Positions 1-64,000 of a DNA stretch of 64,000 nucleotides are shown piece after piece (the stretch's first letter is position 1; each line of letters opens with the position of its first letter). The notes below the pieces were generated by a model. The model was given only the letters and a program-made list of their open reading frames with translations, was not told the origin of the DNA and searched no databases. The translations under genes were made by a program, and so were the position numbers. Source of the stretch: Nitrospira defluvii (GTDB lineage Bacteria > Nitrospirota > Nitrospiria > Nitrospirales > Nitrospiraceae); assembly GCA_011525625.1 (NCBI GenBank), contig WYAX01000020.1, positions 62,001 to 126,000 on the forward strand, in the 5' to 3' direction.

Positions 1-149
1 TTCACCCCGGTCGCTGCTTCAGGTTTCCATCAAATCCCTTCGCGCATCAAGGCCTTCTGCTACAATACTGACTGCGGTCCACGAACTGCACACAAGGCCG
101 CCTCGTACGACCCGCACCTCTCCTCTGGCGAAGCCACAGGGCTTTCTTG

Positions 150-1649
150 ATGAGCACGGACGAACCGAATCAGCAACAGACTCTCGATACTGGGGTGGAT
201 GCCGCTCTTCCCCCCCCGCAACCGGGCTCACAAGCCGCGACGCCGCGCTCGTTTATCACTTCGGCCCTTCGAAGCGTACAGCAACGCTCGATAGAACAGC
301 GTGTCCTGGCAGGTTTCGGCCTGGTCTTTGCGGGCATCTTGGTCATTTCCGTCATTTCCTATCGCAACATGACCGTCCTCATCCGAAACGGCCAGCAAGA
401 CCAGCGGAGTCACGAGTTCATCCAGCTGCTCGGTGCGATGGGAGCTGCCATGGATGACGCAGAAAATGGCCACCGGCGCTTCCTTGTCACCGGAGATGAG
501 AGTTATCTCGCGGCCTACCACACGCTGCAAGAACGTGCGCCGGAATTCGCCCGCTACCTGCGAGAGCTTACGAACCCCGACAGCAGTCAAGGCGCTCACG
601 TCACTCACCTCGCACAACTCATCACCCAACAACTGCAGGACGAACACAACGCCATCGAATTGCGGAAGCAAACAGGGTACGAAGCTGTTCGAGGCATGGC
701 ATTAGCCGGTGTCGCGAAGGCCTCACTCGATGCGGCGCGGAAACTCCAAGCGCAAATGGAGCAGGAAGAGAACAACGCTCTCGCCCAACGGGTGATCGAA
801 TCGACAAGCACGACACGCTCCAGCATCATCCTTCTCAGCATCGGCGCCCTCCTATTGTTCGTCTTGCTCGCCGTCGTGTATTACCTGATCCGACATGACA
901 TCACCGCGCGACGACGCATCGCCGAAGAGCTTCATCGCCGCGGAGAACTCCTTGAGGCGGCCAATAAGGAATTGGAGGCGTTCAGTTATTCCGTCTCCCA
1001 CGACTTACGCGCACCGCTTCGGCACATCGATGGATACGCCTCCCTGCTGGCGAAGGCCACCGCCGTCTCGCTCGACGACAAAGCCAAGCGCTACCTCCAC
1101 ACGATCTCGGAAGCCGCCACTCGGATGGGCCAACTCATCGACGATCTGCTGGTCTTTTCTCGCATGGGCCGGCAGGAAATGCTGCGCGGCACGGTGAATC
1201 TAGATCAATTGATCGCAGCGGTGTTGCACGATCTTCGACATGACTTGCAAGATCGGGCCATCTCATGGAAAATCGCTCAACTCCCTGACGTCACTGGGGA
1301 CGCTGCCATGCTTCGACAGGTGTTTGTGAATCTGATCGCCAACGCCATTAAATTCACCAGCACGCAGCCGAACGCCACCATCGAAATCGGCAGCCGACGC
1401 GATGGCCCCAACGATGCAGTATTATTCGTGCGCGACAATGGAGTAGGATTCGATATGCAGTATGCGAACAAGCTGTTCGGAGTCTTCCAACGACTCCATC
1501 GCGCAGACGAATTCGAAGGAACGGGCATCGGGTTGGCCAATGTCCGACGTATTATCCACCGACATGGGGGGAAGACCTGGGCGGAAGGAACGCTCGGCAA
1601 CGGCGCGACCTTTTACGTCAGCCTTCCTCTAGCGAGGCCCTCCACATGA
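150..1649 (+). CDS. CHASE3-type membrane sensor histidine kinase
   Basis: A 499-residue sensor kinase that should autophosphorylate in response to a periplasmic or membrane signal. A first membrane segment lies near residues 53-72 and a second near 222-246; the roughly 150-residue region between them is helical and fits a CHASE3 domain. A dimerisation domain with the phospho-accepting histidine in YSVSHDLRAPL and an ATPase domain (DNGVGF, GTGIGLANV) follow. A TTG precedes the chosen ATG by one codon; the ATG has AGGG upstream. The stop overlaps the next gene by four bases (ATGA), so kinase and regulator are translationally coupled. Such CHASE3 kinases paired with Rcp1-type regulators resemble bacteriophytochrome-like systems, but no chromophore domain is visible. 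The signal is unknown. Confidence 0.9.
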   Translation: MSTDEPNQQQTLDTGVDAALPPPQPGSQAATPRSFITSALRSVQQRSIEQRVLAGFGLVFAGILVISVISYRNMTVLIRNGQQDQRSHEFIQLLGAMGAAMDDAENGHRRFLVTGDESYLAAYHTLQERAPEFARYLRELTNPDSSQGAHVTHLAQLITQQLQDEHNAIELRKQTGYEAVRGMALAGVAKASLDAARKLQAQMEQEENNALAQRVIESTSTTRSSIILLSIGALLLFVLLAVVYYLIRHDITARRRIAEELHRRGELLEAANKELEAFSYSVSHDLRAPLRHIDGYASLLAKATAVSLDDKAKRYLHTISEAATRMGQLIDDLLVFSRMGRQEMLRGTVNLDQLIAAVLHDLRHDLQDRAISWKIAQLPDVTGDAAMLRQVFVNLIANAIKFTSTQPNATIEIGSRRDGPNDAVLFVRDNGVGFDMQYANKLFGVFQRLHRADEFEGTGIGLANVRRIIHRHGGKTWAEGTLGNGATFYVSLPLARPST

Positions 1650-2113
1650 CGCTCTCCAAACCCATTGTGCTGGCCGAAGATAATCCGCGCGACGCCGAGC
1701 TGACGCTCGCAGCCATGGAAGAGCATCAACTGGCCGACAAGGTCATCCTGTGTCATGACGGGGCCGAAGTCCTGGATTACCTGTATTGTCGCGGCTCCTT
1801 CAAGACGAGGCTCCAGGGCAATCCGGCCGTCGTCCTCCTCGACTTGAAAATGCCGAAAGTCGACGGCCTTGAAGTGTTGCGTACCATCAAGAACGATGCC
1901 GACCTGCGACCGATCCCCGTCGTGATGCTCACATCCTCCCGGGAAGAACGGGACCTAGCCGAAAGTTATGCCCTTGGTGCCAATGCCTACGTGGTCAAAC
2001 CGGTTGAGTTTCATCAATTCCTCAAGGCCGTGAAAGAGCTCGGTGTATTTTGGGGCATGATCAACGAGCCCCCTCCTGAGGGCGCCAGCCGCACAGCAGG
2101 TCGATCTGCGTAA
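1646..2113 (+). CDS. Rcp1-type single-domain response regulator
   Basis: A 155-residue stand-alone receiver domain that accepts a phosphoryl group from the kinase just upstream. The acidic pocket (AEDN near residues 10-13), the phospho-acceptor aspartate in LLDLKMPKVDG, the conserved threonine in MLTSS and the lysine in VVKPV are all present. The insertion around DYLYCRG is typical of the Rcp1/CheY-like family that pairs with CHASE3 or phytochrome kinases. No output domain is attached, so it acts as a phosphotransfer protein or through protein contacts, perhaps feeding the hybrid kinase that follows after 22 bases. Confidence 0.92.
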   Translation: MTLSKPIVLAEDNPRDAELTLAAMEEHQLADKVILCHDGAEVLDYLYCRGSFKTRLQGNPAVVLLDLKMPKVDGLEVLRTIKNDADLRPIPVVMLTSSREERDLAESYALGANAYVVKPVEFHQFLKAVKELGVFWGMINEPPPEGASRTAGRSA

Positions 2114-2135
2114 CCCTCCGAGCGGGAACCATACG

Positions 2136-3776
2136 ATGACTCAGCCCCTGCGACTCATCCATCTTGAGGGCAACCAGGCGGACGCGGAACTGATCGACTC
2201 CACACTCCGCAACGCAGGCATCCTCTGCCACGCGAAGCGCGTGCACACGCGGGAAGACTTTCTCGCAGCCCTCCGCCAGGGGGGATTCAGCCTCATCCTC
2301 GCCGACACGACAGTACCGGAATTCGACGGAGCGGCGGCCCTCGACCTCGCCCGGGCCCTTCATCCCGACGTGCCCTTTCTATTCGTGTCCGGCATGCAAG
2401 GCGAAGAATTCGCGGTCGATATGATGCAGCGCGGAGCCACCGACTATATCTCCAAGCAGCGGCTGGGCCGACTGGTGCCGTCCATTCGAAGAACGCTGCG
2501 TGAACTCGACGAGCGGTTGGAGAGAAAACGGGCCGAGGATGCGTTACGGATGAGCGAAAAGCAGCTGCGTCAGGCGCAAAAAATGGAAGCCGTGGGGCGC
2601 CTGGCCGGGGGACTTGCCCATGATTTTAACAATCTGCTGACCGTCATCATGGGACATAGCCAGGTGCTGCTGAGAGAATTGTCCGCCGGCAGTCCCATCC
2701 ACGCCAAGATCGAAGAGATGCAAAAGGCCGGTGAGCGGGCCGCCAATCTGATTCGCCAACTGATGGCCTTCAGCCGGAAGCAGCCGATGGAACCGAACGT
2801 GCTGCCGCTCAACTCAGTCATCGGCAACGTCGAAGGGATGCTCCGCCGCCTCATCGGGGAGGACATCCAGCTGGTCATCCGGCCCGATCCCCACAATGGC
2901 CATGTGAAAGCCGATCCCGGACAATTGGAGCAGGTGCTGATGAATCTGGTCGTGAATGCCAGGGACGCCATGCCCAACGGAGGCCTACTAGCCGTTGAAA
3001 CATCACAGGTCGAGCTGGCGCGCACCCCGATGCACCACCTCCACCCGTTACCGCTCGGACACTATGTGAAGTTGACGGTGACGGATACAGGGTGCGGCAT
3101 GGATACCGACGTCCTAAGCCACTTATTTGAACCCTTCTTTACCACCAAAGAGGCGCACAAGGGCACCGGTCTCGGCCTGTCCACCGTGTTTGGCATCGTC
3201 ACGACCTGCGGCGGCGGCATTGACGTCTGGAGCCAGGTAGGCCATGGGACGACCTTCGACATCTATTTCCCGCGCGCCACGCCGCAAACCCAGAGCACCT
3301 CCGCCGAATCCCCGAAGGCCCAGCCACGCCAGGGATCTGAAACCATTCTCCTGGTCGAGGACGATGGCGGAGTCCGCGACCTCGTACGCCATGAGTTGCT
3401 CAAAACCGGCTACCAGGTGATCGAGGCCAAAAACGGGGTCGAAGCCTGCCTGACGGCCACGCAGCAGAGTCAACACGTCGATCTTCTGTTGACCGACGTC
3501 GTCATGCCGGGCATGAACGGTCGAGAACTTGCGGAACATCTGTCGGTCATCAAGCCGAACCTCAGAGTGCTGTTCATGTCCGGCTACCTCGACGACATTT
3601 GCGTCAACAGCGGCATGGACCCGCACCGCACCACCTTTCTCCAGAAGCCGTTCACGCCGGACCTGCTGCTTCGTACCGTGCGCGCACTCCTCGACTCCTC
3701 TGCGCCGGGAGCCGGACCGGCACACCTTCAGGCACCGCTCCCGAGCCACGCTCCCCGTACCGCCCGAGCCTCGTAA
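2136..3776 (+). CDS. Hybrid histidine kinase, REC-HisKA-HATPase-REC
   Basis: A 546-residue soluble hybrid kinase. Residues 1-120 form a receiver domain with its aspartate in LADTTVPEFDG. A helical linker leads to the histidine motif GGLAHDFNNLLTVIMGHSQ near residue 160. The ATPase domain follows (DTGCGMDTDVLSHLFEPFF, GTGLGLSTV), and the last 120 residues are a second receiver (LLLTDVVMPGMNG). There is no membrane segment. With the two preceding genes it forms a three-gene phosphorelay: membrane kinase, shuttle receiver and soluble hybrid kinase. The downstream output is not encoded here. Confidence 0.92.
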   Translation: MTQPLRLIHLEGNQADAELIDSTLRNAGILCHAKRVHTREDFLAALRQGGFSLILADTTVPEFDGAAALDLARALHPDVPFLFVSGMQGEEFAVDMMQRGATDYISKQRLGRLVPSIRRTLRELDERLERKRAEDALRMSEKQLRQAQKMEAVGRLAGGLAHDFNNLLTVIMGHSQVLLRELSAGSPIHAKIEEMQKAGERAANLIRQLMAFSRKQPMEPNVLPLNSVIGNVEGMLRRLIGEDIQLVIRPDPHNGHVKADPGQLEQVLMNLVVNARDAMPNGGLLAVETSQVELARTPMHHLHPLPLGHYVKLTVTDTGCGMDTDVLSHLFEPFFTTKEAHKGTGLGLSTVFGIVTTCGGGIDVWSQVGHGTTFDIYFPRATPQTQSTSAESPKAQPRQGSETILLVEDDGGVRDLVRHELLKTGYQVIEAKNGVEACLTATQQSQHVDLLLTDVVMPGMNGRELAEHLSVIKPNLRVLFMSGYLDDICVNSGMDPHRTTFLQKPFTPDLLLRTVRALLDSSAPGAGPAHLQAPLPSHAPRTARAS

Positions 3777-3904
3777 CAGACCTCCTTTCAATCCGACCAT
3801 TGCCGGTCATCGGTTTGACCCGTGAGTCCATCCTTCCTATACTCAAGCCGTAGGGAAATTGCGCCGAGATATCCTGTCGAGACTATCACGGGTGACGAAC
3901 GTTG

Positions 3905-4831
3905 ATGAAGGACCGCAGCCGGCTGAGACCACAGTCCAATCGTTGGGGAAGGGCGCTCTCCGGCATCCTGATCTCACTCTGGCTTACCGCACCCCTTCCG
4001 GCCCAGTCAGCTGCCGCAGATGCAATCCCTTGGGAGCGATTGACCACCGGGATGCACGTGGCGCTTTGGAACCCCAGGGACACCTGCCCGCAGGTTCCTG
4101 CCTTGCTGATGCTCCAAATCGATCCGGAACGCTTCCGGTTTTCCGTATATCAGTTTCGCGATGAAGGGCTCCGAGCTCCGATCTCCATTCATGATTGGCA
4201 GCACCGGACCGACGCCTATGTGATGTTCAATGCAGGCTTGTTTCGCGAAGACTATTCCTATCTGGGCGTCTTGCTGAAAGAGGGGCGGTCACTCGGAAGC
4301 AAGAAACATCATTCGTGGCAAGGACTGTTCGCCGCTGAACCAACCGACGGAACACTTCGAAAAGCCCGTGTCTTCGACTTGGCGTTCGACGCATTCACGG
4401 AAGATCCGCCGATGTACCGCGAAGCCGCGCAGTCATTGATGTTATTCGACCGAATGGGCAAACTTCGAGTGAGAGACAGCGGCAAGCGCGCGTTTCAAAC
4501 AGTGGTGGCTGAAGACGGGCAGGGGGCGATTCTGGTCATGAAGACGGCGGACGTCGTCTCGCTCCATCGCCTGGCCGACTGCCTGCATCGGCAACTACCC
4601 TCGCTGCAACAGGCGATGGCCATGGATGGGGGTGCATCCTCTGATGTGATCGCCAGCCAGGACCTGTTGCATGCCTCCCAGGAAACCGCCTCGCAGTCGA
4701 CGTGGCGCTCCTTATTGGCGGGCAACACGGGAGTGCATATTCCCCTTCCGACGGTCATCGGGATCAGCCCGCGGACACCCGCGAGGGCAGGGATACCTGT
4801 AGATTCCTTACAGCCACCCCGCAAGCCGTGA
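3905..4831 (+). CDS. Secreted phosphodiester glycosidase family protein (DUF2233)
   Basis: A 308-residue protein with an N-terminal signal peptide (hydrophobic run ISLWLTAPLPAQSAA near residues 22-36). The core contains AYVMFNAGLF and AMAMDGGASSDVIAS, which match the DUF2233/NAGPA fold of phosphodiester glycosidases; the family removes sugars from phosphodiester-linked conjugates or acts in envelope polysaccharide turnover. The substrate cannot be told from sequence. A TTG one codon upstream is an alternative start. It stands alone between the phosphorelay and a convergent rhodanese gene. Confidence 0.8.
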   Translation: MKDRSRLRPQSNRWGRALSGILISLWLTAPLPAQSAAADAIPWERLTTGMHVALWNPRDTCPQVPALLMLQIDPERFRFSVYQFRDEGLRAPISIHDWQHRTDAYVMFNAGLFREDYSYLGVLLKEGRSLGSKKHHSWQGLFAAEPTDGTLRKARVFDLAFDAFTEDPPMYREAAQSLMLFDRMGKLRVRDSGKRAFQTVVAEDGQGAILVMKTADVVSLHRLADCLHRQLPSLQQAMAMDGGASSDVIASQDLLHASQETASQSTWRSLLAGNTGVHIPLPTVIGISPRTPARAGIPVDSLQPPRKP

Positions 4832-4840
4832 CACCCCGGC

Positions 4841-5266
4841 TCATCGACCCGGCGCGACGGGAAATCCCGCCTCGGTCCATGCGTTCATACTTCCCACGAC
4901 GTTATAGACATGCGTGTACCCCAGATCGGCCAAGGTTTCGGCGGCAATGTTGCTGCGATGACCCGATTGGCAATACACGACGATATGGTCTTCCAACTTC
5001 GCACCGAGTTCCCGGTGACGCGCCTTCATCTCCCGAAAATCGATGTTCAGGTCCGTGCCGGGAATCATGCCTGACGCATGCTCCTCGGGGGAACGGACAT
5101 CGACCAAGACAAACCCCTTCGCGCTCGTGGAGGGCGCCTTGGTCAGGCCGGCGCGTAACTGCTGCACGCTCAACACGTAAGAATGATAGGCAAGGGACGG
5201 AACCGGTTCCTGGACGAGCACTCCACTCAGAACGACTGCGCACGTGATAGACATGATATACCTCAT
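4841..5266 (-). CDS. Exported single-domain rhodanese
   Basis: A 141-residue protein with a signal peptide (SITCAVVLSGVLV) and one rhodanese domain. The active-site loop reads CQSGHRSN, with the cysteine that carries sulfane sulfur, and VDVRSPEEH is the CH2A motif. It probably acts in periplasmic sulfur transfer or thiol chemistry. The start is the ATG preceded by AAAGGAGCGG; a GTG 21 bases upstream would place this Shine-Dalgarno inside the gene. It is divergent from the small lipoprotein gene. Confidence 0.88.
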   Translation of the reverse strand: MRYIMSITCAVVLSGVLVQEPVPSLAYHSYVLSVQQLRAGLTKAPSTSAKGFVLVDVRSPEEHASGMIPGTDLNIDFREMKARHRELGAKLEDHIVVYCQSGHRSNIAAETLADLGYTHVYNVVGSMNAWTEAGFPVAPGR

Positions 5267-5329
5267 GGCGACCGCTCCTTTGTTCACAGCATGATGGGGC
5301 GAGGATGGACGTCATATGATAGGAGCCCG

Positions 5330-5641
5330 ATGAAAAATTGGTCAAGTCTGATAGGGCCTGCGCTGGGCTTGCTCCTGGCTGCTTGCGGAGACGGCGCCAT
5401 TCTGGTCAAAGACTCAGACCAGGGAGGCGTCGTCGTCTACCCCTACCGGCCCCAGCACGGCACACTGTTGTCCTCATTCCGCAAAGACGCCATGCGCCTC
5501 ATCGATCAGAAATGCCCCCGCGGGCACACGATCGTCCGCGAGGGAGAAACCAAGGGGCGGCTACGCCAGGCCAGCCCGCTCGCAGGATCGAGCGATGTCG
5601 TCGAGGAGCGGCGGTGGGGCATTCAATTCGACTGCAAGTAG
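5330..5641 (+). CDS. Small lipoprotein of unknown function
   Basis: A 103-residue protein with a clear lipoprotein signal: a hydrophobic stretch ending in LLAACG, where the cysteine near residue 19 would be lipidated. The mature part contains YPYRPQHG and two further cysteines (KCPRGH and a C-terminal DCK) that could form a disulfide. The start is supported by AGGAG directly upstream. No known family was recognised. It ends one base before the convergent pyrE stop. Confidence 0.72.
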   Translation: MKNWSSLIGPALGLLLAACGDGAILVKDSDQGGVVVYPYRPQHGTLLSSFRKDAMRLIDQKCPRGHTIVREGETKGRLRQASPLAGSSDVVEERRWGIQFDCK

Positions 5642-5642
5642 C

Positions 5643-6221
5643 TCAGGGGGCGGTCGGCCGACCGCTCATCAACTCATCAACCGTCAACAGACTCACCACC
5701 CGTACCCCTAACTGCTCAACACGGGCTCGGCCGTCCTGTTCCTTTCGATCGACAATGATGAGGGCCTCCTTCACCTCGAGTCCTGCCTCACGGGCCGCCA
5801 CAATCGCCTTCACGACCGACCCACCGCTGGTGAGCACATCGTCGACGACAAGCGCACGGTCCCCGGCCCGCACGACACCTTCGACCAATCGGCCAAGACC
5901 GTGGTCCTTCGGCTGCTTGCGCACGAAGAATGTCCGCCACTCCCGGCGCGGGGAAGCCAGATAGGCAAAGTCGGAGATCGACGTGGCGATGGAAATCGCG
6001 CCGATTTCCAACCCCCCGAGACAGTCGATCTCCCGGTCCTTGATGACCTCCCAGGCTCGTTGGGCCACCACATGGCGCGCATGCGGAAACGCCATCAGAG
6101 TGCGACAGTCGACATAAAATGGGCTCATCAACCCAGAAGCCAGTTTGAATCCCTTGTCGGGATCCCATCGAAACGATTGGGTGGCATGGAAGGCGGCAAT
6201 CAGTTGATCTCGCACCGTCAT
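5643..6221 (-). CDS. pyrE: Orotate phosphoribosyltransferase
   Basis: A 192-residue enzyme of pyrimidine synthesis that joins orotate and PRPP to give orotidine 5'-phosphate. The PRPP-binding motif is visible as ALVVDDVLTSGGSV, and the flexible-loop region has VRKQPKDHG. The chosen start (MTVRDQL) has GAGAGGA upstream; an in-frame extension of 34 residues upstream looks non-coding and rich in Arg and Pro. It may be the last gene of the long minus-strand array, but a 113-bp gap before it suggests a separate unit. Confidence 0.93.
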   Translation of the reverse strand: MTVRDQLIAAFHATQSFRWDPDKGFKLASGLMSPFYVDCRTLMAFPHARHVVAQRAWEVIKDREIDCLGGLEIGAISIATSISDFAYLASPRREWRTFFVRKQPKDHGLGRLVEGVVRAGDRALVVDDVLTSGGSVVKAIVAAREAGLEVKEALIIVDRKEQDGRARVEQLGVRVVSLLTVDELMSGRPTAP

Positions 6222-6334
6222 GAGTCCTCTCACTCCCTTGAAAGATGGTTCCATCCGCCCACGCGGAGCCCTGCCGTTCGATTCGAAGGCGCCTGATTGT
6301 ACACTGTTCAGGAAGCCGATCACAGCACGCGGGT

Positions 6335-6871
6335 TCAGTCCAGACGGCTGCCTGCTGCAGCACCATAACGCTGCTCAGCCATTCGAACGAAGAGCGGCAA
6401 GATCCCCGCCCACACCAATCCGAGCAACAGGAGGGCGCTGCTGCGACTCGGTCCCAACGTAAGAGCCCCCAAGGCTTCTCCGGCCCCGTAACTGATGGGT
6501 CCGGCAATCCCACCGATCAGCGCAGCCAACCATACCCGGCCTTCCAGCCATCGGAGCGACTGGTGCAACGTCGTCGCAAACAGGTACCAGAGGGCACAGA
6601 GCCAGGGCGGGCAGAGCCAAGGCGAAAAGGGATGGTCCCCGAACCGCAGCAGGCCCAACGCGGTCAGGCCGCTATCCACCAGCAGGCCGGCAGATCCAAT
6701 CGCCAGGACCACCGAGGTCATGGCGCGAGGCTGGGACCCGTACCAGATATTGACGGTGATGAGACCCGCCAGGACCGGGGGAGCCAACCACGCCTGCCCC
6801 CGCCCGGCACTCAGGATGGCGACCCACCATCCGAGCTGGAACAGCACCGCATTGCCGAGGGTCCTGATCAT
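6335..6871 (-). CDS. DUF2878 membrane protein
   Basis: A 178-residue polytopic inner-membrane protein with about five hydrophobic segments (for example LAPPVLAGLITVNIWYGS and SALLLLGLVWAGILPLFV). It matches the DUF2878 family, which commonly sits beside cyclopropane-fatty-acid synthase and DUF1365 genes. The start overlaps the cfa stop by four bases (ATGA), indicating translational coupling. A role in lipid modification is inferred only from this context. Confidence 0.8.
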   Translation of the reverse strand: MIRTLGNAVLFQLGWWVAILSAGRGQAWLAPPVLAGLITVNIWYGSQPRAMTSVVLAIGSAGLLVDSGLTALGLLRFGDHPFSPWLCPPWLCALWYLFATTLHQSLRWLEGRVWLAALIGGIAGPISYGAGEALGALTLGPSRSSALLLLGLVWAGILPLFVRMAEQRYGAAAGSRLD

Positions 6872-8178
6872 CCTGCCAAGGGGTCCTGTCGCCAGCCTGA
6901 GCGGGCAAACAGCAAATGCGCGGTCGAGATCGATCGTTCCAGGAACCCGCCTTCGCAATACGACAGATAGAACTCCCACAGACGGAGAAATTCCGGTCCA
7001 AACCCGAGTTGACAGATCCGCTCCAGGTTCTGCCGAATGTTCTGACGCCAGCCGCGAAGCGTGGGCGGGTAATGGGCCCCGATATCCTGAACATGCAGCA
7101 AGCTGAAATCCGATGCACGGGCCATGGCATGGCAGAGACTTGTCACCGAGGGAATACAACTTCCCGGGAAAATGACGCGCTGGATGAAATCGACCGACCG
7201 TTTGGCCCGTTGGAAATACCGCTCATCGATGGTGATGGCTTGTATGAGCATCAAGCCATCCGGTTTCAACAGCCGGCGGCAGACGTCGAAAAACGCGCCA
7301 TAGTATTGCCACCCGACCGCCTCGATCATTTCGACCGACACCAGCTTGTCGAATTGCATATCCAGATAGGGGAGGTCCCGATAGTCGCACAGCAGCACCT
7401 GCACACGGTCTGACAGGCCCGCGTCACGGACACGCCTCAGCGCCCAGTCGTATTGGGCCTGAGAGATCGTGGTCGTCGTCACCCGACAGCCGACGGTCTG
7501 AGCCGCGTGACAGGCCAGCCCGCCCCAGCCCGTCCCGATTTCAAGGAGATGGTCATCGGGCGACAGATGCAGCTTGCGGCAAATGAGCTCGATCTTGGCG
7601 CGGGAGGCGTCTTCAAGGGTGCTATCCGGACGAACGAAGTACCCGCAGGAATACATCATCGTCGGATCCAGCATGAGCGCGAAGAATTCATTGCTGAGGT
7701 CGTAATGCGCCGCGATGTTCCGCCGACTGCCCGCCTTTGTGTTGCGCCGCAGGCCATGCATGAGCTTCAGGAGTGGAGCGGACAGGCGAGCGGCTCCCTG
7801 TTCCATCCCATCAAGCACGGCGCGGTTCAGGACGAATAACCGTATGAGCGCGGTAAGGTCGTCGCAGTTCCATGCGCCACGACCGTAACTTTCCCCGGCA
7901 CCGACGGACCCGCCCCAGGCAATGTCCCGATAACAGACAGGGTCGTCGATGGTGACCACCGGCCGAAGCGGGCACGGCGACGTCGGGCTGCCGAAGATCG
8001 TCCGTTGCTCGCCCTCCACGATGGTGAGGGCGCCCTGCGTCATCAACCGGAGCCGAGCAAAGACCATGCGCCGCGCAAGCCGGATTGAGAAGCCGTCGCG
8101 TGCGCCGGATTCCCTTCGCGGGACGAGGCTCCATTCCGTCGGTCCCGATGCACAGTCGGTCTTCATAAGACCGTTCAT
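6868..8178 (-). CDS. cfa: Cyclopropane-fatty-acyl-phospholipid synthase family methyltransferase
   Basis: A 436-residue SAM-dependent enzyme that adds a methylene group to, or methylates, unsaturated acyl chains in membrane phospholipids. The SAM-binding motif LLEIGTGWGGLACHAAQ is present, as are conserved family blocks (AHYDLSNEFFALMLDPTMMYSCGYF and FIQRVIFPG). The start overlaps the DUF1365 stop by ATGA. Cfa homologues in clusters with FAD oxidases and DUF1365 include methyltransferases for furan fatty acids, so the product may be a methylated or furan lipid instead of a simple cyclopropane. Confidence 0.92.
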   Translation of the reverse strand: MNGLMKTDCASGPTEWSLVPRRESGARDGFSIRLARRMVFARLRLMTQGALTIVEGEQRTIFGSPTSPCPLRPVVTIDDPVCYRDIAWGGSVGAGESYGRGAWNCDDLTALIRLFVLNRAVLDGMEQGAARLSAPLLKLMHGLRRNTKAGSRRNIAAHYDLSNEFFALMLDPTMMYSCGYFVRPDSTLEDASRAKIELICRKLHLSPDDHLLEIGTGWGGLACHAAQTVGCRVTTTTISQAQYDWALRRVRDAGLSDRVQVLLCDYRDLPYLDMQFDKLVSVEMIEAVGWQYYGAFFDVCRRLLKPDGLMLIQAITIDERYFQRAKRSVDFIQRVIFPGSCIPSVTSLCHAMARASDFSLLHVQDIGAHYPPTLRGWRQNIRQNLERICQLGFGPEFLRLWEFYLSYCEGGFLERSISTAHLLFARSGWRQDPLAG

Positions 8179-8960
8179 CCTGAGAACCTCCCTGTCTGCG
8201 CCAGCGAGGCGCGCGTTTTGGGATGCGGGTAAAACGGGCAGCGTTTCATCCACAGGCGCAAGGCCTGCCAATGAATCGCGCCGATGACCCTGGCGGTCAT
8301 GAACGGGTATTGCACGAGGGTCCGCGCGAGGGACGCGGCCGTCAGTTCACGGCGCGCCAGAACCATGGTTGCGTCGAAGAAGCGGCTCCCACTTCTCACA
8401 TTGACCATGTGCACCATGAGCCGCTCGCCAGGCGTGTCGAAGCGCCAATCGTAGTCCACATCCATAGGCATGAACGGCGACACATGAAATCGCTTTCCGA
8501 ATCGATACCGATGGTGACGGCCGCGGCCCTCGTCCAACGACCCATCCAACACATAACAATGCCGCTCGCCCCAAGGCGTATTCGTGACTTCGGCCACGAT
8601 CGTATCTACGCGCCGATCCTCTCCGTCGAAGCAGTAATAGAAACTCACAGGATTGAACACATAGCCGAAGTACCGGAAATGCGTGAGGAGACGAATCGGA
8701 CCCATCGGTCGCCGACCGGTGGCTGCCTCGACCTGATCCCGCACACTCTGATCCAAGGGCACCTGCGGGTCGCCCGCGTGATCGGCGCGGCGAAACCAGG
8801 CTAGATTCGGATGCGACGTCGACCACAACCAGCGCTCGTCAAACAAGCCCGGCAACTCGGCCAGATCCACGTAGAGCATGAACAGGGAATACCGAAAGAC
8901 ATGGGCCACCGGAGCCAACCGCCGATGCCGCACTGTTCCCTCGTACACCGCACTATTCAT
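8175..8960 (-). CDS. DUF1365 family protein
   Basis: A 261-residue protein of the DUF1365 family, recognised by the RHRRLAPVAHVFRYSLFMLYVDL start and the block RYFGYVFNPVSFYYCFD. The family is found almost always next to Cfa-like and FAD-dependent oxidase genes; its biochemical role is not established. The chosen start (MNSAVYEG) overlaps the stop of the FAD gene by ATGA and the end overlaps cfa by ATGA, so three proteins are made from one tightly coupled stretch. Confidence 0.88.
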   Translation of the reverse strand: MNSAVYEGTVRHRRLAPVAHVFRYSLFMLYVDLAELPGLFDERWLWSTSHPNLAWFRRADHAGDPQVPLDQSVRDQVEAATGRRPMGPIRLLTHFRYFGYVFNPVSFYYCFDGEDRRVDTIVAEVTNTPWGERHCYVLDGSLDEGRGRHHRYRFGKRFHVSPFMPMDVDYDWRFDTPGERLMVHMVNVRSGSRFFDATMVLARRELTAASLARTLVQYPFMTARVIGAIHWQALRLWMKRCPFYPHPKTRASLAQTGRFSG

Positions 8961-10216
8961 TGCACCCACGCCTCCAACGTCCGACAGGCTGCCATGGCGC
9001 TCTTCACTCCATCCTCATGAAAGCCGAAACCCCAATAGGCTCCGCAATAAAACGTGCGCTGCTGCCCGTTGATGGCCTCATACCGCGCTTGCGCGGCGAC
9101 CGCCTGCGGCGAATACAACGGGTGATGATAGACGATGCGCTTCAAGACCTTCGCCGGATCGATCGCCTCACTGTGGTTTAACGTCACACAAAACTCGCAG
9201 GGTGCCTGGAGCCCTTGCAGCCGGTTCATGTGGTAGGTGACTACGACGTGCTCAGGCGGCGTGGGCAAGAGATGATAGTTCCATGCCGCCCAGGCCAGTC
9301 GACGTTTCGGCAGCAACGAACGATCCGTGTGCAGCACCGCTTCATTGCGCTGATACCGGATGGCTCCCAGGACCTCTTGTTCCAACGGCGACGGTTTCGC
9401 CAACAGTGTCAGCGCTTGATCACTGTGGCAGGCCAGCACGATCGCGTCGAACCGCTCGGTCTGCCGTCGCCCCTCTCGATCTCGCCAGCGCACTTCCACA
9501 CCTTGCGGAAACCGCCCGATCGACTCCACCGGAGCCTGCAACCGGATCCGGTCACGAAACGGGCGCACCAGCGGTTCGACGTAGCGGTGCGATCCGCCAG
9601 TGATAACACGCCACGTAGGCCGATCGTTCACCGACAACATCCCGTGGTGTTTAAAGAACCGGACCAGATATTGAGCCGGAAACTCCCGGATCGTGGCCTG
9701 TCCGGCCGACCAGATGGCCGCCGCCATGGGGAGGAGATACTGGCGAATGAACGGCTCCGAGTACCCCTGCTGTTCCAGGTAGGCTCTCAGGGACGGGCCC
9801 GGTCCCGGTTGCTCCAGCAACGCCACCGCCTCACGGTTGAATCGAAGGATGTCGCGGATCATCCGGTGGAACGACGGGCGCAGCAGATTCCGTCGTTGCG
9901 CGAACAGGCTGTTCAGCGTAGTCCCGTTGTACTCCAGGCCGGTGCGCTCGCAACGGACGCTGAAGCTCATGTCGCTTGGTTGATGCGCGACGCCCAATCG
10001 ATCGAGCAAGGCAATGAAGTTGGGATAGGTCCAATCGTTGAAGACGATGAAGCCGGTGTCCACGGCGTAGGTCGTCCCCTCCCAGGGAACCTCGATCGTG
10101 TTGGTATGCCCGCCGATATAGTCGCCCGCTTCAAACAGGGTCAGCACATGCCGGCCATGAAGAAGGTGGCCCGCCGTCATACCCGCAATCCCGGTGCCGA
10201 CAATGGCGATGTTCAT
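8957..10216 (-). CDS. FAD-dependent amine oxidase-like protein
   Basis: A 419-residue flavoprotein with the dinucleotide-binding motif MNIAIVGTGIAGMTAGHLL at the N-terminus and the C-terminal FAD contact FCGAYWGFGFHEDGV. It belongs to the NAD(P)/FAD amine-oxidase group that accompanies Cfa and DUF1365. In such clusters it is thought to desaturate or oxidise the modified acyl chain; the exact reaction here is inferred. It overlaps the SDR gene upstream by ATGA. Confidence 0.88.
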   Translation of the reverse strand: MNIAIVGTGIAGMTAGHLLHGRHVLTLFEAGDYIGGHTNTIEVPWEGTTYAVDTGFIVFNDWTYPNFIALLDRLGVAHQPSDMSFSVRCERTGLEYNGTTLNSLFAQRRNLLRPSFHRMIRDILRFNREAVALLEQPGPGPSLRAYLEQQGYSEPFIRQYLLPMAAAIWSAGQATIREFPAQYLVRFFKHHGMLSVNDRPTWRVITGGSHRYVEPLVRPFRDRIRLQAPVESIGRFPQGVEVRWRDREGRRQTERFDAIVLACHSDQALTLLAKPSPLEQEVLGAIRYQRNEAVLHTDRSLLPKRRLAWAAWNYHLLPTPPEHVVVTYHMNRLQGLQAPCEFCVTLNHSEAIDPAKVLKRIVYHHPLYSPQAVAAQARYEAINGQQRTFYCGAYWGFGFHEDGVKSAMAACRTLEAWVQ

Positions 10217-10983
10217 GGCCGTCTCACCAGCGTGGCACTCACACGCGTGTAGATCCGCGCCGGCAAAAGGGCCAACAGTTTGAACGCCAGACTGAACCGT
10301 TTTGGGAAATGAATGTCCGGCCTCCCCGCCTCGATCCCGTCGACGATTCGGCGGGCCGCTTCGTCCACTTCGATGCGAAAGGGCATCGGGAAATCGTTCC
10401 GATCTGTGAGGGGCGTTCGGACGAAACCAGGGGACACCACGGACACGGTGATACCGGATCGGTACAGGTCGACCCGCAGGGACTCCAACAGGTAGGTGAT
10501 AGCCGCCTTGGATGCTCCGTAGGCCTCGGCGCGCGGAAGCCCCGCGTAGGCCACGGTGCTGCTCATGCCGACGAGGTGCGGCGCGGGGGATTGTCTCAAG
10601 AGCGGCAAGACCGCCTCGATTCCGTATACCATGCTGAGAAAGTTGGTGCGCATGGTCCGTTCGAACACCGCACTGTCGAAGGTGTCAACCTCGACATATT
10701 CGCAGGTGCCTGCGTTGAGGAACGCCACATCGAGACCTCCGACTCGACGGACCATCTCGGCGGCCGCCCGGAGGTTGGCGTCGCAGTCGGTGACATCGCA
10801 GGGGAGAGCCGTCACGCGCTCGCTGCCACAGTCGTTCACGAGCTGGTGCAGTGCGGATTCGTTCCGGGCCGAGGCGATCACGGTGGCGCCGCGACGGACC
10901 AGCTCGACGGACACGGCTCGGCCAATGCCGCTTGACGCGCCCGTCACCCAGACCCGTCGACCGCTGACTGCATGCCGTCCCAT
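10213..10983 (-). CDS. Short-chain dehydrogenase/reductase
   Basis: A 256-residue SDR. The cofactor motif VTGASSGIGRAV and the catalytic YGASK (with serine in MSSTVAYAGLPRAEAYGASK) are intact, so it is probably an active NAD(P)-dependent oxidoreductase. The C-terminal block PDIHFPKRFSLAFKLLALLP suggests membrane or lipid contact. One base separates it from the NTF2-fold gene upstream. Its substrate is probably in the same lipid pathway, by context. Confidence 0.9.
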   Translation of the reverse strand: MGRHAVSGRRVWVTGASSGIGRAVSVELVRRGATVIASARNESALHQLVNDCGSERVTALPCDVTDCDANLRAAAEMVRRVGGLDVAFLNAGTCEYVEVDTFDSAVFERTMRTNFLSMVYGIEAVLPLLRQSPAPHLVGMSSTVAYAGLPRAEAYGASKAAITYLLESLRVDLYRSGITVSVVSPGFVRTPLTDRNDFPMPFRIEVDEAARRIVDGIEAGRPDIHFPKRFSLAFKLLALLPARIYTRVSATLVRRP

Positions 10984-10984
10984 C

Positions 10985-11401
10985 TCACACCCGTTCCTTC
11001 ACGAAGCGGACGATCATCCCGATCAGGGGAAGGTGTTCATACAGCATCGCTCCCGCGTCGAAGTAATCCCGGTGAAAATAGATCTTCTGCCGAAACCGAA
11101 CGTGTGTGGAACCGGGCACCACGACCGGCTGCCCGCCGTTGAGTCTCGGATGCCTCAGCGACATCGTCCACAGCAGCACGGCTTGTTGCGATTGCACTAC
11201 TTCAGCGTCGAAGGTGAACGCACAGGCTTCAACGTGGGCGTAGAGCTCGGCAAAATATCGAGTGAGCGCCCCGAGCCCTTCGAGTCGCCGGAACGGGTCC
11301 TGGAACAGCACATCATCGGTATACAGCTCCGCTAGCAGTCCCAACGACTGGGCATCGAGCCCTCCATAGGTCTCCTTGAACTGCTCCACAACGGAATGCA
11401 T
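10985..11401 (-). CDS. NTF2/SnoaL-fold protein
   Basis: A 138-residue protein of the nuclear-transport-factor-2 fold (LYTDDVLFQDPFRRLEGLGALTRYFAELY is characteristic). Members are often small isomerases, hydrolases or binding proteins. No catalytic residues can be assigned with confidence. An ATG two codons after an alternative GTG is chosen because GGGAG sits about nine bases upstream. It lies within the same coupled gene run as the SDR. Confidence 0.82.
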   Translation of the reverse strand: MHSVVEQFKETYGGLDAQSLGLLAELYTDDVLFQDPFRRLEGLGALTRYFAELYAHVEACAFTFDAEVVQSQQAVLLWTMSLRHPRLNGGQPVVVPGSTHVRFRQKIYFHRDYFDAGAMLYEHLPLIGMIVRFVKERV

Positions 11402-11441
11402 AGTCACGGTCTCCCGCCGCTCAGATCGATCAGCGGCACAT

Positions 11442-12029
11442 TCACCGATTCAACAACCGCAGCTTCAAGGCCTCATTGATCGGGTTCGGCCCCAGCCAAA
11501 TGGCAAAGTAGGCCGCGGCAAAGTCCGCTCCCTCTACCGTTCCTTTCACGACTCCGTTGAGACTCAACTCGGTGCCCACGCCCGGAGTATAGGTCAGCCC
11601 GTAACGATCACCTGGTTTCACATCCTCGTACAGACGATGCAGCTGGGCAATGCGCGGCGCCATGATCGCCAGCCGCTCCGGGGAGACATTGTCCGCCAAA
11701 ACCTTCTCGGCAGCTCGCCCGAAGTCTCCCGCCCGGATGCTGCGAAAATAAGACAGTTCCAGACGTTTCGGCACATCCTCCAACACCCGATCTGGCTCCG
11801 TACCGGACGGGAGATACAGTGCGGCCACGTACACCGAAATGGTCCGTAAGAACTTCGCGAGGCCGACGCCTCGAAGCGGAAGGGTGACCGAACCGACGCT
11901 GATCGAATCGGAAAAGCTCACGCCCTCAACGAGGGCGGCAGCCCCTGGAATCGGCAGCGCGACGAGCAGGAGACCGGTGAGCCCGTACACGACTGCCCGG
12001 CTCCGTGCTGCTTGCCCTCGTCTTTGCAT
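11442..12029 (-). CDS. Exported chalcone isomerase-fold protein
   Basis: A 195-residue protein with a signal peptide (VVYGLTGLLLVALPIPGAAA) followed by a chalcone-isomerase-like domain (VGLAKFLRTISVYVAALYLPSG, ELSYFRSIRAGDFGRAAEKVL). Bacterial members of this fold mostly lack isomerase activity and may bind fatty acids, which fits the lipid-modifying neighbours. It is separated from the CbiX-like gene upstream by about 50 bases. Confidence 0.82.
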   Translation of the reverse strand: MQRRGQAARSRAVVYGLTGLLLVALPIPGAAALVEGVSFSDSISVGSVTLPLRGVGLAKFLRTISVYVAALYLPSGTEPDRVLEDVPKRLELSYFRSIRAGDFGRAAEKVLADNVSPERLAIMAPRIAQLHRLYEDVKPGDRYGLTYTPGVGTELSLNGVVKGTVEGADFAAAYFAIWLGPNPINEALKLRLLNR

Positions 12030-12080
12030 CGCCTATCTCCGCACGACCGTTCACACGCCCGTGCCTTTCTCCCCCTTTGG

Positions 12081-12590
12081 TCACACAAACCGCCGAATCT
12101 GGTCCGCCAACGTGGTGGCCACCTTCGTCAGGTCGAACGGCCAGGCATAGCGCAACGCCACATTCGGATACTGGGTGCGTAGTTGCTCCAGAATTTCGGG
12201 AATCTCCACTTCGGAATGCGAGCCGCCCGGCGTAAACATCGTCGTAGTGACCGTAATATCGGTCGCCCCCTGCTTGATCAGCGACTCCACCGACTCCTCC
12301 AGAGTCGGGCCACAGAATTCGTTGTAGGCCACGGCGAAGAGGGCACCGTTCAACTGCAGGCGCAGCTGCGCTGCCACCGCTTCCAGCCCGGCCTGATAGG
12401 GGTCGGTCTCCGCCGTGCGTGGCCAGTGCCGGATCTTGCCGTCCAAATCCAGCTCCTCTGCCGACGGAGGCAACTTCGCCGCGCGACGCTGCGCTTCCAG
12501 CCGCTTCAATTTCGTCACGAGATCCTGCGGACAATCCTTCGGAATCCCCCCGTGCCCCACTAAAATCACCCCTTGCGTCGTCGCCGCCAT
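12081..12590 (-). CDS. CbiX/SirB-like sirohydrochlorin chelatase family protein
   Basis: A 169-residue protein with the CbiX signature GVILVGHGGIPKDCP at the start and a second half containing TTTMFTPGGSHSEVEIPEIL. Family members insert Co2+ or Fe2+ into sirohydrochlorin; both metal-binding histidines appear present. The start is preceded by AAGGAAA; longer in-frame extensions look non-coding. Its position in an array apparently controlled by a B12-type regulator is suggestive of corrinoid or siroheme handling, but a chaperone role is also possible. Confidence 0.75.
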   Translation of the reverse strand: MAATTQGVILVGHGGIPKDCPQDLVTKLKRLEAQRRAAKLPPSAEELDLDGKIRHWPRTAETDPYQAGLEAVAAQLRLQLNGALFAVAYNEFCGPTLEESVESLIKQGATDITVTTTMFTPGGSHSEVEIPEILEQLRTQYPNVALRYAWPFDLTKVATTLADQIRRFV

Positions 12591-12661
12591 GGTGCCGTTT
12601 CCTTTCTTGACAATGTGGTGAATCGATCCTGCCGGACCCCCTGTGTGGGGTCGCCCCGCCA

Positions 12662-13615
12662 TTAGACATGATTGCGCAGCATCAGCTCCTTCGGATGCGG
12701 ATTGAGGTACACCTGATCACGAATATATTCGACATCGAACGCTTGCACGTAGTGTTTGATCAACGTGAGCGGCACGATCAGTGGCGTCAGCCCCTGATGA
12801 TAATCGGCAATGACTCCCAGCAGCTCGGCCTTTTCCTGCGCACCGAGACGGTCTTTGAAATGTCCCAGGATATGCTGCAAGACATTGACGTGTTTGCGTA
12901 CCGTCGCCCGCACAGCCAGGGCCTGCATGAACAGCTCGCCATATCGAAGTACCAGGTCTTTGGGGCGATACTCATGGACCTGCGCGACCAACCGGCCCAG
13001 CTGGCGGTAGTGTTGGACGCTATGGGCCAAGAGCAGGTACTTATGAATCGTATGAAACCGGACGACCGCCTGCCTCGTGACCCCGCCGTGAATAAGATCC
13101 TGCCAGCGGCGATAGCAGAACACCCGCTCGATAAAATTTTCTCGCAGCAGAGGATCGCTCAGCCGACCTTCTTCCTCCACGGGAATGAGCGGGAATCGCC
13201 CGACAAACGCGCGCGCGAACAGGCCCACGCCTTTACGATTCGGCATGCCGTGCTCGTTGTATGTCCGGACACGTTCCACCCCGCAACTCGGAGAGTCCTT
13301 TTTGAAGACAAATCCCGACAGATCGACAGCCTCCAGATCGACCAGGCGTCTGTCGGTCACGAGTTCGAGGGCTCGTGTGTGATCCCGACCGCTCTTGATA
13401 CTCACCAGTCTCGGCTGTTGCGGATCTCCTACCAGCCGCATCGCCTCACGCGGCGTACCGAGTCCCGCTTCGACCTCCGGACAGACCGGAACCCATTCGA
13501 CATATCGGCCGAGGACGTCCGTTAAGAATTGATCCCGCTTGTGGCCGCCGTCAAAGCGAACCTGCTCGCCGAGGAGACAGCGGCTGATGCCGAGGCGAAG
13601 TGCCGACGTCGTCAT
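12662..13615 (-). CDS. DUF523-DUF1722 fusion protein
   Basis: A 317-residue two-domain protein. The N-terminal DUF523 half has LGISRCLLGEQVRFDGGHKRD and the cysteine block KKDSPSCGVERV; the C-terminal DUF1722 half contains FHTIHKYLLLAHS. Both domains are linked to light- and photolyase-associated gene sets in many bacteria. DUF523 conserved cysteines suggest a metal site, possibly for thiouracil-type chemistry. The start overlaps the photolyase stop by ATGA. Confidence 0.87.
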   Translation of the reverse strand: MTTSALRLGISRCLLGEQVRFDGGHKRDQFLTDVLGRYVEWVPVCPEVEAGLGTPREAMRLVGDPQQPRLVSIKSGRDHTRALELVTDRRLVDLEAVDLSGFVFKKDSPSCGVERVRTYNEHGMPNRKGVGLFARAFVGRFPLIPVEEEGRLSDPLLRENFIERVFCYRRWQDLIHGGVTRQAVVRFHTIHKYLLLAHSVQHYRQLGRLVAQVHEYRPKDLVLRYGELFMQALAVRATVRKHVNVLQHILGHFKDRLGAQEKAELLGVIADYHQGLTPLIVPLTLIKHYVQAFDVEYIRDQVYLNPHPKELMLRNHV

Positions 13616-15057
13616 GGGGCTACCTTCTGCTTCCCGAGATCCAGATATTCCTGGCGCGCCTGCCGATGATCCACAATGGGTTCCGGGTAGTCGATGCCGA
13701 TCCGGCATCGAGCCCGGACCTGTTCCTCCTTGGGCATGAGCGCCGGTTCGTGAATCCATTTTGTCGGCACCTGACTCAGCTCCGGGACGTACTGGCGCAC
13801 ATAGCCTCCCTCAGGGTCGAACTTCGCACTTTGCAGGGTCGGGTTGAAAATCCGATAGCCCTGCATCGCATCGGTCCCGGTCGACGCACACCACTGCCAG
13901 TTGCCGTTGTTCGCCGCCAGATCTCCGTCTACCAACTGCTCCATGAAGTAGCGTTCTCCGCTTTGCCAATCCAGCCGTAGATCCTTCACAAGGAACGACG
14001 CCGCGACCATGCGCACGCGATTGTGCATCCAGCCCGTTTCGTTCAGCTGGCGCATCCCCGCGTCGACGATCGGATAGCCGGTCCGCCCCTGACACCAGGC
14101 GGCAAACAACCGATCGCGCTCCGGCCCGGCGGGACGCGGAGCAGGAAGCCCGGGCTTCGCCTTGAACGGTCCCTCGGCCACATGCGGAAACGCCGACAAC
14201 ACCTGTTGAAAAAACTCCCGCCACACCAGCTCATCCATCCAGGTGAACACATCGGCACGAGAAACCGGTCCGCCCTTCGAGAGCGTCTGCAGCGCGGCAT
14301 GTACCATCGTGCGCGTCGTGATCGTGCCGAACCGCAAATGGGGGGACATCTTGGACGTCCCGTCCTGAGCGGGGAGATTCCTGCCGCTGACGTAGCGATG
14401 TATCGGCCCTTTCAAGAACCACTGTAACCGAGCACGGGCGGCCTGTTCACCCGGCTCGATCCACGTCGGCACCGAGGCATACCCGAGCGCTTCCGCGGTG
14501 GGCCAGGGGGGCAGGGAGGAACCCGCAGCGTGGTCCACCGACGGAATGGCAGGAACCGGCAGCACCGACGGAGCCGCCGCACGCCACTTCGTCCACCACC
14601 GATCCCGATAGGCACTGTATCGTTGAAACGGGTCCCCGGTCAGACCCCGCACTTCTTCCGCCTCAAACACGACATGATCTTTAAACGTCTTCACGGTGCG
14701 GCCTTGTCGAGCCAACTGCTGTTGAGTCTGGCGATCTCGATCGATGGCGGCTGGTTCATAGTCTCGATTCCAGTACACCGCATCCACCGATAGATCCTGA
14801 GCGGTCCGTAACACCGTCTCCACCGGCTCGCCCATTCGCCAGAGAAGCGACACCCCCCGCTCGGCCAGCGAACGCCGCAGATCGTCCAAACACCCCAGCA
14901 TGAATCCCACACAGGCGGATCCAAACACATGGGATTGCAGCAACGGCTCGTCGAACACAAACAGCGGTACGATCTCTCGACACTCACGACAAGCCGCCGA
15001 GAGCGCGGGGTTGTCATGGATGCGAAGATCTCGGCGAAACCACACCAACCCTCTCAC
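13612..15057 (-). CDS. phr: Class I deoxyribodipyrimidine photolyase
   Basis: A 481-residue light-driven repair enzyme that splits UV-induced pyrimidine dimers. The N-terminal antenna domain begins VRGLVWFRRDLRIHDNPAL; the FAD domain shows GRTGYPIVDAGMRQL, WMHNRVRM and NNGNWQWCASTGTDAMQGYRIFNP. I place the start at a GTG whose last three bases with the next base form the stop of the upstream gene (GTGA overlap). A longer ATG-initiated form would add 25 unrelated residues. Confidence 0.95.
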   Translation of the reverse strand: MRGLVWFRRDLRIHDNPALSAACRECREIVPLFVFDEPLLQSHVFGSACVGFMLGCLDDLRRSLAERGVSLLWRMGEPVETVLRTAQDLSVDAVYWNRDYEPAAIDRDRQTQQQLARQGRTVKTFKDHVVFEAEEVRGLTGDPFQRYSAYRDRWWTKWRAAAPSVLPVPAIPSVDHAAGSSLPPWPTAEALGYASVPTWIEPGEQAARARLQWFLKGPIHRYVSGRNLPAQDGTSKMSPHLRFGTITTRTMVHAALQTLSKGGPVSRADVFTWMDELVWREFFQQVLSAFPHVAEGPFKAKPGLPAPRPAGPERDRLFAAWCQGRTGYPIVDAGMRQLNETGWMHNRVRMVAASFLVKDLRLDWQSGERYFMEQLVDGDLAANNGNWQWCASTGTDAMQGYRIFNPTLQSAKFDPEGGYVRQYVPELSQVPTKWIHEPALMPKEEQVRARCRIGIDYPEPIVDHRQARQEYLDLGKQKVAP

Positions 15058-15485
15058 GAAGGCACCTCCGGGGAAGACGAGGCCAACCGAGTCGTTGGCG
15101 GCAGGGGATCTGCGAACAGCACTCGTCGCCACGCAACATAGCAGAGAAACAGCGCCGTTGTGGCCATAAATCCCGTGCGGAGATGATGGTAGCCGAATTG
15201 AAACTGATTCATCAGTTCGCTCGTGATGCCGAATCCGCCATAGGCCATCGCGAGCCCCCAGGACCAGGGGCGGAGAAAGACGAAGCCGTACCCGATCAGG
15301 AAATGCACGGCCGGCGAATGCAGTTTGACCAGGTAGGCCAGCGGACCGACGATTGTCACGCCGAATAACTTCAACGCATAGGCGGGGAAAAACTCGATGA
15401 TGAGCAGGTCGATCAGCCCCACAAGCAGAAAGAGCGCGCCGAACAACTTGAGATCGATGCCGCGTTGTGTGGTCTGTCTTACCAT
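15054..15485 (-). CDS. Small polytopic membrane protein of unknown function
   Basis: A 143-residue protein with about four hydrophobic segments (LKLFGALFLLVGLIDLLIIEFF, FLIGYGFVFLRPWSWGLAMAYG, GFMATTALFLCYVAW). I do not recognise the family. It overlaps the photolyase start by four bases, so it is probably cotranslated with phr. The hydrophilic C-terminal tail is rich in Pro and Ser. Confidence 0.75.
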   Translation of the reverse strand: MVRQTTQRGIDLKLFGALFLLVGLIDLLIIEFFPAYALKLFGVTIVGPLAYLVKLHSPAVHFLIGYGFVFLRPWSWGLAMAYGGFGITSELMNQFQFGYHHLRTGFMATTALFLCYVAWRRVLFADPLPPTTRLASSSPEVPS

Positions 15486-15534
15486 GGTCCTGCCTCCTTC
15501 GCTGTGCGGATATGGCGCCCCAGGGTTTGGATGC

Positions 15535-16059
15535 TTAGCGCATCCAGGCGTCGGGAAACGCCTGCCACCAGGTCGTGGGGTGCGCGTTCCGCCATTGCGT
15601 CTGTTCCTGCCAGAGGCGGTCGGACACGGCCTTGTTCAGTCGCACCGCCATGGCGGCGCTGACGTCGGCCTGTTGACGAACGCTGGTCTGGATCATCTCT
15701 TTCGCCATCCTGGCCAAACCGCCGGGGGGATCGACGAGATCCTCCGTATGCCGATAGGCCAGATTCAAATACAACTGCTCCACGGCCATCCAGCTTTCGT
15801 CTCTGGACAATTGTTCCAGATACGCGTCAATCGCCTGATAGACGTACGTGAGATGCAGATAGGTCTCGGCTGACGGACGGTGTTGAATTCCCTGTTCGCA
15901 GGCTTCCAGCGCCCGACGATAGTCACCCGCCAGTAGATACAGACTTGTCCTCTCGATTCCCGACAGAGTCGGCGACAGCGAAGGACGGTCCCACCCCACG
16001 GCCGGCGACGGGCCTGTCATGAGCATCAGCATCACCAGTCCTGCAATGACCTGTCTCAC
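15535..16059 (-). CDS. Exported TPR-like protein of unknown function
   Basis: A 174-residue protein with a signal peptide (MRQVIAGLVMLMLMTGPSPAVG). The mature part is helical; GDYRRALEACEQGIQHRPSAETYLHLTYVYQAI looks like one or two tetratricopeptide-type helix pairs. The function is unknown. It lies between the PDZ protein gene and the membrane protein gene in the same direction. Confidence 0.72.
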   Translation of the reverse strand: MRQVIAGLVMLMLMTGPSPAVGWDRPSLSPTLSGIERTSLYLLAGDYRRALEACEQGIQHRPSAETYLHLTYVYQAIDAYLEQLSRDESWMAVEQLYLNLAYRHTEDLVDPPGGLARMAKEMIQTSVRQQADVSAAMAVRLNKAVSDRLWQEQTQWRNAHPTTWWQAFPDAWMR

Positions 16060-16066
16060 GCGTCAC

Positions 16067-16549
16067 CTATTTGGCCGGGCCGCCGTGCGACCCCATCTGT
16101 CCCTTGTACAATGTCTGACCGGCGACCCGGGTGACGGACAGCTCCCGCACGCCGCTCTCGGATTTCACGCCCAATCTCACGACGGTTCCCGGTTCCCCAC
16201 GGACCATCAGGGCCACCTCTTCGTAGGTCTTGCCCGTCAACGCAGCCCCGTCCACGGACATCACCTGATCACCCTGCTTGAGTCCGGCTTTTTCCGCCGG
16301 ACCGTCGGGCAACACCTGGGCGATCAACAACACCGAGGGATCACCCACTCGCTCCGCTCCGACATGCAGCGCCACGCCGATGACGCCATCCGGGACGCTC
16401 GCTTCGAGACCATACATACCGCCTTGCGCCCTCGAGTTGTCATGACCTTCAGCGGCCCAAGCCTGATGGCTCATGATCGAGGCCTGGCCCACCCACAGGC
16501 TCAGCACTCCGGCAAGGACGTACCGCCCAACATACGTATGTGTCTGCAT
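16067..16549 (-). CDS. Exported PDZ-domain protein
   Basis: A 160-residue protein with a signal peptide (YVLAGVLSLWVGQASIM) and a single PDZ domain in the second half (VLPDGPAEKAGLKQGDQVMSVDGAAL). There is no protease domain, so it probably acts as a periplasmic adaptor. The start at MQTHTYV is preferred to upstream in-frame codons because the signal peptide begins there. It ends about seven bases before the next gene. Confidence 0.8.
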   Translation of the reverse strand: MQTHTYVGRYVLAGVLSLWVGQASIMSHQAWAAEGHDNSRAQGGMYGLEASVPDGVIGVALHVGAERVGDPSVLLIAQVLPDGPAEKAGLKQGDQVMSVDGAALTGKTYEEVALMVRGEPGTVVRLGVKSESGVRELSVTRVAGQTLYKGQMGSHGGPAK

Positions 16550-16571
16550 CGTCTTTCTCCCTTCATCCTGA

Positions 16572-17054
16572 TCACAAGTGACGACCCGCGCCGACCAACC
16601 AAAGACCACCGAGCAGGACCAGCACATTCAGGTACAGCGACCGCTGATGCAACCGAGTCCAGGCCGCCTGCAGCATCGGATCGACGGAACCCTGCCGCTC
16701 CTGCTCTTTGAGCCGATCCCTCATCGCGTTACTCTGCGGCGTCAAGGGGGAACGGCAGTACGACTCCGCCAGAAGAATCACCAACCAGATTCCTCCGGCG
16801 CCCAAGAGAGAGCCGGTCAGGCCGTGGAGGATTCCGAGCACGATCAACGAGAGGAACCCCAGCGTCGCCGCTCCCATGCCCAGGAGATAGTACGCAGGAA
16901 ACAACCGGCGCACGACAGATCCGAACTGGTCGGGCTCCAACTGCTTCGCAAGAATCGGCGCAACCACAAAGGACAGGAGCACGACCTTGCCGACCAGAAC
17001 GGCCACCGACAGCGCGTGGGCATACTGCATCGCCGACTCAATGATGGCGGTCAT
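16572..17054 (-). CDS. DUF4149 membrane protein
   Basis: A 160-residue protein with four predicted membrane segments: residues about 10-32, 52-72, 78-98 and 140-158. The pattern ALSVAVLVGKVVLLSFVVAPILAKQL and FPAYYLLG matches DUF4149 (TMEM205-like). The function is unknown. The start overlaps the epimerase stop by ATGA. Confidence 0.8.
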   Translation of the reverse strand: MTAIIESAMQYAHALSVAVLVGKVVLLSFVVAPILAKQLEPDQFGSVVRRLFPAYYLLGMGAATLGFLSLIVLGILHGLTGSLLGAGGIWLVILLAESYCRSPLTPQSNAMRDRLKEQERQGSVDPMLQAAWTRLHQRSLYLNVLVLLGGLWLVGAGRHL

Positions 17055-17968
17055 GTTTGACCCTCCGCGTCGAAGATCGCTCGCAAAGCCGGTTCCAACT
17101 TCGGATATCGAAAGACAAACCCTCCTGCCCGCACCTTGGCCGGGTCCACACGTTGCCCGGTGGTCATCAATGTCCCCAGCTCACCCAACGCCAGATGCAA
17201 GGCGAACCCGGGGACGGGAAGCCACGAAGGTCGATGGAGCACCCTGCCGATGGCGGAACACAAGTTCTTCATGGTCACCGCCTCAGGCGCCACCGCATTG
17301 ATCGGTCCTGACACTGTGGGCGTGGCGACGGCCCATTGGATGAGACCGATCAGATCGGCACGATGAATCCACGACACCCATTGCGTCCCGGGCAGCACCG
17401 GCCCTCCGGCAAAGAACCTGAACGGCAGCACCATCTTCGGTAGCGCCCCACCGTCCTGTTCCAGCACCATGCCTGTGCGCAGGACCACCACTCTTGTCTG
17501 AAATTGACCGGCGCGCAACGCCTCGGCCTCCCAGGCTGCGGAAAGGTCTGCCAGAAACCCCGTCCCGAGTGCCGACCGTTCGTCGAGAACCCGGTCGTCG
17601 CTGGCGCCGTAGTACCCGATGCCTGACGCACTGACAAAAACGGGAAGCGGCGAGGCACGCTCAGCGAGGGCGTCCACCAGCAATCTGGTGCTGCACGTCC
17701 GACTCTCCAGCAGCAGCCGCTTGCGGGCCGGGGTCCATCGGCCTTCGGCGATGGGGGCCCCGGCCAAATTGATCACTGCGTCGGCTGCCTCCACCTCAGC
17801 CCGCCATGGGCCCATCGATCGGGCATCCCACTGCACGTAGCGGACAGACGAATGAGACGAGTGACGGGGGGTCCGACACAACACCACTACGTCATGCCGC
17901 TGCTGCGCTACCTCCGCAACCAGCGCATGACCGATGAACCCTGTACCTCCGGTGACGACGATCCGCAT
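17051..17968 (-). CDS. TIGR01777-type NAD-dependent epimerase
   Basis: A 305-residue extended SDR with the Rossmann motif VTGGTGFIGHALV and the C-terminal DUF1731 region (FALHLALGELGTLMTTGQRVDPAKVRAGGFVFRYP). Family members (YfcH/SulA-like) often occur in photolyase clusters. It is presumed to act on a nucleotide-sugar or lipid substrate, but the real substrate is unknown. The start at MRIVVTGG is preceded by GGTGGAG. Confidence 0.88.
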   Translation of the reverse strand: MRIVVTGGTGFIGHALVAEVAQQRHDVVVLCRTPRHSSHSSVRYVQWDARSMGPWRAEVEAADAVINLAGAPIAEGRWTPARKRLLLESRTCSTRLLVDALAERASPLPVFVSASGIGYYGASDDRVLDERSALGTGFLADLSAAWEAEALRAGQFQTRVVVLRTGMVLEQDGGALPKMVLPFRFFAGGPVLPGTQWVSWIHRADLIGLIQWAVATPTVSGPINAVAPEAVTMKNLCSAIGRVLHRPSWLPVPGFALHLALGELGTLMTTGQRVDPAKVRAGGFVFRYPKLEPALRAIFDAEGQT

Positions 17969-17999
17969 GTGTCGCTTCTCCACCTACAGCCTGTGTCGA

Positions 18000-18353
18000 C
18001 TACGGCTCAATCTGTGAGCCGTTTTGGGGGGACTGTCTACCGCTCTCCGTATCTCCCCGATCGGGTGCCTGCTTCGATCCTGATTGCCCTGGTAGGGCCG
18101 TCACACGTTGACTGTACTTTCGCTCCTTCGTGCCATACAGCAGATTCGGAGGTGGGCTATACCGATTCTTCAAGATCACCGGATCGAGCACCTCCCCGCA
18201 GATGGTGCAGTGCCATGCGGTAATGTCGATTTGACCGGTATCGTCCAGCAAATCGATGTACTGTTGCGTCAAAAGTAACCCCCCGCATCGAGGACAACGA
18301 TGATTGTCCTGCTGCGGAGGAGTATATGGCTCCGGCGTCCCATGTGTGTCCAT
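18000..18353 (-). CDS. Zinc-ribbon protein, paralogue A
   Basis: A 117-residue protein with a four-cysteine zinc ribbon: [10 protein letters not shown] near residues 19-27 and [10 protein letters not shown] near residues 50-57. The pattern CxRCGGL, about 27 residues, CxxCGxxxDPVIxxNR is shared with the 98-residue protein encoded at 22168-22464, so the two are paralogues at the two ends of the same gene block. The C-terminal tail is polar and low in complexity. The function is unknown; nucleic-acid or protein binding is plausible. Confidence 0.75.
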
Positions 18354-18444
18354 TGGAACCCCCGACTTCCAGAAAATTGAACGGCCTTCCCCGCACTGTC
18401 ACCTCTGTCATGGAGGTGCGCCATACCTCGCGCCCACGCACACC

Positions 18445-18576
18445 CTAGCTGACACGAGCCCGATTCTTCCCCTGGCTCGGTACGACGGCGTAGGCCCGTT
18501 GCCTCCGGCTCATGAATGCGGCCGCTGCCACGCTCACCGCGACCAGTGCGATCCCTACGACGATCAGTTGCCCCAC
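18445..18576 (-). CDS. 43-residue single-span membrane peptide
   Basis: A GTG-initiated frame of 43 residues with AAGGGGGAGC directly upstream. Residues 2-21 form one membrane helix ([18 protein letters not shown]), followed by a positively charged tail (SRRQRAY, KNRAR) that would stay in the cytoplasm. It lies in the same direction as its neighbours, between the SUMF1-type gene and the zinc-ribbon gene. I do not recognise a family. Confidence 0.55.
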
Positions 18577-18757
18577 GTGCTCCCCCTTACTGCGAGTCCT
18601 GTTATTTCGAGCCTCGCGCCACTCCGTCAGATGGTTCGCTGAGGGGACAGGTTCCTCCGAAGGAAGAACCCATCCGCCTCAACGGGAGGCCGCGTGCGGA
18701 GTCGCGGTACCTCCAAAATCGTGACCACTTCCATCGAGCCCACCGACTACGACACGG

Positions 18758-19618
18758 TTACTTTGCCGGCTCTTGTGCCGTATGATCCTGACCCTGCCCC
18801 TCCAGGCTGCGCACACAACGGAAGCCGGTGCCATGGGTCTGCAACGCGAATCCACCTCTCCCGCGCGCCGTCGCCGTGATGTCGGCCAGAGGACTGTGCC
18901 AGGATCCTCCTCGGATCACCCGCACGATGCCCTTCTCCGGCCCTTGTGGATTCGCCGTCGGAGCATTCGCGTAATAGTCGGGGTCGTACCAGTCCTGCAC
19001 CCACTCGCGAGCATTACCGGACATATCCTTGATGCCATAGGGAGAGTCACCTCCCGGCAGCGACCCGACGGCATAGAGCGTCTTTTCGTTGACCCACTCC
19101 CGGTCGAAGTTCGCACGGGTCGTCGATGCTTCGTCATTGCCCCATGGGAATGTCCGGCCGTCAGTCCCACGTGCCGCCTTTTCCCATTCCGCCTCAGTCG
19201 GCAAACGCTTTTTCGCCCATGCGCAGTAGGCCTTGGCGTCGTACCAGGTCACCTGCACCACCGGGAGTTGCTCGATTCCCTTCGCCGACACCAGCGCACC
19301 GGTGCCATAAGGGTTCGGCGGATTCCGGTGGCCGGTCGTGGCGACAAAGGCCAGGTACCGTTCATTGGTCACCTCCACCTGATCGATCGCAAAGGCATCG
19401 ACATGAACCTTACGTTGCGGCCACTCGTCAGCTCGCCCCTTCGGACTCTGCGTACCCATGAGGAATGATCCTGCGGGAATCGTGATCATGGGCACGAGAT
19501 CCAGCTCCTTGACGGGCGGCGCCGCCAACGCGGGGCTCAGGGCGAGCGTTAAGGCGGCCGTTGCGAAGAGACCCACCGCACTCCACCTGGTCCCTCTCTT
19601 GCTCAAACCTTGTGTCAT
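18758..19618 (-). CDS. Exported formylglycine-generating-enzyme-fold protein A
   Basis: A 286-residue protein with a signal peptide (VGLFATAALTLALSPALAA) and a SUMF1 domain: ITIPAGSFLMGTQ, YDAKAYCAWAKKRLPTEAEWEKAARG, GNAREWVQDWYDPDYY, VIRGGSW and a C-terminal GFRCVRS. The active-site cysteine pair of true sulfatase-modifying enzymes is not evident, so a binding or structural role is more likely. The start overlaps the stop of the SmbP-like gene by four bases. It is one of three paralogues here and lacks the C-terminal helical tail of the other two. Confidence 0.85.
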   Translation of the reverse strand: MTQGLSKRGTRWSAVGLFATAALTLALSPALAAPPVKELDLVPMITIPAGSFLMGTQSPKGRADEWPQRKVHVDAFAIDQVEVTNERYLAFVATTGHRNPPNPYGTGALVSAKGIEQLPVVQVTWYDAKAYCAWAKKRLPTEAEWEKAARGTDGRTFPWGNDEASTTRANFDREWVNEKTLYAVGSLPGGDSPYGIKDMSGNAREWVQDWYDPDYYANAPTANPQGPEKGIVRVIRGGSWHSPLADITATARGRGGFALQTHGTGFRCVRSLEGQGQDHTAQEPAK

Positions 19619-19983
19619 CGCTTCTGCTCCTTGCTCCCCGCGATCGCCTGTTCCGTGTGTATGCTGATCTGTCCGACCAGGCGCTTCACAGCACCTGCAT
19701 CGCCACGGTCGGCGGCCTCCTGCGCCTGGGTCACGAGGGTTCTTGCTTCATGCAAGTGTTGTTCGATTTGTGCCTGCAGATCGGGCGACGCCACGGTCCC
19801 GCCGAGGGCCGCACGGTGATAGACCTCCCAGGCATGGTCCACGCTATGTTCCGCCTCATGCACAAGCTGCACGTGTTCTGGATGGGTAAGGCGACTGGTA
19901 TCGATCGGGCCGGCCTGTGCCGCCATCGACCACAGTGACACCGCGAACCCGCCGACCAGCGTGATCATCATCCTGTTCGTCAT
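19615..19983 (-). CDS. Exported His-rich helical protein, SmbP-like
   Basis: A 122-residue protein with a signal peptide (ITLVGGFAVSLWSMAAQA). The mature part is helical with regularly placed histidines and acids (HPEHVQLVHEAEHSVDHAWEVYH, QIEQHLHEARTLV). This resembles the small metal-binding protein (SmbP) of nitrifying bacteria, a periplasmic helical bundle that binds divalent metals. The similarity is by pattern only. It is translationally coupled to the downstream SUMF1-type gene. Confidence 0.7.
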   Translation of the reverse strand: MTNRMMITLVGGFAVSLWSMAAQAGPIDTSRLTHPEHVQLVHEAEHSVDHAWEVYHRAALGGTVASPDLQAQIEQHLHEARTLVTQAQEAADRGDAGAVKRLVGQISIHTEQAIAGSKEQKR

Positions 19984-20036
19984 GACTCTGCCTCCATCGT
20001 GGACACCCAATGAGCGACTCCGTGCGCTCATCGCCA

Positions 20037-21095
20037 TTACCGTCGAGTCATCGACTGCTCGATCAAGGGCCGCAACTCGAGAAGCTCGACGTTGACCGGA
20101 TCCAGTGCCAGTCCCCGATCGACCGCTTGCAGGGCCTCGGCAAATCGTTCCCGCCCCATTTCCACCAACGCCGTGATGTACGTGTCCCGAATCCGTTGTT
20201 CCCAGTCGGGCGGCGAAGCCTTGGCGCAGCGGAATCCCAACCCGACGCCGTAGCTGTTGTTGAGCGGATGATTCCAGAACCGATGGGTGGATCGAATGGC
20301 TCCTTCCGGCGCGATCCAGGAACCGCCGCGAATGACGCGCTTTTCCCCGACCGTCAGTCGATCGACATAGGTGCCGGTGCCGCCGAGCCACAGCGGCTTT
20401 TCCGGACCGGTTGGATTCACCATCGTCTCCAGACGGCCGTAGTATTTAGGATCGTACCAGTCCGAGACCCATTCGAAAACATTGCCCGCCATGTTGTAGA
20501 CGCCGTAATAGCTCACCCCCTCCGGATGAGAGTCCACCGGCAGCGTCGCCTCGTGATGCCGATCATAGTTGGCCTTGCTGGAATCGAAATCGTTGCCCCA
20601 GGGGTAGAGGTTCCCGTTCGGTCCGCGAGCCGCCTTCTCCCACTCCGCCTCGGTCGGCAGACGCTTGCCGCGGAACTCGCAGTAGCTCTTGGCGTCGATC
20701 CAGTTCACCCCAACGACCGGCTGACGAGCCTTGTTCAAGCGGGGATCGTCCCAGTACGCCGGCGCGGGGTGACCGGTGGCACGTATGAAGTCGCCATAGT
20801 CCTTGTTCGACACCTCGTACTTGTCGATGAGGTAGGAATCCAAAAAGACCATATGGGCCGGCCCTTCGTCATGAAACGCCTCCGCGGACCAGGGCGTTTT
20901 CATCCGTTTGTCATAGGGGGTGAGTTTCCGCGTTGATTGTACGGACTCGCCCTTATCCAGTCCCATGAGGGAAGGCCCCTGACCGATGTAGACCATGTCA
21001 TTCGGTATGGCTGAGTCCTCTGCATGGGCGGCCGAAAGCGCGAGGATCGCGCCCACAACCAATCCAGCTCCCAGCACGTGTCTCATCCTGTTCAT
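20037..21095 (-). CDS. Exported formylglycine-generating-enzyme-fold protein B
   Basis: A 352-residue protein with a signal peptide (VLGAGLVVGAILALSAAHA) and a SUMF1 domain (YIGQGPSLMGLD, GKRLPTEAEWEKAARGPNG, YGVYNMAGNVFEWVSDWYDPKYY, VIRGGSWIAP, GLGFRCAKA). The catalytic cysteines are absent at the expected place (THRFWNHPLNN). A C-terminal tail of about 60 residues is helical and TPR-like (ERFAEALQAVDRGLALDP). The start at MNRMRHV has GAGGAGG upstream. It is a close paralogue of the next gene upstream. Confidence 0.85.
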   Translation of the reverse strand: MNRMRHVLGAGLVVGAILALSAAHAEDSAIPNDMVYIGQGPSLMGLDKGESVQSTRKLTPYDKRMKTPWSAEAFHDEGPAHMVFLDSYLIDKYEVSNKDYGDFIRATGHPAPAYWDDPRLNKARQPVVGVNWIDAKSYCEFRGKRLPTEAEWEKAARGPNGNLYPWGNDFDSSKANYDRHHEATLPVDSHPEGVSYYGVYNMAGNVFEWVSDWYDPKYYGRLETMVNPTGPEKPLWLGGTGTYVDRLTVGEKRVIRGGSWIAPEGAIRSTHRFWNHPLNNSYGVGLGFRCAKASPPDWEQRIRDTYITALVEMGRERFAEALQAVDRGLALDPVNVELLELRPLIEQSMTRR

Positions 21096-21160
21096 GCCGT
21101 ACCTCCTCGCCTGTCGGCGCGGCAGGGAGGCGGGTATTCCCGCCCCTCTGCAGTCACGCA

Positions 21161-22120
21161 TTACTTCTTCATGCTCTTCTTAATCAGCTCGCGGGTCGCT
21201 TGATACTCTTTGTTGTCCGGATCCGCAGCGAGTGCCTTCTCAATGGATGCCAGAGCGTCAGCATTCTTTTCCGCACCCATGCCGACGAGCGCCTGGATAA
21301 AGGCATCACGCCCGGCTTGAGCCGCTTCTTCCGACACCGCGTTGACCGACTTCGCGCAACGGAAGCCCAGGCCGACGCCGTAGGAGTTGTTCTCCGGTTG
21401 GTTCCAGAATCGATGACTGGTGTGCAGAGATGTTTCAGGAGCAAGCCAGGATCCGCCACGCAAGACTTTCACCGGGCCTTGATTGGCGAAGTTGTACCCT
21501 TTGTCTGCACCGCGCGGATTCAGCGCGTTACTGCTCCGGTAGTATTTCGGATCGTACCAATCGTCCACCCACTCGAAGACGTTCCCCGCCATGTTGTAGA
21601 CGCCATATCCACTGACGCCCTCGGGATACGAGTCGACCGGCATGGTGCGACCCACGTTTTGTCCGTAGTTCGCCCTCTTCGGATCGAGGTGATGACCCCA
21701 GGGATAGTGGTTGTCGCCTTCCGGTCCCTTGGCCGCTTTTTCCCACTCCGCCTCAGTGGGCAATCGCTTGCCATCCCACTTGCAGAAGGCGTTGGCATCA
21801 GTCCAGCTCACTCCCACCACCGGCTGCTCTGGCTTGCTGAGACGCGGATCGTCCCAGTAGGCCGGGGCCGGATGGCCGGTCGCCCGCATGAATTCCTTGT
21901 ATCGCGCATTCGACGCTTCGAATTTGTCGATGAGGTACGCGTCCAACACGACTTGATGTCGAGTCTCGTCCGCATGCTCGTTGCTGCCCATGGTGAATTC
22001 ACCCTTGGGAATGAGCACCATATCCTTCTCGCCCGCCGACTCGGCCGCGCCCGACACCGTCGCCGCGCCCGCCAATAACACCACCGCTATGCCCACCTGA
22101 ATAGTTGTTTGTCTCCGCAT
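21161..22120 (-). CDS. Exported formylglycine-generating-enzyme-fold protein C
   Basis: A 319-residue protein with a signal peptide (IQVGIAVVLLAGAATVSGAA), a SUMF1 domain (VLIPKGEFTMGSNEHADE, GKRLPTEAEWEKAAKGPEG, YGVYNMAGNVFEWVDDWYDPKYY, GLGFRCAKS) and the same TPR-like tail as paralogue B (KNADALASIEKALAADPDN). The region that should hold the catalytic cysteines reads TSHRFWNQPEN. The start has AAGGAGGG upstream. It is the second gene behind the operator-rich promoter region. Confidence 0.85.
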   Translation of the reverse strand: MRRQTTIQVGIAVVLLAGAATVSGAAESAGEKDMVLIPKGEFTMGSNEHADETRHQVVLDAYLIDKFEASNARYKEFMRATGHPAPAYWDDPRLSKPEQPVVGVSWTDANAFCKWDGKRLPTEAEWEKAAKGPEGDNHYPWGHHLDPKRANYGQNVGRTMPVDSYPEGVSGYGVYNMAGNVFEWVDDWYDPKYYRSSNALNPRGADKGYNFANQGPVKVLRGGSWLAPETSLHTSHRFWNQPENNSYGVGLGFRCAKSVNAVSEEAAQAGRDAFIQALVGMGAEKNADALASIEKALAADPDNKEYQATRELIKKSMKK

Positions 22121-22167
22121 GTCACCCTCCTTGATTAGATCGCCCATAACGTTCTTTATGCTGGCCG

Positions 22168-22464
22168 CTACGCAGACACCTGCGCCTGAGAACCCGGACC
22201 GACGGACTTCAGCTCTCGAGCAACAACAGCCGATTGCTGGAGATGACGATTCAACCGAATGACCGGATCGACGATGTCACCGCACTGCACACAGCGAAGA
22301 GTGGAACAGTCGAGCGAGCCTGAGCCGTTGAGAAGGTCGGTACAGAAGTCAGGCACCATGAGCCCTCCGCACCGCATGCAGCTCGACTCGTGCCGGAAGT
22401 TCAAAAACTCAACTCGTGCCCCTCTTCGTTGTTCGCTTTTCTGATGTGTGTGTTGTGTTGCCAT
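22168..22464 (-). CDS. Zinc-ribbon protein, paralogue B
   Basis: A 98-residue protein with a four-cysteine zinc ribbon (SCMRCGGLMVP and RCVQCGDIVDPVIRLNR) that is paralogous to the protein encoded at 18000-18353. It is the first gene leftward from the divergent regulatory region; its start lies 20 bases from the nearest operator copy and is preceded by AGGAGTC. As first gene of the array it may be a co-regulator or a marker of the same stress response; the function is unknown. Confidence 0.78.
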   Translation of the reverse strand: MATQHTHQKSEQRRGARVEFLNFRHESSCMRCGGLMVPDFCTDLLNGSGSLDCSTLRCVQCGDIVDPVIRLNRHLQQSAVVARELKSVGPGSQAQVSA

Positions 22465-22483
22465 GGTGACTCCTGACTATTTG

Positions 22484-22578
22484 TGTCCAATGTTTGCAAC
22501 GACTATGTCCAATGTTTACACCCTACATGTCCAATGTGTCAAGTGTTTTATTTAGAAATATTTGACAAACATTGGACA
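22484..22578. promoter_or_regulatory. Operator cluster: three 22-bp-spaced repeats and one inverted copy
   Basis: Three direct copies of TGTCCAATGTTT lie at 22484-22495, 22506-22517 and 22528-22539 (the third ends GTGT), at an exact 22-bp period, equal to two helical turns. A fourth copy in inverted orientation (AAACATTGGACA) lies at 22567-22578. Every copy has the same orientation relative to the promoter it faces. Proposed binding site of the MerR/B12 regulator encoded next to it. Confidence 0.8.
22513..22542 (-). promoter_or_regulatory. Leftward promoter of the minus-strand array
   Basis: On the minus strand a consensus -35 TTGACA (22537-22542) is followed by an 18-bp spacer and a weaker -10 TAAACA (22513-22518). 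The third operator copy fills most of the spacer and the second overlaps the -10, so bound regulator would occlude RNA polymerase. Confidence 0.55.
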
Positions 22579-22590
22579 TGAAACTATACT
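22562..22590 (+). promoter_or_regulatory. Rightward promoter of the MerR-type regulator gene
   Basis: A -35 TTGACA (22562-22567), a 17-bp spacer and a -10 TATACT (22585-22590) give a near-perfect vegetative promoter. The inverted operator copy (22567-22578) begins at the last base of the -35 and covers most of the spacer, implying autorepression. Confidence 0.75.
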
Positions 22591-22603
22591 CAGAAAAAAG
22601 CCA

Positions 22604-23521
22604 ATGAATACCCACAGAATTCATAGGGTTGCAAAGCTCACCGGCCTAAGCCGTGACGTCATTCGTGTGTGGGAGCGTCGGTTTGACCTACTCAAACCGA
22701 CCAGAGGAGCAAACCGGTATCGCAATTATTCGGATGAGGACGTGGCGCTGCTGCGGTATCTCAAGCAACAGCTGGATGCCGGGGCTTCCATCGGGGATCT
22801 CGCCAAGGTTGGACGCGAAGAGCTGATCGGCCGCATGCGGGCCGCGGCGCCGCGGACGGCGATCGTCGACAACACATTCGACCGATTGTTGCGCGAACTC
22901 CTCATCGCGCTGGAACCACTCGATCGGGTGACGTTTGAAAAGCGATTGAACGGTGCCGTGGCCGTCGTACCGTTTGAAGAGGCCTTACACGGCATCCTGC
23001 TGCCCCTTCAGGAACGCGTCGGTCAATTGTGGCACACGGGCCGCATCAGCGTGGCCGTCGAGCACTATGTGACCAGCCAGATCAAACAAAAACTCTATGC
23101 GGCCATGAACCAGCTGCCGGTCGCCGAATTCGGCGCCACCGTGGTCGTGGCCTGTCCGCCCGGCGAGGAACACGACCTGGCGGCATTGGCAGTCGCGTAT
23201 CGCTGCCGTGTCCGCGGCTGCCGCGTCTATTATCTCGGCGCCAACGTCCCGATCCTCTCTCTCAGCAATCTCTGCCGCGAAGTCACACCGGACCTGACCA
23301 TTCTCTCCTGCACCATCGCACTCCCAGATTCGCTGGCCATCGAGCTGATTCAATCGCTGGCTCAAGAGGTGTTACCGCTGTCCAATGTCCTGGCCGGCGG
23401 CCAGGGGGCGCTGGCCATGCGGCGCCACTTCAACGGATACAATATCGACGTGCTAGAGACCTTCGGCGAGCTCGACGAAAAGTTGGAGCAATTCACCCGG
23501 CGCTTTCCGATCCCAGGCTGA
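22604..23521 (+). CDS. MerR-type regulator with cobalamin-binding domains (CarH/LitR-like)
   Basis: A 305-residue regulator. Residues 1-70 form a MerR winged helix (HRIHRVAKLTGLSRDVIRVWERR). Residues about 90-165 form the helical cap with W143 followed by nine residues and E153-H154, the Wx9EH signature of adenosylcobalamin photoreceptors. Residues 175-300 are a B12-binding Rossmann domain with H190 in GEEHDLAAL as the likely lower axial ligand; the usual glycine three residues later is alanine. CarH-type proteins repress as B12-bound tetramers in the dark and release DNA in light. The ATG at 22604 is chosen; a TTG 42 bases upstream lies inside the -35 box. Confidence 0.88.
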   Translation: MNTHRIHRVAKLTGLSRDVIRVWERRFDLLKPTRGANRYRNYSDEDVALLRYLKQQLDAGASIGDLAKVGREELIGRMRAAAPRTAIVDNTFDRLLRELLIALEPLDRVTFEKRLNGAVAVVPFEEALHGILLPLQERVGQLWHTGRISVAVEHYVTSQIKQKLYAAMNQLPVAEFGATVVVACPPGEEHDLAALAVAYRCRVRGCRVYYLGANVPILSLSNLCREVTPDLTILSCTIALPDSLAIELIQSLAQEVLPLSNVLAGGQGALAMRRHFNGYNIDVLETFGELDEKLEQFTRRFPIPG

Positions 23522-23537
23522 CGAAGGGTCGGTCGAG

Positions 23538-23939
23538 ATGATTCCATACCCACTCACCGTGTTCTACGACGGGGCTTGCCCTCTGTGCAGTCGCGAGATG
23601 GCGTTGATGAAACGCCTCGACAGTCACCACCGACTCAGACTCTGTGATTTCTCCGCGCCCGGTTATGATGCTGAATCGACGGGCCTCGACCCAGCCCGTC
23701 TTGGTGCAGTGCTTCACGCGCAATGGGAAGACGGAACGATCATCACCGGTGTGGAGGTCTTCCGCGCCGTCTGGCAATCAGTCGGCCTGGGCCTCCTGGC
23801 TCGCGTGAGCCGGCTCCCGGTGATCGACCCGCTATTGATTCGGGGCTATGCGTGGTTCGCGAGGAACCGGCTGTGGCTGACGGGACGCAAGACCTGCACT
23901 TCGGAAACGTGTCGAACAGCCGCGACACCGCAGAGGTGA
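23538..23939 (+). CDS. DCC-family thiol-disulfide oxidoreductase-like protein (DUF393)
   Basis: A 133-residue protein with the DCC-family start VFYDGACPLCSREM, including the CxxC motif near residues 14-17, and the later block VEVFRAVWQSVGLGLLARVSRLPVID. Members are thought to have a thioredoxin-like fold. It follows the regulator gene by 16 bases on the same strand and is probably cotranscribed. DUF393 genes recur in light-inducible clusters of other bacteria, which fits this position. Confidence 0.85.
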   Translation: MIPYPLTVFYDGACPLCSREMALMKRLDSHHRLRLCDFSAPGYDAESTGLDPARLGAVLHAQWEDGTIITGVEVFRAVWQSVGLGLLARVSRLPVIDPLLIRGYAWFARNRLWLTGRKTCTSETCRTAATPQR

Positions 23940-23995
23940 ACACGACACCGGCTCCATATCCGATGCTCCGCCTAGGATACCGGAACCGACTCAAT

Positions 23996-24382
23996 TCAGA
24001 GAAGACGGACCAGGAACCGTTGCACCATCTCACCGTCGGGTGAGTGGCGGGCGACGGTGGTGGTCCGGATGTTCGCCCCTGCACTGAAATGCGGCATGAC
24101 AACCTGATCCAGATCCGCCTCGAGATCCTGATTCTGCTTTCGTTTCCATCCCAGCGTCATGGCCTTGATCAGCAGTTGCGAGTCTGAATGAAGCACGACC
24201 GACCGGGAAGAGCTGAGGACGTTGAGCGCTTCGATCGCGGCCATCGTTTCTCTGCGATTGTTTGTAGTCACCACACAGTAGCCGAATCCCTCTCTGCGAT
24301 GCGCACTATCCTGAATAATGTACGCCCACCCGCCGGCCTCCGGATTCCCGAGACCACTGCCCTCCGTAAAGATCGGAATCAC
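23996..24382 (-). CDS. RNase H-fold protein with altered active site
   Basis: A 128-residue protein clearly related to ribonuclease HI: FTEGSGLGNPEAGGWAYII, TTNNRRETMAAIEAL and LHSDSQLLIKAM. Of the four catalytic acids, the first is glutamate (FTEGS, not FTDGS), the second and third are present, and the fourth at the C-terminal end is missing (DGEMVQRFLVRLL). The protein is also about 25 residues shorter than typical RNase HI. It starts with GTG. It may bind hybrids without cutting, or be decaying. It is convergent with the DUF393 gene. Confidence 0.75.
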   Translation of the reverse strand: MIPIFTEGSGLGNPEAGGWAYIIQDSAHRREGFGYCVVTTNNRRETMAAIEALNVLSSSRSVVLHSDSQLLIKAMTLGWKRKQNQDLEADLDQVVMPHFSAGANIRTTTVARHSPDGEMVQRFLVRLL

Positions 24383-24766
24383 GCGTAACGAATCCGCATC
24401 CGTCCTTCCTCGCCGCCTCGTTCACCCGTCACGATCGGACCTCCTACGAGCCCACGAGAGCCTGGAGCCTAACAAAGGAGGATCGCCCGATTCATGGTGC
24501 GGGCCGGAAAATCCTCACGGTACGCATTGCACCGCACGACCTGGCCGATCCGCTGTCGGACAGATCCCACATCGCTCCAGACACCTTTGAATTTATTGGG
24601 AGAGAGTATTCCGACACGGTCTCCGAACGCCTGGGCATTTACCCAGTAAGGGACCCGTATCGACTACGTACTGACATTTAGGCAGCAGGTGGTACGATTA
24701 TCCGGAAGGCAAGTCCGGCCCCTGAACGACACCACTGAACAATCGACGCACCCAGTCAGTGACACC
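24383..24766. other. Intergenic stretch without recognised gene
   Basis: About 380 bases between the divergent RNase H-like and FliL-like genes. No frame here has a convincing start with Shine-Dalgarno or a recognisable product. Short dyads are present but none with a clear T-tract. A promoter for the FliL-like gene presumably lies here but no strong -35/-10 pair was seen. Confidence 0.4.
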
Positions 24767-25237
24767 ATGAACATGACCTTGCGCATTTCCCTCGCGCTGC
24801 TCTTCACCATCGCCTGCATCCTCTTGGTGGTCGGCTACCTGGGCGGGCTCTCCTCCCCAGACCTGATCCCGCGCACGCTTTCTCTGAGCAGCAAGCCTTC
24901 CTCCGAACCTTCACCAACATCGGCAGCCCTCACCATCAACCTCCCGGCCATTGTGGCCCCGGTGGATGACGGAACACGGTTCTATTATGTCCAGGCGAAC
25001 CTCGCCGTGGAGATCGACCGCGCGGCGACAGGCACACTCATCAGAGAGCGGCATGATCAGATCGATCGATACATCATGGAGATGCTTCACACCTATCCCG
25101 TTCAAGACTTGCGTGCGCCGGGTCAATCCGTCACATTGCGCGAGGATCTCAAGCGTACGGTAAACAGACTGTTGCCCAAGGGACAGGTTCGGAATGTCTA
25201 CATCACCAATTGGTTGATGACTCCGGTCGGATCCTGA
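24767..25237 (+). CDS. FliL-like membrane-anchored protein
   Basis: A 156-residue protein with an N-terminal membrane helix (ISLALLFTIACILLVVGYLGGL), a Pro/Ser linker, and a domain with FYYVQANLAVEID, RHDQIDRYIMEML and a C-terminal VRNVYITNWLMTPVG. This architecture matches FliL, the protein around the flagellar stator, although no other flagellar gene is near. An ATG two codons later is an alternative start. It is the last chromosomal gene before the integrated element. Confidence 0.72.
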   Translation: MNMTLRISLALLFTIACILLVVGYLGGLSSPDLIPRTLSLSSKPSSEPSPTSAALTINLPAIVAPVDDGTRFYYVQANLAVEIDRAATGTLIRERHDQIDRYIMEMLHTYPVQDLRAPGQSVTLREDLKRTVNRLLPKGQVRNVYITNWLMTPVGS

Positions 25238-25414
25238 TCCAACCGTTGTGGCACCATCGAGCCCTGCCTGACATCCCTGCACAGAGTATGGGGCGAGCAC
25301 CGCGACCGCACCGGCCTAGCCGAAGCGAAAAAACCTCTTGCCTCAAAGAGCGGATGGAGACCTGACGGTCGTTTATTGAGAAGTAGCGCGAAGAATGATG
25401 ACCGCTGAGGGGGG

Positions 25415-25432
25415 ATGGTGCCGAAGCCGGGA
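25415..25432. repeat. attL, left attachment repeat
   Basis: An 18-bp copy identical to the 3' end of the tRNA-Leu gene at 37126-37143, orphaned from any tRNA. It marks the left junction of the integrated element. Confidence 0.85.
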
Positions 25433-25455
25433 TACAGCAAGCAATACTGCTTTAA

Positions 25456-25552
25456 TTTCGACTATTACGCCGAGGCTCTACCCATACGGGTTTTCAGTTC
25501 TTGCTGTTTCGGCTATCATGGTGCAGCACTTATGTTTTCGGCGATTATGGTT
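25456..25552 (+). repeat. Imperfect short direct repeats upstream of first element gene
   Basis: TTTCGGCTATCATGGTG (25507-25523) and TTTCGGCGATTATGGTT (25536-25552) agree at 14 of 17 positions, 29 bp apart. A weaker relative, TTTCGACTATTA, starts at 25456. They precede the first element gene by a few dozen bases and could be operators or origin iterons. Confidence 0.4.
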
Positions 25553-25575
25553 TAGCATTTTCGTTTGCAGGCACC

Positions 25576-26196
25576 ATGAACGAATCAACCTTTGATGACT
25601 TACCAGATCCAGCCAAGACAAGCCTGGAGGACTACCTCACAGCCACTACAAAGCGCGCTCGTGCAATCTGGAAGCAACACCACCCCAACCGGAATGTACA
25701 GACAGGCCGGCCATCCCAGCGATCAACAATTGTCGAGGCCTGCGAACGTCTAGCCAATCAGAGGCAAAACGATTTTAGCAATCTGACGCTCGGCAAAATT
25801 GCTCAAAAAATTTCTGAGCGATTGCCAGCGACAAGTAAAACTATTAGCGGAACTACCATTTCGAAACATGCGAGGGAATGGCTAGTTGAAGGGCTGATTT
25901 CTAAACGCTTCTCGCTTGATCAGTTGCCGGTTGGATTGACCCCCTACCTATTTAAAAGCCAGAATTCTTTTGCGTTATTGCGCTGGATTGTTTGTTGGGG
26001 CGCCATCTGCAGAGAGCAACCGGAGGTACAGAAATGGGTGAAGGAAAAATTGGGCATGTTGCCACCAGAGTTACCGCATGAGGTGTTACCCGAGAAATTT
26101 ACGAAGCGCTATAAGAATTGGGAATCGCAGTACGATCAGTGGGTGCTTGGGGGGCTTCTTAAAGCTCAGAATGATCGCCGATCATCTCCCCCCTAG
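25576..26196 (+). CDS. Element protein with possible helix-turn-helix
   Basis: A 206-residue protein of no recognised family. The middle part (NLTLGKIAQKISERLPATSKTISGTTISKHAREWL) reads like a helix-turn-helix that recognises DNA, and the N-terminus is basic (TKRARAIWKQHHPNRN). The start at MNESTFDD is preferred because upstream in-frame sequence overlaps the short direct repeats. As first gene after attL it could be a regulator or a replication accessory protein. Confidence 0.55.
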   Translation: MNESTFDDLPDPAKTSLEDYLTATTKRARAIWKQHHPNRNVQTGRPSQRSTIVEACERLANQRQNDFSNLTLGKIAQKISERLPATSKTISGTTISKHAREWLVEGLISKRFSLDQLPVGLTPYLFKSQNSFALLRWIVCWGAICREQPEVQKWVKEKLGMLPPELPHEVLPEKFTKRYKNWESQYDQWVLGGLLKAQNDRRSSPP

Positions 26197-26338
26197 AAAC
26201 TTCTCGAAGCATTCGGCCCTTTCCTAAAAACCCCCAGAAAAGTGCCTGTTTAAGTTTCTTACCTCCCTGACCTCTTTTCCATCGTGCGGTACTGTTCCAA
26301 GCGAAAGCAGCGGAACGCCACGCAGAAAGGGAGGTCAT

Positions 26339-26581
26339 ATGCAACACAACAGCAATTCAGCCCGCACAAGAAACCGCCGACATCTCGGCCCCCCGCTGAC
26401 ATTTAGTGATTTGCCTGATTGGGTATCGCCATTACAGGCAGCCAGATATCTCCAGTCCGGACTTGTCACCGTTTATGACCTCTGCAAACGAGGCTCCCTT
26501 CCATGCAGACGCTTTGGACGTTTGGTCAGAATCCCCAAAGAATCCTTAAGACCGGCTGATACCACTGGGACAGGCTACTAG
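26339..26581 (+). CDS. Excisionase-type helix-turn-helix protein
   Basis: An 80-residue protein with the HTH_17 (excisionase family) pattern: WVSPLQAARYLQSGLVTVYDLCKRGSLPCRRFGRLVRIPKESL. These small proteins bend DNA to direct integrase towards excision, or act as repressors. The start is preceded by GGGAGGT. It lies four bases before the replication gene and so is likely cotranscribed with it. Confidence 0.8.
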   Translation: MQHNSNSARTRNRRHLGPPLTFSDLPDWVSPLQAARYLQSGLVTVYDLCKRGSLPCRRFGRLVRIPKESLRPADTTGTGY

Positions 26582-26584
26582 TCC

Positions 26585-27487
26585 ATGCGTGAATATGGAA
26601 AGCTCGGCCCAACGTTTTGGACCGGCGAGACCGGTAAGAAGATCAGGCGCAAAGGTCGGGACGCGCAGGTGGCCTCTGCCTATTCAATAACGTCGCCAGG
26701 GTCGAACATGCTGGGCATGTATTACCTTCCCATTCCCGTACTGGCTCATGAAACCGGAATGACCTTGGAAGAGGCATCGAAGGCCCTTCAATGCCTCTCC
26801 GAAGTGGGCTTCGCATACTATGACGATGAATCAGAATACATCTTTGTGCCGAACATGGCACGGTTTCAAATTGGTGAGAGATTGAACGAGAACGACAAGC
26901 GGGTTACTGGCATCAAAAAACAGCTTGAGTCTTCGAGAAAGAGCCCATTTTTCAATCAATTCCTGGACCTCTACCGCGAGCCATTTCACCTTCAAGATGT
27001 AAGTCCCTCTGAAGCCCCACAGAAGCTCCTTCGAAGCCAGGAGCAGGATCAGGAGCATGATCAAGAACAGGAACAGGAGCATTTTGCCGCTACGCCTAAG
27101 TCTGGCGAGCGGCAGCTTGTGAAGGTTGTCGAGGGTAGGACCGTAGGAACTTGGGATGCGTATTCAGCAGCCTACCGATTTCGTTATGGGGTCGATCCAC
27201 ACCGAGACAGAAAGGTCAATGGAGTGTTAGCCAAATTGGTCGATCGATTGGGCCCAGAGGTGGCCCCTCATGTTGCTGCATTTTACGTGGAGCACAACAA
27301 GCCCTTCTACGTCTCAGAGAGGCACCCCGTCGAATTGTTGTTGAAGGATTGTACTGGCCTGAAGACGCAATGGCAGACGGGCGTGAAGGCTACGACCGGC
27401 GAGGCCAGAAATGCGGAAAGACGAGACGATGTGATGGAACAGGTCAAACGCGTCACGGCCATGATGCAAACCAAAGGAGGTGCGTAG
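26585..27487 (+). CDS. Phage replication initiation-type protein
   Basis: A 300-residue protein. The N-terminal 110 residues resemble winged-helix phage replication proteins (MYYLPIPVLAHETGMTLEEASKALQCLSEVGFAYYDDESEYIFVPNMA). A strongly acidic, glutamine-rich linker (about residues 145-162, repeating QEQ and EHD) separates it from a C-terminal domain around PHVAAFYVEHNKPFYVSERHPVELLLKD. The arrangement fits an origin-binding or helicase-loading protein. The following gene starts within its stop codon. Confidence 0.65.
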   Translation: MREYGKLGPTFWTGETGKKIRRKGRDAQVASAYSITSPGSNMLGMYYLPIPVLAHETGMTLEEASKALQCLSEVGFAYYDDESEYIFVPNMARFQIGERLNENDKRVTGIKKQLESSRKSPFFNQFLDLYREPFHLQDVSPSEAPQKLLRSQEQDQEHDQEQEQEHFAATPKSGERQLVKVVEGRTVGTWDAYSAAYRFRYGVDPHRDRKVNGVLAKLVDRLGPEVAPHVAAFYVEHNKPFYVSERHPVELLLKDCTGLKTQWQTGVKATTGEARNAERRDDVMEQVKRVTAMMQTKGGA

Positions 27488-28041
27488 TGGAATTGGCAAA
27501 AGCAGTAGCCGCGACCTTTGCCGTTGTTGGACAAGAAATGCCGGATATTGGCCTTGCCACTATCGTCGGTGAACTCCAGGACTACCCGCTGGGAGATGTC
27601 CTCACGGCCCTTGCGCGCTGCCGAAAAGAGCTTCGGAAAATCACGCTGGCAGACATCATCGATCGCATCCCGAGTGGGCATCCCGGCATCGAAGAGGCCT
27701 GGGCCATGATCGCGGGATTGCTGAGCGATGAAGACCGTTCAGTGGTCTGGACTGACGAAATGGCAGAAGCCTTCGGAGTGGCAAGGCATTTAGCTCATGA
27801 CAAGGTTGCGGCTCGTCTTGCGTTCAAAGAGACCTATTCCAAAGCCCTTGCTGAGGCGCGAGATCAGAAGCGCAGTCCCAAATGGCGGGTGTCGCTGGGA
27901 CATGATCCGCATGGCCGGCAGGGAGCGCTTGAGGAAGCAGTACGCCTTGGACGGATACCAGCGGAGCACGCTCAGAAACTTCTTCCCAATTATTCAATCC
28001 CTGAAGGCGTCACGTTGCCAAAACTTCGAATCATTGCGTAG
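27487..28041 (+). CDS. Replication-associated phage protein of unknown function
   Basis: A 184-residue protein starting at a GTG that overlaps the upstream stop, with a perfect AAGGAGG six bases before it. The middle block (LGDVLTALARCRKELRKITLADIIDRIPSGHPGIEEAWAMI) is of a type often encoded beside phage replication genes. The C-terminal part has WRVSLGHDPHGRQGALEEAVRLGRIPAEHAQKLL. Its role is not established; helicase-loader partner is one possibility. Confidence 0.65.
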   Translation: MELAKAVAATFAVVGQEMPDIGLATIVGELQDYPLGDVLTALARCRKELRKITLADIIDRIPSGHPGIEEAWAMIAGLLSDEDRSVVWTDEMAEAFGVARHLAHDKVAARLAFKETYSKALAEARDQKRSPKWRVSLGHDPHGRQGALEEAVRLGRIPAEHAQKLLPNYSIPEGVTLPKLRIIA

Positions 28042-28055
28042 CGCAAGGGAGATTT

Positions 28056-28232
28056 ATGCAAGTACTTACTGATTCAACTCGAAACCAGGTGATTATTCGA
28101 GGTGAAGGAAGCGAGATCAGACTGTCTTGGGCGGCTGCGTTAAATCTCGGCTCGCTGCTGATTAAGAAATCACAAGAAGCAGAACCCCCAGCGCGGCCTG
28201 GGAAGACGTATGAACCCACGCCTGAGCGGTAA
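28056..28232 (+). CDS. 58-residue element protein
   Basis: A short gene with AAGGGAG before its ATG. The product begins MQVLTDSTRNQVIIRGEG, has a hydrophobic middle (LSWAAALNLGSLLIKK) and a Pro-rich tail. It is in line with its neighbours and separated by only 14 and 18 bases from them. No family was recognised. Confidence 0.55.
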   Translation: MQVLTDSTRNQVIIRGEGSEIRLSWAAALNLGSLLIKKSQEAEPPARPGKTYEPTPER

Positions 28233-28250
28233 GAAAAGGGACGAGTAGGT

Positions 28251-28544
28251 ATGACAGCAAAGGCAGCTAAATCAGCGAACCACAAGGCGAAAACGAATAC
28301 CCCTGGGGGTATGGATTGGCAGGCCTTGGAGACAGTTGGAGATGTGAGGCGGATGTTTCGCTTCTGCATCCTGGAAGTCAAACGAGGCCGGCTGAGCCCA
28401 AAGAAATCAAACGCCATGGTCTATGCAGGCTCGTACATTCTCGCGTCCTTCGAAACTGAAGAGTTCGAACGACGGCTCGCGCAGCTTGAAGCCGATCGCG
28501 GCAGCAATGATGGTGGTGTGATCAACATCTCGGTGAGTAAATGA
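28251..28544 (+). CDS. 97-residue phage-type protein
   Basis: The product has a basic N-terminus and a helical core (WQALETVGDVRRMFRFCILEVKRGRLSPKKSNAMVYAGSYILASF), a pattern seen in small phage proteins preceding structural genes. A terminase-small-subunit-like role was considered but no large subunit follows. Its stop overlaps the next start by ATGA. Confidence 0.55.
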   Translation: MTAKAAKSANHKAKTNTPGGMDWQALETVGDVRRMFRFCILEVKRGRLSPKKSNAMVYAGSYILASFETEEFERRLAQLEADRGSNDGGVINISVSK

Positions 28545-28717
28545 AACGATCAGCACAAGCACGGCTGGAACGATTAGAGAAGGGCAAGAGTGGGCGCAGT
28601 GGAGCCCTCGCTGTTCCGAACCCCTGCACACTAGAGGAATGGGTTGCCAGATGGCAGCACTATAACCCGGAAGAAGCTCAGCCAGCCATTTTGATCGACG
28701 ATAGGAGACCCTCATGA
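28541..28717 (+). CDS. 58-residue element protein
   Basis: A short gene bounded by ATGA overlaps on both sides (28541-28544 and 28714-28717), which strongly supports translation. The product starts MKRSAQARLERLEKG and contains TLEEWVARWQHYNPEEAQPAIL. Its first 20 residues resemble those of the 107-residue protein two genes downstream (MNRSLRSRLDRLAGQ). The function is unknown. Confidence 0.6.
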   Translation: MKRSAQARLERLEKGKSGRSGALAVPNPCTLEEWVARWQHYNPEEAQPAILIDDRRPS

Positions 28718-29067
28718 AATTCATTCAAATCGAAAACATGCATGTCGACGTGGAAAAGATCGAGTTCATCAAAGAAGAGCCGCAACATCTCGACGTTCCG
28801 CGGATTGATGTCTACTACGTCAGCCGTTTGTTTCAGCTGCGTTCTGATTCCCCCAAATGGGCAGAGCTTCAGGCGGTGCTTCCCTCCACCTACCTGAAGA
28901 TCCAGGACGCCTATATCGACGTGACCAACGTCAGCTTTGTCCGAGAAGAAGTCCAGAGCCAGGGCCAGCCGGTATGTGTGATCAAGTATCACGAGCGAGA
29001 GCTACGCGTACTCAAGGGCTCAACAGAATGGAACCAGCTTCAATCCAAGATGTATCCGGAGGCCTAG
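28714..29067 (+). CDS. Protein made of two tandem homologous repeats
   Basis: A 117-residue protein whose two halves align along their length. Residues 3-56 (FIQIENMHVDVEKIEFIKEE ... WAELQAVL) match residues 60-113 (YLKIQDAYIDVTNVSFVREE ... WNQLQSKM). Each half looks like a small beta-rich unit ending in a helix. The start overlaps the previous stop. No known family was identified; a small DNA- or tail-binding protein is possible. Confidence 0.65.
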   Translation: MKFIQIENMHVDVEKIEFIKEEPQHLDVPRIDVYYVSRLFQLRSDSPKWAELQAVLPSTYLKIQDAYIDVTNVSFVREEVQSQGQPVCVIKYHERELRVLKGSTEWNQLQSKMYPEA

Positions 29068-29069
29068 AG

Positions 29070-29393
29070 ATGAATCGCTCGCTGCGCAGCCGGCTGGATC
29101 GCTTGGCAGGGCAAAAACAAGGCGCCCCTCAAGTCGCCTACCTAGAATACGATTCATTGCAAGTACTTGGCGAGGAAGCCATCAAGAAGGCGTTTGAAGC
29201 GGGATATCTCGAACCCGGTTGCGCGTTGATGGTGCTCCCTAAAACGCTGACGCCTGAACAGTGGGAATCCATGATTCCGATTTGGCATGAATGCCTACGA
29301 ACCGGATCGAAATGGGATGAGGTGCCGTACTGGGCCGGGGGCGGGGCCCTGATGCCGAATCAGCTGTTCGATGACGGGAAAACGAATGCATAA
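29070..29393 (+). CDS. 107-residue element protein preceding the tape measure
   Basis: A helical protein beginning MNRSLRSRLDRLAGQKQG, with LGEEAIKKAFEAGYLEPGCALMVLPKTLTPEQWESM. It starts two bases after the previous stop. By position just before a tape-measure gene it could be a tail-assembly chaperone, but the sequence does not show this. Its end overlaps a tiny frame that runs into the tape-measure start. Confidence 0.55.
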   Translation: MNRSLRSRLDRLAGQKQGAPQVAYLEYDSLQVLGEEAIKKAFEAGYLEPGCALMVLPKTLTPEQWESMIPIWHECLRTGSKWDEVPYWAGGGALMPNQLFDDGKTNA

Positions 29394-29448
29394 ATTGAAG
29401 GGGTTGCAAGGCTTGCTAGCCACTTACAAACGCCGGGGGGCCATATGA
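29371..29448 (+). CDS. Tiny overlapping frame bridging to the tape-measure gene
   Basis: A 25-residue frame (20 residues if the internal ATG at 29386 is used) that overlaps the end of the preceding gene in the +1 frame and whose stop forms an ATGA with the tape-measure start. The product is basic (HKLKGLQGLLATYKRRGAI). It may be a coupling peptide, or the tail of a frameshifted version of the preceding protein. Confidence 0.3.
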   Translation: MTGKRMHKLKGLQGLLATYKRRGAI

Positions 29449-31865
29449 CAGAACAAGAAACACTCAAAGTTGTAATCGATCCATCTGGCGTGCAAGCCGG
29501 AGCGAACTCCATTGATGTCGCCATTCAAAGAATATCCAACTCATGGGTTGGCATGTCGGCGAAGGTCTTTGCGGCTGAAATGGCTTTCAAACAGGCCTGG
29601 CAATCCGCCAAGCAAGGGGCGGAATTCGAAGAAAGCATGGCTCGCCTCAATCGACAAATGTCCGGGTATCATTCGAATGCCCAACTCATGATTAACGACT
29701 TGAAGGCGACTTCCAGTGGTCAACTGTCCATGGCGAATTCGGCGCAGTTGGCGAGTCGCGCTCTGGCACAAGGCCTCGACCCCAGCCAGATCCGGACCTT
29801 CACGCAAGCCGCGGACTTGTTGGGCGATGTCATGGGAACGGATTTGAAGACCGCCTTCGATCAGATCCTACAAGGCCTGGCGACCGGCAGGACTCAGATG
29901 CTCGCGAACATTGGAGTCCATCTGGATTTGGAAAAGGAAGTGAAGAATCTCGCCATCGCCACGAATCGCACCACAGAACAAATTACCAAACAAGAACGGG
30001 CAGCCATTGGCGCGAAAGCGGTTATTCAGCAACTTGGTGGGACGCTGGATAAGTTCTCAACAGACGCGGTGTCTGATGCCGACAAGATGGCAGCCGTAGA
30101 AGCGAGATTTGATGACATGACTCTTTCTGTCGGAAGACTCTCCAAGTCTTTCGTAGTGGCCACAGTTGATTTCCTCAAGATGCTGGAAACGATGCGCCAC
30201 GATACCGCGATTAATCCTTTTGCTGCGGCAAATCAGGCCATGAGGCAAGCGACCCCTGGCCACCTGGAAAACCCAACCACGCAGGAAATCATGGGGCGAG
30301 CCATTGTCTCGGATACGCAGGGCAACCTTGCGAGGCAGGCGGCAGACGCGGCCAAGCGGAGCCGAGCATCGGCCAATGTTCCCATGGATCCAAAACTGCG
30401 AGCCTTACAGGTTGAAGGCGGTGCAGAGCGTATGCGGGCACAGATCGAAGCGGATAGAGACAGCAACATTTCAGGCTTTCAGCATCAAAGCCGACTGTTG
30501 GGCTTTGATCAGCAGCAGGGGCAGCAAGGGCCGGGAGCGGGTGTCGGGGCCCTGGACTTCATGAAGGCTCAGCATGAGGCCAAGTTAAGGGAATTGGCCC
30601 TGGCGGGGGAAACACAAAACAAACTGCTGCAGATGGAAACCGAAACCTACCACGCGCGTATTGCGTTGGGCTTCGAAACGACTGAAGACAAGATTCAGGC
30701 AGAAGAAAAGTTTAAGACGCGAGTTGCTTCGATCAATGCCGCAGTGGCGAAGAGTGTGCAGGAGTTCAGCAATACCTCCAGGGAACAAGAAGCGGAGCAG
30801 GCGGTTCTCCGCGGGAAGCTCCAAGAAGAGCTAGGTCGGCAGATTACAGACGGCCTGATTTCCAACTTCAAAGTGGAAGAAGACCTTCGGCACCGATCAC
30901 AGGATGACGCCATCACGTATTACACCAATTTGGCGAAGTTTCAGGACGCCTATGGAACATCCAGAGAAAACCAACTGAAGACTGAATATGACCTGGTGCG
31001 CGCCACGCTGGCGAAGGAATTAGATATCACCTTCGAAACCTCTGAGAAGGTCCTGAATGCCTGGCGGAACGGAGACAGCATCCGCGCGGCCGAACTCCTG
31101 GAAGGCACGCAAAAGACCTGGGATCAGGTCACCTCAATCATGATGGAAGCGCTCGCCAAGCAGCGCGCCGTGAGTGAGAAATATTCTGATGACTTCTTTG
31201 GCGGATTCGCAAAATCAATGCATCGCTATATCCAAGATGACTCCATGTTTGGCTTAGGCGCCGATCAAGCCCGATCTGTTGCGCAAGCCATGCAGCAGGG
31301 CTTAAAAACCTACTTCTTTGACGCTATGGAAGGCAGAATCAAGAGCTTCAAAGACGTGGTGCAGAGTCTCACAGATTTTGCCAAAAACATCATGGCAGAT
31401 GTGTCGTCCAAGATCATCACGCGAAGCATTTTGGGCGGCATCGACAGCTTAATGAGTGGAGGCTCGATCGGCGGTCTAGTCGGGGGGGCTGGCAATGTCG
31501 GCGGGTTTGCCTTGCGTGGCTATGCGAGCGGCGGCATCACTACAGGTCCGTCACTGGCCGGGGAGGCTGGACCTGAAGCCGTGGTGCCACTCCCTAACGG
31601 CCGGTCTATCCCCGTGGAATGGACCGGAGGGCCCTACAACATGCCGGCTCAACCATCGACGCCTCGATCATCCACGAATGTGAACGTGCAGGTGGTCAAC
31701 AATACCGGGGCCGAGGTCGAAGTAAACAAGGGGCCGATGAATGCGGATGGGACGCAGGATATTGAAATCCTCATCAATAACACCGTGAAGAAGGGCATGC
31801 GGAACGGCGTCTTTGATGGTGCCATGAAGCAATTCGGCGCTAATCGTACTCCGGCGAGGCGGTAA
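29445..31865 (+). CDS. Phage tail tape-measure protein
   Basis: An 806-residue protein. The N-terminal half has the alpha-helical tape-measure region (SWVGMSAKVFAAEMAFKQAW, LASRALAQGLDPSQIRTFTQAADLLGDVMG), and a long coiled-coil middle follows. The C-terminus has the lambda-tail type block YASGGITTGPSLAGEAGPEAVVPLPNGRSIPV. Such proteins set the length of long non-contractile tails. A GGGGGG lies shortly before the ATG. No tail-tube or tail-tip genes of usual size surround it, which is unusual. Confidence 0.88.
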   Translation: MTEQETLKVVIDPSGVQAGANSIDVAIQRISNSWVGMSAKVFAAEMAFKQAWQSAKQGAEFEESMARLNRQMSGYHSNAQLMINDLKATSSGQLSMANSAQLASRALAQGLDPSQIRTFTQAADLLGDVMGTDLKTAFDQILQGLATGRTQMLANIGVHLDLEKEVKNLAIATNRTTEQITKQERAAIGAKAVIQQLGGTLDKFSTDAVSDADKMAAVEARFDDMTLSVGRLSKSFVVATVDFLKMLETMRHDTAINPFAAANQAMRQATPGHLENPTTQEIMGRAIVSDTQGNLARQAADAAKRSRASANVPMDPKLRALQVEGGAERMRAQIEADRDSNISGFQHQSRLLGFDQQQGQQGPGAGVGALDFMKAQHEAKLRELALAGETQNKLLQMETETYHARIALGFETTEDKIQAEEKFKTRVASINAAVAKSVQEFSNTSREQEAEQAVLRGKLQEELGRQITDGLISNFKVEEDLRHRSQDDAITYYTNLAKFQDAYGTSRENQLKTEYDLVRATLAKELDITFETSEKVLNAWRNGDSIRAAELLEGTQKTWDQVTSIMMEALAKQRAVSEKYSDDFFGGFAKSMHRYIQDDSMFGLGADQARSVAQAMQQGLKTYFFDAMEGRIKSFKDVVQSLTDFAKNIMADVSSKIITRSILGGIDSLMSGGSIGGLVGGAGNVGGFALRGYASGGITTGPSLAGEAGPEAVVPLPNGRSIPVEWTGGPYNMPAQPSTPRSSTNVNVQVVNNTGAEVEVNKGPMNADGTQDIEILINNTVKKGMRNGVFDGAMKQFGANRTPARR

Positions 31866-31977
31866 TGCCGAACCGCCTATTCGACACACAGACCCATCAC
31901 GGCCGTATGAATAAAGGCAATCGACCTGTGTGCAAACCGATTTGTCAACCGAAGGGCCTTCGAAGGAGGTGCTATCT

Positions 31978-32304
31978 ATGAATTACGTCCCCATGATCGT
32001 CTGTCCGCGACCGTTCACTATGGAAGGCCGAACACAGAAACGTATGCGCCCGGGCATGACGATTGCCGACATGCTTCTTGAGTTCGACCTCAACCCGGAA
32101 ACCTTGCCTGCGCGCGTGCTGATTGATGATTGCGTGGTGGAGAAAGCCTATTGGCACTGTGTCAAGCCAAAGGCGCATCACCTCGTCTCGGTGCGGGTGA
32201 TTCCGGAAGGTGGCAACGGGCAGTCGAAAGACATCCTCCGGATCGTGGCGATGTACCCGTTCGGCACACGGACCCCACAGAACACAGTCAATAGCGGCGA
32301 TTGA
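31978..32304 (+). CDS. Stand-alone beta-grasp (ThiS/MoaD-like) phage protein
   Basis: A 108-residue protein preceded by AAGGAGGT. Its core (MTIADMLLEFDLNPETLPARVLIDDCVVEKAYWHCVKPKAHHLVSVRVIPEGG) has the pattern of the beta-grasp domain found at the N-terminus of lambda gpJ-like tail-tip proteins and related to ThiS/MoaD. Here it is free-standing with no long tip protein after it. There is no C-terminal GG for sulfur transfer. Confidence 0.6.
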   Translation: MNYVPMIVCPRPFTMEGRTQKRMRPGMTIADMLLEFDLNPETLPARVLIDDCVVEKAYWHCVKPKAHHLVSVRVIPEGGNGQSKDILRIVAMYPFGTRTPQNTVNSGD

Positions 32305-32347
32305 TGATGATGCTAAACGGATTTTGCAAACCGAAGGGGTCTTTTCG

Positions 32348-32776
32348 ATGATGAAAGCAGATTTCCCCAAGTTTGAGCGAGCGCTGAGACGCTTCGCTAA
32401 GAAGGTCGAGCTGGACGGCGCCACACTGACAAAACGAGTCGCCTTTGAGCTCTTCACACGCATCGTTGAAAAGACCCCAGTTGATACCGGCCGCGCGCGG
32501 GCGTCGTGGACGATTGCCATTGGTGCGCCGGATCTCCGGATTGTGCCGGAAGGTGAGTATGACAAGTCCATGGCGACGGCTATAGCGAAGGCAAATGCCG
32601 TCCTAGGGAGTTACGGGACCACCGGCCGGCCATTCTTGGTACCGATCTGGATTGCCAACAATCTGCCCTACATCCAGGAATTGGAGCACGGGTCCAGTCA
32701 GCAGGCGCCGAAAGGGATGCTGGCGTTATCACTCAGGGAAGTCACCAACAACTTGAATAAGCTGTCACAGGCTTGA
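32348..32776 (+). CDS. HK97 gp10-like neck/tail completion protein
   Basis: A 142-residue protein with the HK97-gp10 pattern: RVAFELFTRIVEKTPVDTGRARASW followed by NNLPYIQELEHGSSQQAPKGMLALSL. Members sit at the head-tail joint. Two adjacent ATGs are possible starts; AAGGGG lies upstream. In complete phages this gene lies before the tape-measure gene; here it lies after it, so the order is unusual. Confidence 0.8.
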   Translation: MMKADFPKFERALRRFAKKVELDGATLTKRVAFELFTRIVEKTPVDTGRARASWTIAIGAPDLRIVPEGEYDKSMATAIAKANAVLGSYGTTGRPFLVPIWIANNLPYIQELEHGSSQQAPKGMLALSLREVTNNLNKLSQA

Positions 32777-32814
32777 TTCAGGAATTTACAACCAACAAGG
32801 AGGGCCAGGTTCTT

Positions 32815-33555
32815 ATGTTAAACACACCGTCACTTCGAATCATGCTTGCAAACGAGATGGTCAATTACAACCGGCGAAACATGGAGACATACGTCCTCAA
32901 TCGACGAAACGAGCTCCTAGGCGGCGTGCTGAAGAACGTCGAAAGTTTTGAAACGGTTGAAAAGCGTATCACGTCCGATCGGCTCATGAGCGATGAGGGC
33001 AAGCGGGCGAAGCTGGCCGAAGAGGCCACCAAGGCACTCGCAAACTTCAAAGGCTTTGGGGTGAAAATTAAAGAGATCGAGGATCATCTCAGCCAGTTGC
33101 GTAATAAGCTCTTTGTGATCGCGAGACCGAAGCGGGATGAAACGCTGCAGTTTCTCCGAGAGCAAGAGATTCGCGGGCATTATGTTGATATGACGCAGCC
33201 GGAACGGGACGGAGCGTTTATGCATGCCGCTGAACAGGACAAAGACGAAACCCTTCTGGCGTTGCTCGATGCGCCGATGGGGCCAATGGTCACTGAAGAG
33301 GTTAAGGAGAGAGCCTTCGAGGCACGAGCTCAGCGCGTGTTTCCCGCAGACTATAAGACCTACGAGCAAAACGCGAAGCTACTTGAAGTATTGAACGCCA
33401 TGCGAAATGGGATAGCGCAGTGGATGCGATGGTTAGCGGTAGCCGAAGAGACGATCGTTGAGACGCTGCAGCTAGATCCGGAGGAGCGTTTATTGGCGAG
33501 TGATGTGGAGCTTGGCAGACTGTCGCCTACGCAGTTTGTGGCAGCGCGGAGCTAG
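32815..33555 (+). CDS. Element protein of unknown function, 246 residues
   Basis: The start has AAGGAGGG ten bases upstream. The product is mainly helical and charged (MVNYNRRNMETYVLNRRNELLG, KIKEIEDHLSQLRNKLFVIARPKRDETLQFLREQEIRGHYVDM). It has no signal peptide or membrane segment. No family was recognised. It ends the rightward tail-gene run, followed by a hairpin. Confidence 0.5.
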   Translation: MLNTPSLRIMLANEMVNYNRRNMETYVLNRRNELLGGVLKNVESFETVEKRITSDRLMSDEGKRAKLAEEATKALANFKGFGVKIKEIEDHLSQLRNKLFVIARPKRDETLQFLREQEIRGHYVDMTQPERDGAFMHAAEQDKDETLLALLDAPMGPMVTEEVKERAFEARAQRVFPADYKTYEQNAKLLEVLNAMRNGIAQWMRWLAVAEETIVETLQLDPEERLLASDVELGRLSPTQFVAARS

Positions 33556-33578
33556 GCAGTCGGTCACGCGCGATTTGT

Positions 33579-33620
33579 CCCCGCAGCGTGTATGGCTGGG
33601 TGTCCAGCTGTAGTGCGGGG
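33579..33620 (+). terminator. Hairpin after the tail-gene run
   Basis: CCCCGCA (33579-33585) pairs with TGCGGGG (33614-33620), with a second inner stem GCTGG-GTGT-CCAGC. The T-tract is poor (GGTTTTACAG after a gap), so termination is plausible but not certain. Confidence 0.4.
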
Positions 33621-33660
33621 GAGAGGTTTTACAGATGTGCCTCTCTCCCGCATACCTTGG

Positions 33661-34005
33661 CTAGTCGTCATCAGTTCTTTTCTTGTCAAATAAGTGATCT
33701 GGCAGTTGAGCCGCTGGAAGGATGGTCGGCGTCCTGCGCGGTAGCTGGCCGCGCTCCCATTCTGGCCGTCCATATTTCTCGCTAAAGTCTTGCTGAATGA
33801 TGATCGGCTGTTGTGGTTGCGCTCGTGTACAAGCCCAGACGATAGCAATGATCCATCCGAGAATGGTCCAGCCAGTGAGGAGGTTTAGGATAAATATGGC
33901 GAGCGTGTTGTGATGACTTCGCGCAGTGGCAACGATGGTAGGAAGGAAGTAGAGCATGAGTGACAGCCCTATGTAGGCGAGGCCTGCATACTCTTTCTCA
34001 CTCAT
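33661..34005 (-). CDS. Superinfection immunity family protein
   Basis: A 114-residue membrane protein with two hydrophobic segments. The block YFLPTIVATARSHHNTLAIFILNLLTGWTILGWIIAIVWACT is diagnostic of the Imm_superinfect family, named after the T4 Imm protein that blocks entry of DNA from related phages. The polar C-terminal tail is about 55 residues. It is on the opposite strand to most element genes, as expected for a protein made in the lysogenic state. Confidence 0.85.
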   Translation of the reverse strand: MSEKEYAGLAYIGLSLMLYFLPTIVATARSHHNTLAIFILNLLTGWTILGWIIAIVWACTRAQPQQPIIIQQDFSEKYGRPEWERGQLPRRTPTILPAAQLPDHLFDKKRTDDD

Positions 34006-34178
34006 ATTTCACCCCGGCTAGATTACGGCACAGTCTGCCGTTTAGTTGGCACGGCTCACACGTTGTCCATTATATGGTTCGGCACCGCATTTTGGAGGCG
34101 CGTCAATCGTGCGGTTTACGGATCGTGATAACCATTTGCTAATGCTGAAATGTGGTCCATGTGTTCCATGTGTGACAC

Positions 34179-34388
34179 TTAGGCCTTTTTTTTAGAGGTC
34201 GCGTACTTCTTCAAAAGATCCTTCAAGGCTTCCTCTATGAGCTCGTTGAACCTCCGGCGTTGTCGAAGTCCCAAGATTCTGACTTCCGTCAAAAGCTCGT
34301 GATCAACCCTCGCTCCTATCTGTTGTTTTGTTTTTTCTGCTTCTTCTTCGCCTGGCATGGCTGCGGACGATACTGAAGCATGGCGCAT
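34179..34388 (-). CDS. Small ribbon-helix-helix-type regulator
   Basis: A 69-residue basic protein with the pattern KQQIGARVDHELLTEVRILGLRQRRRFNELIEEALKDLL, typical of ribbon-helix-helix repressors or antitoxins. An internal ATG at codon 11 is an alternative start. It is divergent from a second small regulator, and a perfect palindrome lies between them. No toxin partner is recognised next to it. Confidence 0.65.
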   Translation of the reverse strand: MRHASVSSAAMPGEEEAEKTKQQIGARVDHELLTEVRILGLRQRRRFNELIEEALKDLLKKYATSKKKA

Positions 34389-34406
34389 GAGTCAAGTGAC
34401 ATGATT

Positions 34407-34424
34407 TGACACCATTCGGTGTCA
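34407..34424. promoter_or_regulatory. Perfect palindromic operator between divergent regulators
   Basis: TGACACC-ATTC-GGTGTCA has seven-base arms and a four-base centre. A smaller dyad GTCA-AG-TGAC lies at 34391-34400 and a TGTGACAC sequence near 34170. Position between two divergent small regulator genes suggests an operator controlling both. Confidence 0.65.
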
Positions 34425-34460
34425 CGTGGTAACAATATCACACCAGCACAGGAGACCATT

Positions 34461-34613
34461 ATGAAAATGACACGTCTTAACATCCAGCTCCCTTCATTGC
34501 TCAAGGCGAAGCTTGATGCTTTGCGCGCAGAGGGAATCACGGCGGCCGGCCTGATCCGGAACCTATTAACTCAACACTTCAACCAGGCTCAGAAGAGCCA
34601 GAAAGTAAGGTGA
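34461..34613 (+). CDS. 50-residue ribbon-helix-helix-type regulator
   Basis: The product MKMTRLNIQLPSLLKAKLDAL... ends with AAGLIRNLLTQHFNQ, a CopG/Arc-like beta-helix-helix pattern. It is divergent from the larger RHH-type gene and starts 36 bases beyond the palindrome. Its stop overlaps a GTG by GTGA, leading into the next gene. Confidence 0.6.
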   Translation: MKMTRLNIQLPSLLKAKLDALRAEGITAAGLIRNLLTQHFNQAQKSQKVR

Positions 34614-34618
34614 AGAGA

Positions 34619-34882
34619 ATGGCCACGGAAACTAGTATTTCCGCAGACATCATGGAAGAGGCGATCAAAGAGGGCAGAGACGGTTGGTATGTCACCCTTA
34701 GGATTGAAGGGTTGAAGGCGATGAAGTACGGGCCGTTCGAATCATTGCAGGTTGCGAAGAAGTGGTACGTCGATGCGATAGACGACTTGGATTACCGCCT
34801 CTACGAACAGGCCATGTTTGAGACGCGGTGTCGCAAGTTCGGGAAGGTATGCCGCTTGAACTCAGCTCAGAAAGGACGGTGA
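34619..34882 (+). CDS. 87-residue element protein
   Basis: The product has GWYVTLRIEGLKAMKYGPFESLQVAKKWYVDAIDDLDYRL. A GTG at 34610 overlapping the previous stop is an alternative start. It is acidic to neutral, without membrane segments. It is followed after four bases by another small gene with an almost identical ribosome-binding leader (GAAAGGACGGTGA). No family was recognised. Confidence 0.5.
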   Translation: MATETSISADIMEEAIKEGRDGWYVTLRIEGLKAMKYGPFESLQVAKKWYVDAIDDLDYRLYEQAMFETRCRKFGKVCRLNSAQKGR

Positions 34883-34886
34883 TTCC

Positions 34887-35084
34887 ATGGCGAAACCACA
34901 TGTGAATTACGAGGTTGTTCGGGATGTTCCAGGCTATCCATTCGACCCGTGCGGCTATCAGTCAAGCAGTCTTAGGGACGCACAAAAAGAACTCAGGCAA
35001 GTGCGGCGGCACTACCCTGAAGCCTACTTAGCACGAGTGGAATATAGCCGTTACCCGAGTAAGACATCCAAGAAAGGACGGTGA
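34887..35084 (+). CDS. 65-residue element protein
   Basis: A basic protein (YQSSSLRDAQKELRQVRRHYPEAYLARVEYSRYPSKTSKKGR) with AAAGGACGGTGA upstream. It ends in KGR like its upstream neighbour, because the shared leader sequence is also coding there. The function is unknown. Confidence 0.5.
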   Translation: MAKPHVNYEVVRDVPGYPFDPCGYQSSSLRDAQKELRQVRRHYPEAYLARVEYSRYPSKTSKKGR

Positions 35085-35087
35085 CGC

Positions 35088-35402
35088 ATGTCTGAATCAG
35101 TACGAGCGAAACTTTCAGATATCAACCTGAAAGCGCTTCTCTTGTCGGAAGAAGCAGGTGCAGTTGCCAAGCTGTTTGATAACTTCGCTGACCAGATCGA
35201 GCTGAATCCTGGCGCTGTGATGAGTGACGTAGACCATGAGAAAGGCATGTACTGCCTTGTCCGGGGTATGTCAAAGCACTTCCAAACAGAATTCGAGAAA
35301 TTCGCCGAAGAAGTGGAAGGCGTAAAGGCGAGTTTATGGAAAGAGCCCAAAGGGAAAAAGGTAGCCAAGGGGGTAGCAGATGGCCAAGAAAGAAAAGCCT
35401 AA
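35088..35402 (+). CDS. 104-residue element protein
   Basis: The product begins MSESVRAKLSDINLKALLLSEEAGAVAKLFDNFADQIEL and ends in a lysine-rich tail. Its ribosome-binding leader (AAAGGACGGTGA) repeats that of the previous gene. The last 23 bases overlap the next gene in another frame. It has no recognised family. Confidence 0.5.
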   Translation: MSESVRAKLSDINLKALLLSEEAGAVAKLFDNFADQIELNPGAVMSDVDHEKGMYCLVRGMSKHFQTEFEKFAEEVEGVKASLWKEPKGKKVAKGVADGQERKA

Positions 35403-35604
35403 AGCCGGCCGCTTTGTTCATATTGAGTTTCCCGCGGAAGGTATCAGCAGACAGGCTGATGTTGCCTTTAAGCTGTCTGCCTTGCACGCATTCGCTTTAG
35501 AGCTCAACGTCCATAGCCAAGTCAAAGTCTCATACACCGGAATGTCTGAGTCGAGTGAAGGAAAAGAACCACCAAAGGATACCGGCCTCCGGCTCGTGAA
35601 ATAA
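35380..35604 (+). CDS. 74-residue element protein
   Basis: A small basic-to-neutral protein (RFVHIEFPAEGISRQADVAFKLSALHAFALELNVHSQVKVSY) that starts inside the previous gene, preceded by AAGGGGG. The pattern suggests a small beta-alpha fold. The function is unknown. Confidence 0.5.
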   Translation: MAKKEKPKAGRFVHIEFPAEGISRQADVAFKLSALHAFALELNVHSQVKVSYTGMSESSEGKEPPKDTGLRLVK

Positions 35605-35623
35605 CCCACAGGAAAGGACAATC

Positions 35624-35875
35624 ATGCCTAGCAAAGACTTCCGGATGAATCCAGCGGTGATCTCAGAAATTCAGGCGGTCATTCGAAAGCTACGGCAAGG
35701 GCTCGATGACCTTGCAGAAGTCTGTCTCAAGATTGAAAGACTGGATCCGGCGAATACCACGTTCAAAGAATTCGACGTTGCCGGGAAGCGATTCCATGGG
35801 GTGCTTGAGCCTATCGTTACGAGCATGGTCGCTGTTGACACGTTGGCTACCAAGTTGGAAGCCAAATACCACTAG
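35624..35875 (+). CDS. 83-residue element protein
   Basis: A helical protein (VISEIQAVIRKLRQGLDDLAEVCLKIERLD) preceded by GGAAAGGACAATC. It lies 39 bases before the integrase gene in the same direction and may be cotranscribed. The function is unknown. Confidence 0.5.
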   Translation: MPSKDFRMNPAVISEIQAVIRKLRQGLDDLAEVCLKIERLDPANTTFKEFDVAGKRFHGVLEPIVTSMVAVDTLATKLEAKYH

Positions 35876-35914
35876 CGGGACGGATTCACAATCAAACGAT
35901 CTTCTGAGGTATCT

Positions 35915-37060
35915 ATGCGCGGCCACATCTTTCAACGATCGGAAGGCAGCTGGACTATTGTGCTCGACATCGGCCGGAAAGTGAATCCGGCCACGGGCAA
36001 ATTGAAACGCATCCAGAAGTGGAAGACGGTTCGAGGGACTAAGAAAGAGGCTCAAGCCGAATTAACAAACATGCTTCATAATTTGAGCCGCGGGCAAGTG
36101 ATCAGTCCATCACGCATGACCCTTGGAGAATGGCTGGAGGAATGGCTGAAATCGGCGATCCAGCCGCACAAACGCCTCAGGACCTATGAAACCTATCGAT
36201 CCGTTATAGAACGTCATCTGAAGCCCGTTTTGGGCCAATATCGGCTCTGTGATTTGAGGGCTAGCCATCTTCAGGCCTATTACCAGTCTGAAAAGGTCGC
36301 GCCGGCCACTCTGCAGCAGCATCACACGATTCTACATAGTGCCTTGAAAGCGGCCACCATGCAGGATCTGATACCCCGAAACGCGGCATCGCTGGTGATA
36401 GGGAAACCCCGGCGCAGGGATGGACACGAAAACATCCTTCAGAACTGCTGGGAGCCTGAAGAGGCGAGAAAGTTCCTCGACACGGCTAAGGCGCATAGCA
36501 CGCATGCAGCCGCGCTGTACTCGTTGGCCCTGGATAGCGGAGCCAGAAAAGCAGAGCTCTGTGGGTTGAAATGGTCGGAGGTCGATATTGAACGACGATC
36601 TATCTCAATCGTGCGCCAGCTGGTGAAGGTCCGGGAAGAGCCATTATTTGGCCCACCGAAGAACGGGAAATCCCGGACCGTTCAGCTAGACGAAAAGACA
36701 ATCGAGGTCTTGAGGAAACAGAAGGCTGCACAAGCCGCTCAAAAACTGCTTCTTGGAACGTCCTATAGAGACCATGGCCTAGTTTTTTCGCGCGACTTCG
36801 GGCAACCCCTCACCTTGAATAATATCGGTCAACGGGAATTTGCCAGGCTTATTAAAGCGTCCGGCGTGAAGCCGATCACGTTTCATGGCCTTCGGCACAC
36901 ATGCGCGACCTTGGCACTCAAGGAAGGGGTTCCGGTGAAGGTGGTATCAGAACGACTAGGACACAAGCGGATCGAGATTACATTGAACGTGTACGCGCAT
37001 GCCCTACCCTCCATGCAGCAGGAAGCGGCGGCAAAACTGGGGCGATTGCTGCACGGTTAG
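35915..37060 (+). CDS. int: Tyrosine-type site-specific integrase
   Basis: A 381-residue phage integrase. The N-terminal part carries an AP2-like DNA-binding region (residues 1-60), then a core-binding SAM-like domain (TLGEWLEEWLKSAIQ) and the catalytic domain. The catalytic set is complete: R211 in DSGARKAEL, H324 and R327 in FHGLRHT, H350 in RLGHKR and the nucleophile Y360. The gene ends 66 bases before the tRNA-Leu attachment site, the expected place for an integrase using that site. Confidence 0.95.
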   Translation: MRGHIFQRSEGSWTIVLDIGRKVNPATGKLKRIQKWKTVRGTKKEAQAELTNMLHNLSRGQVISPSRMTLGEWLEEWLKSAIQPHKRLRTYETYRSVIERHLKPVLGQYRLCDLRASHLQAYYQSEKVAPATLQQHHTILHSALKAATMQDLIPRNAASLVIGKPRRRDGHENILQNCWEPEEARKFLDTAKAHSTHAAALYSLALDSGARKAELCGLKWSEVDIERRSISIVRQLVKVREEPLFGPPKNGKSRTVQLDEKTIEVLRKQKAAQAAQKLLLGTSYRDHGLVFSRDFGQPLTLNNIGQREFARLIKASGVKPITFHGLRHTCATLALKEGVPVKVVSERLGHKRIEITLNVYAHALPSMQQEAAAKLGRLLHG

Positions 37061-37125
37061 CGGATTGTTTGCAATCTAAAGGCTTGAACGGTCTAAACCA
37101 CTGACAAATTTACAGTTTAGGGGGT

Positions 37126-37143
37126 ATGGTGCCGAAGCCGGGA
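37126..37143. repeat. attR, attachment repeat inside tRNA-Leu 3' end
   Basis: An 18-bp sequence identical to 25415-25432. It covers the CCA end, the discriminator and the 3' acceptor arm of the tRNA, so integration regenerates the tRNA gene. Confidence 0.88.
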
Positions 37144-37213
37144 GTTGAACCCGGATACCCTTACGGGCGCTGGTACCTGAAACCAGTGCGTCTGCCAGTT
37201 CCGCCACTTCGGC
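37127..37213 (-). tRNA. tRNA-Leu (anticodon CAG)
   Basis: An 87-nucleotide tRNA with a seven-base acceptor stem GCCGAAG/CTTCGGC, an encoded CCA end, the anticodon loop TTCAGGT with anticodon CAG, a long variable arm typical of leucine tRNAs and a T-arm CCGGGTTCAACTCCCGG. It is the integration site of the element. Confidence 0.95.
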
Positions 37214-37230
37214 TCGGGGAATGAAGGGGG

Positions 37231-37259
37231 ATTATCGCTGATCGATTTCAACCCGTCAA
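37231..37259 (-). promoter_or_regulatory. Promoter of tRNA-Leu
   Basis: On the minus strand TTGACG (37254-37259), a 17-bp spacer and GATAAT (37231-37236) lie 18 bases before the tRNA. This is a strong vegetative-type promoter. Confidence 0.75.
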
Positions 37260-37302
37260 GGTGAGCCCGGGAAAATCTCCGGAGGATTACCGATGCCGCC
37301 TG

Positions 37303-38778
37303 TCATCCGGCCGAGAGCAGCTCGACGTCGAGAGCCCAGGCACCGCGCGGAACGACCTCCCGCAGATCGCCGCTTAGCACAATCCGTTCACGCACCAGTC
37401 CTGCGGCGGCCAGCAAGAAGGGACATCGAATACGAGGAGCCTCGTCGGCAATCAGCACATCGAACCGTACCTTGCGAAACAAGGGATCGGCAGCGACGCG
37501 TGCGGCTGTCGTGACGATCACCCGCCGGTTCTGCACAAATGCCTGCCGGTTCGTATCTTCCTGAGCCGCGAGCAACTCGCGGATCTTTTTCGTCCCGCCT
37601 AAACGGACCACATCGTCCTTCAGTTCGGCAAACTCCGGCTTCATCTCCTTCGGAACCGTCGCTTCGGGAATGAGTTCGTCGATACGCTGCTTGGCGATGT
37701 CGACCTCCTTCCGGAGCCCGGCGCTATACCGTTCGTAGATGACTTTGTACTCGCGCAACGACTCCACATTCTTGCCCACCGCCTGCATGGACAGGCGCGT
37801 CCAGATGGGGAGTTGTTCATACTGGGCCAAGGTCGCATCGATTTCCTTGATCTTGGCTTGGTATTCGCTCAATTGGGTCACCAGGCGCCACTCCAACAGA
37901 CGCACCTCATCGAGATCCTTTTGTTTCTGGGCTTTATGCGCGAGAATCGGGGTGAGTTCCCGGAACCGATCATACTTCTTGCGAAGTGCGGCCTTGTCGG
38001 ATCGCGATTTCGCGTAAAACTGATGCATCTGCGATTCGAACCCCAATTCCGACAAGGGAATACCGCCACTTTCTTTGCTGATGGCTACCTCATACCGACT
38101 CAGCCAGCTCTTAAACGTGAGACCGGCCGCCTTCATCGCCCGTGCGGCCACCAACGTGACGGCATCGGCGCTCTGATGATCCGCCGTCACCAGCAGGATG
38201 CGCTTATTTCCACGAATGAGTTCGATCACCAGCGTGGCCAGCCTCTGTCGGCGCGCCGTCAGATCGTCGAGCCAGAGGGGCGTGAGGACCGATGTCGGCG
38301 TCATGGCCTGGAGCGCGCCACGATCTCCCGATTGCCCTGCTTCCAGGATCGGTAGGAGCCGTTCCGCCGGCCCCAAGGTGTACGACGAGCCGGCCTTGCT
38401 CATTTCTGCCAGGCGACGACTGGCCGTAAGTGCCAATCCGCTCGTGTCCGGAACCAACGTGGCGCTTGGCACCATATCTCCGATCGCGTCGAACACCTGG
38501 AGTACCAGACGCGGCCCGTCTTGGCACAAGATAATGCCTTCCGTCGGCTCCGATTCCTCTCCCAGCAGCAGCGTGACCGACAAGTCGGCTCCGATCGCCA
38601 CATCCTGCGGCACATAAAACTCGTACAGATGCAGATTCCCGACCGTCTGAAGCAACCGACCACGCTCGACCGTCACCGGCTGATCGCGCCCTGTTTCTGT
38701 GAGGCGCGCGGCGTCGCGTTCAAGCGTCACAGCCAATTGTTCGAGCAGATCCGGCAAAGAGCCGGGCATAGCAACCAT
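37303..38778 (-). CDS. Degenerate superfamily 1 helicase-like protein
   Basis: A 491-residue protein. The C-terminal part has FDVLIADEAPRIRCPFLLAAAGLVRERIVLSGDLREVVP, like the Walker B (DEAx) and GDxxQ motif III of Upf1-type helicases. The expected Walker A GxPGTGKT is missing; the equivalent region reads TARRQRLATLVIELIRGNKRILLVTAD. The middle has a long coiled coil (residues about 260-390). The second helicase domain is also absent. An upstream ATG would add 22 residues. It may be a non-hydrolysing relative. Confidence 0.6.
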   Translation of the reverse strand: MVAMPGSLPDLLEQLAVTLERDAARLTETGRDQPVTVERGRLLQTVGNLHLYEFYVPQDVAIGADLSVTLLLGEESEPTEGIILCQDGPRLVLQVFDAIGDMVPSATLVPDTSGLALTASRRLAEMSKAGSSYTLGPAERLLPILEAGQSGDRGALQAMTPTSVLTPLWLDDLTARRQRLATLVIELIRGNKRILLVTADHQSADAVTLVAARAMKAAGLTFKSWLSRYEVAISKESGGIPLSELGFESQMHQFYAKSRSDKAALRKKYDRFRELTPILAHKAQKQKDLDEVRLLEWRLVTQLSEYQAKIKEIDATLAQYEQLPIWTRLSMQAVGKNVESLREYKVIYERYSAGLRKEVDIAKQRIDELIPEATVPKEMKPEFAELKDDVVRLGGTKKIRELLAAQEDTNRQAFVQNRRVIVTTAARVAADPLFRKVRFDVLIADEAPRIRCPFLLAAAGLVRERIVLSGDLREVVPRGAWALDVELLSAG

Positions 38779-39017
38779 AACTCGTCGTACTCCCGACTGT
38801 GGTCCGGGGCGCGGAAGAGCAAGCTCCAGCCTTTGCGGCGACATCCACCGCCGAACCGGGAGCGTATCTTAAAGAGTTACGAAAGACCCTGTCCAGCCGG
38901 GTCGTCTGCTGACTCTGCCGGATCCGACCGGCTCACGGTCGCACAGCCGCGCTGTCAACACATCCGTTCCGCTTGGGAGCGCCCACAAGAAATCCCACAC
39001 CGGCAGCTCGGGATCAA

Positions 39018-39046
39018 TTGACTTTTGCCCAGCCCGTCAGTATGCT
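39018..39046 (+). promoter_or_regulatory. Promoter of the rplI-glyA-nrdR run
   Basis: TTGACT (39018-39023), a 17-bp spacer and TATGCT (39041-39046) lie about 30 bases before the rplI start, which itself has AGAAGGAG upstream. Confidence 0.6.
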
Positions 39047-39076
39047 TTTTCCCTTTCCAACAGAAGGAGTTGCAGT

Positions 39077-39553
39077 ATGAAGGTGATTCTCCAGGAAACA
39101 CTCGAAGGCGTGGGCGATCTCGGCGATCTTTTGGACGTCTCCAACGGGTTTGCCCGGAACTACCTCCTGCCTCGCAAGAAGGCTGTGGAAGCCAATAGCC
39201 GGAACATCAAAGAATTCGAACATGCGAAGCGCTCCGCCGCCGAGAAAGCCAAAAAGGAAAAGCTGGAAATCGAGGCTCACGGCAAGAAGATGTCGACCGT
39301 GTCCATCACGATCGCAGCCCAGGTCGGCAAAGACGACAAAATGTTCGGGTCGGTGACGGCGAAGGACATCGCAGAAGGTCTGGCCGAACAAGGCTTTACC
39401 GTGGACCGTCGCAAGATTCAGCTCGCGCAGCCCATCAAGGAACTGGGTACCCACGCGATTGCCGTGAAGCTCCCGCGCGAAGTGACTGCCACGATCGCCG
39501 TGCACGTGGTCAAGAAACAAGACGAGACAGAAGAAGCCGCTCCCACGGCCTAA
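39077..39553 (+). CDS. rplI: 50S ribosomal protein L9
   Basis: A 158-residue ribosomal protein with the diagnostic N-terminus [36 protein letters not shown] and the C-terminal rRNA-binding domain. The C-terminal tail is extended and acidic ([13 protein letters not shown]). It heads a rightward set with glyA and nrdR; the usual rpsF, ssb and rpsR genes are not adjacent here. Confidence 0.97.
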
Positions 39554-39606
39554 TCCGCGATGCGATGACGCGTGGCCGCCGGACCGGGACCACGCTCGGA
39601 GGAAAC

Positions 39607-40884
39607 ATGCAGGATCTGATCGGGTCATTGGACGCGTTGAAGTCAACCGACCTGGAAACGTACGAAGCCATCGTGGCCGAAGAACAACGGCAACGGGATA
39701 AGTTGCTGCTGATTGCGTCGGAAAACTTTGCGAGTCCTGCCGTGCTGGCCGCTCAGGGCAGCCTGATGACCAATAAGTATGCGGAAGGGTACCCTGGCAA
39801 ACGCTACTATGGCGGATGCCAGCATGTCGATACGGTCGAACGCCTCGCGATCGACCGTGCCAAGCAGATCTTCGGGGCAGAACACGTCAACGTGCAACCG
39901 CACTCAGGATCGCAAGCCAACATGGCCGCCTACCTGGCCGTGCTGAAACCCGGCGACACCATCCTCGGCCTCGACCTCGCGCAAGGGGGGCACCTCACCC
40001 ACGGCAGCAAGGTGAACTTTTCCGGCATCATTTTCCGAGCGTTTTCTTACGGGGTGGACCGGCAGACGGAAACCATCGACTATGCCGCGGTCCGCAAGAT
40101 CGCCGAAGAATGTCGTCCGCGCATGCTGGTCGTCGGCGCCAGCGCCTATGCCCGCACCCTCGATTTTGCCAAGTTCCAAGAAATCGCCAAGTCGGTCGGT
40201 GCCTATCTGTTGGTGGACATTGCGCACATTGCCGGATTGATCGCAGCAGGCTTGCATCCCAACCCTGTTCCCTATGCAGACTTCGTGACCACCACCACGC
40301 ATAAGACCCTCCGAGGCCCACGCGGCGGCGTCACCATGTGCAAAGCCGAGCACGCCAAGGCCGTCGACAAGATTATTTTCCCGGGCCTGCAAGGCGGCCC
40401 GCTCATGCATGTCATCGCCGCCAAAGCCGTCGCCTTCAAGGAAGCCATGTCTCCCGCGTTCAAGCGCTACCAGCAACAGGTGGTGGCCAACGCCCGCACG
40501 TTGGCACAGGGGCTGATCGAACGCGGCTACAAGATCGTGTCGGGTGGAACCGATACGCACCTGATGTTGGTCAATCTGACCCCCAAGGGTATCACGGGAA
40601 AAGAAGCCGACGCCGCCTTGGATGCTGCCGGCATCATCGTCAACAAGAACGCCATCCCCTACGATGAAAAACCGCCTGCCGTGTCCAGCGGCATCCGGAT
40701 CGGGAGTCCTATCGTATCCACGCGAGGAATGCGTGAGGCCGAGATGCGCGAAATTGTGACGCTAGTCGATCGGGTCTTGCAGCATCCTCAAGACCAACAG
40801 GTGCAGAACGAGGTCCGTGCGCAGGCGAAGACATTGTGCAACCGTTTCCCCATCTTTCATGCCTACGATTCGTCTCCCGCTTAG
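39607..40884 (+). CDS. glyA: Serine hydroxymethyltransferase
   Basis: A 425-residue PLP enzyme that interconverts serine and glycine and charges tetrahydrofolate with one-carbon units. The PLP lysine lies in [14 protein letters not shown], and [14 protein letters not shown] is the substrate-site block. The ATG at 39607 is preceded by GGAGGAAAC; a longer start at 39565 would add a basic, unrelated stretch. It is followed after 15 bases by nrdR. Confidence 0.97.
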
Positions 40885-40899
40885 GCAGGACGTTCGCCA

Positions 40900-41364
40900 G
40901 TGAAGTGTCCTTTCTGCGACGATGTCGAGGACAAAGTCGTCGACTCGCGGATGGCCAAGGAAGGTGAGGTCATCCGTCGGCGGCGCGAATGCCTGTCGTG
41001 CAAACGCCGGTACACCACATACGAACGAGTCGAAGAAACCATGCCGGCCGTCGTGAAGAAAGATGGACGACGAGAGCCATTCGATCGAAGCAAGATTGTC
41101 TCGGGATTGAAGAAGGCCTGCGAGAAACGGCCGATCAGCACCGCGACCATCGAAGCCGTCACCGACCGTATCGAAAAACGCATCCAGGATATGGGGGAAA
41201 CTGAAATCGAGAGCACCGCCGTCGGCGAGGAAGTGATGAAGGAACTGTCCCAGCTCGATCAGGTGGCCTACGTGCGATTCGCCTCGGTGTACCGAGAGTT
41301 TAAGGATATCGACCAGTTCATGGACGAGATCAAATCTCTGGCCCAGCAGCGCCGGGAACGTTAG
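40900..41364 (+). CDS. nrdR: Transcriptional repressor NrdR
   Basis: A 154-residue repressor of ribonucleotide reductase genes. The zinc ribbon ([17 protein letters not shown] ... [17 protein letters not shown]) and the ATP-cone domain ([28 protein letters not shown]) are complete. The start is GTG. It senses dATP/ATP and binds NrdR boxes; no ribonucleotide reductase gene lies in the window. Confidence 0.96.
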
Positions 41365-41471
41365 CCCCTCCCCTCTTTCTCGCTGCGTCGAATTGATTCG
41401 TTCAGTGTCAGTCCGGACAGAAACGAGGCAGCAACCGCGGAGCGACCTCCGTTCCACCATTGCCGACACAC

Positions 41472-42593
41472 ATGCCAACCGCCAAAACCACCCAAGCGCG
41501 CCGCGCAGTCCCTCGGCCCACCACACGGCCGACACCCGGAGCGACGCATGTCGCCATCATCGGCGCCGGACGCGGCGGTACAGCCCTCATGGAGATTTTT
41601 GCCAACGACCCGCTGGTACGCATCGTCGGGGTTGCGGATATCAGCGCGCAGGCACCGGGCCTCGGCCTCGCCCGCCGATTACGCATTCGTGTCACACGCC
41701 ATTACCGGAAGCTCATGACCATGGGTCCTGTCGATCTGGTCATCGATGTGTCGGGCAATCCGGAAGTCGGCGAATACCTGCAGGACATCCGCCGCAGGGG
41801 TGTCTCGGTGATCGGCGGAGCCAGCGCGAAGTTCATGTGGCAACTCATTGAGGCTCGCATCCGCGCGACCGCCGATATCGAAAAGGCGTTGAACAAGTAC
41901 CAATCCCTCTACCGTCTCTATGTCAAAGAGACCGGGGCGGCAGTCACAGAAGAACGGACGCGGATCGCCTGCGAAATCCACGATGGGCTGGTGCAAAGTC
42001 TCGCCGGCGTAAACTTCAAGCTGGAATTGTCCCAAGAACTCCTCCGCAAGAATCCCAAAGCCAGTCTCGCCACGATCCGGGAGTCGAAAGCCCAGCTCAA
42101 GTTGGCCATTCAAGAGGCCAGACAGGTGATCTTCAACTTGCGCCCCCTCCAGTACGATAAAATGGAGCTCATCCCTGCACTGACGAATTATCTGAAATCC
42201 TATGAAACGCAGTACCACATCAACACCGCGTTTTCCGTCACCGGAGACGAGACGATTTTATTCCCTCGCACGAAAATCTTCCTGTTTCGGATCGTCCAGG
42301 AAGCGTTGTCGAACGTCCAGAAACACGCCAAGGCGAGGCGGGTGTCGGTTCAACTGGACATTCGCCTCGACTTACTGCAAGTGACCATTTCCGACAACGG
42401 AATTGGGTTCGACATGGACGCCGTGCTTCGCGATCCGGAAAAATGGGATCATTTCGGCATTCGCGGCATCTTAGAGCGGGCGCGACTGGTAGGCGGCGAG
42501 GCGACGATCGATTCGAAGAAAGGGCGCGGCACGCGAATCGTGCTGCGCATCCCGTTAGCCGACAAGGAGACGATTCGTCATGGAAAAAATTAA
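41472..42593 (+). CDS. Histidine kinase with N-terminal Rossmann domain
   Basis: A 373-residue soluble kinase with an unusual input. Residues 25-130 form a nucleotide-binding Rossmann domain (HVAIIGAGRGGTALMEIF with GxGxxG at 31-36, VGVADI, VDLVIDVSGNPEV, VSVIGGASAKFMWQL), like a dehydrogenase cofactor domain. A short helix leads to a HisKA_3 domain with H170 in RIACEIHDGLVQSLAGV and an ATPase domain (DNGIGFDM, GIRGILERARLVGG). A TTG 12 bases upstream is an alternative start. It is coupled to the next gene and likely responds to NAD(P)(H) or a similar ligand. Confidence 0.85.
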   Translation: MPTAKTTQARRAVPRPTTRPTPGATHVAIIGAGRGGTALMEIFANDPLVRIVGVADISAQAPGLGLARRLRIRVTRHYRKLMTMGPVDLVIDVSGNPEVGEYLQDIRRRGVSVIGGASAKFMWQLIEARIRATADIEKALNKYQSLYRLYVKETGAAVTEERTRIACEIHDGLVQSLAGVNFKLELSQELLRKNPKASLATIRESKAQLKLAIQEARQVIFNLRPLQYDKMELIPALTNYLKSYETQYHINTAFSVTGDETILFPRTKIFLFRIVQEALSNVQKHAKARRVSVQLDIRLDLLQVTISDNGIGFDMDAVLRDPEKWDHFGIRGILERARLVGGEATIDSKKGRGTRIVLRIPLADKETIRHGKN

Positions 42594-43251
42594 AGTCCTG
42601 ATCGCCGACGATCATCGTGTGGTGCGGGAAGGCCTGGCGGCCATCCTCAAGACCAAAGACGACATTAACGTGGTCGGAGAAGCGCAGGACGGCGCGGAAG
42701 CGGTCGAGAAGGCCAAGACACTCGAGCCGGATGTCATTTTGATGGATGTCAGTATGCCGCGCATGGGCGGCATTGAAGCCACTCGCCAAATCAAACGCGA
42801 ATTTCCCCACATGGGCATCGTGGCCCTGACGATGTACGAAGAACAACAGTACATCTTCGATCTCGTGCGAGCCGGGGCCACAGGCTATTTGCTCAAGGAC
42901 TCGGAGTCCTCACAAATCGTCGCGGCTATTCGAGCGATCTATCGGGGGGAATCGCTCATTCACCCGTCGGTCGCCAGCAAGATCCTCGCTGAGTTCTCAC
43001 TCATGTCGCAAAAGAAGGGAAAAAAACCGGCGTGGGTCGAGCACGACCTGACCGAACGCGAAATCACCGTCTTGCGGCTGGTTGCCGACGGAAAAACGAA
43101 TAAAGAGATTGCGAATAGTTTGGATTTAAGCGAGAAAACCGTCAAGAACCATGTCCGCAATATCTTCCATAAGCTGCAGGTGTACGACCGTACCCAAGCC
43201 GCAATTCTCGCGATTCGGAAAGGCCTTATTGAATTAGAGCCACGACCATAA
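42580..43251 (+). CDS. NarL/FixJ-family response regulator
   Basis: A 223-residue regulator with an N-terminal receiver (LIADDHRVVREGLAAIL, acceptor aspartate in VILMDVSMPRMGG, lysine in LLKDSE) and a LuxR-type C-terminal helix-turn-helix (LTEREITVLRLVADGKTNKEIANSLDLSEKTVKNHVRNIFHKLQ). It overlaps the kinase gene by 14 bases and is clearly its partner. Its DNA targets are unknown. Confidence 0.95.
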   Translation: MEKIKVLIADDHRVVREGLAAILKTKDDINVVGEAQDGAEAVEKAKTLEPDVILMDVSMPRMGGIEATRQIKREFPHMGIVALTMYEEQQYIFDLVRAGATGYLLKDSESSQIVAAIRAIYRGESLIHPSVASKILAEFSLMSQKKGKKPAWVEHDLTEREITVLRLVADGKTNKEIANSLDLSEKTVKNHVRNIFHKLQVYDRTQAAILAIRKGLIELEPRP

Positions 43252-43535
43252 CCAAGAGCCAGTCACCCAGGAAAGGTCTCCGCCTGCCGGAGGAACCCGC
43301 GGGCCCGTTGGTGACGAGCCGAGCTCAGTCCATGGACCTCGCCAAGTAACTCGTTGAAACTCCGCTACTTTCGTGGTGTTCCCATTTCAGCAAAAGATAC
43401 AATTGTGGTTTTTTGGCAACAGTCCCTATTGCGCAGTGCCAAGCGATATTTCTTATACATCAATGCCTTACGACCATTAATTCAGTTGGCACAGGCATTG
43501 CTAGAACCAGTGCTGGATTATACGAAGGAGGCACC

Positions 43536-44462
43536 GTGCGGTTTCAGCAAACGATCGGCTCTGCAGTTTCATGTTCGGGCGTCGGGCTTCATTCAGGCCA
43601 GCCGGTCACACTGACTCTTCGTCCGGCCCCCCCAAACACCGGCATCGCCTTCATCTATCGGCACGGATCAGAAGAAACGCTCATCCCTGCCTCGATCTCC
43701 AATAAGGTCCCGACAGAACTCTGCACGGCGATCAGCGTCAACGGCCACCAAGTGAAGACGATCGAACACCTCATTGCCGCGTTGGTGGGCATGGAAGTCG
43801 ACAACGTCTACGCAGAAGTGGATGCAGGGGAAGTGCCCGTGCTCGATGGGAGCGCCAACCCCTTCGTTCGCCTGATCCGCTCGGCCGGCATCATCCCGCA
43901 AACCCGGCGGCAATCCTACGTCAAGATCATGCAACCCATCGAGGTGGTGGACGGATCCAAACGGGTGAGGATCGAACCCTCGTCAACGCCGAAAATTACG
44001 TACTCCATTCACTACGATCACCCTCTGATCCAGACCCAATCCTACACCTATACCTGCTCCGCCCAGGCGTTCGAACAGGACATCGCACAGGCACGCACAT
44101 TCGGCTTTCTCCATGAAGTTGAAGCGCTGTGGTCGAGGGGACTCGGAAAAGGTGGGACGCTGGATAACACCATCGTGCTGTCCAAAGAGGGCGTCGTGAA
44201 TGAGTCCGGCCTGCGCTTCTCGAACGAATTCGTCCGGCATAAGGTGCTGGACTTGATCGGTGACATCGCCCTGCTCGGGTTTCCGTTCATTGGGCACATT
44301 GTGGCTGAACGGTCCGGCCACGCGATGCATACGAAGCTCGTCGAACAAATCCTCCTTCAGCGCGATAAATGGGCACTAATCACTGGGGAACATGCGGTTG
44401 CCGCACCGGAATCGCGCGCATCTCTCGGACTCCTTCGCCCCGCGCCTTCACTCGCGATTTAA
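43536..44462 (+). CDS. lpxC: UDP-3-O-acyl-N-acetylglucosamine deacetylase
   Basis: A 308-residue zinc enzyme that commits UDP-GlcNAc to lipid A synthesis. Zinc ligands are in TIEHLIAAL and RHKVLDLIGDIALLG; GHAMHTKLVEQIL holds the general-acid histidine. The start is GTG with AAGGAGG directly upstream; a longer frame begins 123 bases earlier but lacks a ribosome site and its sequence is not LpxC-like. It shows that the cell makes lipopolysaccharide. Confidence 0.95.
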   Translation: MRFQQTIGSAVSCSGVGLHSGQPVTLTLRPAPPNTGIAFIYRHGSEETLIPASISNKVPTELCTAISVNGHQVKTIEHLIAALVGMEVDNVYAEVDAGEVPVLDGSANPFVRLIRSAGIIPQTRRQSYVKIMQPIEVVDGSKRVRIEPSSTPKITYSIHYDHPLIQTQSYTYTCSAQAFEQDIAQARTFGFLHEVEALWSRGLGKGGTLDNTIVLSKEGVVNESGLRFSNEFVRHKVLDLIGDIALLGFPFIGHIVAERSGHAMHTKLVEQILLQRDKWALITGEHAVAAPESRASLGLLRPAPSLAI

Positions 44463-44543
44463 CTGCTCCACCTAGCGCCTCTCCACGCAACACTTGCGAT
44501 CCACCAGCGACAGCCGGTGATCGTCGCGTTGTGTGTTTGGGCA

Positions 44544-44582
44544 TAAAAAAACGCCGGAGGTAAGTGGCCTTACCCCCGGCGT
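44544..44582 (-). terminator. Strong intrinsic terminator of the Lys/Ala peptide gene
   Basis: On the minus strand ACGCCGG-GGTAAG arms pair across a four-base loop with only a small bulge and are followed by seven T residues (44544-44550). It lies 18 bases after the stop of the tiny peptide gene. Confidence 0.85.
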
Positions 44583-44599
44583 GCAAATCCTGGCAGGAC

Positions 44600-44656
44600 T
44601 TACTTCTTCTTCGCTGCCTTCTTCGCTGGTTTCTTCGCTGCCTTCTTCGTTGCCAA
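44600..44656 (-). CDS. 18-residue Lys/Ala-rich peptide, histone H1-like
   Basis: A TTG-initiated frame preceded by GGGAGGTGAG that encodes MATKKAAKKPAKKAAKKK. The repeated AAKK/PAKK units resemble the tails of bacterial histone H1-like (AlgP, HctA) proteins and would bind DNA or RNA. It has its own strong terminator, which argues for transcription as a short separate unit. No ATG start is possible because the frame is closed just upstream. Confidence 0.5.
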   Translation of the reverse strand: MATKKAAKKPAKKAAKKK

Positions 44657-44708
44657 GACTCTCACCTCCCTTCACACATTAAAGTTGATATGAACTTCCT
44701 CGGCCCAC

Positions 44709-45221
44709 TCACACTACCGCTGTCAATTCCTGCTGCGTCGTGACCGCAAAGGTATTGGGTCCGACTTTTTGGAAACGCTTATCCCGCTTCAATGACGTGG
44801 CCACGGAGGTCAACGGCGTCTTCCCCTTGATCTGCAACCCACCCTCCAGGAGGCGTTGCAACAGCTCCTTCGCATGCATCGGCCGACTGGCCTCCCGAAG
44901 AATTTGATAGGCCGCTTCCGGAACGCTTTTCCCGACATATTTGCTTTTCCCAAGCAGGATCTCACGCGACTGATCGGTGACATCCGTGACGGGAAGCGGA
45001 CGGATGCCTTTTTCGTCGGTGATAATTTGGCTGGAGAGACTGGCCAATTTGGCCTTATCTGCTTCAACACGATACAGCGTTTCGGCGAGTTCCAAGTACT
45101 TCTTGATCATCGCGATTTCATCGTCGAGCCGACGTCGCTTCTTCTCAAGTTCCTGGTAGCGATTCCGGTAGGCGCTGATTCGCTGTTCCAGGCCAACCAG
45201 AATGTCGGTCAATTCTTCCAC
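44709..45221 (-). CDS. HARE-HTH domain protein with coiled coil
   Basis: A 170-residue protein: an N-terminal coiled coil (LEQRISAYRNRYQELEKKRRRLDDEIAMIKKYLELAETL) followed by a C-terminal HARE-HTH winged helix (SVPEAAYQILREASRPMHAKELLQRLLEGGLQIKGKTPLTSVATSLKRDKRFQKVGPNTFAV). HARE-HTH domains occur in chromatin and restriction proteins and recognise DNA state. The start is inferred as GTG with GAGG eight bases upstream. The promoter carries a palindrome, suggesting autoregulation. Confidence 0.75.
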   Translation of the reverse strand: MEELTDILVGLEQRISAYRNRYQELEKKRRRLDDEIAMIKKYLELAETLYRVEADKAKLASLSSQIITDEKGIRPLPVTDVTDQSREILLGKSKYVGKSVPEAAYQILREASRPMHAKELLQRLLEGGLQIKGKTPLTSVATSLKRDKRFQKVGPNTFAVTTQQELTAVV

Positions 45222-45243
45222 AAGCAAGACCTCACTAAAGCAT

Positions 45244-45278
45244 ACTTGCTTTATAGCAAGTGATTCAAAATCTGTCAA
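45244..45278 (-). promoter_or_regulatory. Promoter with palindrome centred on the -10 of the HARE-HTH gene
   Basis: On the minus strand TTGACA (45273-45278), a 17-bp spacer and TATAAA (45250-45255). The -10 is the exact centre of the palindrome ACTTGC-TTTATA-GCAAGT (45244-45261), an ideal site for a repressor dimer. Confidence 0.75.
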
Positions 45279-45470
45279 GTAACTGAAAATAACTATTTGT
45301 TCGCACTTCTCGCCTATACAAGCAGAATGCACACAATGCCTAACCAAGCCTTGTCATGCAAGAAAAAGCTTTTCTAATAATTTTATTTATCAATATCTTA
45401 GAGTGCTCACTCGAAAAATGTCTGGTGCGTAGGCGCACGGAATGTGATGTCGTGTTAGGATGCAGCTTCT

Positions 45471-46301
45471 ATGCAAGCTACACACATTCCTTCCGCTGAT
45501 GAACGCTCCACCTATCTAGCAACGGCAGTCCGTGCAGCTGAGGCGGCCGGAACCGTGCTCTTGAACTACGCCAAATCCGGGTTTCGCATCGACTACAAGG
45601 CCGCGATCAACCTCGTGACCGACGCGGATCGTCAGGCAGAGGACTGTATTGTCCGTACGATTCTTTCGGCGCATCCTTCTCATCGCATTCTGGCGGAAGA
45701 ACGCGGACAAGACGGATCACCCGACTCACCCTATCAGTGGATTATCGACCCCCTGGACGGCACGACCAACTTCGCCCACGGTTTTCCGTTTTATGCGGTG
45801 TCGATCGGCCTGGAATATCACGGGGAATGCATCCTCGGCGTGGTGTCGGATCCGGTACGTCGGGAGCTCTTTACCGGCATTGTAGGGGAGGGGGCCTATC
45901 TGAATGGCGAGCGCCTCTGCGTGTCGCCGATCGACGAGCTGGAGCGGTCGTTGCTGGTCACCGGCTTCGCCTATAATATTCGTGAAACGGCCGACAATAA
46001 TCTCGACCACTTCTCACGCATTTCCCTCCGCGCCCAGGCTATTCGACGTACCGGTTCGGCGGCACTGGATCTCTGCTACGTGGCCTCGGGACGATTCGAC
46101 GGCTATTGGGAAGTAAAACTGAGCCCGTGGGATATGGCAGCCGGGATCGTGATGGTGCGGGAAGCAGGAGGCGTCGTGTCGGGATTCACCACAAACCGCT
46201 TCTCGCTCTATGGACAGGAACTCGTGGCCACCAACGGCCGCATCCACCGGCAGCTCCTCGACGCCATCCACCAGCGCACGGACTCAGGCTCATCCACATA
46301 G
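45471..46301 (+). CDS. suhB: Inositol monophosphatase family protein
   Basis: A 276-residue metal-dependent phosphatase. The metal-binding motif WIIDPLDGTTNFAHGFP and the second motif LSPWDMAAGIVMVREAGGVVSGF are complete, as is the glutamate in ILAEERGQD. It hydrolyses inositol monophosphate or related sugar phosphates; SuhB also acts in rRNA transcription in other bacteria. About 250 AT-rich bases separate it from the divergent HARE-HTH gene. Confidence 0.92.
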   Translation: MQATHIPSADERSTYLATAVRAAEAAGTVLLNYAKSGFRIDYKAAINLVTDADRQAEDCIVRTILSAHPSHRILAEERGQDGSPDSPYQWIIDPLDGTTNFAHGFPFYAVSIGLEYHGECILGVVSDPVRRELFTGIVGEGAYLNGERLCVSPIDELERSLLVTGFAYNIRETADNNLDHFSRISLRAQAIRRTGSAALDLCYVASGRFDGYWEVKLSPWDMAAGIVMVREAGGVVSGFTTNRFSLYGQELVATNGRIHRQLLDAIHQRTDSGSST

Positions 46302-46401
46302 CTGCACGGCCGCGTCACCGGCCTGAGATCCCATGTACAGCGCGACAGGTGATGGGGTATCATGCTGCTCTTATCCGCTCGCGCAAAGGAGTGCATGCAG
46401 C

Positions 46402-46671
46402 ATGGCCAGTCAAGTTCCCCCACAAAAACCCGGCGCCTCACCTGCCAACAATCAGGATGTGTGGGATGTGGAGTTGCTGCATGTGCACGTGTCACGCAAA
46501 GGCAAACTCGTCAATGCCGAATGGGCGCTGCATCCGCAGATTAAAGCCGATTTGAGCGCGGATGAGTGGAAGGAACTCGGCGAGTTGATGAACAAGGTCA
46601 CCACCATCGTGGGGCACCGCTTCTCCCAAGCGCTCAACGAAACCGAGCCAGCCCCACCAGGCAACGCATAA
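46402..46671 (+). CDS. Conserved-looking small protein of unknown function
   Basis: An 89-residue protein preceded by AAAGGAG. The N-terminal 20 residues are Pro/Ser/Ala-rich; the core (VWDVELLHVHVSRKGKLVNAEWALHPQIKADLSADEWKELGELMNKVTTIVGHRFSQAL) has a beta-hairpin plus helix pattern. It lies downstream of suhB in the same direction. No family was recognised. Confidence 0.6.
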   Translation: MASQVPPQKPGASPANNQDVWDVELLHVHVSRKGKLVNAEWALHPQIKADLSADEWKELGELMNKVTTIVGHRFSQALNETEPAPPGNA

Positions 46672-46761
46672 GTCCCCCCACGCCACCAGGCGACGCTCAC
46701 AGGCCATCGCCACCAAGCCCCTGCGAGCATCATCACACCCATTCAACCAGTGAGGTCATCC

Positions 46762-47094
46762 ATGGACTGCTATTACCATTCGAAGGATCTTGGAAAATTC
46801 GGAGACATGGGGAAGGGCAACCCGGTCTTGTGGGAAAAGTTCATGAGCTATTACAGCGCCGTCTTTGCCGAGGGCGCGCTGACGGAACGAGAGAAGGCGT
46901 TGATTGCGCTTGGCGTGGCCCATGCGGTGCAGTGCCCGTACTGCATCGACGCTTACACACAAGCCTGCCTGGAAAAGGGATCGAACACGGAAGAAATGAC
47001 GGAAGTCGTCCACGTGGCCTGCGCCATCCGCGGCGGCGCCTCGCTGGTGCATGGCGTCCAGATGCGGAACGTCGCCGAGAAATTGTCGATGTAA
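46762..47094 (+). CDS. Carboxymuconolactone decarboxylase-like peroxidase (arsenosugar-associated type)
   Basis: A 110-residue AhpD-fold protein with the redox pair in CPYCIDAYTQACLEKG. The start (MDCYYHSKDLGKFGDMGKGNPVLWEKFMSYYSAVFAEGAL) closely matches the family annotated as arsenosugar-biosynthesis-associated peroxidase-like protein. No arsenosugar radical SAM gene is recognised beside it; a different radical SAM gene lies convergently just downstream. The start is preceded by GTGAGG. It probably reduces peroxides or alkylated thiols. Confidence 0.85.
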   Translation: MDCYYHSKDLGKFGDMGKGNPVLWEKFMSYYSAVFAEGALTEREKALIALGVAHAVQCPYCIDAYTQACLEKGSNTEEMTEVVHVACAIRGGASLVHGVQMRNVAEKLSM

Positions 47095-47153
47095 CCCTTC
47101 ATCGGCGCCTCGGCTCCGACGAAAGCATACGGCTCATCGGTCGAGCGAGATCG

Positions 47154-47255
47154 TCAATACTCCTGTCCGGGGCAGCCGCAGGAAGCACAGGACCGCAGCG
47201 CACGGGATGTGTAGGTCGAGGTCTCAGCAAAGCGAGAGCGAAGCCGGCGGCCCAT
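47154..47255 (-). CDS. Candidate 33-residue Cys-rich peptide after the radical SAM gene
   Basis: A short frame starting 12 bases after the radical SAM stop, with GGGAGG four bases before its ATG. The product is basic at its N-terminus (MGRRLRSRF) and ends SCASCGCPGQEY, with three cysteines in a small cluster, as in some modified peptides. Nothing else supports translation, and short GC-rich frames arise by chance. Confidence 0.25.
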   Translation of the reverse strand: MGRRLRSRFAETSTYTSRALRSCASCGCPGQEY

Positions 47256-47267
47256 TGACCCTCCCGC

Positions 47268-49130
47268 TCAGTAATAGGCGTGCTCGGGAATGGCCAGCGT
47301 GAAGTACTTCCCGCGCTCTTCGTACAGGATGCGACGACTGGTCAAGATGCTCAGCGCCTCGGTCAGGTCGTCTTCCGAGAAGGCGCGGCCCCTTTTCGCC
47401 TCATGTAATGCCGTGCGAATCTGCTCGCGATTCTTTGCCGCCTCATTGCACACCTCGATAATGCCCGAGGCAGGCCAATCGTACCGTCGTCTCGTCGGCA
47501 TCTGCGGATCGCGCCCATCATAAATCGTCACGTAGTCCATGGCCTTCGAGAAATACAAAAACGGCCGGTCGTTACTGCGCGCGCGCCGCTGCCATTCCTC
47601 CACCAAGCCGACCAATTCCTGATAGACGTGCGGATCCACAGGCCAGTCGTCGAGTTCGTACTCGAAATCGTAGGCGATCTTACGCAGATCGACGCGCGCC
47701 GCATCGTACACATATTCGTAGGCGGTCCCTGGACCTGTGATGCGCACCCCGTACTCATGCGGCTTCGTAAAGTAGGGACTGAACCGTTGCAACCAGAATT
47801 TCCCGGTCGCCTCCGGCGCCTGCAAATGGAACAGCGACGGCAACAGATCGATCTGCCGCCGATAGTCTTCATTCGTTTCCCCGGGAAAGCCCAGCAGAAT
47901 ATTCCAGGAGATTGCCACCCGGTAATAACTACTCCACTTGAGGCAGACGATGTTCTGCATGGGCGTCACGCCCTTGTCCATCGCTTTGAGCTGCGAGAGA
48001 CTGAGGCTTTCCAAGCCGGGCTGCATGCACTTCACGCCCCCGACGGCCAGGGTCCGGATCTGGCTCTTCTGCAGATTGCTCTTGGTCTCGATAAACACAT
48101 CCAGATCGCAATGCTCGGCCGCGAACCGTCCGAACAGGTTGTCGACATACTTCATGTCGATAATGTTATCCACCAGCCGAAAGCGGATCGTATCGTACCG
48201 GTTCGATAAGGCGGTCATCTCTTGCGCGACCTGTTCGGGGGATTTGGCCCGAAACTTCATACTCTGTGCATTCAGCCCGCAGAACGTGCAATGGTGCTTC
48301 TCCCCCCACCAACAGCCGCGGGACCCTTCATAGAGCAGAATGCGGTCCAACCCGCGGGAGGCTTCGGTGCCGAGTTCGGCAAGGAGATGGTAATAGTCGT
48401 CGTAGTCCGGCGGTCCGGTTTGAGCGAACTCGGTGAAGAGGGCCGTATTCGGGGTGAACCGCACCTCCCCATGCTCTCGATAGATAACGCCGTTCGGGCA
48501 AGGGCCGGTCGAGCCACTCAGCACGTAATCGACCAACGCGGGGAACGTCACTTCGCCCTCACCGACCACCACGTGGTCGATGAACGGAAAGGCTCGAAAG
48601 AACTCCAATCCCATCTCGCCGTCGTAATTGGCGCCGCCGAACACGATCTTCACCTCAGGGTAGAGATCCTTGATCAATTTGGCCATCGTGAGGCTGGCCA
48701 CATTTTGATCGAAGGTGGAGGTGAACCCGACGAGCCGATACTGCCCCCAATCAATCCCGGTCATCGCGGCGGTCAGAAACTGCGGGGCCGTGCGTAGAGC
48801 CATCTCCTCGAAGAACGACTCCGGATGTCCGCTTTCCCGGGCAATCTGCTCGAAAACCGGTTTGAACAGGCGGGGATAGTCGGCGCGCTTAGGGTTGTCA
48901 CGAAAGAGCAGGTAGGAGAACAGCCATTCTCCGAACAATGCCCGCTTCTCACAGATCGCTTCGTAGAGAGGGATCCCGATCTTGTGGGCAAATCGCACAT
49001 TAAGATGGTGGCACTCGACGCCGATGCCTTTCGATTTCAGCAGGGCCGACAGGGTACCCAACTGAATCGAAGGATACTTCGAAAAACTGAAGGGCATATT
49101 GACGAGCGCAACCTGGGCCCTGTCATTCAT
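47268..49130 (-). CDS. B12-binding radical SAM enzyme, RiPP maturation type 1
   Basis: A 620-residue enzyme. Residues 1-210 form a cobalamin-binding Rossmann domain (FTSTFDQNVASLTMAKLIKDLYP, IVFGGANYDGEMG, VVVGEGEVTFPALV). The radical SAM cluster is in RGCWWGEKHHCTFCG: C273, C281 and C284 in a Cx7C2C pattern, which is typical of the RiPP maturation radical SAM protein 1 family. The C-terminal 150 residues contain YFSKAMDYVTIYDGRD. The family modifies ribosomal peptides, often by methylation or crosslinking. No clear precursor gene is next to it. Confidence 0.82.
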   Translation of the reverse strand: MNDRAQVALVNMPFSFSKYPSIQLGTLSALLKSKGIGVECHHLNVRFAHKIGIPLYEAICEKRALFGEWLFSYLLFRDNPKRADYPRLFKPVFEQIARESGHPESFFEEMALRTAPQFLTAAMTGIDWGQYRLVGFTSTFDQNVASLTMAKLIKDLYPEVKIVFGGANYDGEMGLEFFRAFPFIDHVVVGEGEVTFPALVDYVLSGSTGPCPNGVIYREHGEVRFTPNTALFTEFAQTGPPDYDDYYHLLAELGTEASRGLDRILLYEGSRGCWWGEKHHCTFCGLNAQSMKFRAKSPEQVAQEMTALSNRYDTIRFRLVDNIIDMKYVDNLFGRFAAEHCDLDVFIETKSNLQKSQIRTLAVGGVKCMQPGLESLSLSQLKAMDKGVTPMQNIVCLKWSSYYRVAISWNILLGFPGETNEDYRRQIDLLPSLFHLQAPEATGKFWLQRFSPYFTKPHEYGVRITGPGTAYEYVYDAARVDLRKIAYDFEYELDDWPVDPHVYQELVGLVEEWQRRARSNDRPFLYFSKAMDYVTIYDGRDPQMPTRRRYDWPASGIIEVCNEAAKNREQIRTALHEAKRGRAFSEDDLTEALSILTSRRILYEERGKYFTLAIPEHAYY

Positions 49131-49169
49131 GAGCCACCTCGATGGTCCTCGCGGAGCAGGTCCCCACGC

Positions 49170-49520
49170 TCACCCGACCACGGCCCGGAACGGTTCGAAT
49201 TCCCGATCGGCCTTCGCCGCCAGATAAAAATCGCTCTCGGTGAGGCCGTGGATCTTGTGCGTCCAAATCTCGACCTTGCACTTGCCCCAGGCCACATACA
49301 GATCCGGATGATGCCCTTCGGCCTCCGCCACTGCGCCGACCTTGTTCGCAAACGCAAGCGACTGCGCAAAATCCTTGAAGGTATAAAGCCGCTCAAGATG
49401 ACCGTTGTTGTTCAAGGCCCACCCGCGCCCCAACTCGGTCAGCAGGGCTTGCGTACGCTCCGCAGGCAGGGGAGGGACCCCGCCCCGGCAGGGAACACAG
49501 GTATTGTCGGCGAGACTCAT
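49170..49520 (-). CDS. phhB: Pterin-4a-carbinolamine dehydratase
   Basis: A 116-residue protein with the signature AEGHHPDLYVAWGKCKVEIWTHKIHGLTESDFYLAAKAD. It recycles 4a-hydroxytetrahydrobiopterin in aromatic amino acid hydroxylation, or acts in molybdopterin biology. The N-terminal extension contains an unusual CVPCRGG motif common to a subgroup. The start at MSLADN is preferred over an in-frame ATG nine codons earlier. It lies about 40 bases before the radical SAM gene on the same strand. Confidence 0.92.
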   Translation of the reverse strand: MSLADNTCVPCRGGVPPLPAERTQALLTELGRGWALNNNGHLERLYTFKDFAQSLAFANKVGAVAEAEGHHPDLYVAWGKCKVEIWTHKIHGLTESDFYLAAKADREFEPFRAVVG

Positions 49521-49611
49521 GGCTTCTCCTCCACTGGCAACCGGCATCGCCGGGCGTCATCAGGCATTCAGGCGCCATTGTACGAGCCGCCTGTTCCAGC
49601 TCGCAACCGGA

Positions 49612-50100
49612 TCAACGACCCGACGGGTGCGCCATCCGGTCCGCGTTCATGGCCGCATGTCCTCTCTCGAAGAACAGTCCTCGATTGATATCGCCCACGC
49701 TGACCATCCCCACCAACGCCCCCTTTTCGACCACAGGAATGCGGCGAAAATTCTTGATGCCCATGTAGGACGCCGCCTCCAACACGGGAGTGCGCGGGGA
49801 GACCGTCAGCGGATTCAGACTCATCACCTCTTCGACCCGCTGGGCAAGGACATCGGCATATCCATCCTCCATCTCCACAAAATCACGGCTGTGCACGTTG
49901 TCATGAATGTACTCGCCGTAATTCGGATAGAGCGGAATCAGCACATCGCGCAAGGTCACCATGCCGATCAAGACCTCACCGTCTTCCACCACGGGAATGG
50001 CGCCGCAATGGCGGCTGAGCATCTTGGTCACCACGGAACGGACGGAATCGTTGCGCCTGGCCGTCACCACACCGGTAGACATGACATCCTGAACAAGCAT
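49612..50100 (-). CDS. CBS-domain pair protein
   Basis: A 162-residue protein with two CBS motifs (VQDVMSTGVVTARRNDSVRSVVTKML and VEEVMSLNPLTVSPRTPVLEAASYM), a pair that binds adenine nucleotides to sense energy state. Between them is an insertion (IHDNVHSRDFVEMEDG). The start has AAAGGAGGC upstream. The regulated target is not known. Confidence 0.88.
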   Translation of the reverse strand: MLVQDVMSTGVVTARRNDSVRSVVTKMLSRHCGAIPVVEDGEVLIGMVTLRDVLIPLYPNYGEYIHDNVHSRDFVEMEDGYADVLAQRVEEVMSLNPLTVSPRTPVLEAASYMGIKNFRRIPVVEKGALVGMVSVGDINRGLFFERGHAAMNADRMAHPSGR

Positions 50101-50389
50101 GGCAGCCTCCTTTATGATCAGCGCGACTCCAGAGCGAGTCACCGGACAACCAACGAGGGGGATGGAGGAACTCAGCTGAGCGGGTCTCTATGACGTTCAG
50201 CCTGTGCAGGCACCGATCGCGAGTACCCCCAACGGCTCTGTCCCTTCGACAATCTTTGCAGAGCTACGCGAAATATGGTAGGGAAGTGCCGTGTGAAAAG
50301 AAAGCCCCCTCCCCAAGCCCAGTGGGGCGACAGCGGGGAGCACGCTTCGGACCTTCTTACGCGAGGTCGCTATCCCTTCCGTCCTTCGC

Positions 50390-51046
50390 ATTGGTCATCG
50401 CGGAGCTTCCGGCCACGCTCCCGAAAACACCCTCGCTTCTATCTGGAAAGCTCGATCCTTCCATGTCGATTTTATCGAGGTCGACGTGCGCGAAACCAGC
50501 GACGGCCATTTGGTGTTGCTGCACGATGATACGATCGACCGCACCACCAACAAATCGGGCACCCTCGCCGACATGACACTGGAGCAGGTACAACGGCTCG
50601 ATGCGGGAAACTGGCAGCGCATTCCGACCTTGGAAGAGGCCTTGGACATCGCCGGACGGGCCATCGGAGTCATACTTGAGCTGAAGGTGGAGGGGATAGG
50701 GAACGAGGCGTGCGCAATCGTCAAACGTACCGGGTTCTCGGGCCCGCTGATCTATGCGTCGTTTCTGGTCGAGGAACTGCACCGCGTGCGTCAAGCCGAT
50801 CCCGATGCGCGCATCTTGGTTCTCCACCATCGCCGCCTCCCGCCCGATCCTATCGCGGACGTGCTCGCGCTGAATGCGGCCTACGTCGGCTTTCACTATT
50901 CGAGCATCACCGCCGCGCTGCTCAAGGCCTATCACGACCTGGGACGGCAGGTATTCACCTACACCGTAAACGAGCGGCAGGACATCCAGCGGATGCGGGA
51001 GCTGGGTGTGGACGGCATTGTGTCCGACTATCCCGATCGCATCTGA
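50390..51046 (+). CDS. Glycerophosphodiester phosphodiesterase with anomalous start
   Basis: A 218-residue GDPD that would hydrolyse glycerophosphodiesters to glycerol 3-phosphate and alcohol. The catalytic region begins GHRGASGHAPENT, followed by EVDVRETSDGHLVLLHDDTIDRTT and LELKVE. All of this is in one frame, but the frame has no ATG, GTG or TTG before the GHRG motif back to a TGA at 50294. The first standard start (GTG 50486) would cut off the catalytic histidine. I give the ATT at 50390 as a nominal start. A frameshift or non-standard start is probable. Confidence 0.75.
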   Translation: MGHRGASGHAPENTLASIWKARSFHVDFIEVDVRETSDGHLVLLHDDTIDRTTNKSGTLADMTLEQVQRLDAGNWQRIPTLEEALDIAGRAIGVILELKVEGIGNEACAIVKRTGFSGPLIYASFLVEELHRVRQADPDARILVLHHRRLPPDPIADVLALNAAYVGFHYSSITAALLKAYHDLGRQVFTYTVNERQDIQRMRELGVDGIVSDYPDRI

Positions 51047-51086
51047 CCCGGAGCTATACGCGAGATCCCGACGAACGCGGGACTTT

Positions 51087-51623
51087 TCACGCGGCTCGCA
51101 GCTTCACCACAATTTGCTGAGACGCGACGTTGTTCGGCACGACGATCTGGCGGTCGTCCGATGTCCTTACCAAAATATACCCCATCGTCATCTCCTCGAT
51201 CAGCCCGGTTTCAAGGCCGGTCGGAGCCGACAACTGCACACGATCGCCCACTTCGAACGGCTGATACAACAACAGCGCAAAGCCTGACACCAAATTGCTC
51301 AGCGTCGTCTGCGCCGCCAATCCGAACAGGATCGACGCCACCCCGGCACTGGCGAGCAACGCCGTGCCCACGGAGTGGAGCTGCGGAATGGCGTTGAAAT
51401 AAAGGAGCACGGCCAGGCTGTAGACCACGACTTGCCCAAGCCTGGTCAGCAGCGTACAGGCGGCTTGATCGTTGAGGAGGTGCGCGACTCGTCGCACGCC
51501 CGCCCGAACCAGTCGCGCCAGAAACCAGGCCACCAGAATGAACAGAAACGCATAAAACGCCGCCCCAATGAGCGTCGCTGGATCGATAACATCTCCACGG
51601 ACAAGCAAGTCCAGAACGGGCAT
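51087..51623 (-). CDS. Small MscS-type mechanosensitive channel
   Basis: A 178-residue membrane protein with the MscS core: a first hydrophobic segment (IGAAFYAFLFILVAWFLARLV), a second (VVVYSLAVLLYFNAI) and the pore helix with Gly/Ala pattern (LLASAGVASILFGLAAQTTLSNLVSGFALLLYQPFEVGDRV). The cytosolic beta domain follows but is short. It opens under membrane tension. It is separated from the GDPD gene by 40 bases, convergently. Confidence 0.9.
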   Translation of the reverse strand: MPVLDLLVRGDVIDPATLIGAAFYAFLFILVAWFLARLVRAGVRRVAHLLNDQAACTLLTRLGQVVVYSLAVLLYFNAIPQLHSVGTALLASAGVASILFGLAAQTTLSNLVSGFALLLYQPFEVGDRVQLSAPTGLETGLIEEMTMGYILVRTSDDRQIVVPNNVASQQIVVKLRAA

Positions 51624-51727
51624 CAGATACCTCCATCACAGAACGCGTGGGTCACGATGAGTGGCTGACTCGATTGTGGGTCAGACGGGAGTCGGGGAAC
51701 AAGAGCGGAACAGCGGGCCAGAAAATG

Positions 51728-51785
51728 CCACGGGCGACCCTACACTGCGGTGGGAGGTCGCCCGTGGATGGCGCTTGGGACGCCA
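51728..51785. repeat. Double-hairpin element, copy 1
   Basis: A perfect 12-bp stem CCACGGGCGACC / GGTCGCCCGTGG with a 16-nt loop, followed at once by a 5-bp stem TGGCG / CGCCA around the loop CTTGGGA. The second hairpin has the same loop as copy 2. Confidence 0.65.
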
Positions 51786-52232
51786 ACGATCATTTAGGTT
51801 GTCTGAATCAGAGGACCCGTTCGAGAAGACGGAGTGTCAGGATGTTCGTCAGGGGAGTGGTGCTCCCAGGATTCAGGTGTGCCTCGTGAGAATTCAATCC
51901 TTCGGTTCGTTCGGTGGCTGAATTCTGTCATCAGACAGTGCCATGAGGCACCAGCCAGCGAAGGATCGTTCCACACGACCGACGACCAACCCGCCCTCAA
52001 CTCTGCGGGCCGTTCTAGTCCGGCGGCGTAAGTTCTTCCATCTGTGAACCTCCCCGGTTGAGGAGTGGCGAGGTATCCCGAACAGGCGCGCACTGCTCAT
52101 CGCCTCGTCACGGTACACACAGCTCTTGAAACTCACAATGTCCTCTTACGCTCGTTAGAAAATCCTGTCAACAGAAAAATTAGCCCTAGGCATTTTTTCC
52201 GATCCCTTGAATGTCGCCTTGTTCGTAATACA

Positions 52233-52282
52233 ACACGGGCCCCCGGTGAACCGGGAGCCCGTGTGCGGCGCTTGGGACGCCG
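52233..52282. repeat. Double-hairpin element, copy 2
   Basis: Stem ACACGGGC / GCCCGTGT with inner CCCGG-TGAA-CCGGG, followed by stem CGGCG / CGCCG around the loop CTTGGGA. The outer pair of the small stem is C-G here and T-A in copy 1, a compensatory change. Confidence 0.65.
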
Positions 52283-52703
52283 ACTGTATAAGAAACAATG
52301 TGGCGGCCCGTGCAAGACCGACCGAGCGGAACAGCAAGAACGCGATCTCGTCGGAACAAGAAGGGTGCCCCGAGCGGGCGACGATTCAAGACGGTCAACC
52401 GGTTCCAAGGCTAACGCGTGACGCCATCAGAGGGTGTGGCGCAGGGTTGATGCCGAGTGGCATAGCCGGTGGAGAACCGGTCGAACAGGCCGACGAGACA
52501 GCTGCCTTCAGCTCGGCAGGCCGTCCGGGCCAGGTGGAGTCGTATCGTTCATCATCCACCCTCCTCTCTGATGCGGGAATCCGTGGGAGATCTAGATGAC
52601 AGCCGCGCGGTCTGTCCGGTCCCCCACCACGACGATGACGTCGGGCCGCAAATCCTATCTACGCCCCTCACCACATTCTGTCAACAGGGCGCACGCCGGT
52701 CCG

Positions 52704-53372
52704 TCATTCCGGTTTGACGACGGCCATCTCCTGCTTCTGGTACTCGGCAGGAGGAACGAAGAGCCGATCCGCCAGGGGTTGCGATTCGATGTTCACGGCT
52801 TCCCAGTGCGCCTCTTCCCGACCTCGGCCGTCACGATCCACGCCCTTGATGGGGAAACCTCCGTCCTTGAACAGGTCGCGCATCCATCCCGGCCACAGGG
52901 ATGCGCCACCCGCCTGGGCGCTCGTCATCCCGAAAAGGGCGGCACTCCCGATCGCCTTCGCCATGCAGAATTCGCCGGTGCTCCCGTCCGACCGATCTTT
53001 CATGTGATAGACCTCGCAGGCGTATCCGGCTACCTTCTCGTGCTTGCCGGTTCTGGTGATCAGGATCTCGTCGAATGTCTGCGGCTGCGACTGTGCCGTG
53101 CTCGCCGTGGAGAGCTCCAGATAGATTTTTTCGTCGTGATGAAGGCTGTAGAGCGCCTGCTTCTTGGCGTCGAAAATCATGGCGCCTCTCCCTGCGTCGG
53201 GGCCGACCTCTTCAAAACGCAGGGCGTGACCTTTAAGCCACCACTGCTGCTGCACCGTCTGGCCCCCGCTCGTTTCCTTGAGGACGATGATGCCCTCGAA
53301 ATCCCCCGCCGCCGCCACGCCGGCCAGCAGCAAGCTTCCCAGGAGACTCAACAAGACGCCACGCCCCCTCAT
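52704..53372 (-). CDS. Exported DUF4412 protein, paralogue 2
   Basis: A 222-residue protein with a signal peptide (VLLSLLGSLLLAGVAAAG) and a DUF4412-type domain (FEGIIVLKETSGGQTVQQQWWLKGHALRFEEVG, MIFDAKKQALYSLHHDEKIYLEL, VAGYACEVYHMKD). It is paralogous to the upstream gene, whose stop overlaps this start as TAATG. Its role is unknown; the domain is periplasmic and beta-rich. Confidence 0.8.
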   Translation of the reverse strand: MRGRGVLLSLLGSLLLAGVAAAGDFEGIIVLKETSGGQTVQQQWWLKGHALRFEEVGPDAGRGAMIFDAKKQALYSLHHDEKIYLELSTASTAQSQPQTFDEILITRTGKHEKVAGYACEVYHMKDRSDGSTGEFCMAKAIGSAALFGMTSAQAGGASLWPGWMRDLFKDGGFPIKGVDRDGRGREEAHWEAVNIESQPLADRLFVPPAEYQKQEMAVVKPE

Positions 53373-54247
53373 TATTTCCCACCCTGCTGTTGTTGCTGTT
53401 TCATCGCCTCACCCAGCTGTTTCATCAGCTCTTGGAGATCCGGCTGCGGTTCGCCCTCCCCGGAAGGGGCCCCCCTCTTCCCACGTGCGGCCCTGCGCTT
53501 CTTCATGTCCTCGATCATCTTGGAGAGATCGGCGCCGCCCTGTCCGTTTGGCTCACGCAGAGCCTTCATCCCTTCCTGGATGGCCGACAAATCTCGCTTG
53601 GTCCAATCGGAGGGAAAGGCGAACAAACCCGGGTCCAAGCGTTTCTTGTCGACGCTGGTGACCTCCATCCTCGACGTTTCTTTGCCGGCCTCATCGTACT
53701 GAATGCTCCGCAGACCGAAGCCTCCCTCCTCAACCAGTTGCTTCACCCACCCGGGCTGCGAGGATTGTCGGACCTCCTTGGGATCGACCCAGAAGGTCGC
53801 GGCTTTTCCGAATCCTTTTGCCACACAGAGCTCGCTTTTCAGACGCCGATCTTGCTTGTCGGTGATCCGCCATACCTCGCAGGAGTAACCGGCCAGCTTC
53901 TCGGTCTTGCCGGTTCGCTCGACGAGCTGACTTTCGAATGTGTCCCTCATCTGCTCCCCGCGTGCCCCATCCAGCTTCATTTCCATGAACGTATGCTGGT
54001 CAGGCATGGCCACCTGCATCGTCCGCGTCTTTCCGTCGAAGATCATGACGTGCTTCTGGCCTTCCGTGCGGGCCATTTCCACCCGCGCCTTGTCGTCTTT
54101 GAGATACCAATCCATGCTGGTTGCCGAACCGGTCTCCGCGTGACTGGCATGCATGTGCAAGACACCCTCAAACTCTCCGGCGTGACACACAAGGGGAGTG
54201 AGGCCAAGGACGAGACCACCGACGACGAGAGGCCAACTCTTTCGCAT
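53372..54247 (-). CDS. Exported DUF4412 protein, paralogue 1, with charged tail
   Basis: A 291-residue protein with a signal peptide (PLVVGGLVLGLTPLVCHA) and a DUF4412-type domain (FEGVLHMHASHAETGSATSMDWYLKDDKARVEM, VMIFDGKTRTMQVAMPDQHTFMEM, LAGYSCEVWRITDK). It has an extra C-terminal part of about 80 residues, rich in Lys, Arg, Gly and Gln, absent from its paralogue. The start has AGGAGTG upstream. The two genes form a duplicated operon. Confidence 0.8.
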   Translation of the reverse strand: MRKSWPLVVGGLVLGLTPLVCHAGEFEGVLHMHASHAETGSATSMDWYLKDDKARVEMARTEGQKHVMIFDGKTRTMQVAMPDQHTFMEMKLDGARGEQMRDTFESQLVERTGKTEKLAGYSCEVWRITDKQDRRLKSELCVAKGFGKAATFWVDPKEVRQSSQPGWVKQLVEEGGFGLRSIQYDEAGKETSRMEVTSVDKKRLDPGLFAFPSDWTKRDLSAIQEGMKALREPNGQGGADLSKMIEDMKKRRAARGKRGAPSGEGEPQPDLQELMKQLGEAMKQQQQQGGK

Positions 54248-54354
54248 GCTGAACACTCCTGGTTAAAGTCCACCCACGACGGCGATCGCAGTGTAGCCGA
54301 GGCTCACCAACGACGCTAGCCTGCCGATGGGACCGGACCGACAACGCGAACCGC

Positions 54355-55173
54355 TCACACGATTTTCAGCCGGTCGAAATTGACCCCTTCGGGAGCCGGA
54401 GGCCTGGACAATTTCATGGCCGCGAGCGCCTGAACCACCAACTCTGCCACGACCAGGTTGCGATACCATTTCCGGTTTGCCGGCACGATATGCCAGGGGG
54501 CCCGTTCGGTGCTCGTCGCCGCGATGACCTCTTCAAAGGCGGCCATGTAGGCGTCCCACAATTTGCGCTCCTCCAGATCTCCCGAGCTCCACTTCCAGCG
54601 CTTGTCCGGGTCCCGAATGCGGGACTGCAACCTGATTTTCTGCTCATCCTTCGAAATATGCAGGAAGAACTTTACAATTGCCGTCCCTTGCTCGACCAAC
54701 AGCTCCTCGAATTCCCTGATCTGACCGAAACGGCGTTCGGCCTCCTTGTCCGAAATCCAGCCGTGCACGCGCGTAATCAACACATCCTCATAATGCGAGC
54801 GATTGAAGATGCCGATCTGGCCCTTGGCAGGCACCTTTTGATGCACACGCCAGAGAAAATCGCGGGCTAATTCTTCTGCAGACGGAGTCTTGAACGACAC
54901 GACCGTACAGCCCTGCGGGTTCACGCCCGTCATCACACTGCGGATCGTCCCGTCCTTCCCGCTCGTGTCCATCCCTTGCAACACGATCAGCAAGGCCCGC
55001 GAGCCGTTGGCGTAGAGCCGCTCCTGCAGCTGATCGAGGGTGGCAATGAGCTCAGCGGTCGCCGCTTTCGCCTTGGCCTTTCCTTCGTCGTTCTTTTTGT
55101 AGGTCCCGGTGTCGTCGGGATCGAACCCGCTCAGCACAAGTCGGCTCGCAGGCTTGATGCGATATCCCTTCAT
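54355..55173 (-). CDS. ppk2: Polyphosphate kinase 2 family protein
   Basis: A 272-residue PPK2 enzyme that transfers phosphate between polyphosphate and nucleotides. Walker A is visible in GMDTSGKDGTIRSV, the lid and arginine-rich blocks in NRSHYEDVLITRVHGW and QSRIRDPDKRWKWSSGD. The start at MKGYRIK is preceded by AAGGAGCG. The single-domain length suggests the class that phosphorylates nucleoside mono- or diphosphates. Confidence 0.9.
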   Translation of the reverse strand: MKGYRIKPASRLVLSGFDPDDTGTYKKNDEGKAKAKAATAELIATLDQLQERLYANGSRALLIVLQGMDTSGKDGTIRSVMTGVNPQGCTVVSFKTPSAEELARDFLWRVHQKVPAKGQIGIFNRSHYEDVLITRVHGWISDKEAERRFGQIREFEELLVEQGTAIVKFFLHISKDEQKIRLQSRIRDPDKRWKWSSGDLEERKLWDAYMAAFEEVIAATSTERAPWHIVPANRKWYRNLVVAELVVQALAAMKLSRPPAPEGVNFDRLKIV

Positions 55174-55357
55174 CTCGTCGCTCCTTCCACGTGCGGCTCT
55201 CCACGCAGGCCCCATCACTAGAGCGAAGGTGGCAGCCGTTCCGCTCCTTACCCGCCGGGTGACGGAAATATTTCTTTCGACGCCTCCATTGATTGAACGG
55301 GACTCGGCCTTATGTGGTACAAGACGAAGCTATTACCAACTCAAGGAGGCGGCAGTC

Positions 55358-55843
55358 ATGCTCAAGGAAGTGACCGGAGACATCCTTCTATCCACGGCCG
55401 GTGCCATCGCCCATGGAATTGCGCCACACGATAACTTCAAGCAGGGCTTGGCGTTATCCCTTCGTGAGCAGTGGCCGGGGATGTACAAGGATTTCCGCCA
55501 TTATTGTCAAACCTACCATCCGAAGCCGGGCGGCGCCTGGTCCTGGAAAGGGCCGAACTCCCCCGTCATTATCAATTTGTTTACGCAAGAGCCTCCCGCC
55601 GGCGATCACGATCATCCCGGTAAGGCCACCCTGCCCAACGTCAATCATGCGCTTCAAGCGCTGAAAAAGGAACTGCAGGAACATCAGGTGAAGAGCCTGG
55701 CCCTCCCTCGCCTGGCCACCGGAGTGGGCGGGTTGGAATGGGATAAGGTCTATCCGCTCCTCCAGCAGGCTCTGAAAGACCTGAACATTCCCGTCTACGT
55801 CTATGGTCTATACAAGAAAGGCGTGGCCGCGCAAGAAGCCTAA
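55358..55843 (+). CDS. Macro-domain ADP-ribose-binding protein
   Basis: A 161-residue macro domain: MLKEVTGDILLSTAGAIAHGIAPHDNFKQGLALSLREQWPGMYKDFRHYC and LALPRLATGVGGLEWDKVYPLL. It binds or removes ADP-ribose, similar to the TARG1/ALC1-like group. AAGGAGGC precedes the start. Its stop overlaps the convergent otsB stop by four bases. It is divergent from ppk2. Confidence 0.9.
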   Translation: MLKEVTGDILLSTAGAIAHGIAPHDNFKQGLALSLREQWPGMYKDFRHYCQTYHPKPGGAWSWKGPNSPVIINLFTQEPPAGDHDHPGKATLPNVNHALQALKKELQEHQVKSLALPRLATGVGGLEWDKVYPLLQQALKDLNIPVYVYGLYKKGVAAQEA

Positions 55844-56613
55844 GCCGAAACGGCCCGGGCCCGCGCTTCGGTGAGATACTGTAGCAACTGTCCGATCTGC
55901 GACTGCCGCGCGAGGTACCATTGCGCGGCGGTCGCCTGCTTCCTCCCGACGCGCACGCTGAGGATGCGCTCGTCCGGCAGAGAAAACACATCTTCATCCG
56001 TATCGTCATCCCCCACATACAAGGCCGCGGAGCTTCGAAGTTGGTGCATCAACTCCAACATGGCCGTCCCCTTGTGCAGATTGCCGGAAGGAATGACATT
56101 CACCACGGCTTTGCCCAGCACCAGTCGCGGCGACGGCTGCAGCGTGGACACCGTATGAAAGATTGCTTCCCGCGCGGCAGGCGGCGAACAGGCCTGCCGA
56201 TAGTGGAAGGTCAGGGAATAGATCTTGTCCTCCACCACCACGCCGGCTCGTGTCAGAGCCTCTTCGGCCTTGGCGACCGACTTGAGCCAGGCCCGGCAAC
56301 AGTCCTTCGCCTGTTGCATGACCCGCTCCGACGCATGCAAACCTTCCAGCCCGTGATTGCCGATTAAGTGCGCGGGGATGCCATCGACCCGGAGACGCAG
56401 GTCCTCGAGGGAGCGCCCGGAAATGACCGCCGTCGGTGCAGCGACCGCCAGAGCCTGCAACGCGTCCCGCGTGGTGTCCGTGAGGCCCGCAGCATGCCGA
56501 TCCTGAACGATGCGGGCCAACGTGCCGTCGAAATCGAACGCGAATAGGGCCCCGGCCTGGCCCGCCAGCCGATCGAGAAGGCGCTTGCCTGGTGCGCTGA
56601 GCAGGTCACGCAT
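55840..56613 (-). CDS. otsB: Trehalose-6-phosphate phosphatase
   Basis: A 257-residue HAD-superfamily phosphatase. The catalytic motif FAFDFDGTLARIV, motif II AVISGRS and the C-terminal acidic motif YVGDDDTDEDVF are present. It converts trehalose 6-phosphate to trehalose. The start MRDLLSAPG lies eight bases after the otsA stop, so the two genes form an operon that ends at this gene. Confidence 0.93.
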   Translation of the reverse strand: MRDLLSAPGKRLLDRLAGQAGALFAFDFDGTLARIVQDRHAAGLTDTTRDALQALAVAAPTAVISGRSLEDLRLRVDGIPAHLIGNHGLEGLHASERVMQQAKDCCRAWLKSVAKAEEALTRAGVVVEDKIYSLTFHYRQACSPPAAREAIFHTVSTLQPSPRLVLGKAVVNVIPSGNLHKGTAMLELMHQLRSSAALYVGDDDTDEDVFSLPDERILSVRVGRKQATAAQWYLARQSQIGQLLQYLTEARARAVSA

Positions 56614-56621
56614 CGGTGCGA

Positions 56622-58853
56622 TTACCGCCCCCGTCCTGAAGCCTGCCCCACCTGCTTCATGACGCGAATGCGCCGACGCATCCGTGCCGCATCCATCAAC
56701 ATACGCCCCGCCCACCGATACACGTTGAACTCCTGAATCAGGCCGCGCATGCTCCGCATACGTGCGCGCTGTTCCTTCGGCGTCATCGACAGCGCCATGT
56801 GCAAGGCCGCCGCACATTGATCGGTGTCGTAGGGATTGACCACCAACGCCTCCGGCAGTTCCTGAGCCGCGCCGGTAAACTGGCTGAGAATGAGGACACC
56901 TTGCTCATCGTCGCGAGCCGCGATGAATTCCTTGGCCACTAAATTCATCCCGTCGTGCAGACTCGTGACAAAACACACCTCCGACGCCCGATAATACTCA
57001 TACACATCCGGCGGCTCATGGTGCTTCACCTTCAACACGATCGGCTCATACCCTTCGCGACCGAACCGTTTGTTGATGCGTTCCGCCAGCGCATAGACCT
57101 GATCGTGAAAATGCTGGTACTGATCGATGATCGTCCGGCTCGGCGCCGCGATCTGAATGAACGAAAACTTGCCGATCCATTCCGGCTGCAATTCGAACAA
57201 CCGCTCGACGGCGAGAAACCGCTCGATGATACCCTTCGTATAGTCCAGCCGGTCCACGCCGATGCCCACCAGCCGATCCGGCCCCATGGCATGCCGTTCG
57301 CGGATATGGACCCGACAGTCCGGCACGGGCCGTTGATGTTCCAGCCAGCGAGACGGCCACTCGATGGAGATCGGATACGGCTTCACCGCCGTCAGCCGAC
57401 CGCCGTACGACACGGTGGACGAGTCGCGGTCGATGCGCGCTTCCAGAATGCGGTCGATACACGACAGGAAGTGGTTCCCGTGCTCGCGGGTATGAAAGCC
57501 CACGATGCTGCTGCCGAGCAACCCCTCCAAAATTTCCTGTCGCCAGGGGCAGATGCCGTAGCTTTCCGAATTGGGCCAAGGGATATGCCAGAACATGATG
57601 ATCGTGGCGTTCGGCAATTTTTCCCGCACCATTTTCGGCAGGAGTGCGAAATGGTAATCCTGCACGAGAATCACCGGATCATCGGTCTTCGCCTCTTCGA
57701 TGACGGCCTTCGCGAAGCGCTCGTTGACGGCGACATATTGCTCCCAGTCTGAAGTCCGGAACGTCGGCCGCACATGCGCATTGTGGCAGAGCGGCCAGAG
57801 CCCTTCATTGGAGAAGCCATAATAAAAGCCGGACTCCTCATCCGGCGACAGCCAGATACGACGAATATCGTAGGAAGGGTGGTCCGGCGGAACCCGCACA
57901 TGATCCCGGCTATCCACGACCTCACGGTCGGCCGAGCCGTTGCCGTGGGCGATCCACACGCCGGAACAGGCCCGCATGACAGGCTCAAGGGCTGAAACCA
58001 ATCCACTTGCCGGCACCTGGACTTCGACTTTTTGCCCGCGCCGGTTATGAATGTAGGGTTGCCGATTGGAGACGATCAGAATTTCGTCCCCCGACAGATG
58101 TTCGTGCAGAATCGTCTTGAGGCTGGCGGGGCTCCAGGTAATCTGGCTTTCATCGCGCATCCGGCGGTCGGCCTCCAACTCCCTGACCAGCGCTTGTAAA
58201 TCCTGCGCAACCGGACGCAATGCCGGCGAATGGGATTGACCGGGCTCCGCCGGCAAACCAGTCCGCGCAAGCATGGCTCGAACACTCGCCACCCAGCCGC
58301 GCCAACTCAGCTCCGCGACGAGCACGGTTACTGCCGAAATCACTCCGGCCAATCCGACAAAGAGGTAAAAAATGTACCACTTCGTATCCGTGCTGCGCTG
58401 ATGCGCGAAACTCATGTCGTGGACCAACATCAACCGACCCTGCGGTTTGCCGGCAGATTGAATCGTCGCGACCACCACATGGAGCGGCCCCTGGGCGAAC
58501 CCCACCACCTCTGAGGAACCAGGCGCCAGATGCGCCAGGCTTTCGCAGGACAGTTGGTCGGGATAGGTCAGGGTCTGGTAGAGCAATCGCTGCTGGGTGT
58601 CGCAAAACCCCAGCGCATAGAGGCGCTCGTCCTGAATGACTTTATGAAAGTAGGCGAAGATCTTCGCGCGTGAACGCGAGGCGACCAGGTCGGCCAGCGG
58701 CACTTCCATCGTGCTGGCCAACAGCTTAGATCGGCTTTCGAGGTCGCGCGTGAACCACTTCAGCGTGAGCGAATCGACGAGGGGCACCACGCTGTAGGCC
58801 ACGACGCCCAACACCAGCAAGAGCGGAAGGATAAACCGGAGGGAAATCCCCAT
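56622..58853 (-). CDS. otsA: Membrane-anchored trehalose-6-phosphate synthase with sensor-like N-terminus
   Basis: A 743-residue fusion. Residues 1-255 look like a sensor module: a membrane helix at about 5-27, a periplasmic domain of about 130 residues ([23 protein letters not shown]), a second helix at about 159-181 and a HAMP-like linker. From residue 258 a GT20 domain begins ([13 protein letters not shown]), with [52 protein letters not shown] and [17 protein letters not shown]. It joins UDP-glucose and glucose 6-phosphate. Typical OtsA is soluble and about 470 residues. Confidence 0.92.
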
Positions 58854-58903
58854 ATGTTCTCCTGCAGTTTACTTTGAGACCGAAATCTCTTATGGTCTGA
58901 GAC

Positions 58904-60688
58904 ATGTACCCTTACGGACTCATCGGCAATTGCCACGTCTCGGCTCACATTCATGAAAGCGGGTCGGTCGACTGGCTCTGCCTGCCCAGACCGGACAGTG
59001 ATCCGGTCTTTGGACGTATCCTCGATCCGGAAGGAGGGCACTTTTCCATATCAAGCCCTACCGGCTCCGCTCAAGTCAAGACAACCCAACGCTACCTCCC
59101 CAATACAAATATCCTGGTGACAGAGGTGTCCACGTCCAACGGCGACACCTTCAGAATCACGGATTTCTGTCCCCGGTTCGAGCAGTACGGCCGCGTGTAC
59201 CGCCCAGCCGCCCTCTTCCGGATCGTCGAACCGCTCGCGGGCACACCCTCCATCCGCGTCAGTTGTCGACCGGTCACGGGGTGGGGGAAAGAGTATGCGC
59301 GCGGCATGCGCGGCAACAGCCACGTGCGCTACGACATCCGCGGAGAATACCTCCGGCTGCTCACCAACATGCCCCTGACGTATCTGTACGAAGAGCGCCC
59401 CTTCGCCTTGACCGAGAAGACGTATTTCGCCCTGACCTGGGGCCTGGGCATAGAGGACGACCTCGCCAAGGTCAGCCACGAATTCCTGGACCAGACGGCC
59501 CGCTACTGGCGCATGTGGGTGAAGCATTGTTCGATTCCGGTGCTGCACCAGGAAGAAGTGATCCGTTCCGCCCTGGCGCTCAAACTCCACTGTTACGAAG
59601 ACACCGGCGCCATTCTGGCCGCCCTGACTACCAGCCTCCCCGAGGAGCCGGGTGGAGAGCGGAACTGGGACTATCGCTTCTGCTGGTTACGCGACGCCTA
59701 TTTTTCGCTCACCGCTTTTCACAATCTCGGACACTTCGAGGAGATGGAAGGGTTCCTGAAATTTCTCCTCAACATCGCCTATACCCACGAACATTCCCGG
59801 GAGCGGCTCGCGCCGGTGTATACGTTGAGTCAGGATCTTCCGCTGCCGGAAACCGAACATGCCAATTGGGCCGGCTTCTCGGGCAGCGCCCCCGTGCGCA
59901 ACCACAATCAAGCCGCCGAGCACATTCAAAACGACGTCTACGGCGAGCTGGTGCTCGCGCTCACGCCGATCTTCAGCGACAACCGCTTCTACGACTTGCG
60001 GACAAAAGATCAGGAGCAGCTCGTCGCCAATCTGGCCCGACTCTGCGATCGCACCATCGCCCAGCCCGACGCAGGTCTGTGGGAGATTCGCAACGGCTGG
60101 CAGGAACATTCGTTTTCGAACCTGATGTGCTGGGCCGGGCTCGACCGGGCGCATCGCATGCACAAGGCGGGATTTTTGCCGTCTTTGACCTTCGACCTCG
60201 ACGCCGCCCGGGCACGCGCGGCCCAGGCTCTTCTCCACGCCACGAAGGACGGCTCGCTCCGCAATGGACCCAAAGACGAGACGTACGATGCATCGCTGGC
60301 GCAAGCGGCGATTCTCGGCTTTCCCGATCGTGACGTGTGCGAGGCCACCATGCACAGCATTGCGAGGGCGCTCGCCGTGCAAACGGGCGGGAAAGAGACC
60401 GGCTTCTATTTTCGCTACCTCCGCCCCGATGATTTCGGCCGGCCGCAATCCAGCTTCGTCATCTGCTCCTTCTGGGTCGTTCAAGGCCTGGCGCGTCTCG
60501 GGCGCATGGCGGAAGCCCAGCAGATCATGGCTCAGGTCCTCACCGGCGCGAATCATCTCGGGCTGTTTTCCGAACACTTCGTCCCGGAGACCCGCACCCA
60601 GCTCGGCAATTTTCCCCAAGCCTATTCCCACGTCGGCCTGATCAATGCCGCCTTCGCCGTCAGTCCACCCTGGACCACGGTCCTCTGA
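58904..60688 (+). CDS. Glycoside hydrolase family 15 protein (glucoamylase or trehalase type)
   Basis: A 594-residue GH15 enzyme: YGLIGNCHVSAHIHESGSVDWLCLPRPDSDPVF at the N-terminus, GERNWDYRFCWLRDAYFSL as the catalytic-domain block and GLWEIRNGWQEHSFSNLMCWAGLDRA. GH15 includes glucoamylases and trehalases; position divergent from otsA-otsB, 50 bases away, favours a trehalase or alpha-glucan role. No signal peptide is visible, so it is cytoplasmic. Confidence 0.9.
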   Translation: MYPYGLIGNCHVSAHIHESGSVDWLCLPRPDSDPVFGRILDPEGGHFSISSPTGSAQVKTTQRYLPNTNILVTEVSTSNGDTFRITDFCPRFEQYGRVYRPAALFRIVEPLAGTPSIRVSCRPVTGWGKEYARGMRGNSHVRYDIRGEYLRLLTNMPLTYLYEERPFALTEKTYFALTWGLGIEDDLAKVSHEFLDQTARYWRMWVKHCSIPVLHQEEVIRSALALKLHCYEDTGAILAALTTSLPEEPGGERNWDYRFCWLRDAYFSLTAFHNLGHFEEMEGFLKFLLNIAYTHEHSRERLAPVYTLSQDLPLPETEHANWAGFSGSAPVRNHNQAAEHIQNDVYGELVLALTPIFSDNRFYDLRTKDQEQLVANLARLCDRTIAQPDAGLWEIRNGWQEHSFSNLMCWAGLDRAHRMHKAGFLPSLTFDLDAARARAAQALLHATKDGSLRNGPKDETYDASLAQAAILGFPDRDVCEATMHSIARALAVQTGGKETGFYFRYLRPDDFGRPQSSFVICSFWVVQGLARLGRMAEAQQIMAQVLTGANHLGLFSEHFVPETRTQLGNFPQAYSHVGLINAAFAVSPPWTTVL

Positions 60689-61082
60689 TCGCCCGATCGG
60701 CACCAGCCCATCACCGCCGAAAGATCCACGCAACACAACAGAAACCAGCAGACCTCAACCGTCCTGGCGCACCGACGCGGACGGAGGAGCGTACCGACTA
60801 TCCGCGACAAGCCCACATGATTCACGACGGTTCGTTGCAAATGCGCGGCGTCGCGCGGCGAGACGCTCACGCGGAGCCGCGAGGAAGGAAGACCTTGCTG
60901 AACAGCATGTCGGCCGACCGAGTGCGAGCCCGCTCGCCGACAGGCCGAGCCCCGCTGCGAATCTGCGATTGCAGCAGCAGTGCTCAGGAGTAATGTCGGC
61001 TCAGGAAGGGGCTGCTGTTCAGGAGGGGAGGGCCACCCCGAAGCCCATGACGCGACTCCGGGGCGAGAGACAGAGCGGAACG
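60689..61082. other. Intergenic stretch without recognised gene
   Basis: About 390 GC-rich bases between the GH15 and lipoprotein stops. The frames that stay open have no ribosome site and give Arg/Pro/Ser-rich translations typical of non-coding sequence. Small dyads are present (for example near 60845-60880), but no clear terminator with T-tract. Confidence 0.4.
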
Positions 61083-61493
61083 CTATTGGGCGGGAGCCAC
61101 GACGCGAATCGTGCCCGGTTCGATCTTCATGCCACCCGGGTCGGCTGATTTCATGCGAGCATTGTAGCTAATGACAATCGGCTTGCTGAAACACAGGCTG
61201 ACACTCTTGCTTGGCTCTAGCTCCTTCAACTCGCTCACCCCTCCCATCATACCCGAAAAGCCGCGATCGCACGACAACATCTCGGCCGTCAGGCCAGGAA
61301 TATCGATGAGCACCGGCAGCGTCCGATGATTCACCCAGCGGATTTCGTCGCCGACGTGCACGCTCAGATCCGCCGGTTCGAGATTGGCCTCGAATTTCAC
61401 CTCATGGATAACCGCCGTTCTCGATGTCTGCGGCAGCCCTGCACAACCAGCGATCAACACCAACCCTGCTATCGCTACCCACGTTCCTCGCAT
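61083..61493 (-). CDS. Cupredoxin-like lipoprotein
   Basis: A 136-residue lipoprotein (signal VAIAGLVLIAGCAG) with a plastocyanin-like fold: VIHEVKFEANLEPADLSVHVGDEIRWVNHRTLPVLIDIPG. The conserved histidine in VNHRTLPV and the CFSKP cysteine are present, but the full set of type 1 copper ligands is not certain because the C-terminal CxxxHxxM loop is not seen. GAAGGAGG precedes the start. Confidence 0.75.
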   Translation of the reverse strand: MRGTWVAIAGLVLIAGCAGLPQTSRTAVIHEVKFEANLEPADLSVHVGDEIRWVNHRTLPVLIDIPGLTAEMLSCDRGFSGMMGGVSELKELEPSKSVSLCFSKPIVISYNARMKSADPGGMKIEPGTIRVVAPAQ

Positions 61494-61664
61494 ATTCAGC
61501 CTCCTTCCTGAAATGGTAGACACAGGTTGCTCCGTCGTCCGATAGCCCGACGAGACGTTCATCAAGGCCGGACTGCGCGAAACCGTTCTTTTTTCACTAT
61601 ACCAAGCGCGATGCGCGAGAAGCGAACAGGGGGCGACATGTTTTCCTACAATACCTGAACCACG

Positions 61665-62228
61665 TTACCGGACTCGGGTCACTCGATTCGCATCGATGTG
61701 ATGGAACAGTTCGTCGCGGCCCTTCATCTTGAGCTGCGTGTCTTCGCTGTAGCTGAAGCTGTCGCGGCCGTGCACGGTCACCGTGAGCTCGTAGCGCACG
61801 GTCTTAAATTCCCGATCGAGAAACTTGTTGGAGCAAATCCCATACGTGTCAGACCCGGCCTCCGCGGCAATTTGAAACGACGTGGCCTCCGGTTCCACGG
61901 TACCCCCGGCCAGCACCGTGACTCCCCGCGGCACGATAAAACACCGGAGCACCTGTTTTGCGGCCGCATCCCAGAGCCAGTAGCCGGTCTCCTCGTGAAA
62001 CGGCGCGTCCTCGCCCAGACGCCAGGCCACGGTCGAGTATCGCAAGCCGTAGAGTTGCTGTTCATGGTTATTCACGGGGCCGAACGGCTCGAACGTCATC
62101 CGCTCACGGAATTGGTTGCGCTCCGTGCCGCGATCGTCCGACGGCGCCACGTCGTCCCCCTTGTCGCCTTCCCACACACCCGCCAACGCAGCCAGCGGAC
62201 CAAGATACTTCAACAGATCGTCACTCAT
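61665..62228 (-). CDS. FABP/nitrobindin-like beta-barrel protein
   Basis: A 187-residue protein with the pattern LAALAGVWEGDKGDDVAPSDDRGTERNQFRERMTFEPFGPVNNHEQQLYGLRYSTVAW and HEETGYWLWDAAAKQVLRCFIVPRG. This is typical of the DUF1794/heme-binding beta-barrel group (nitrobindin-like). The axial histidine for heme cannot be assigned with confidence. There is no signal peptide. Confidence 0.72.
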   Translation of the reverse strand: MSDDLLKYLGPLAALAGVWEGDKGDDVAPSDDRGTERNQFRERMTFEPFGPVNNHEQQLYGLRYSTVAWRLGEDAPFHEETGYWLWDAAAKQVLRCFIVPRGVTVLAGGTVEPEATSFQIAAEAGSDTYGICSNKFLDREFKTVRYELTVTVHGRDSFSYSEDTQLKMKGRDELFHHIDANRVTRVR

Positions 62229-62368
62229 CGCGCATTCCTCCTTGTGATACTCCGGTGCCCGCGGTCGAACGACCGGCCCGCAGCTGGCTGCTCTTGTAGC
62301 AGAAGAGAAGAGGGGGACTCAAACGAGGGGGGGCCAATGCTCGCCGACACTCAAGCGTCTTCCTGATT

Positions 62369-63775
62369 CTATCCCTGTGCCACCGACACGTCGGCGACCA
62401 GCAGGTCTTTCAAGCGCCCCAATGCCTCTGCCACGATGCGGCCTTGCGCGTCGATGTTGGCAATAATCTCGACCGGCGTGCGCCGATCGACCACGGTCAC
62501 CGCGTTGGGGTTCACCGCCTTGAGGTCGAACACTGCCGCATCGATGGCCGCCGCTTGCGACTCGAACGCGCGCACAGCCTTGTCCTTCTCGCGAATCTGA
62601 ACCTCCAACGCCGTAAGCGCCTTCTCGCCGGCTTTATTTTTCTTCAGGCGCTTCAGCCGCTCTTTCAGATCCACCACTTCGGCCTTGATCTTGGCCGCCC
62701 CATCCAGCAACGGCTGCATCTCGTCGCGCGCCTTCGCGCGGCGCGCCGCGAAGTCCACCGTCCAAGAGTAGCGGCTTTCGCCTTTAGGCGTCCCTCGCTG
62801 CAGAAGGAGGCGGGCATAACTGGGAAACCGTGTACCGCTGTTCGATTCGTCAATCCGCCACTCCGCCACCAAGGAAGCGGGCAGGGCCGCATCGTCCAGC
62901 AGCGCTCCGGTTGGAGTAAAACCAAAGTGCGCCAACGTCAGCGGGGTCTTCTTGCCCACCTTCACCGGCGAGAGGTCGTAGTACCAGATCCGTGTGGTCT
63001 TCTTGCCCTTGGTGAAAAACAACAAATTCGTTTTGACGCCCGCGCCAGCCGTGGAAAAGACGCCCCCCGGCAGGCTGACGATGGCCCAGAGATCGCACTC
63101 GTCCACCAGCTTGCGCTTGGTCTCCACGAAGGCGCTCTCGTTGGTGCGAAAGAGCAGCCCTTCGTCCAGCACCATGGCGCAAGTACCACCGGGAGCCAAC
63201 TCCGCCAAAATGTCCTGCAGAAACAGCACCTGCGTGGCACTGGTTTCAAAGGCGAAATTCTTTTGCGCGTCCTTCCCCTCTTTGCCGCCGAATGGCGGAT
63301 TGGTCAGGATCACGTTGAACTGCCTAGGCGCTTGCTCGAACAGCGCCGCCTTGCACTGGCGCTCCAGCTGCCGTTTGCTCCACTTTTCCTGTACCGCCAG
63401 ACGCACATGGAACGCTTGTTCCTCCGCCCGTTTGCTCTGGCTCAGGATGATGAGGTGATGCGTCCACGGCAATTGTGTCACCAGTGGTGACACTAATTCA
63501 TTGCCCGCATAGGCCTCATAGAATTGCCGCATTCTGAACAGGTTTCGGCGGGTAAACCCGCGCAGTCCCGGTTGCGTCTGGGCCAGATAGCGGGCCAGTT
63601 GATCCACCACGCCATCGCCCCATTCCGAGGCGGCAATTTTTCGGCTGATGTGTTCGCCGATCTGCCAATACAACTCGATCAGCGTGGTATTGACCGCCTG
63701 CACGGCACGTTCCCGGGCCGTGGCAATCAGTTGCGCGATGTCGGCAAAATCGGGGGGTTGCGGCGTAGTGGTCAT
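62369..63775 (-). CDS. DUF1016 N-terminus fused to C-terminal half of HsdM
   Basis: A 468-residue chimera. Residues 1-150 match DUF1016-N (YhcG-type) proteins (LIELYWQIGEHISRKIAASEWGDGVVDQLARYL, GFTRRNLFRMRQFYEAY, LPWTHHLIILSQSK). From residue 153 it matches an adenine methyltransferase HsdM from the NPPF catalytic motif onward (FNVILTNPPFGGKEGKDAQKNFAFET, LAPGGTCAMVLDEGLLFR). The SAM-binding motif and N-terminal helical domain of HsdM are missing. It is probably non-functional as a methyltransferase. It overlaps the hsdS stop by four bases. Confidence 0.8.
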   Translation of the reverse strand: MTTTPQPPDFADIAQLIATARERAVQAVNTTLIELYWQIGEHISRKIAASEWGDGVVDQLARYLAQTQPGLRGFTRRNLFRMRQFYEAYAGNELVSPLVTQLPWTHHLIILSQSKRAEEQAFHVRLAVQEKWSKRQLERQCKAALFEQAPRQFNVILTNPPFGGKEGKDAQKNFAFETSATQVLFLQDILAELAPGGTCAMVLDEGLLFRTNESAFVETKRKLVDECDLWAIVSLPGGVFSTAGAGVKTNLLFFTKGKKTTRIWYYDLSPVKVGKKTPLTLAHFGFTPTGALLDDAALPASLVAEWRIDESNSGTRFPSYARLLLQRGTPKGESRYSWTVDFAARRAKARDEMQPLLDGAAKIKAEVVDLKERLKRLKKNKAGEKALTALEVQIREKDKAVRAFESQAAAIDAAVFDLKAVNPNAVTVVDRRTPVEIIANIDAQGRIVAEALGRLKDLLVADVSVAQG

Positions 63776-64000
63776 GGCCTGGCCTCTACGTCGTTGAATG
63801 CTTGGGCGAGGAGGCGTTGGGGGAAGCGATCGATCTCTTGGAGTTGCGCCCTTGCGGCTTGCTGAGTTGTATCGAGCTCGGTCAGTTGAGCTTTCAGGCG
63901 GGCGGCGAAGCGCCGTTGTTCTTCCACGGCGATCGCTGGAACGAGCATCTGACCTAATCGAATGAGCGGCAGGTGAGCGATGGTTGTCTTAGCGTTCCGA
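63772..64000 (-). CDS. hsdS: Type I restriction specificity subunit HsdS, C-terminal part
   Basis: The C-terminal 75 or so residues of a specificity subunit, cut by the window edge. Visible are LPLIRLGQMLVPAIAVEEQRRFAARLKAQLTELDTTQQAARAQLQEIDRFPQRLLAQAF, the typical conserved-helix region after a target-recognition domain. The stop overlaps the start of the fusion gene as ATGA, so they are coupled. Confidence 0.75.
   Translation of the reverse strand, partial: RNAKTTIAHLPLIRLGQMLVPAIAVEEQRRFAARLKAQLTELDTTQQAARAQLQEIDRFPQRLLAQAFNDVEARP

Follow-up and report, generated by a model that had tools for sequence, protein, structure and literature searches.

A conserved direct repeat as the apparent operator of a CarH-type regulator in Nitrospira

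The question raised by this locus is what a short repeated sequence does between two divergent genes, one of which encodes a regulator of the B12-photoreceptor type. The answer that we reach from the sequences is that the repeats are probably the operator of this regulator, which would repress both promoters in the dark.

Repeat copies on two back-to-back promoters

In the window, which is the whole 64-kb stretch of DNA analysed, the 12-mer TGTCCAATGTTT is found exactly at 22484-22495 and 22506-22517 on the plus strand and at 22567-22578 on the minus strand, and a further copy at 22528-22539, TGTCCAATGTGT, has one mismatch to it. All four copies sit between 22464, where the minus-strand gene starts, and 22604, the ATG of the regulator. 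The original prediction described three identical direct copies; since the copy at 22528-22539 has its mismatch, this is limited to the 10-mer TGTCCAATGT, which starts at 22484, 22506 and 22528 (steps of 22 and 22 bp), and does not hold for the 12-mer. Allowing one mismatch at most, the 12-mer has four matches in the 64 kb against 0.15 expected, and no shuffled sequence reached four. No further exact occurrence of TGTCCAATGTTT was found in the 4.6-Mb genome, where the regulon was searched by sequence patterns only. Other one-mismatch sites in this genome are single copies, about as numerous as those of the reversed pattern used as a control; no pairs and no link to a promoter were seen among them, and they were set aside. 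Read on the minus strand, each direct copy is ACATTGGACA, which contains TGGACA, a form of TnnACA; this core of CarH operators is present in all four copies (in the direct copies, on the other strand).

The regulator promoter has its -35 element, TTGACA, at 22562..22567 (+) and its -10 element, TATACT, at 22585..22590 (+), with 11/12 matches and a 17-bp spacer, and is the sole sigma70-like match in the surrounding 10.8 kb. The inverted copy, S4 (22569..22578, +), lies within this spacer, as was originally proposed, and its TnnACA stands exactly 11 bp after the one contained in the -35 element. On the opposing side, the operon promoter has a -35 TTGACA at 22537..22542 (-), which is perfect in nearly all 76 relatives, and a weak -10 region at 22513..22520 (-) with two readings, TGTAAA (16-bp spacer) and TAAACA (18-bp spacer); beyond the closest group, the majority of relatives have TATACA at 17 bp. 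The third direct copy, S1 (22528..22537, -), was rightly placed at this promoter, in whose spacer it lies and whose -35 it touches. S2 (22506..22515, -) overlaps the predicted -10, and S3 (22484..22493, -) falls in the predicted 5' leader of the divergent operon. The copies thus overlap -35/-10 elements at both promoters, with spacers of ~17 bp in most relatives, an arrangement that fits repression.

The regulator and the divergent photolyase operon

The regulator gene (22604..23521, +) encodes a 305-amino-acid protein with a predicted MerR HTH domain and AdoCbl-binding four-helix and Rossmann domains, as in CarH of Thermus thermophilus and Bacillus megaterium; the Pfam models MerR_1, B12-binding_2 and B12-binding all match above cut-off. 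The closest solved relatives are CarH structures, at a distant level of similarity (T. thermophilus CarH 5C8D, E=3e-28, residues 4-269 of 305). The NCBIfam CarH model is the best match, but at 129 bits it stays below the equivalog cut-off of 400, and we therefore regard the protein as a divergent CarH relative and not as the named equivalog. The Wx9EH signature and the axial histidine that had been noted before are present as W143-x9-E153-H154 (W, E and H in 74, 73 and 74 of 74 homologues) and H190, and the bis-His residue H144 is also kept, again as in the two known CarH proteins. In the alignment, W143, H144, E153, H154 and H190 are the counterparts of Trp131, His132, Glu141, His142 and His177 of TtCarH. 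The longer motif ExHx2Gx41SxV/Tx22-27GG is found with correct spacing (E188, H190, S235, T237, G265-G266) except at one position, where A193 replaces G; homologues have G in 43/74 and A in 30/74 cases. The photoreceptor signature GxxW, EH, GxxH and GxxxP (PMC11796333) appears as G140-W143, E153-H154, G187-H190 and G212-P216, and is complete in 64 of the 74 homologues. Apart from the strict NCBIfam cut-off, these tests support membership in the photoreceptor group, and both the closest solved relative and the signature residues agree with the earlier reading of a B12-photoreceptor-type regulator. The genome also encodes two families of the AdoCbl-forming corrinoid adenosyltransferase.

Downstream of the regulator, a gene for a DCC1-like thiol-disulfide oxidoreductase (23538..23939, +; Pfam) is a conserved neighbour in many relatives and is probably co-transcribed with it. 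Further to the right, phage-like genes at 26585-31865, among them those for a DnaD-like helicase loader and a tail tape measure protein, suggest a prophage.

The divergent side is a minus-strand run. Its first gene encodes a small zinc-ribbon-like protein with two CxxC pairs (22168..22464), followed by an exported FGE-sulfatase-fold protein (21161..22147, identified by Pfam), a second one (20037..21161), a conserved small protein of 131 aa (19615..20010) and a third exported FGE-sulfatase-fold protein (18758..19618). Then come a second zinc-ribbon protein of 117 aa (18000..18353), a TIGR01777/YfcH-type oxidoreductase (17051..17983, above the NCBIfam cut-off), a DUF4149 membrane protein (16572..17054), a PDZ-domain protein (16067..16627), a conserved 174-aa protein (15535..16059), a 143-aa membrane-like protein found in part of the relatives (15054..15485) and, as the last gene of the syntenic run, a DNA photolyase (13612..15132; Pfam and NCBIfam). 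By synteny, this order is identical in nearly all relatives with enough contig: the zinc ribbon, the three FGE-fold genes with the small gene between them, the second zinc ribbon, the TIGR01777, DUF4149, PDZ and 174-aa genes, sometimes the 143-aa membrane protein, and then the photolyase. An operator before photolyase genes, for which the original prediction had suggested a search, is thus found. The three exported FGE-fold proteins (18758-22147), conserved alongside the photolyase, are without the catalytic cysteine pair that we take to mark true formylglycine-generating enzymes. The whole run would be one transcript, a roughly ten-gene operon, although a 404-bp gap at 18354-18757 may split it.

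Conservation and wider occurrence of the operator

With a loose threshold, 94/118 genomes of the GTDB family have a homologue of the regulator, and in 70 of these it is a strong one; those relatives that carry a name belong to Nitrospira, N. defluvii and N. moscoviensis among them. The array is kept in 74 of 76 distinct upstream regions of homologues, whose regulators are 43-100% identical; a region was counted as keeping it if the minus-strand -35 TTGACA and two ACATTRGACA copies (S1 and S2) had six mismatches or fewer altogether, and most had 0-2. The exact 22-bp step holds in the window and only partly elsewhere: in the 74 relatives the S1-S2 step is mostly 21 bp (64 regions, against 22 bp in 7), and the S2-S3 step is 22 bp in 57/62 of those that keep S3 at two mismatches or fewer. 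S4 stands at a fixed distance after the regulator's -35 in relatives. N. defluvii has steps of 21/22 bp plus S4, and in N. moscoviensis a third copy follows S2 at 11 bp. The operator columns are near-invariant and the spacers variable, at ~50% protein identity. The repeats are therefore real, far beyond chance and conserved in related genomes next to -35 boxes, the two points that the original prediction had proposed to check. Judged from these alignments, a short repeat is kept over very long evolutionary time on two back-to-back promoters.

Exact operator patterns occur in 55 of the 70 family genomes with a strong regulator homologue versus 0/48 without one (Fisher 4e-20). Beyond the family, the paired-repeat pattern had no match in 217 other genomes of the phylum, and reversed-pattern controls gave 0-1 matches. 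The first FGE gene has a close homologue in only 3/31 regulator-less genomes tested (2 contig-edge or fragmented). In one genome (G006, L206 at 1048) no regulator was detected, yet TTGACACATTGGACA is kept upstream of FGE-like genes, so that this site is either a relic or belongs to an undetected regulator.

The operator can also be found at other genes in a comammox-containing genus, in 79 genomes of which TTGACNNACATTRGACA has 37 matches and the control none. In about 24 of these the gene that follows is the regulator, in nine it is a group-2 sigma70 gene, in three amoC and in one a DCC1-like gene. The last is in G387 (L290, 1500, minus strand), before a gene for a DCC1-like thiol-disulfide oxidoreductase, and no regulator was found directly behind this site. 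The sigma70 gene with the operator is unlinked to the regulator and was seen in nine or more genomes, all of a single genus (loci L085, L256-L261, L264, L267, L271, L278, L285, L288 and L293); of the sigma genes obtained by a strict protein search, 5/5 carry the site in the same place with 0-3 mismatches.

Between amoC and a divergent glutathione-peroxidase gene (gpx), four comammox-type genomes have an operator-promoter of TTGACTAACATTRGACA or with two mismatches: L291 (G352, a contig of Nitrospira sp. CG24B), L295 (G294), L296 (G067) and L300 (G329). In the fourth genome the operator has two mismatches and is followed, 178 bp downstream, by a complete amoC; what looked like a truncated amoC in L291 is an assembly gap of Ns instead. 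Since most of the ~70 amoC copies that were read are without the operator, such control of amoC is not general. As a separate observation, in several comammox genomes a second copy of the regulator, ~51% identical, is followed ~1.2 kb downstream by a complete amoC on the same strand (L068 2194-3003 and 4159-5085; G352:C15:1751871; G035:C6:222250).

A probable variant CarH operator and the case for dark repression

Known CarH operators consist of 11-bp repeats, nnnnTnnACAn (PMC9304148), and in the Thermus CarH complex repeats 1 and 3, at a distance of 22 bp, are both bound by a single head-to-tail dimer (PMC9304148; PMC8156234). The 22-bp step is thus equal to two CarH 11-bp units and is less exotic than the original prediction suggested; together with the TnnACA core it points to a variant of CarH operators and not to a new principle. 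In our analysis, such a step would be what the CarH geometry predicts when the middle contact is weak or missing. A possible degenerate middle repeat does lie between S2 and S3 (22495..22500, -), with GTTGCA for TnnACA; this middle position has a full TnnACA in 6/74 relatives and RCA in 52/74, and some species have an exact copy 11-12 bp after S2. In an offset test the middle 11-bp repeat does not stand out on average from other offsets, and because of this flat result the 2x11 reading rests on those species and on the CarH geometry, which makes a degenerate 11-bp unit between S2 and S3 suggestive. Apart from some relatives, clear tandem 11-bp repeats, which are characteristic of known CarH operators, are confined to the regulator promoter, and on the operon side the steps are of 22 bp.

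Compared with the operators of T. thermophilus and B. megaterium CarH, the locus shares TnnACA repeats over -35/-10 elements and, at the regulator promoter, units 11 bp apart. It differs in that its strong copies are 21-22 bp apart instead of forming 3-4 tandem 11-bp repeats, in its extended 10-mer ACATTRGACA, in having two divergent promoters under copies of opposite orientation, and in its target, a photolyase/FGE operon where the known systems have carotenoid genes. Myxobacterial CarH operators (Haliangium, Sorangium, Cystobacter; PMC9304148) likewise mix full (DR) and degenerate (dr) 11-bp repeats and in some species also lie on divergent promoters; their DR numbers are irregular, whereas here a nearly invariant 10-mer runs across the whole family. 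The Pseudomonas class II LitR proteins PplR1 and PmlR2 (PMC9758184) have photolyase and oxidoreductase targets too, light-induced there, and paired direct sites over the -35 and downstream of the start, but with TGTACA at 18-bp spacing (TGTACA-N12-TGTACA). Class II LitR (PplR/PmlR) identity was rejected for the regulator, which keeps the full B12 domain that those proteins lack, with both B12 domains present, and whose site differs in sequence and spacing.

The mechanism that fits these data, and which we consider likely, is that the neighbouring CarH-type (class I LitR-like) regulator uses the repeats as its operator and acts as a dark repressor of both promoters. Loaded with AdoCbl, and probably as a tetramer of two head-to-tail dimers, it would bind the ACATTRGACA copies in the dark; occupancy of S1 and S2 would block the photolyase operon at its -35/-10 region, S3 would carry the complex on into the operon leader, and the regulator promoter would be blocked through S4 and the TnnACA that its -35 forms, resulting in autorepression. 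Green, blue or near-UV light would then cleave the Co-C bond and dissociate the complex, and both promoters, needing no activator, would fire, leading to photolyase, exported FGE-fold proteins, zinc ribbons, oxidoreductases and more regulator. Binding to the repeats, repression rather than activation, the dependence on AdoCbl and light and the tetrameric state are all predicted.

One other option is that the regulator binds these operators but senses B12 availability, redox or another signal instead of light. Loss of B12 would likewise derepress, since the apo form of known CarH proteins does not bind DNA as a tetramer, and B12 supply can be a meaningful signal in this group because Nitrospira marina is a B12 auxotroph that relies on external B12 (PMC8115632). 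Yet the regulator keeps the photoreceptor signature residues, including the bis-His residue, and photolyase, its conserved target, depends on light for repair, which leaves this option rather unlikely. It is less probable still that the regulator works as a MerR activator of the classical type and remodels its promoters, as its N-terminal MerR domain and the position of the sites inside promoter spacers, where MerR activators bind, might imply: MerR activation operates on 19-20-bp spacers, while those here are 16-18 bp with perfect -35 boxes that need no remodelling, the sites are direct repeats and not a MerR dyad, and one copy lies in the predicted leader. Binding by a different protein, such as the small zinc-ribbon protein whose co-conserved gene is the first downstream, has a very low probability, as the operator carries the CarH TnnACA core and occurs at unlinked sites before the sigma factor and amoC; co-occurrence weighs less in this case, because the operon travels with the regulator and another operon protein would follow the same pattern. 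Chance repeats, or structural DNA that plays no part in regulation, are hardly credible: at ~50% protein identity the operator columns stay nearly invariant while the spacers next to them vary, chance never reaches the count, and nothing was found in favour of this option.

Dark repression by the CarH-like protein is thus the reading that we keep: in the absence of light, a B12 light sensor very probably restrains its own gene and an operon whose last gene encodes a DNA-repair enzyme. In the open-access literature we found no publication describing the operator or a CarH in Nitrospira, and none naming a light sensor or a light-controlled regulon in this genus. The operator is therefore, as first supposed, apparently undescribed, and it looks real and functional.

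The inhibition of nitrification by light has long been known, and the locus offers a concrete candidate for a light sensor in Nitrospira, with an exact operator and a predicted regulon. For the comammox species N. inopinata, light inhibition was measured for wavelengths under 550 nm and AMO is thought to be inactivated by light (PMC9797979), so that, with the operator at amoC, light-induced amoC in some comammox species is a testable and as yet unproven idea. We tentatively suggest that in part of the comammox Nitrospira light may free the gpx/amoC and group-2 sigma70 promoters from a CarH-like repressor, so that AmoC and antioxidant defence would be made while AMO is being photo-inactivated; this is somewhat less probable than its negation. 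A CarH-type design with strong sites spaced by 22 bp across a whole family can also help to explain how a CarH assembly selects its repeats. Light control of the repair genes, and of amoC in some comammox species, can now be tested directly, and the operator at amoC links the predicted light sensor to ammonia monooxygenase.
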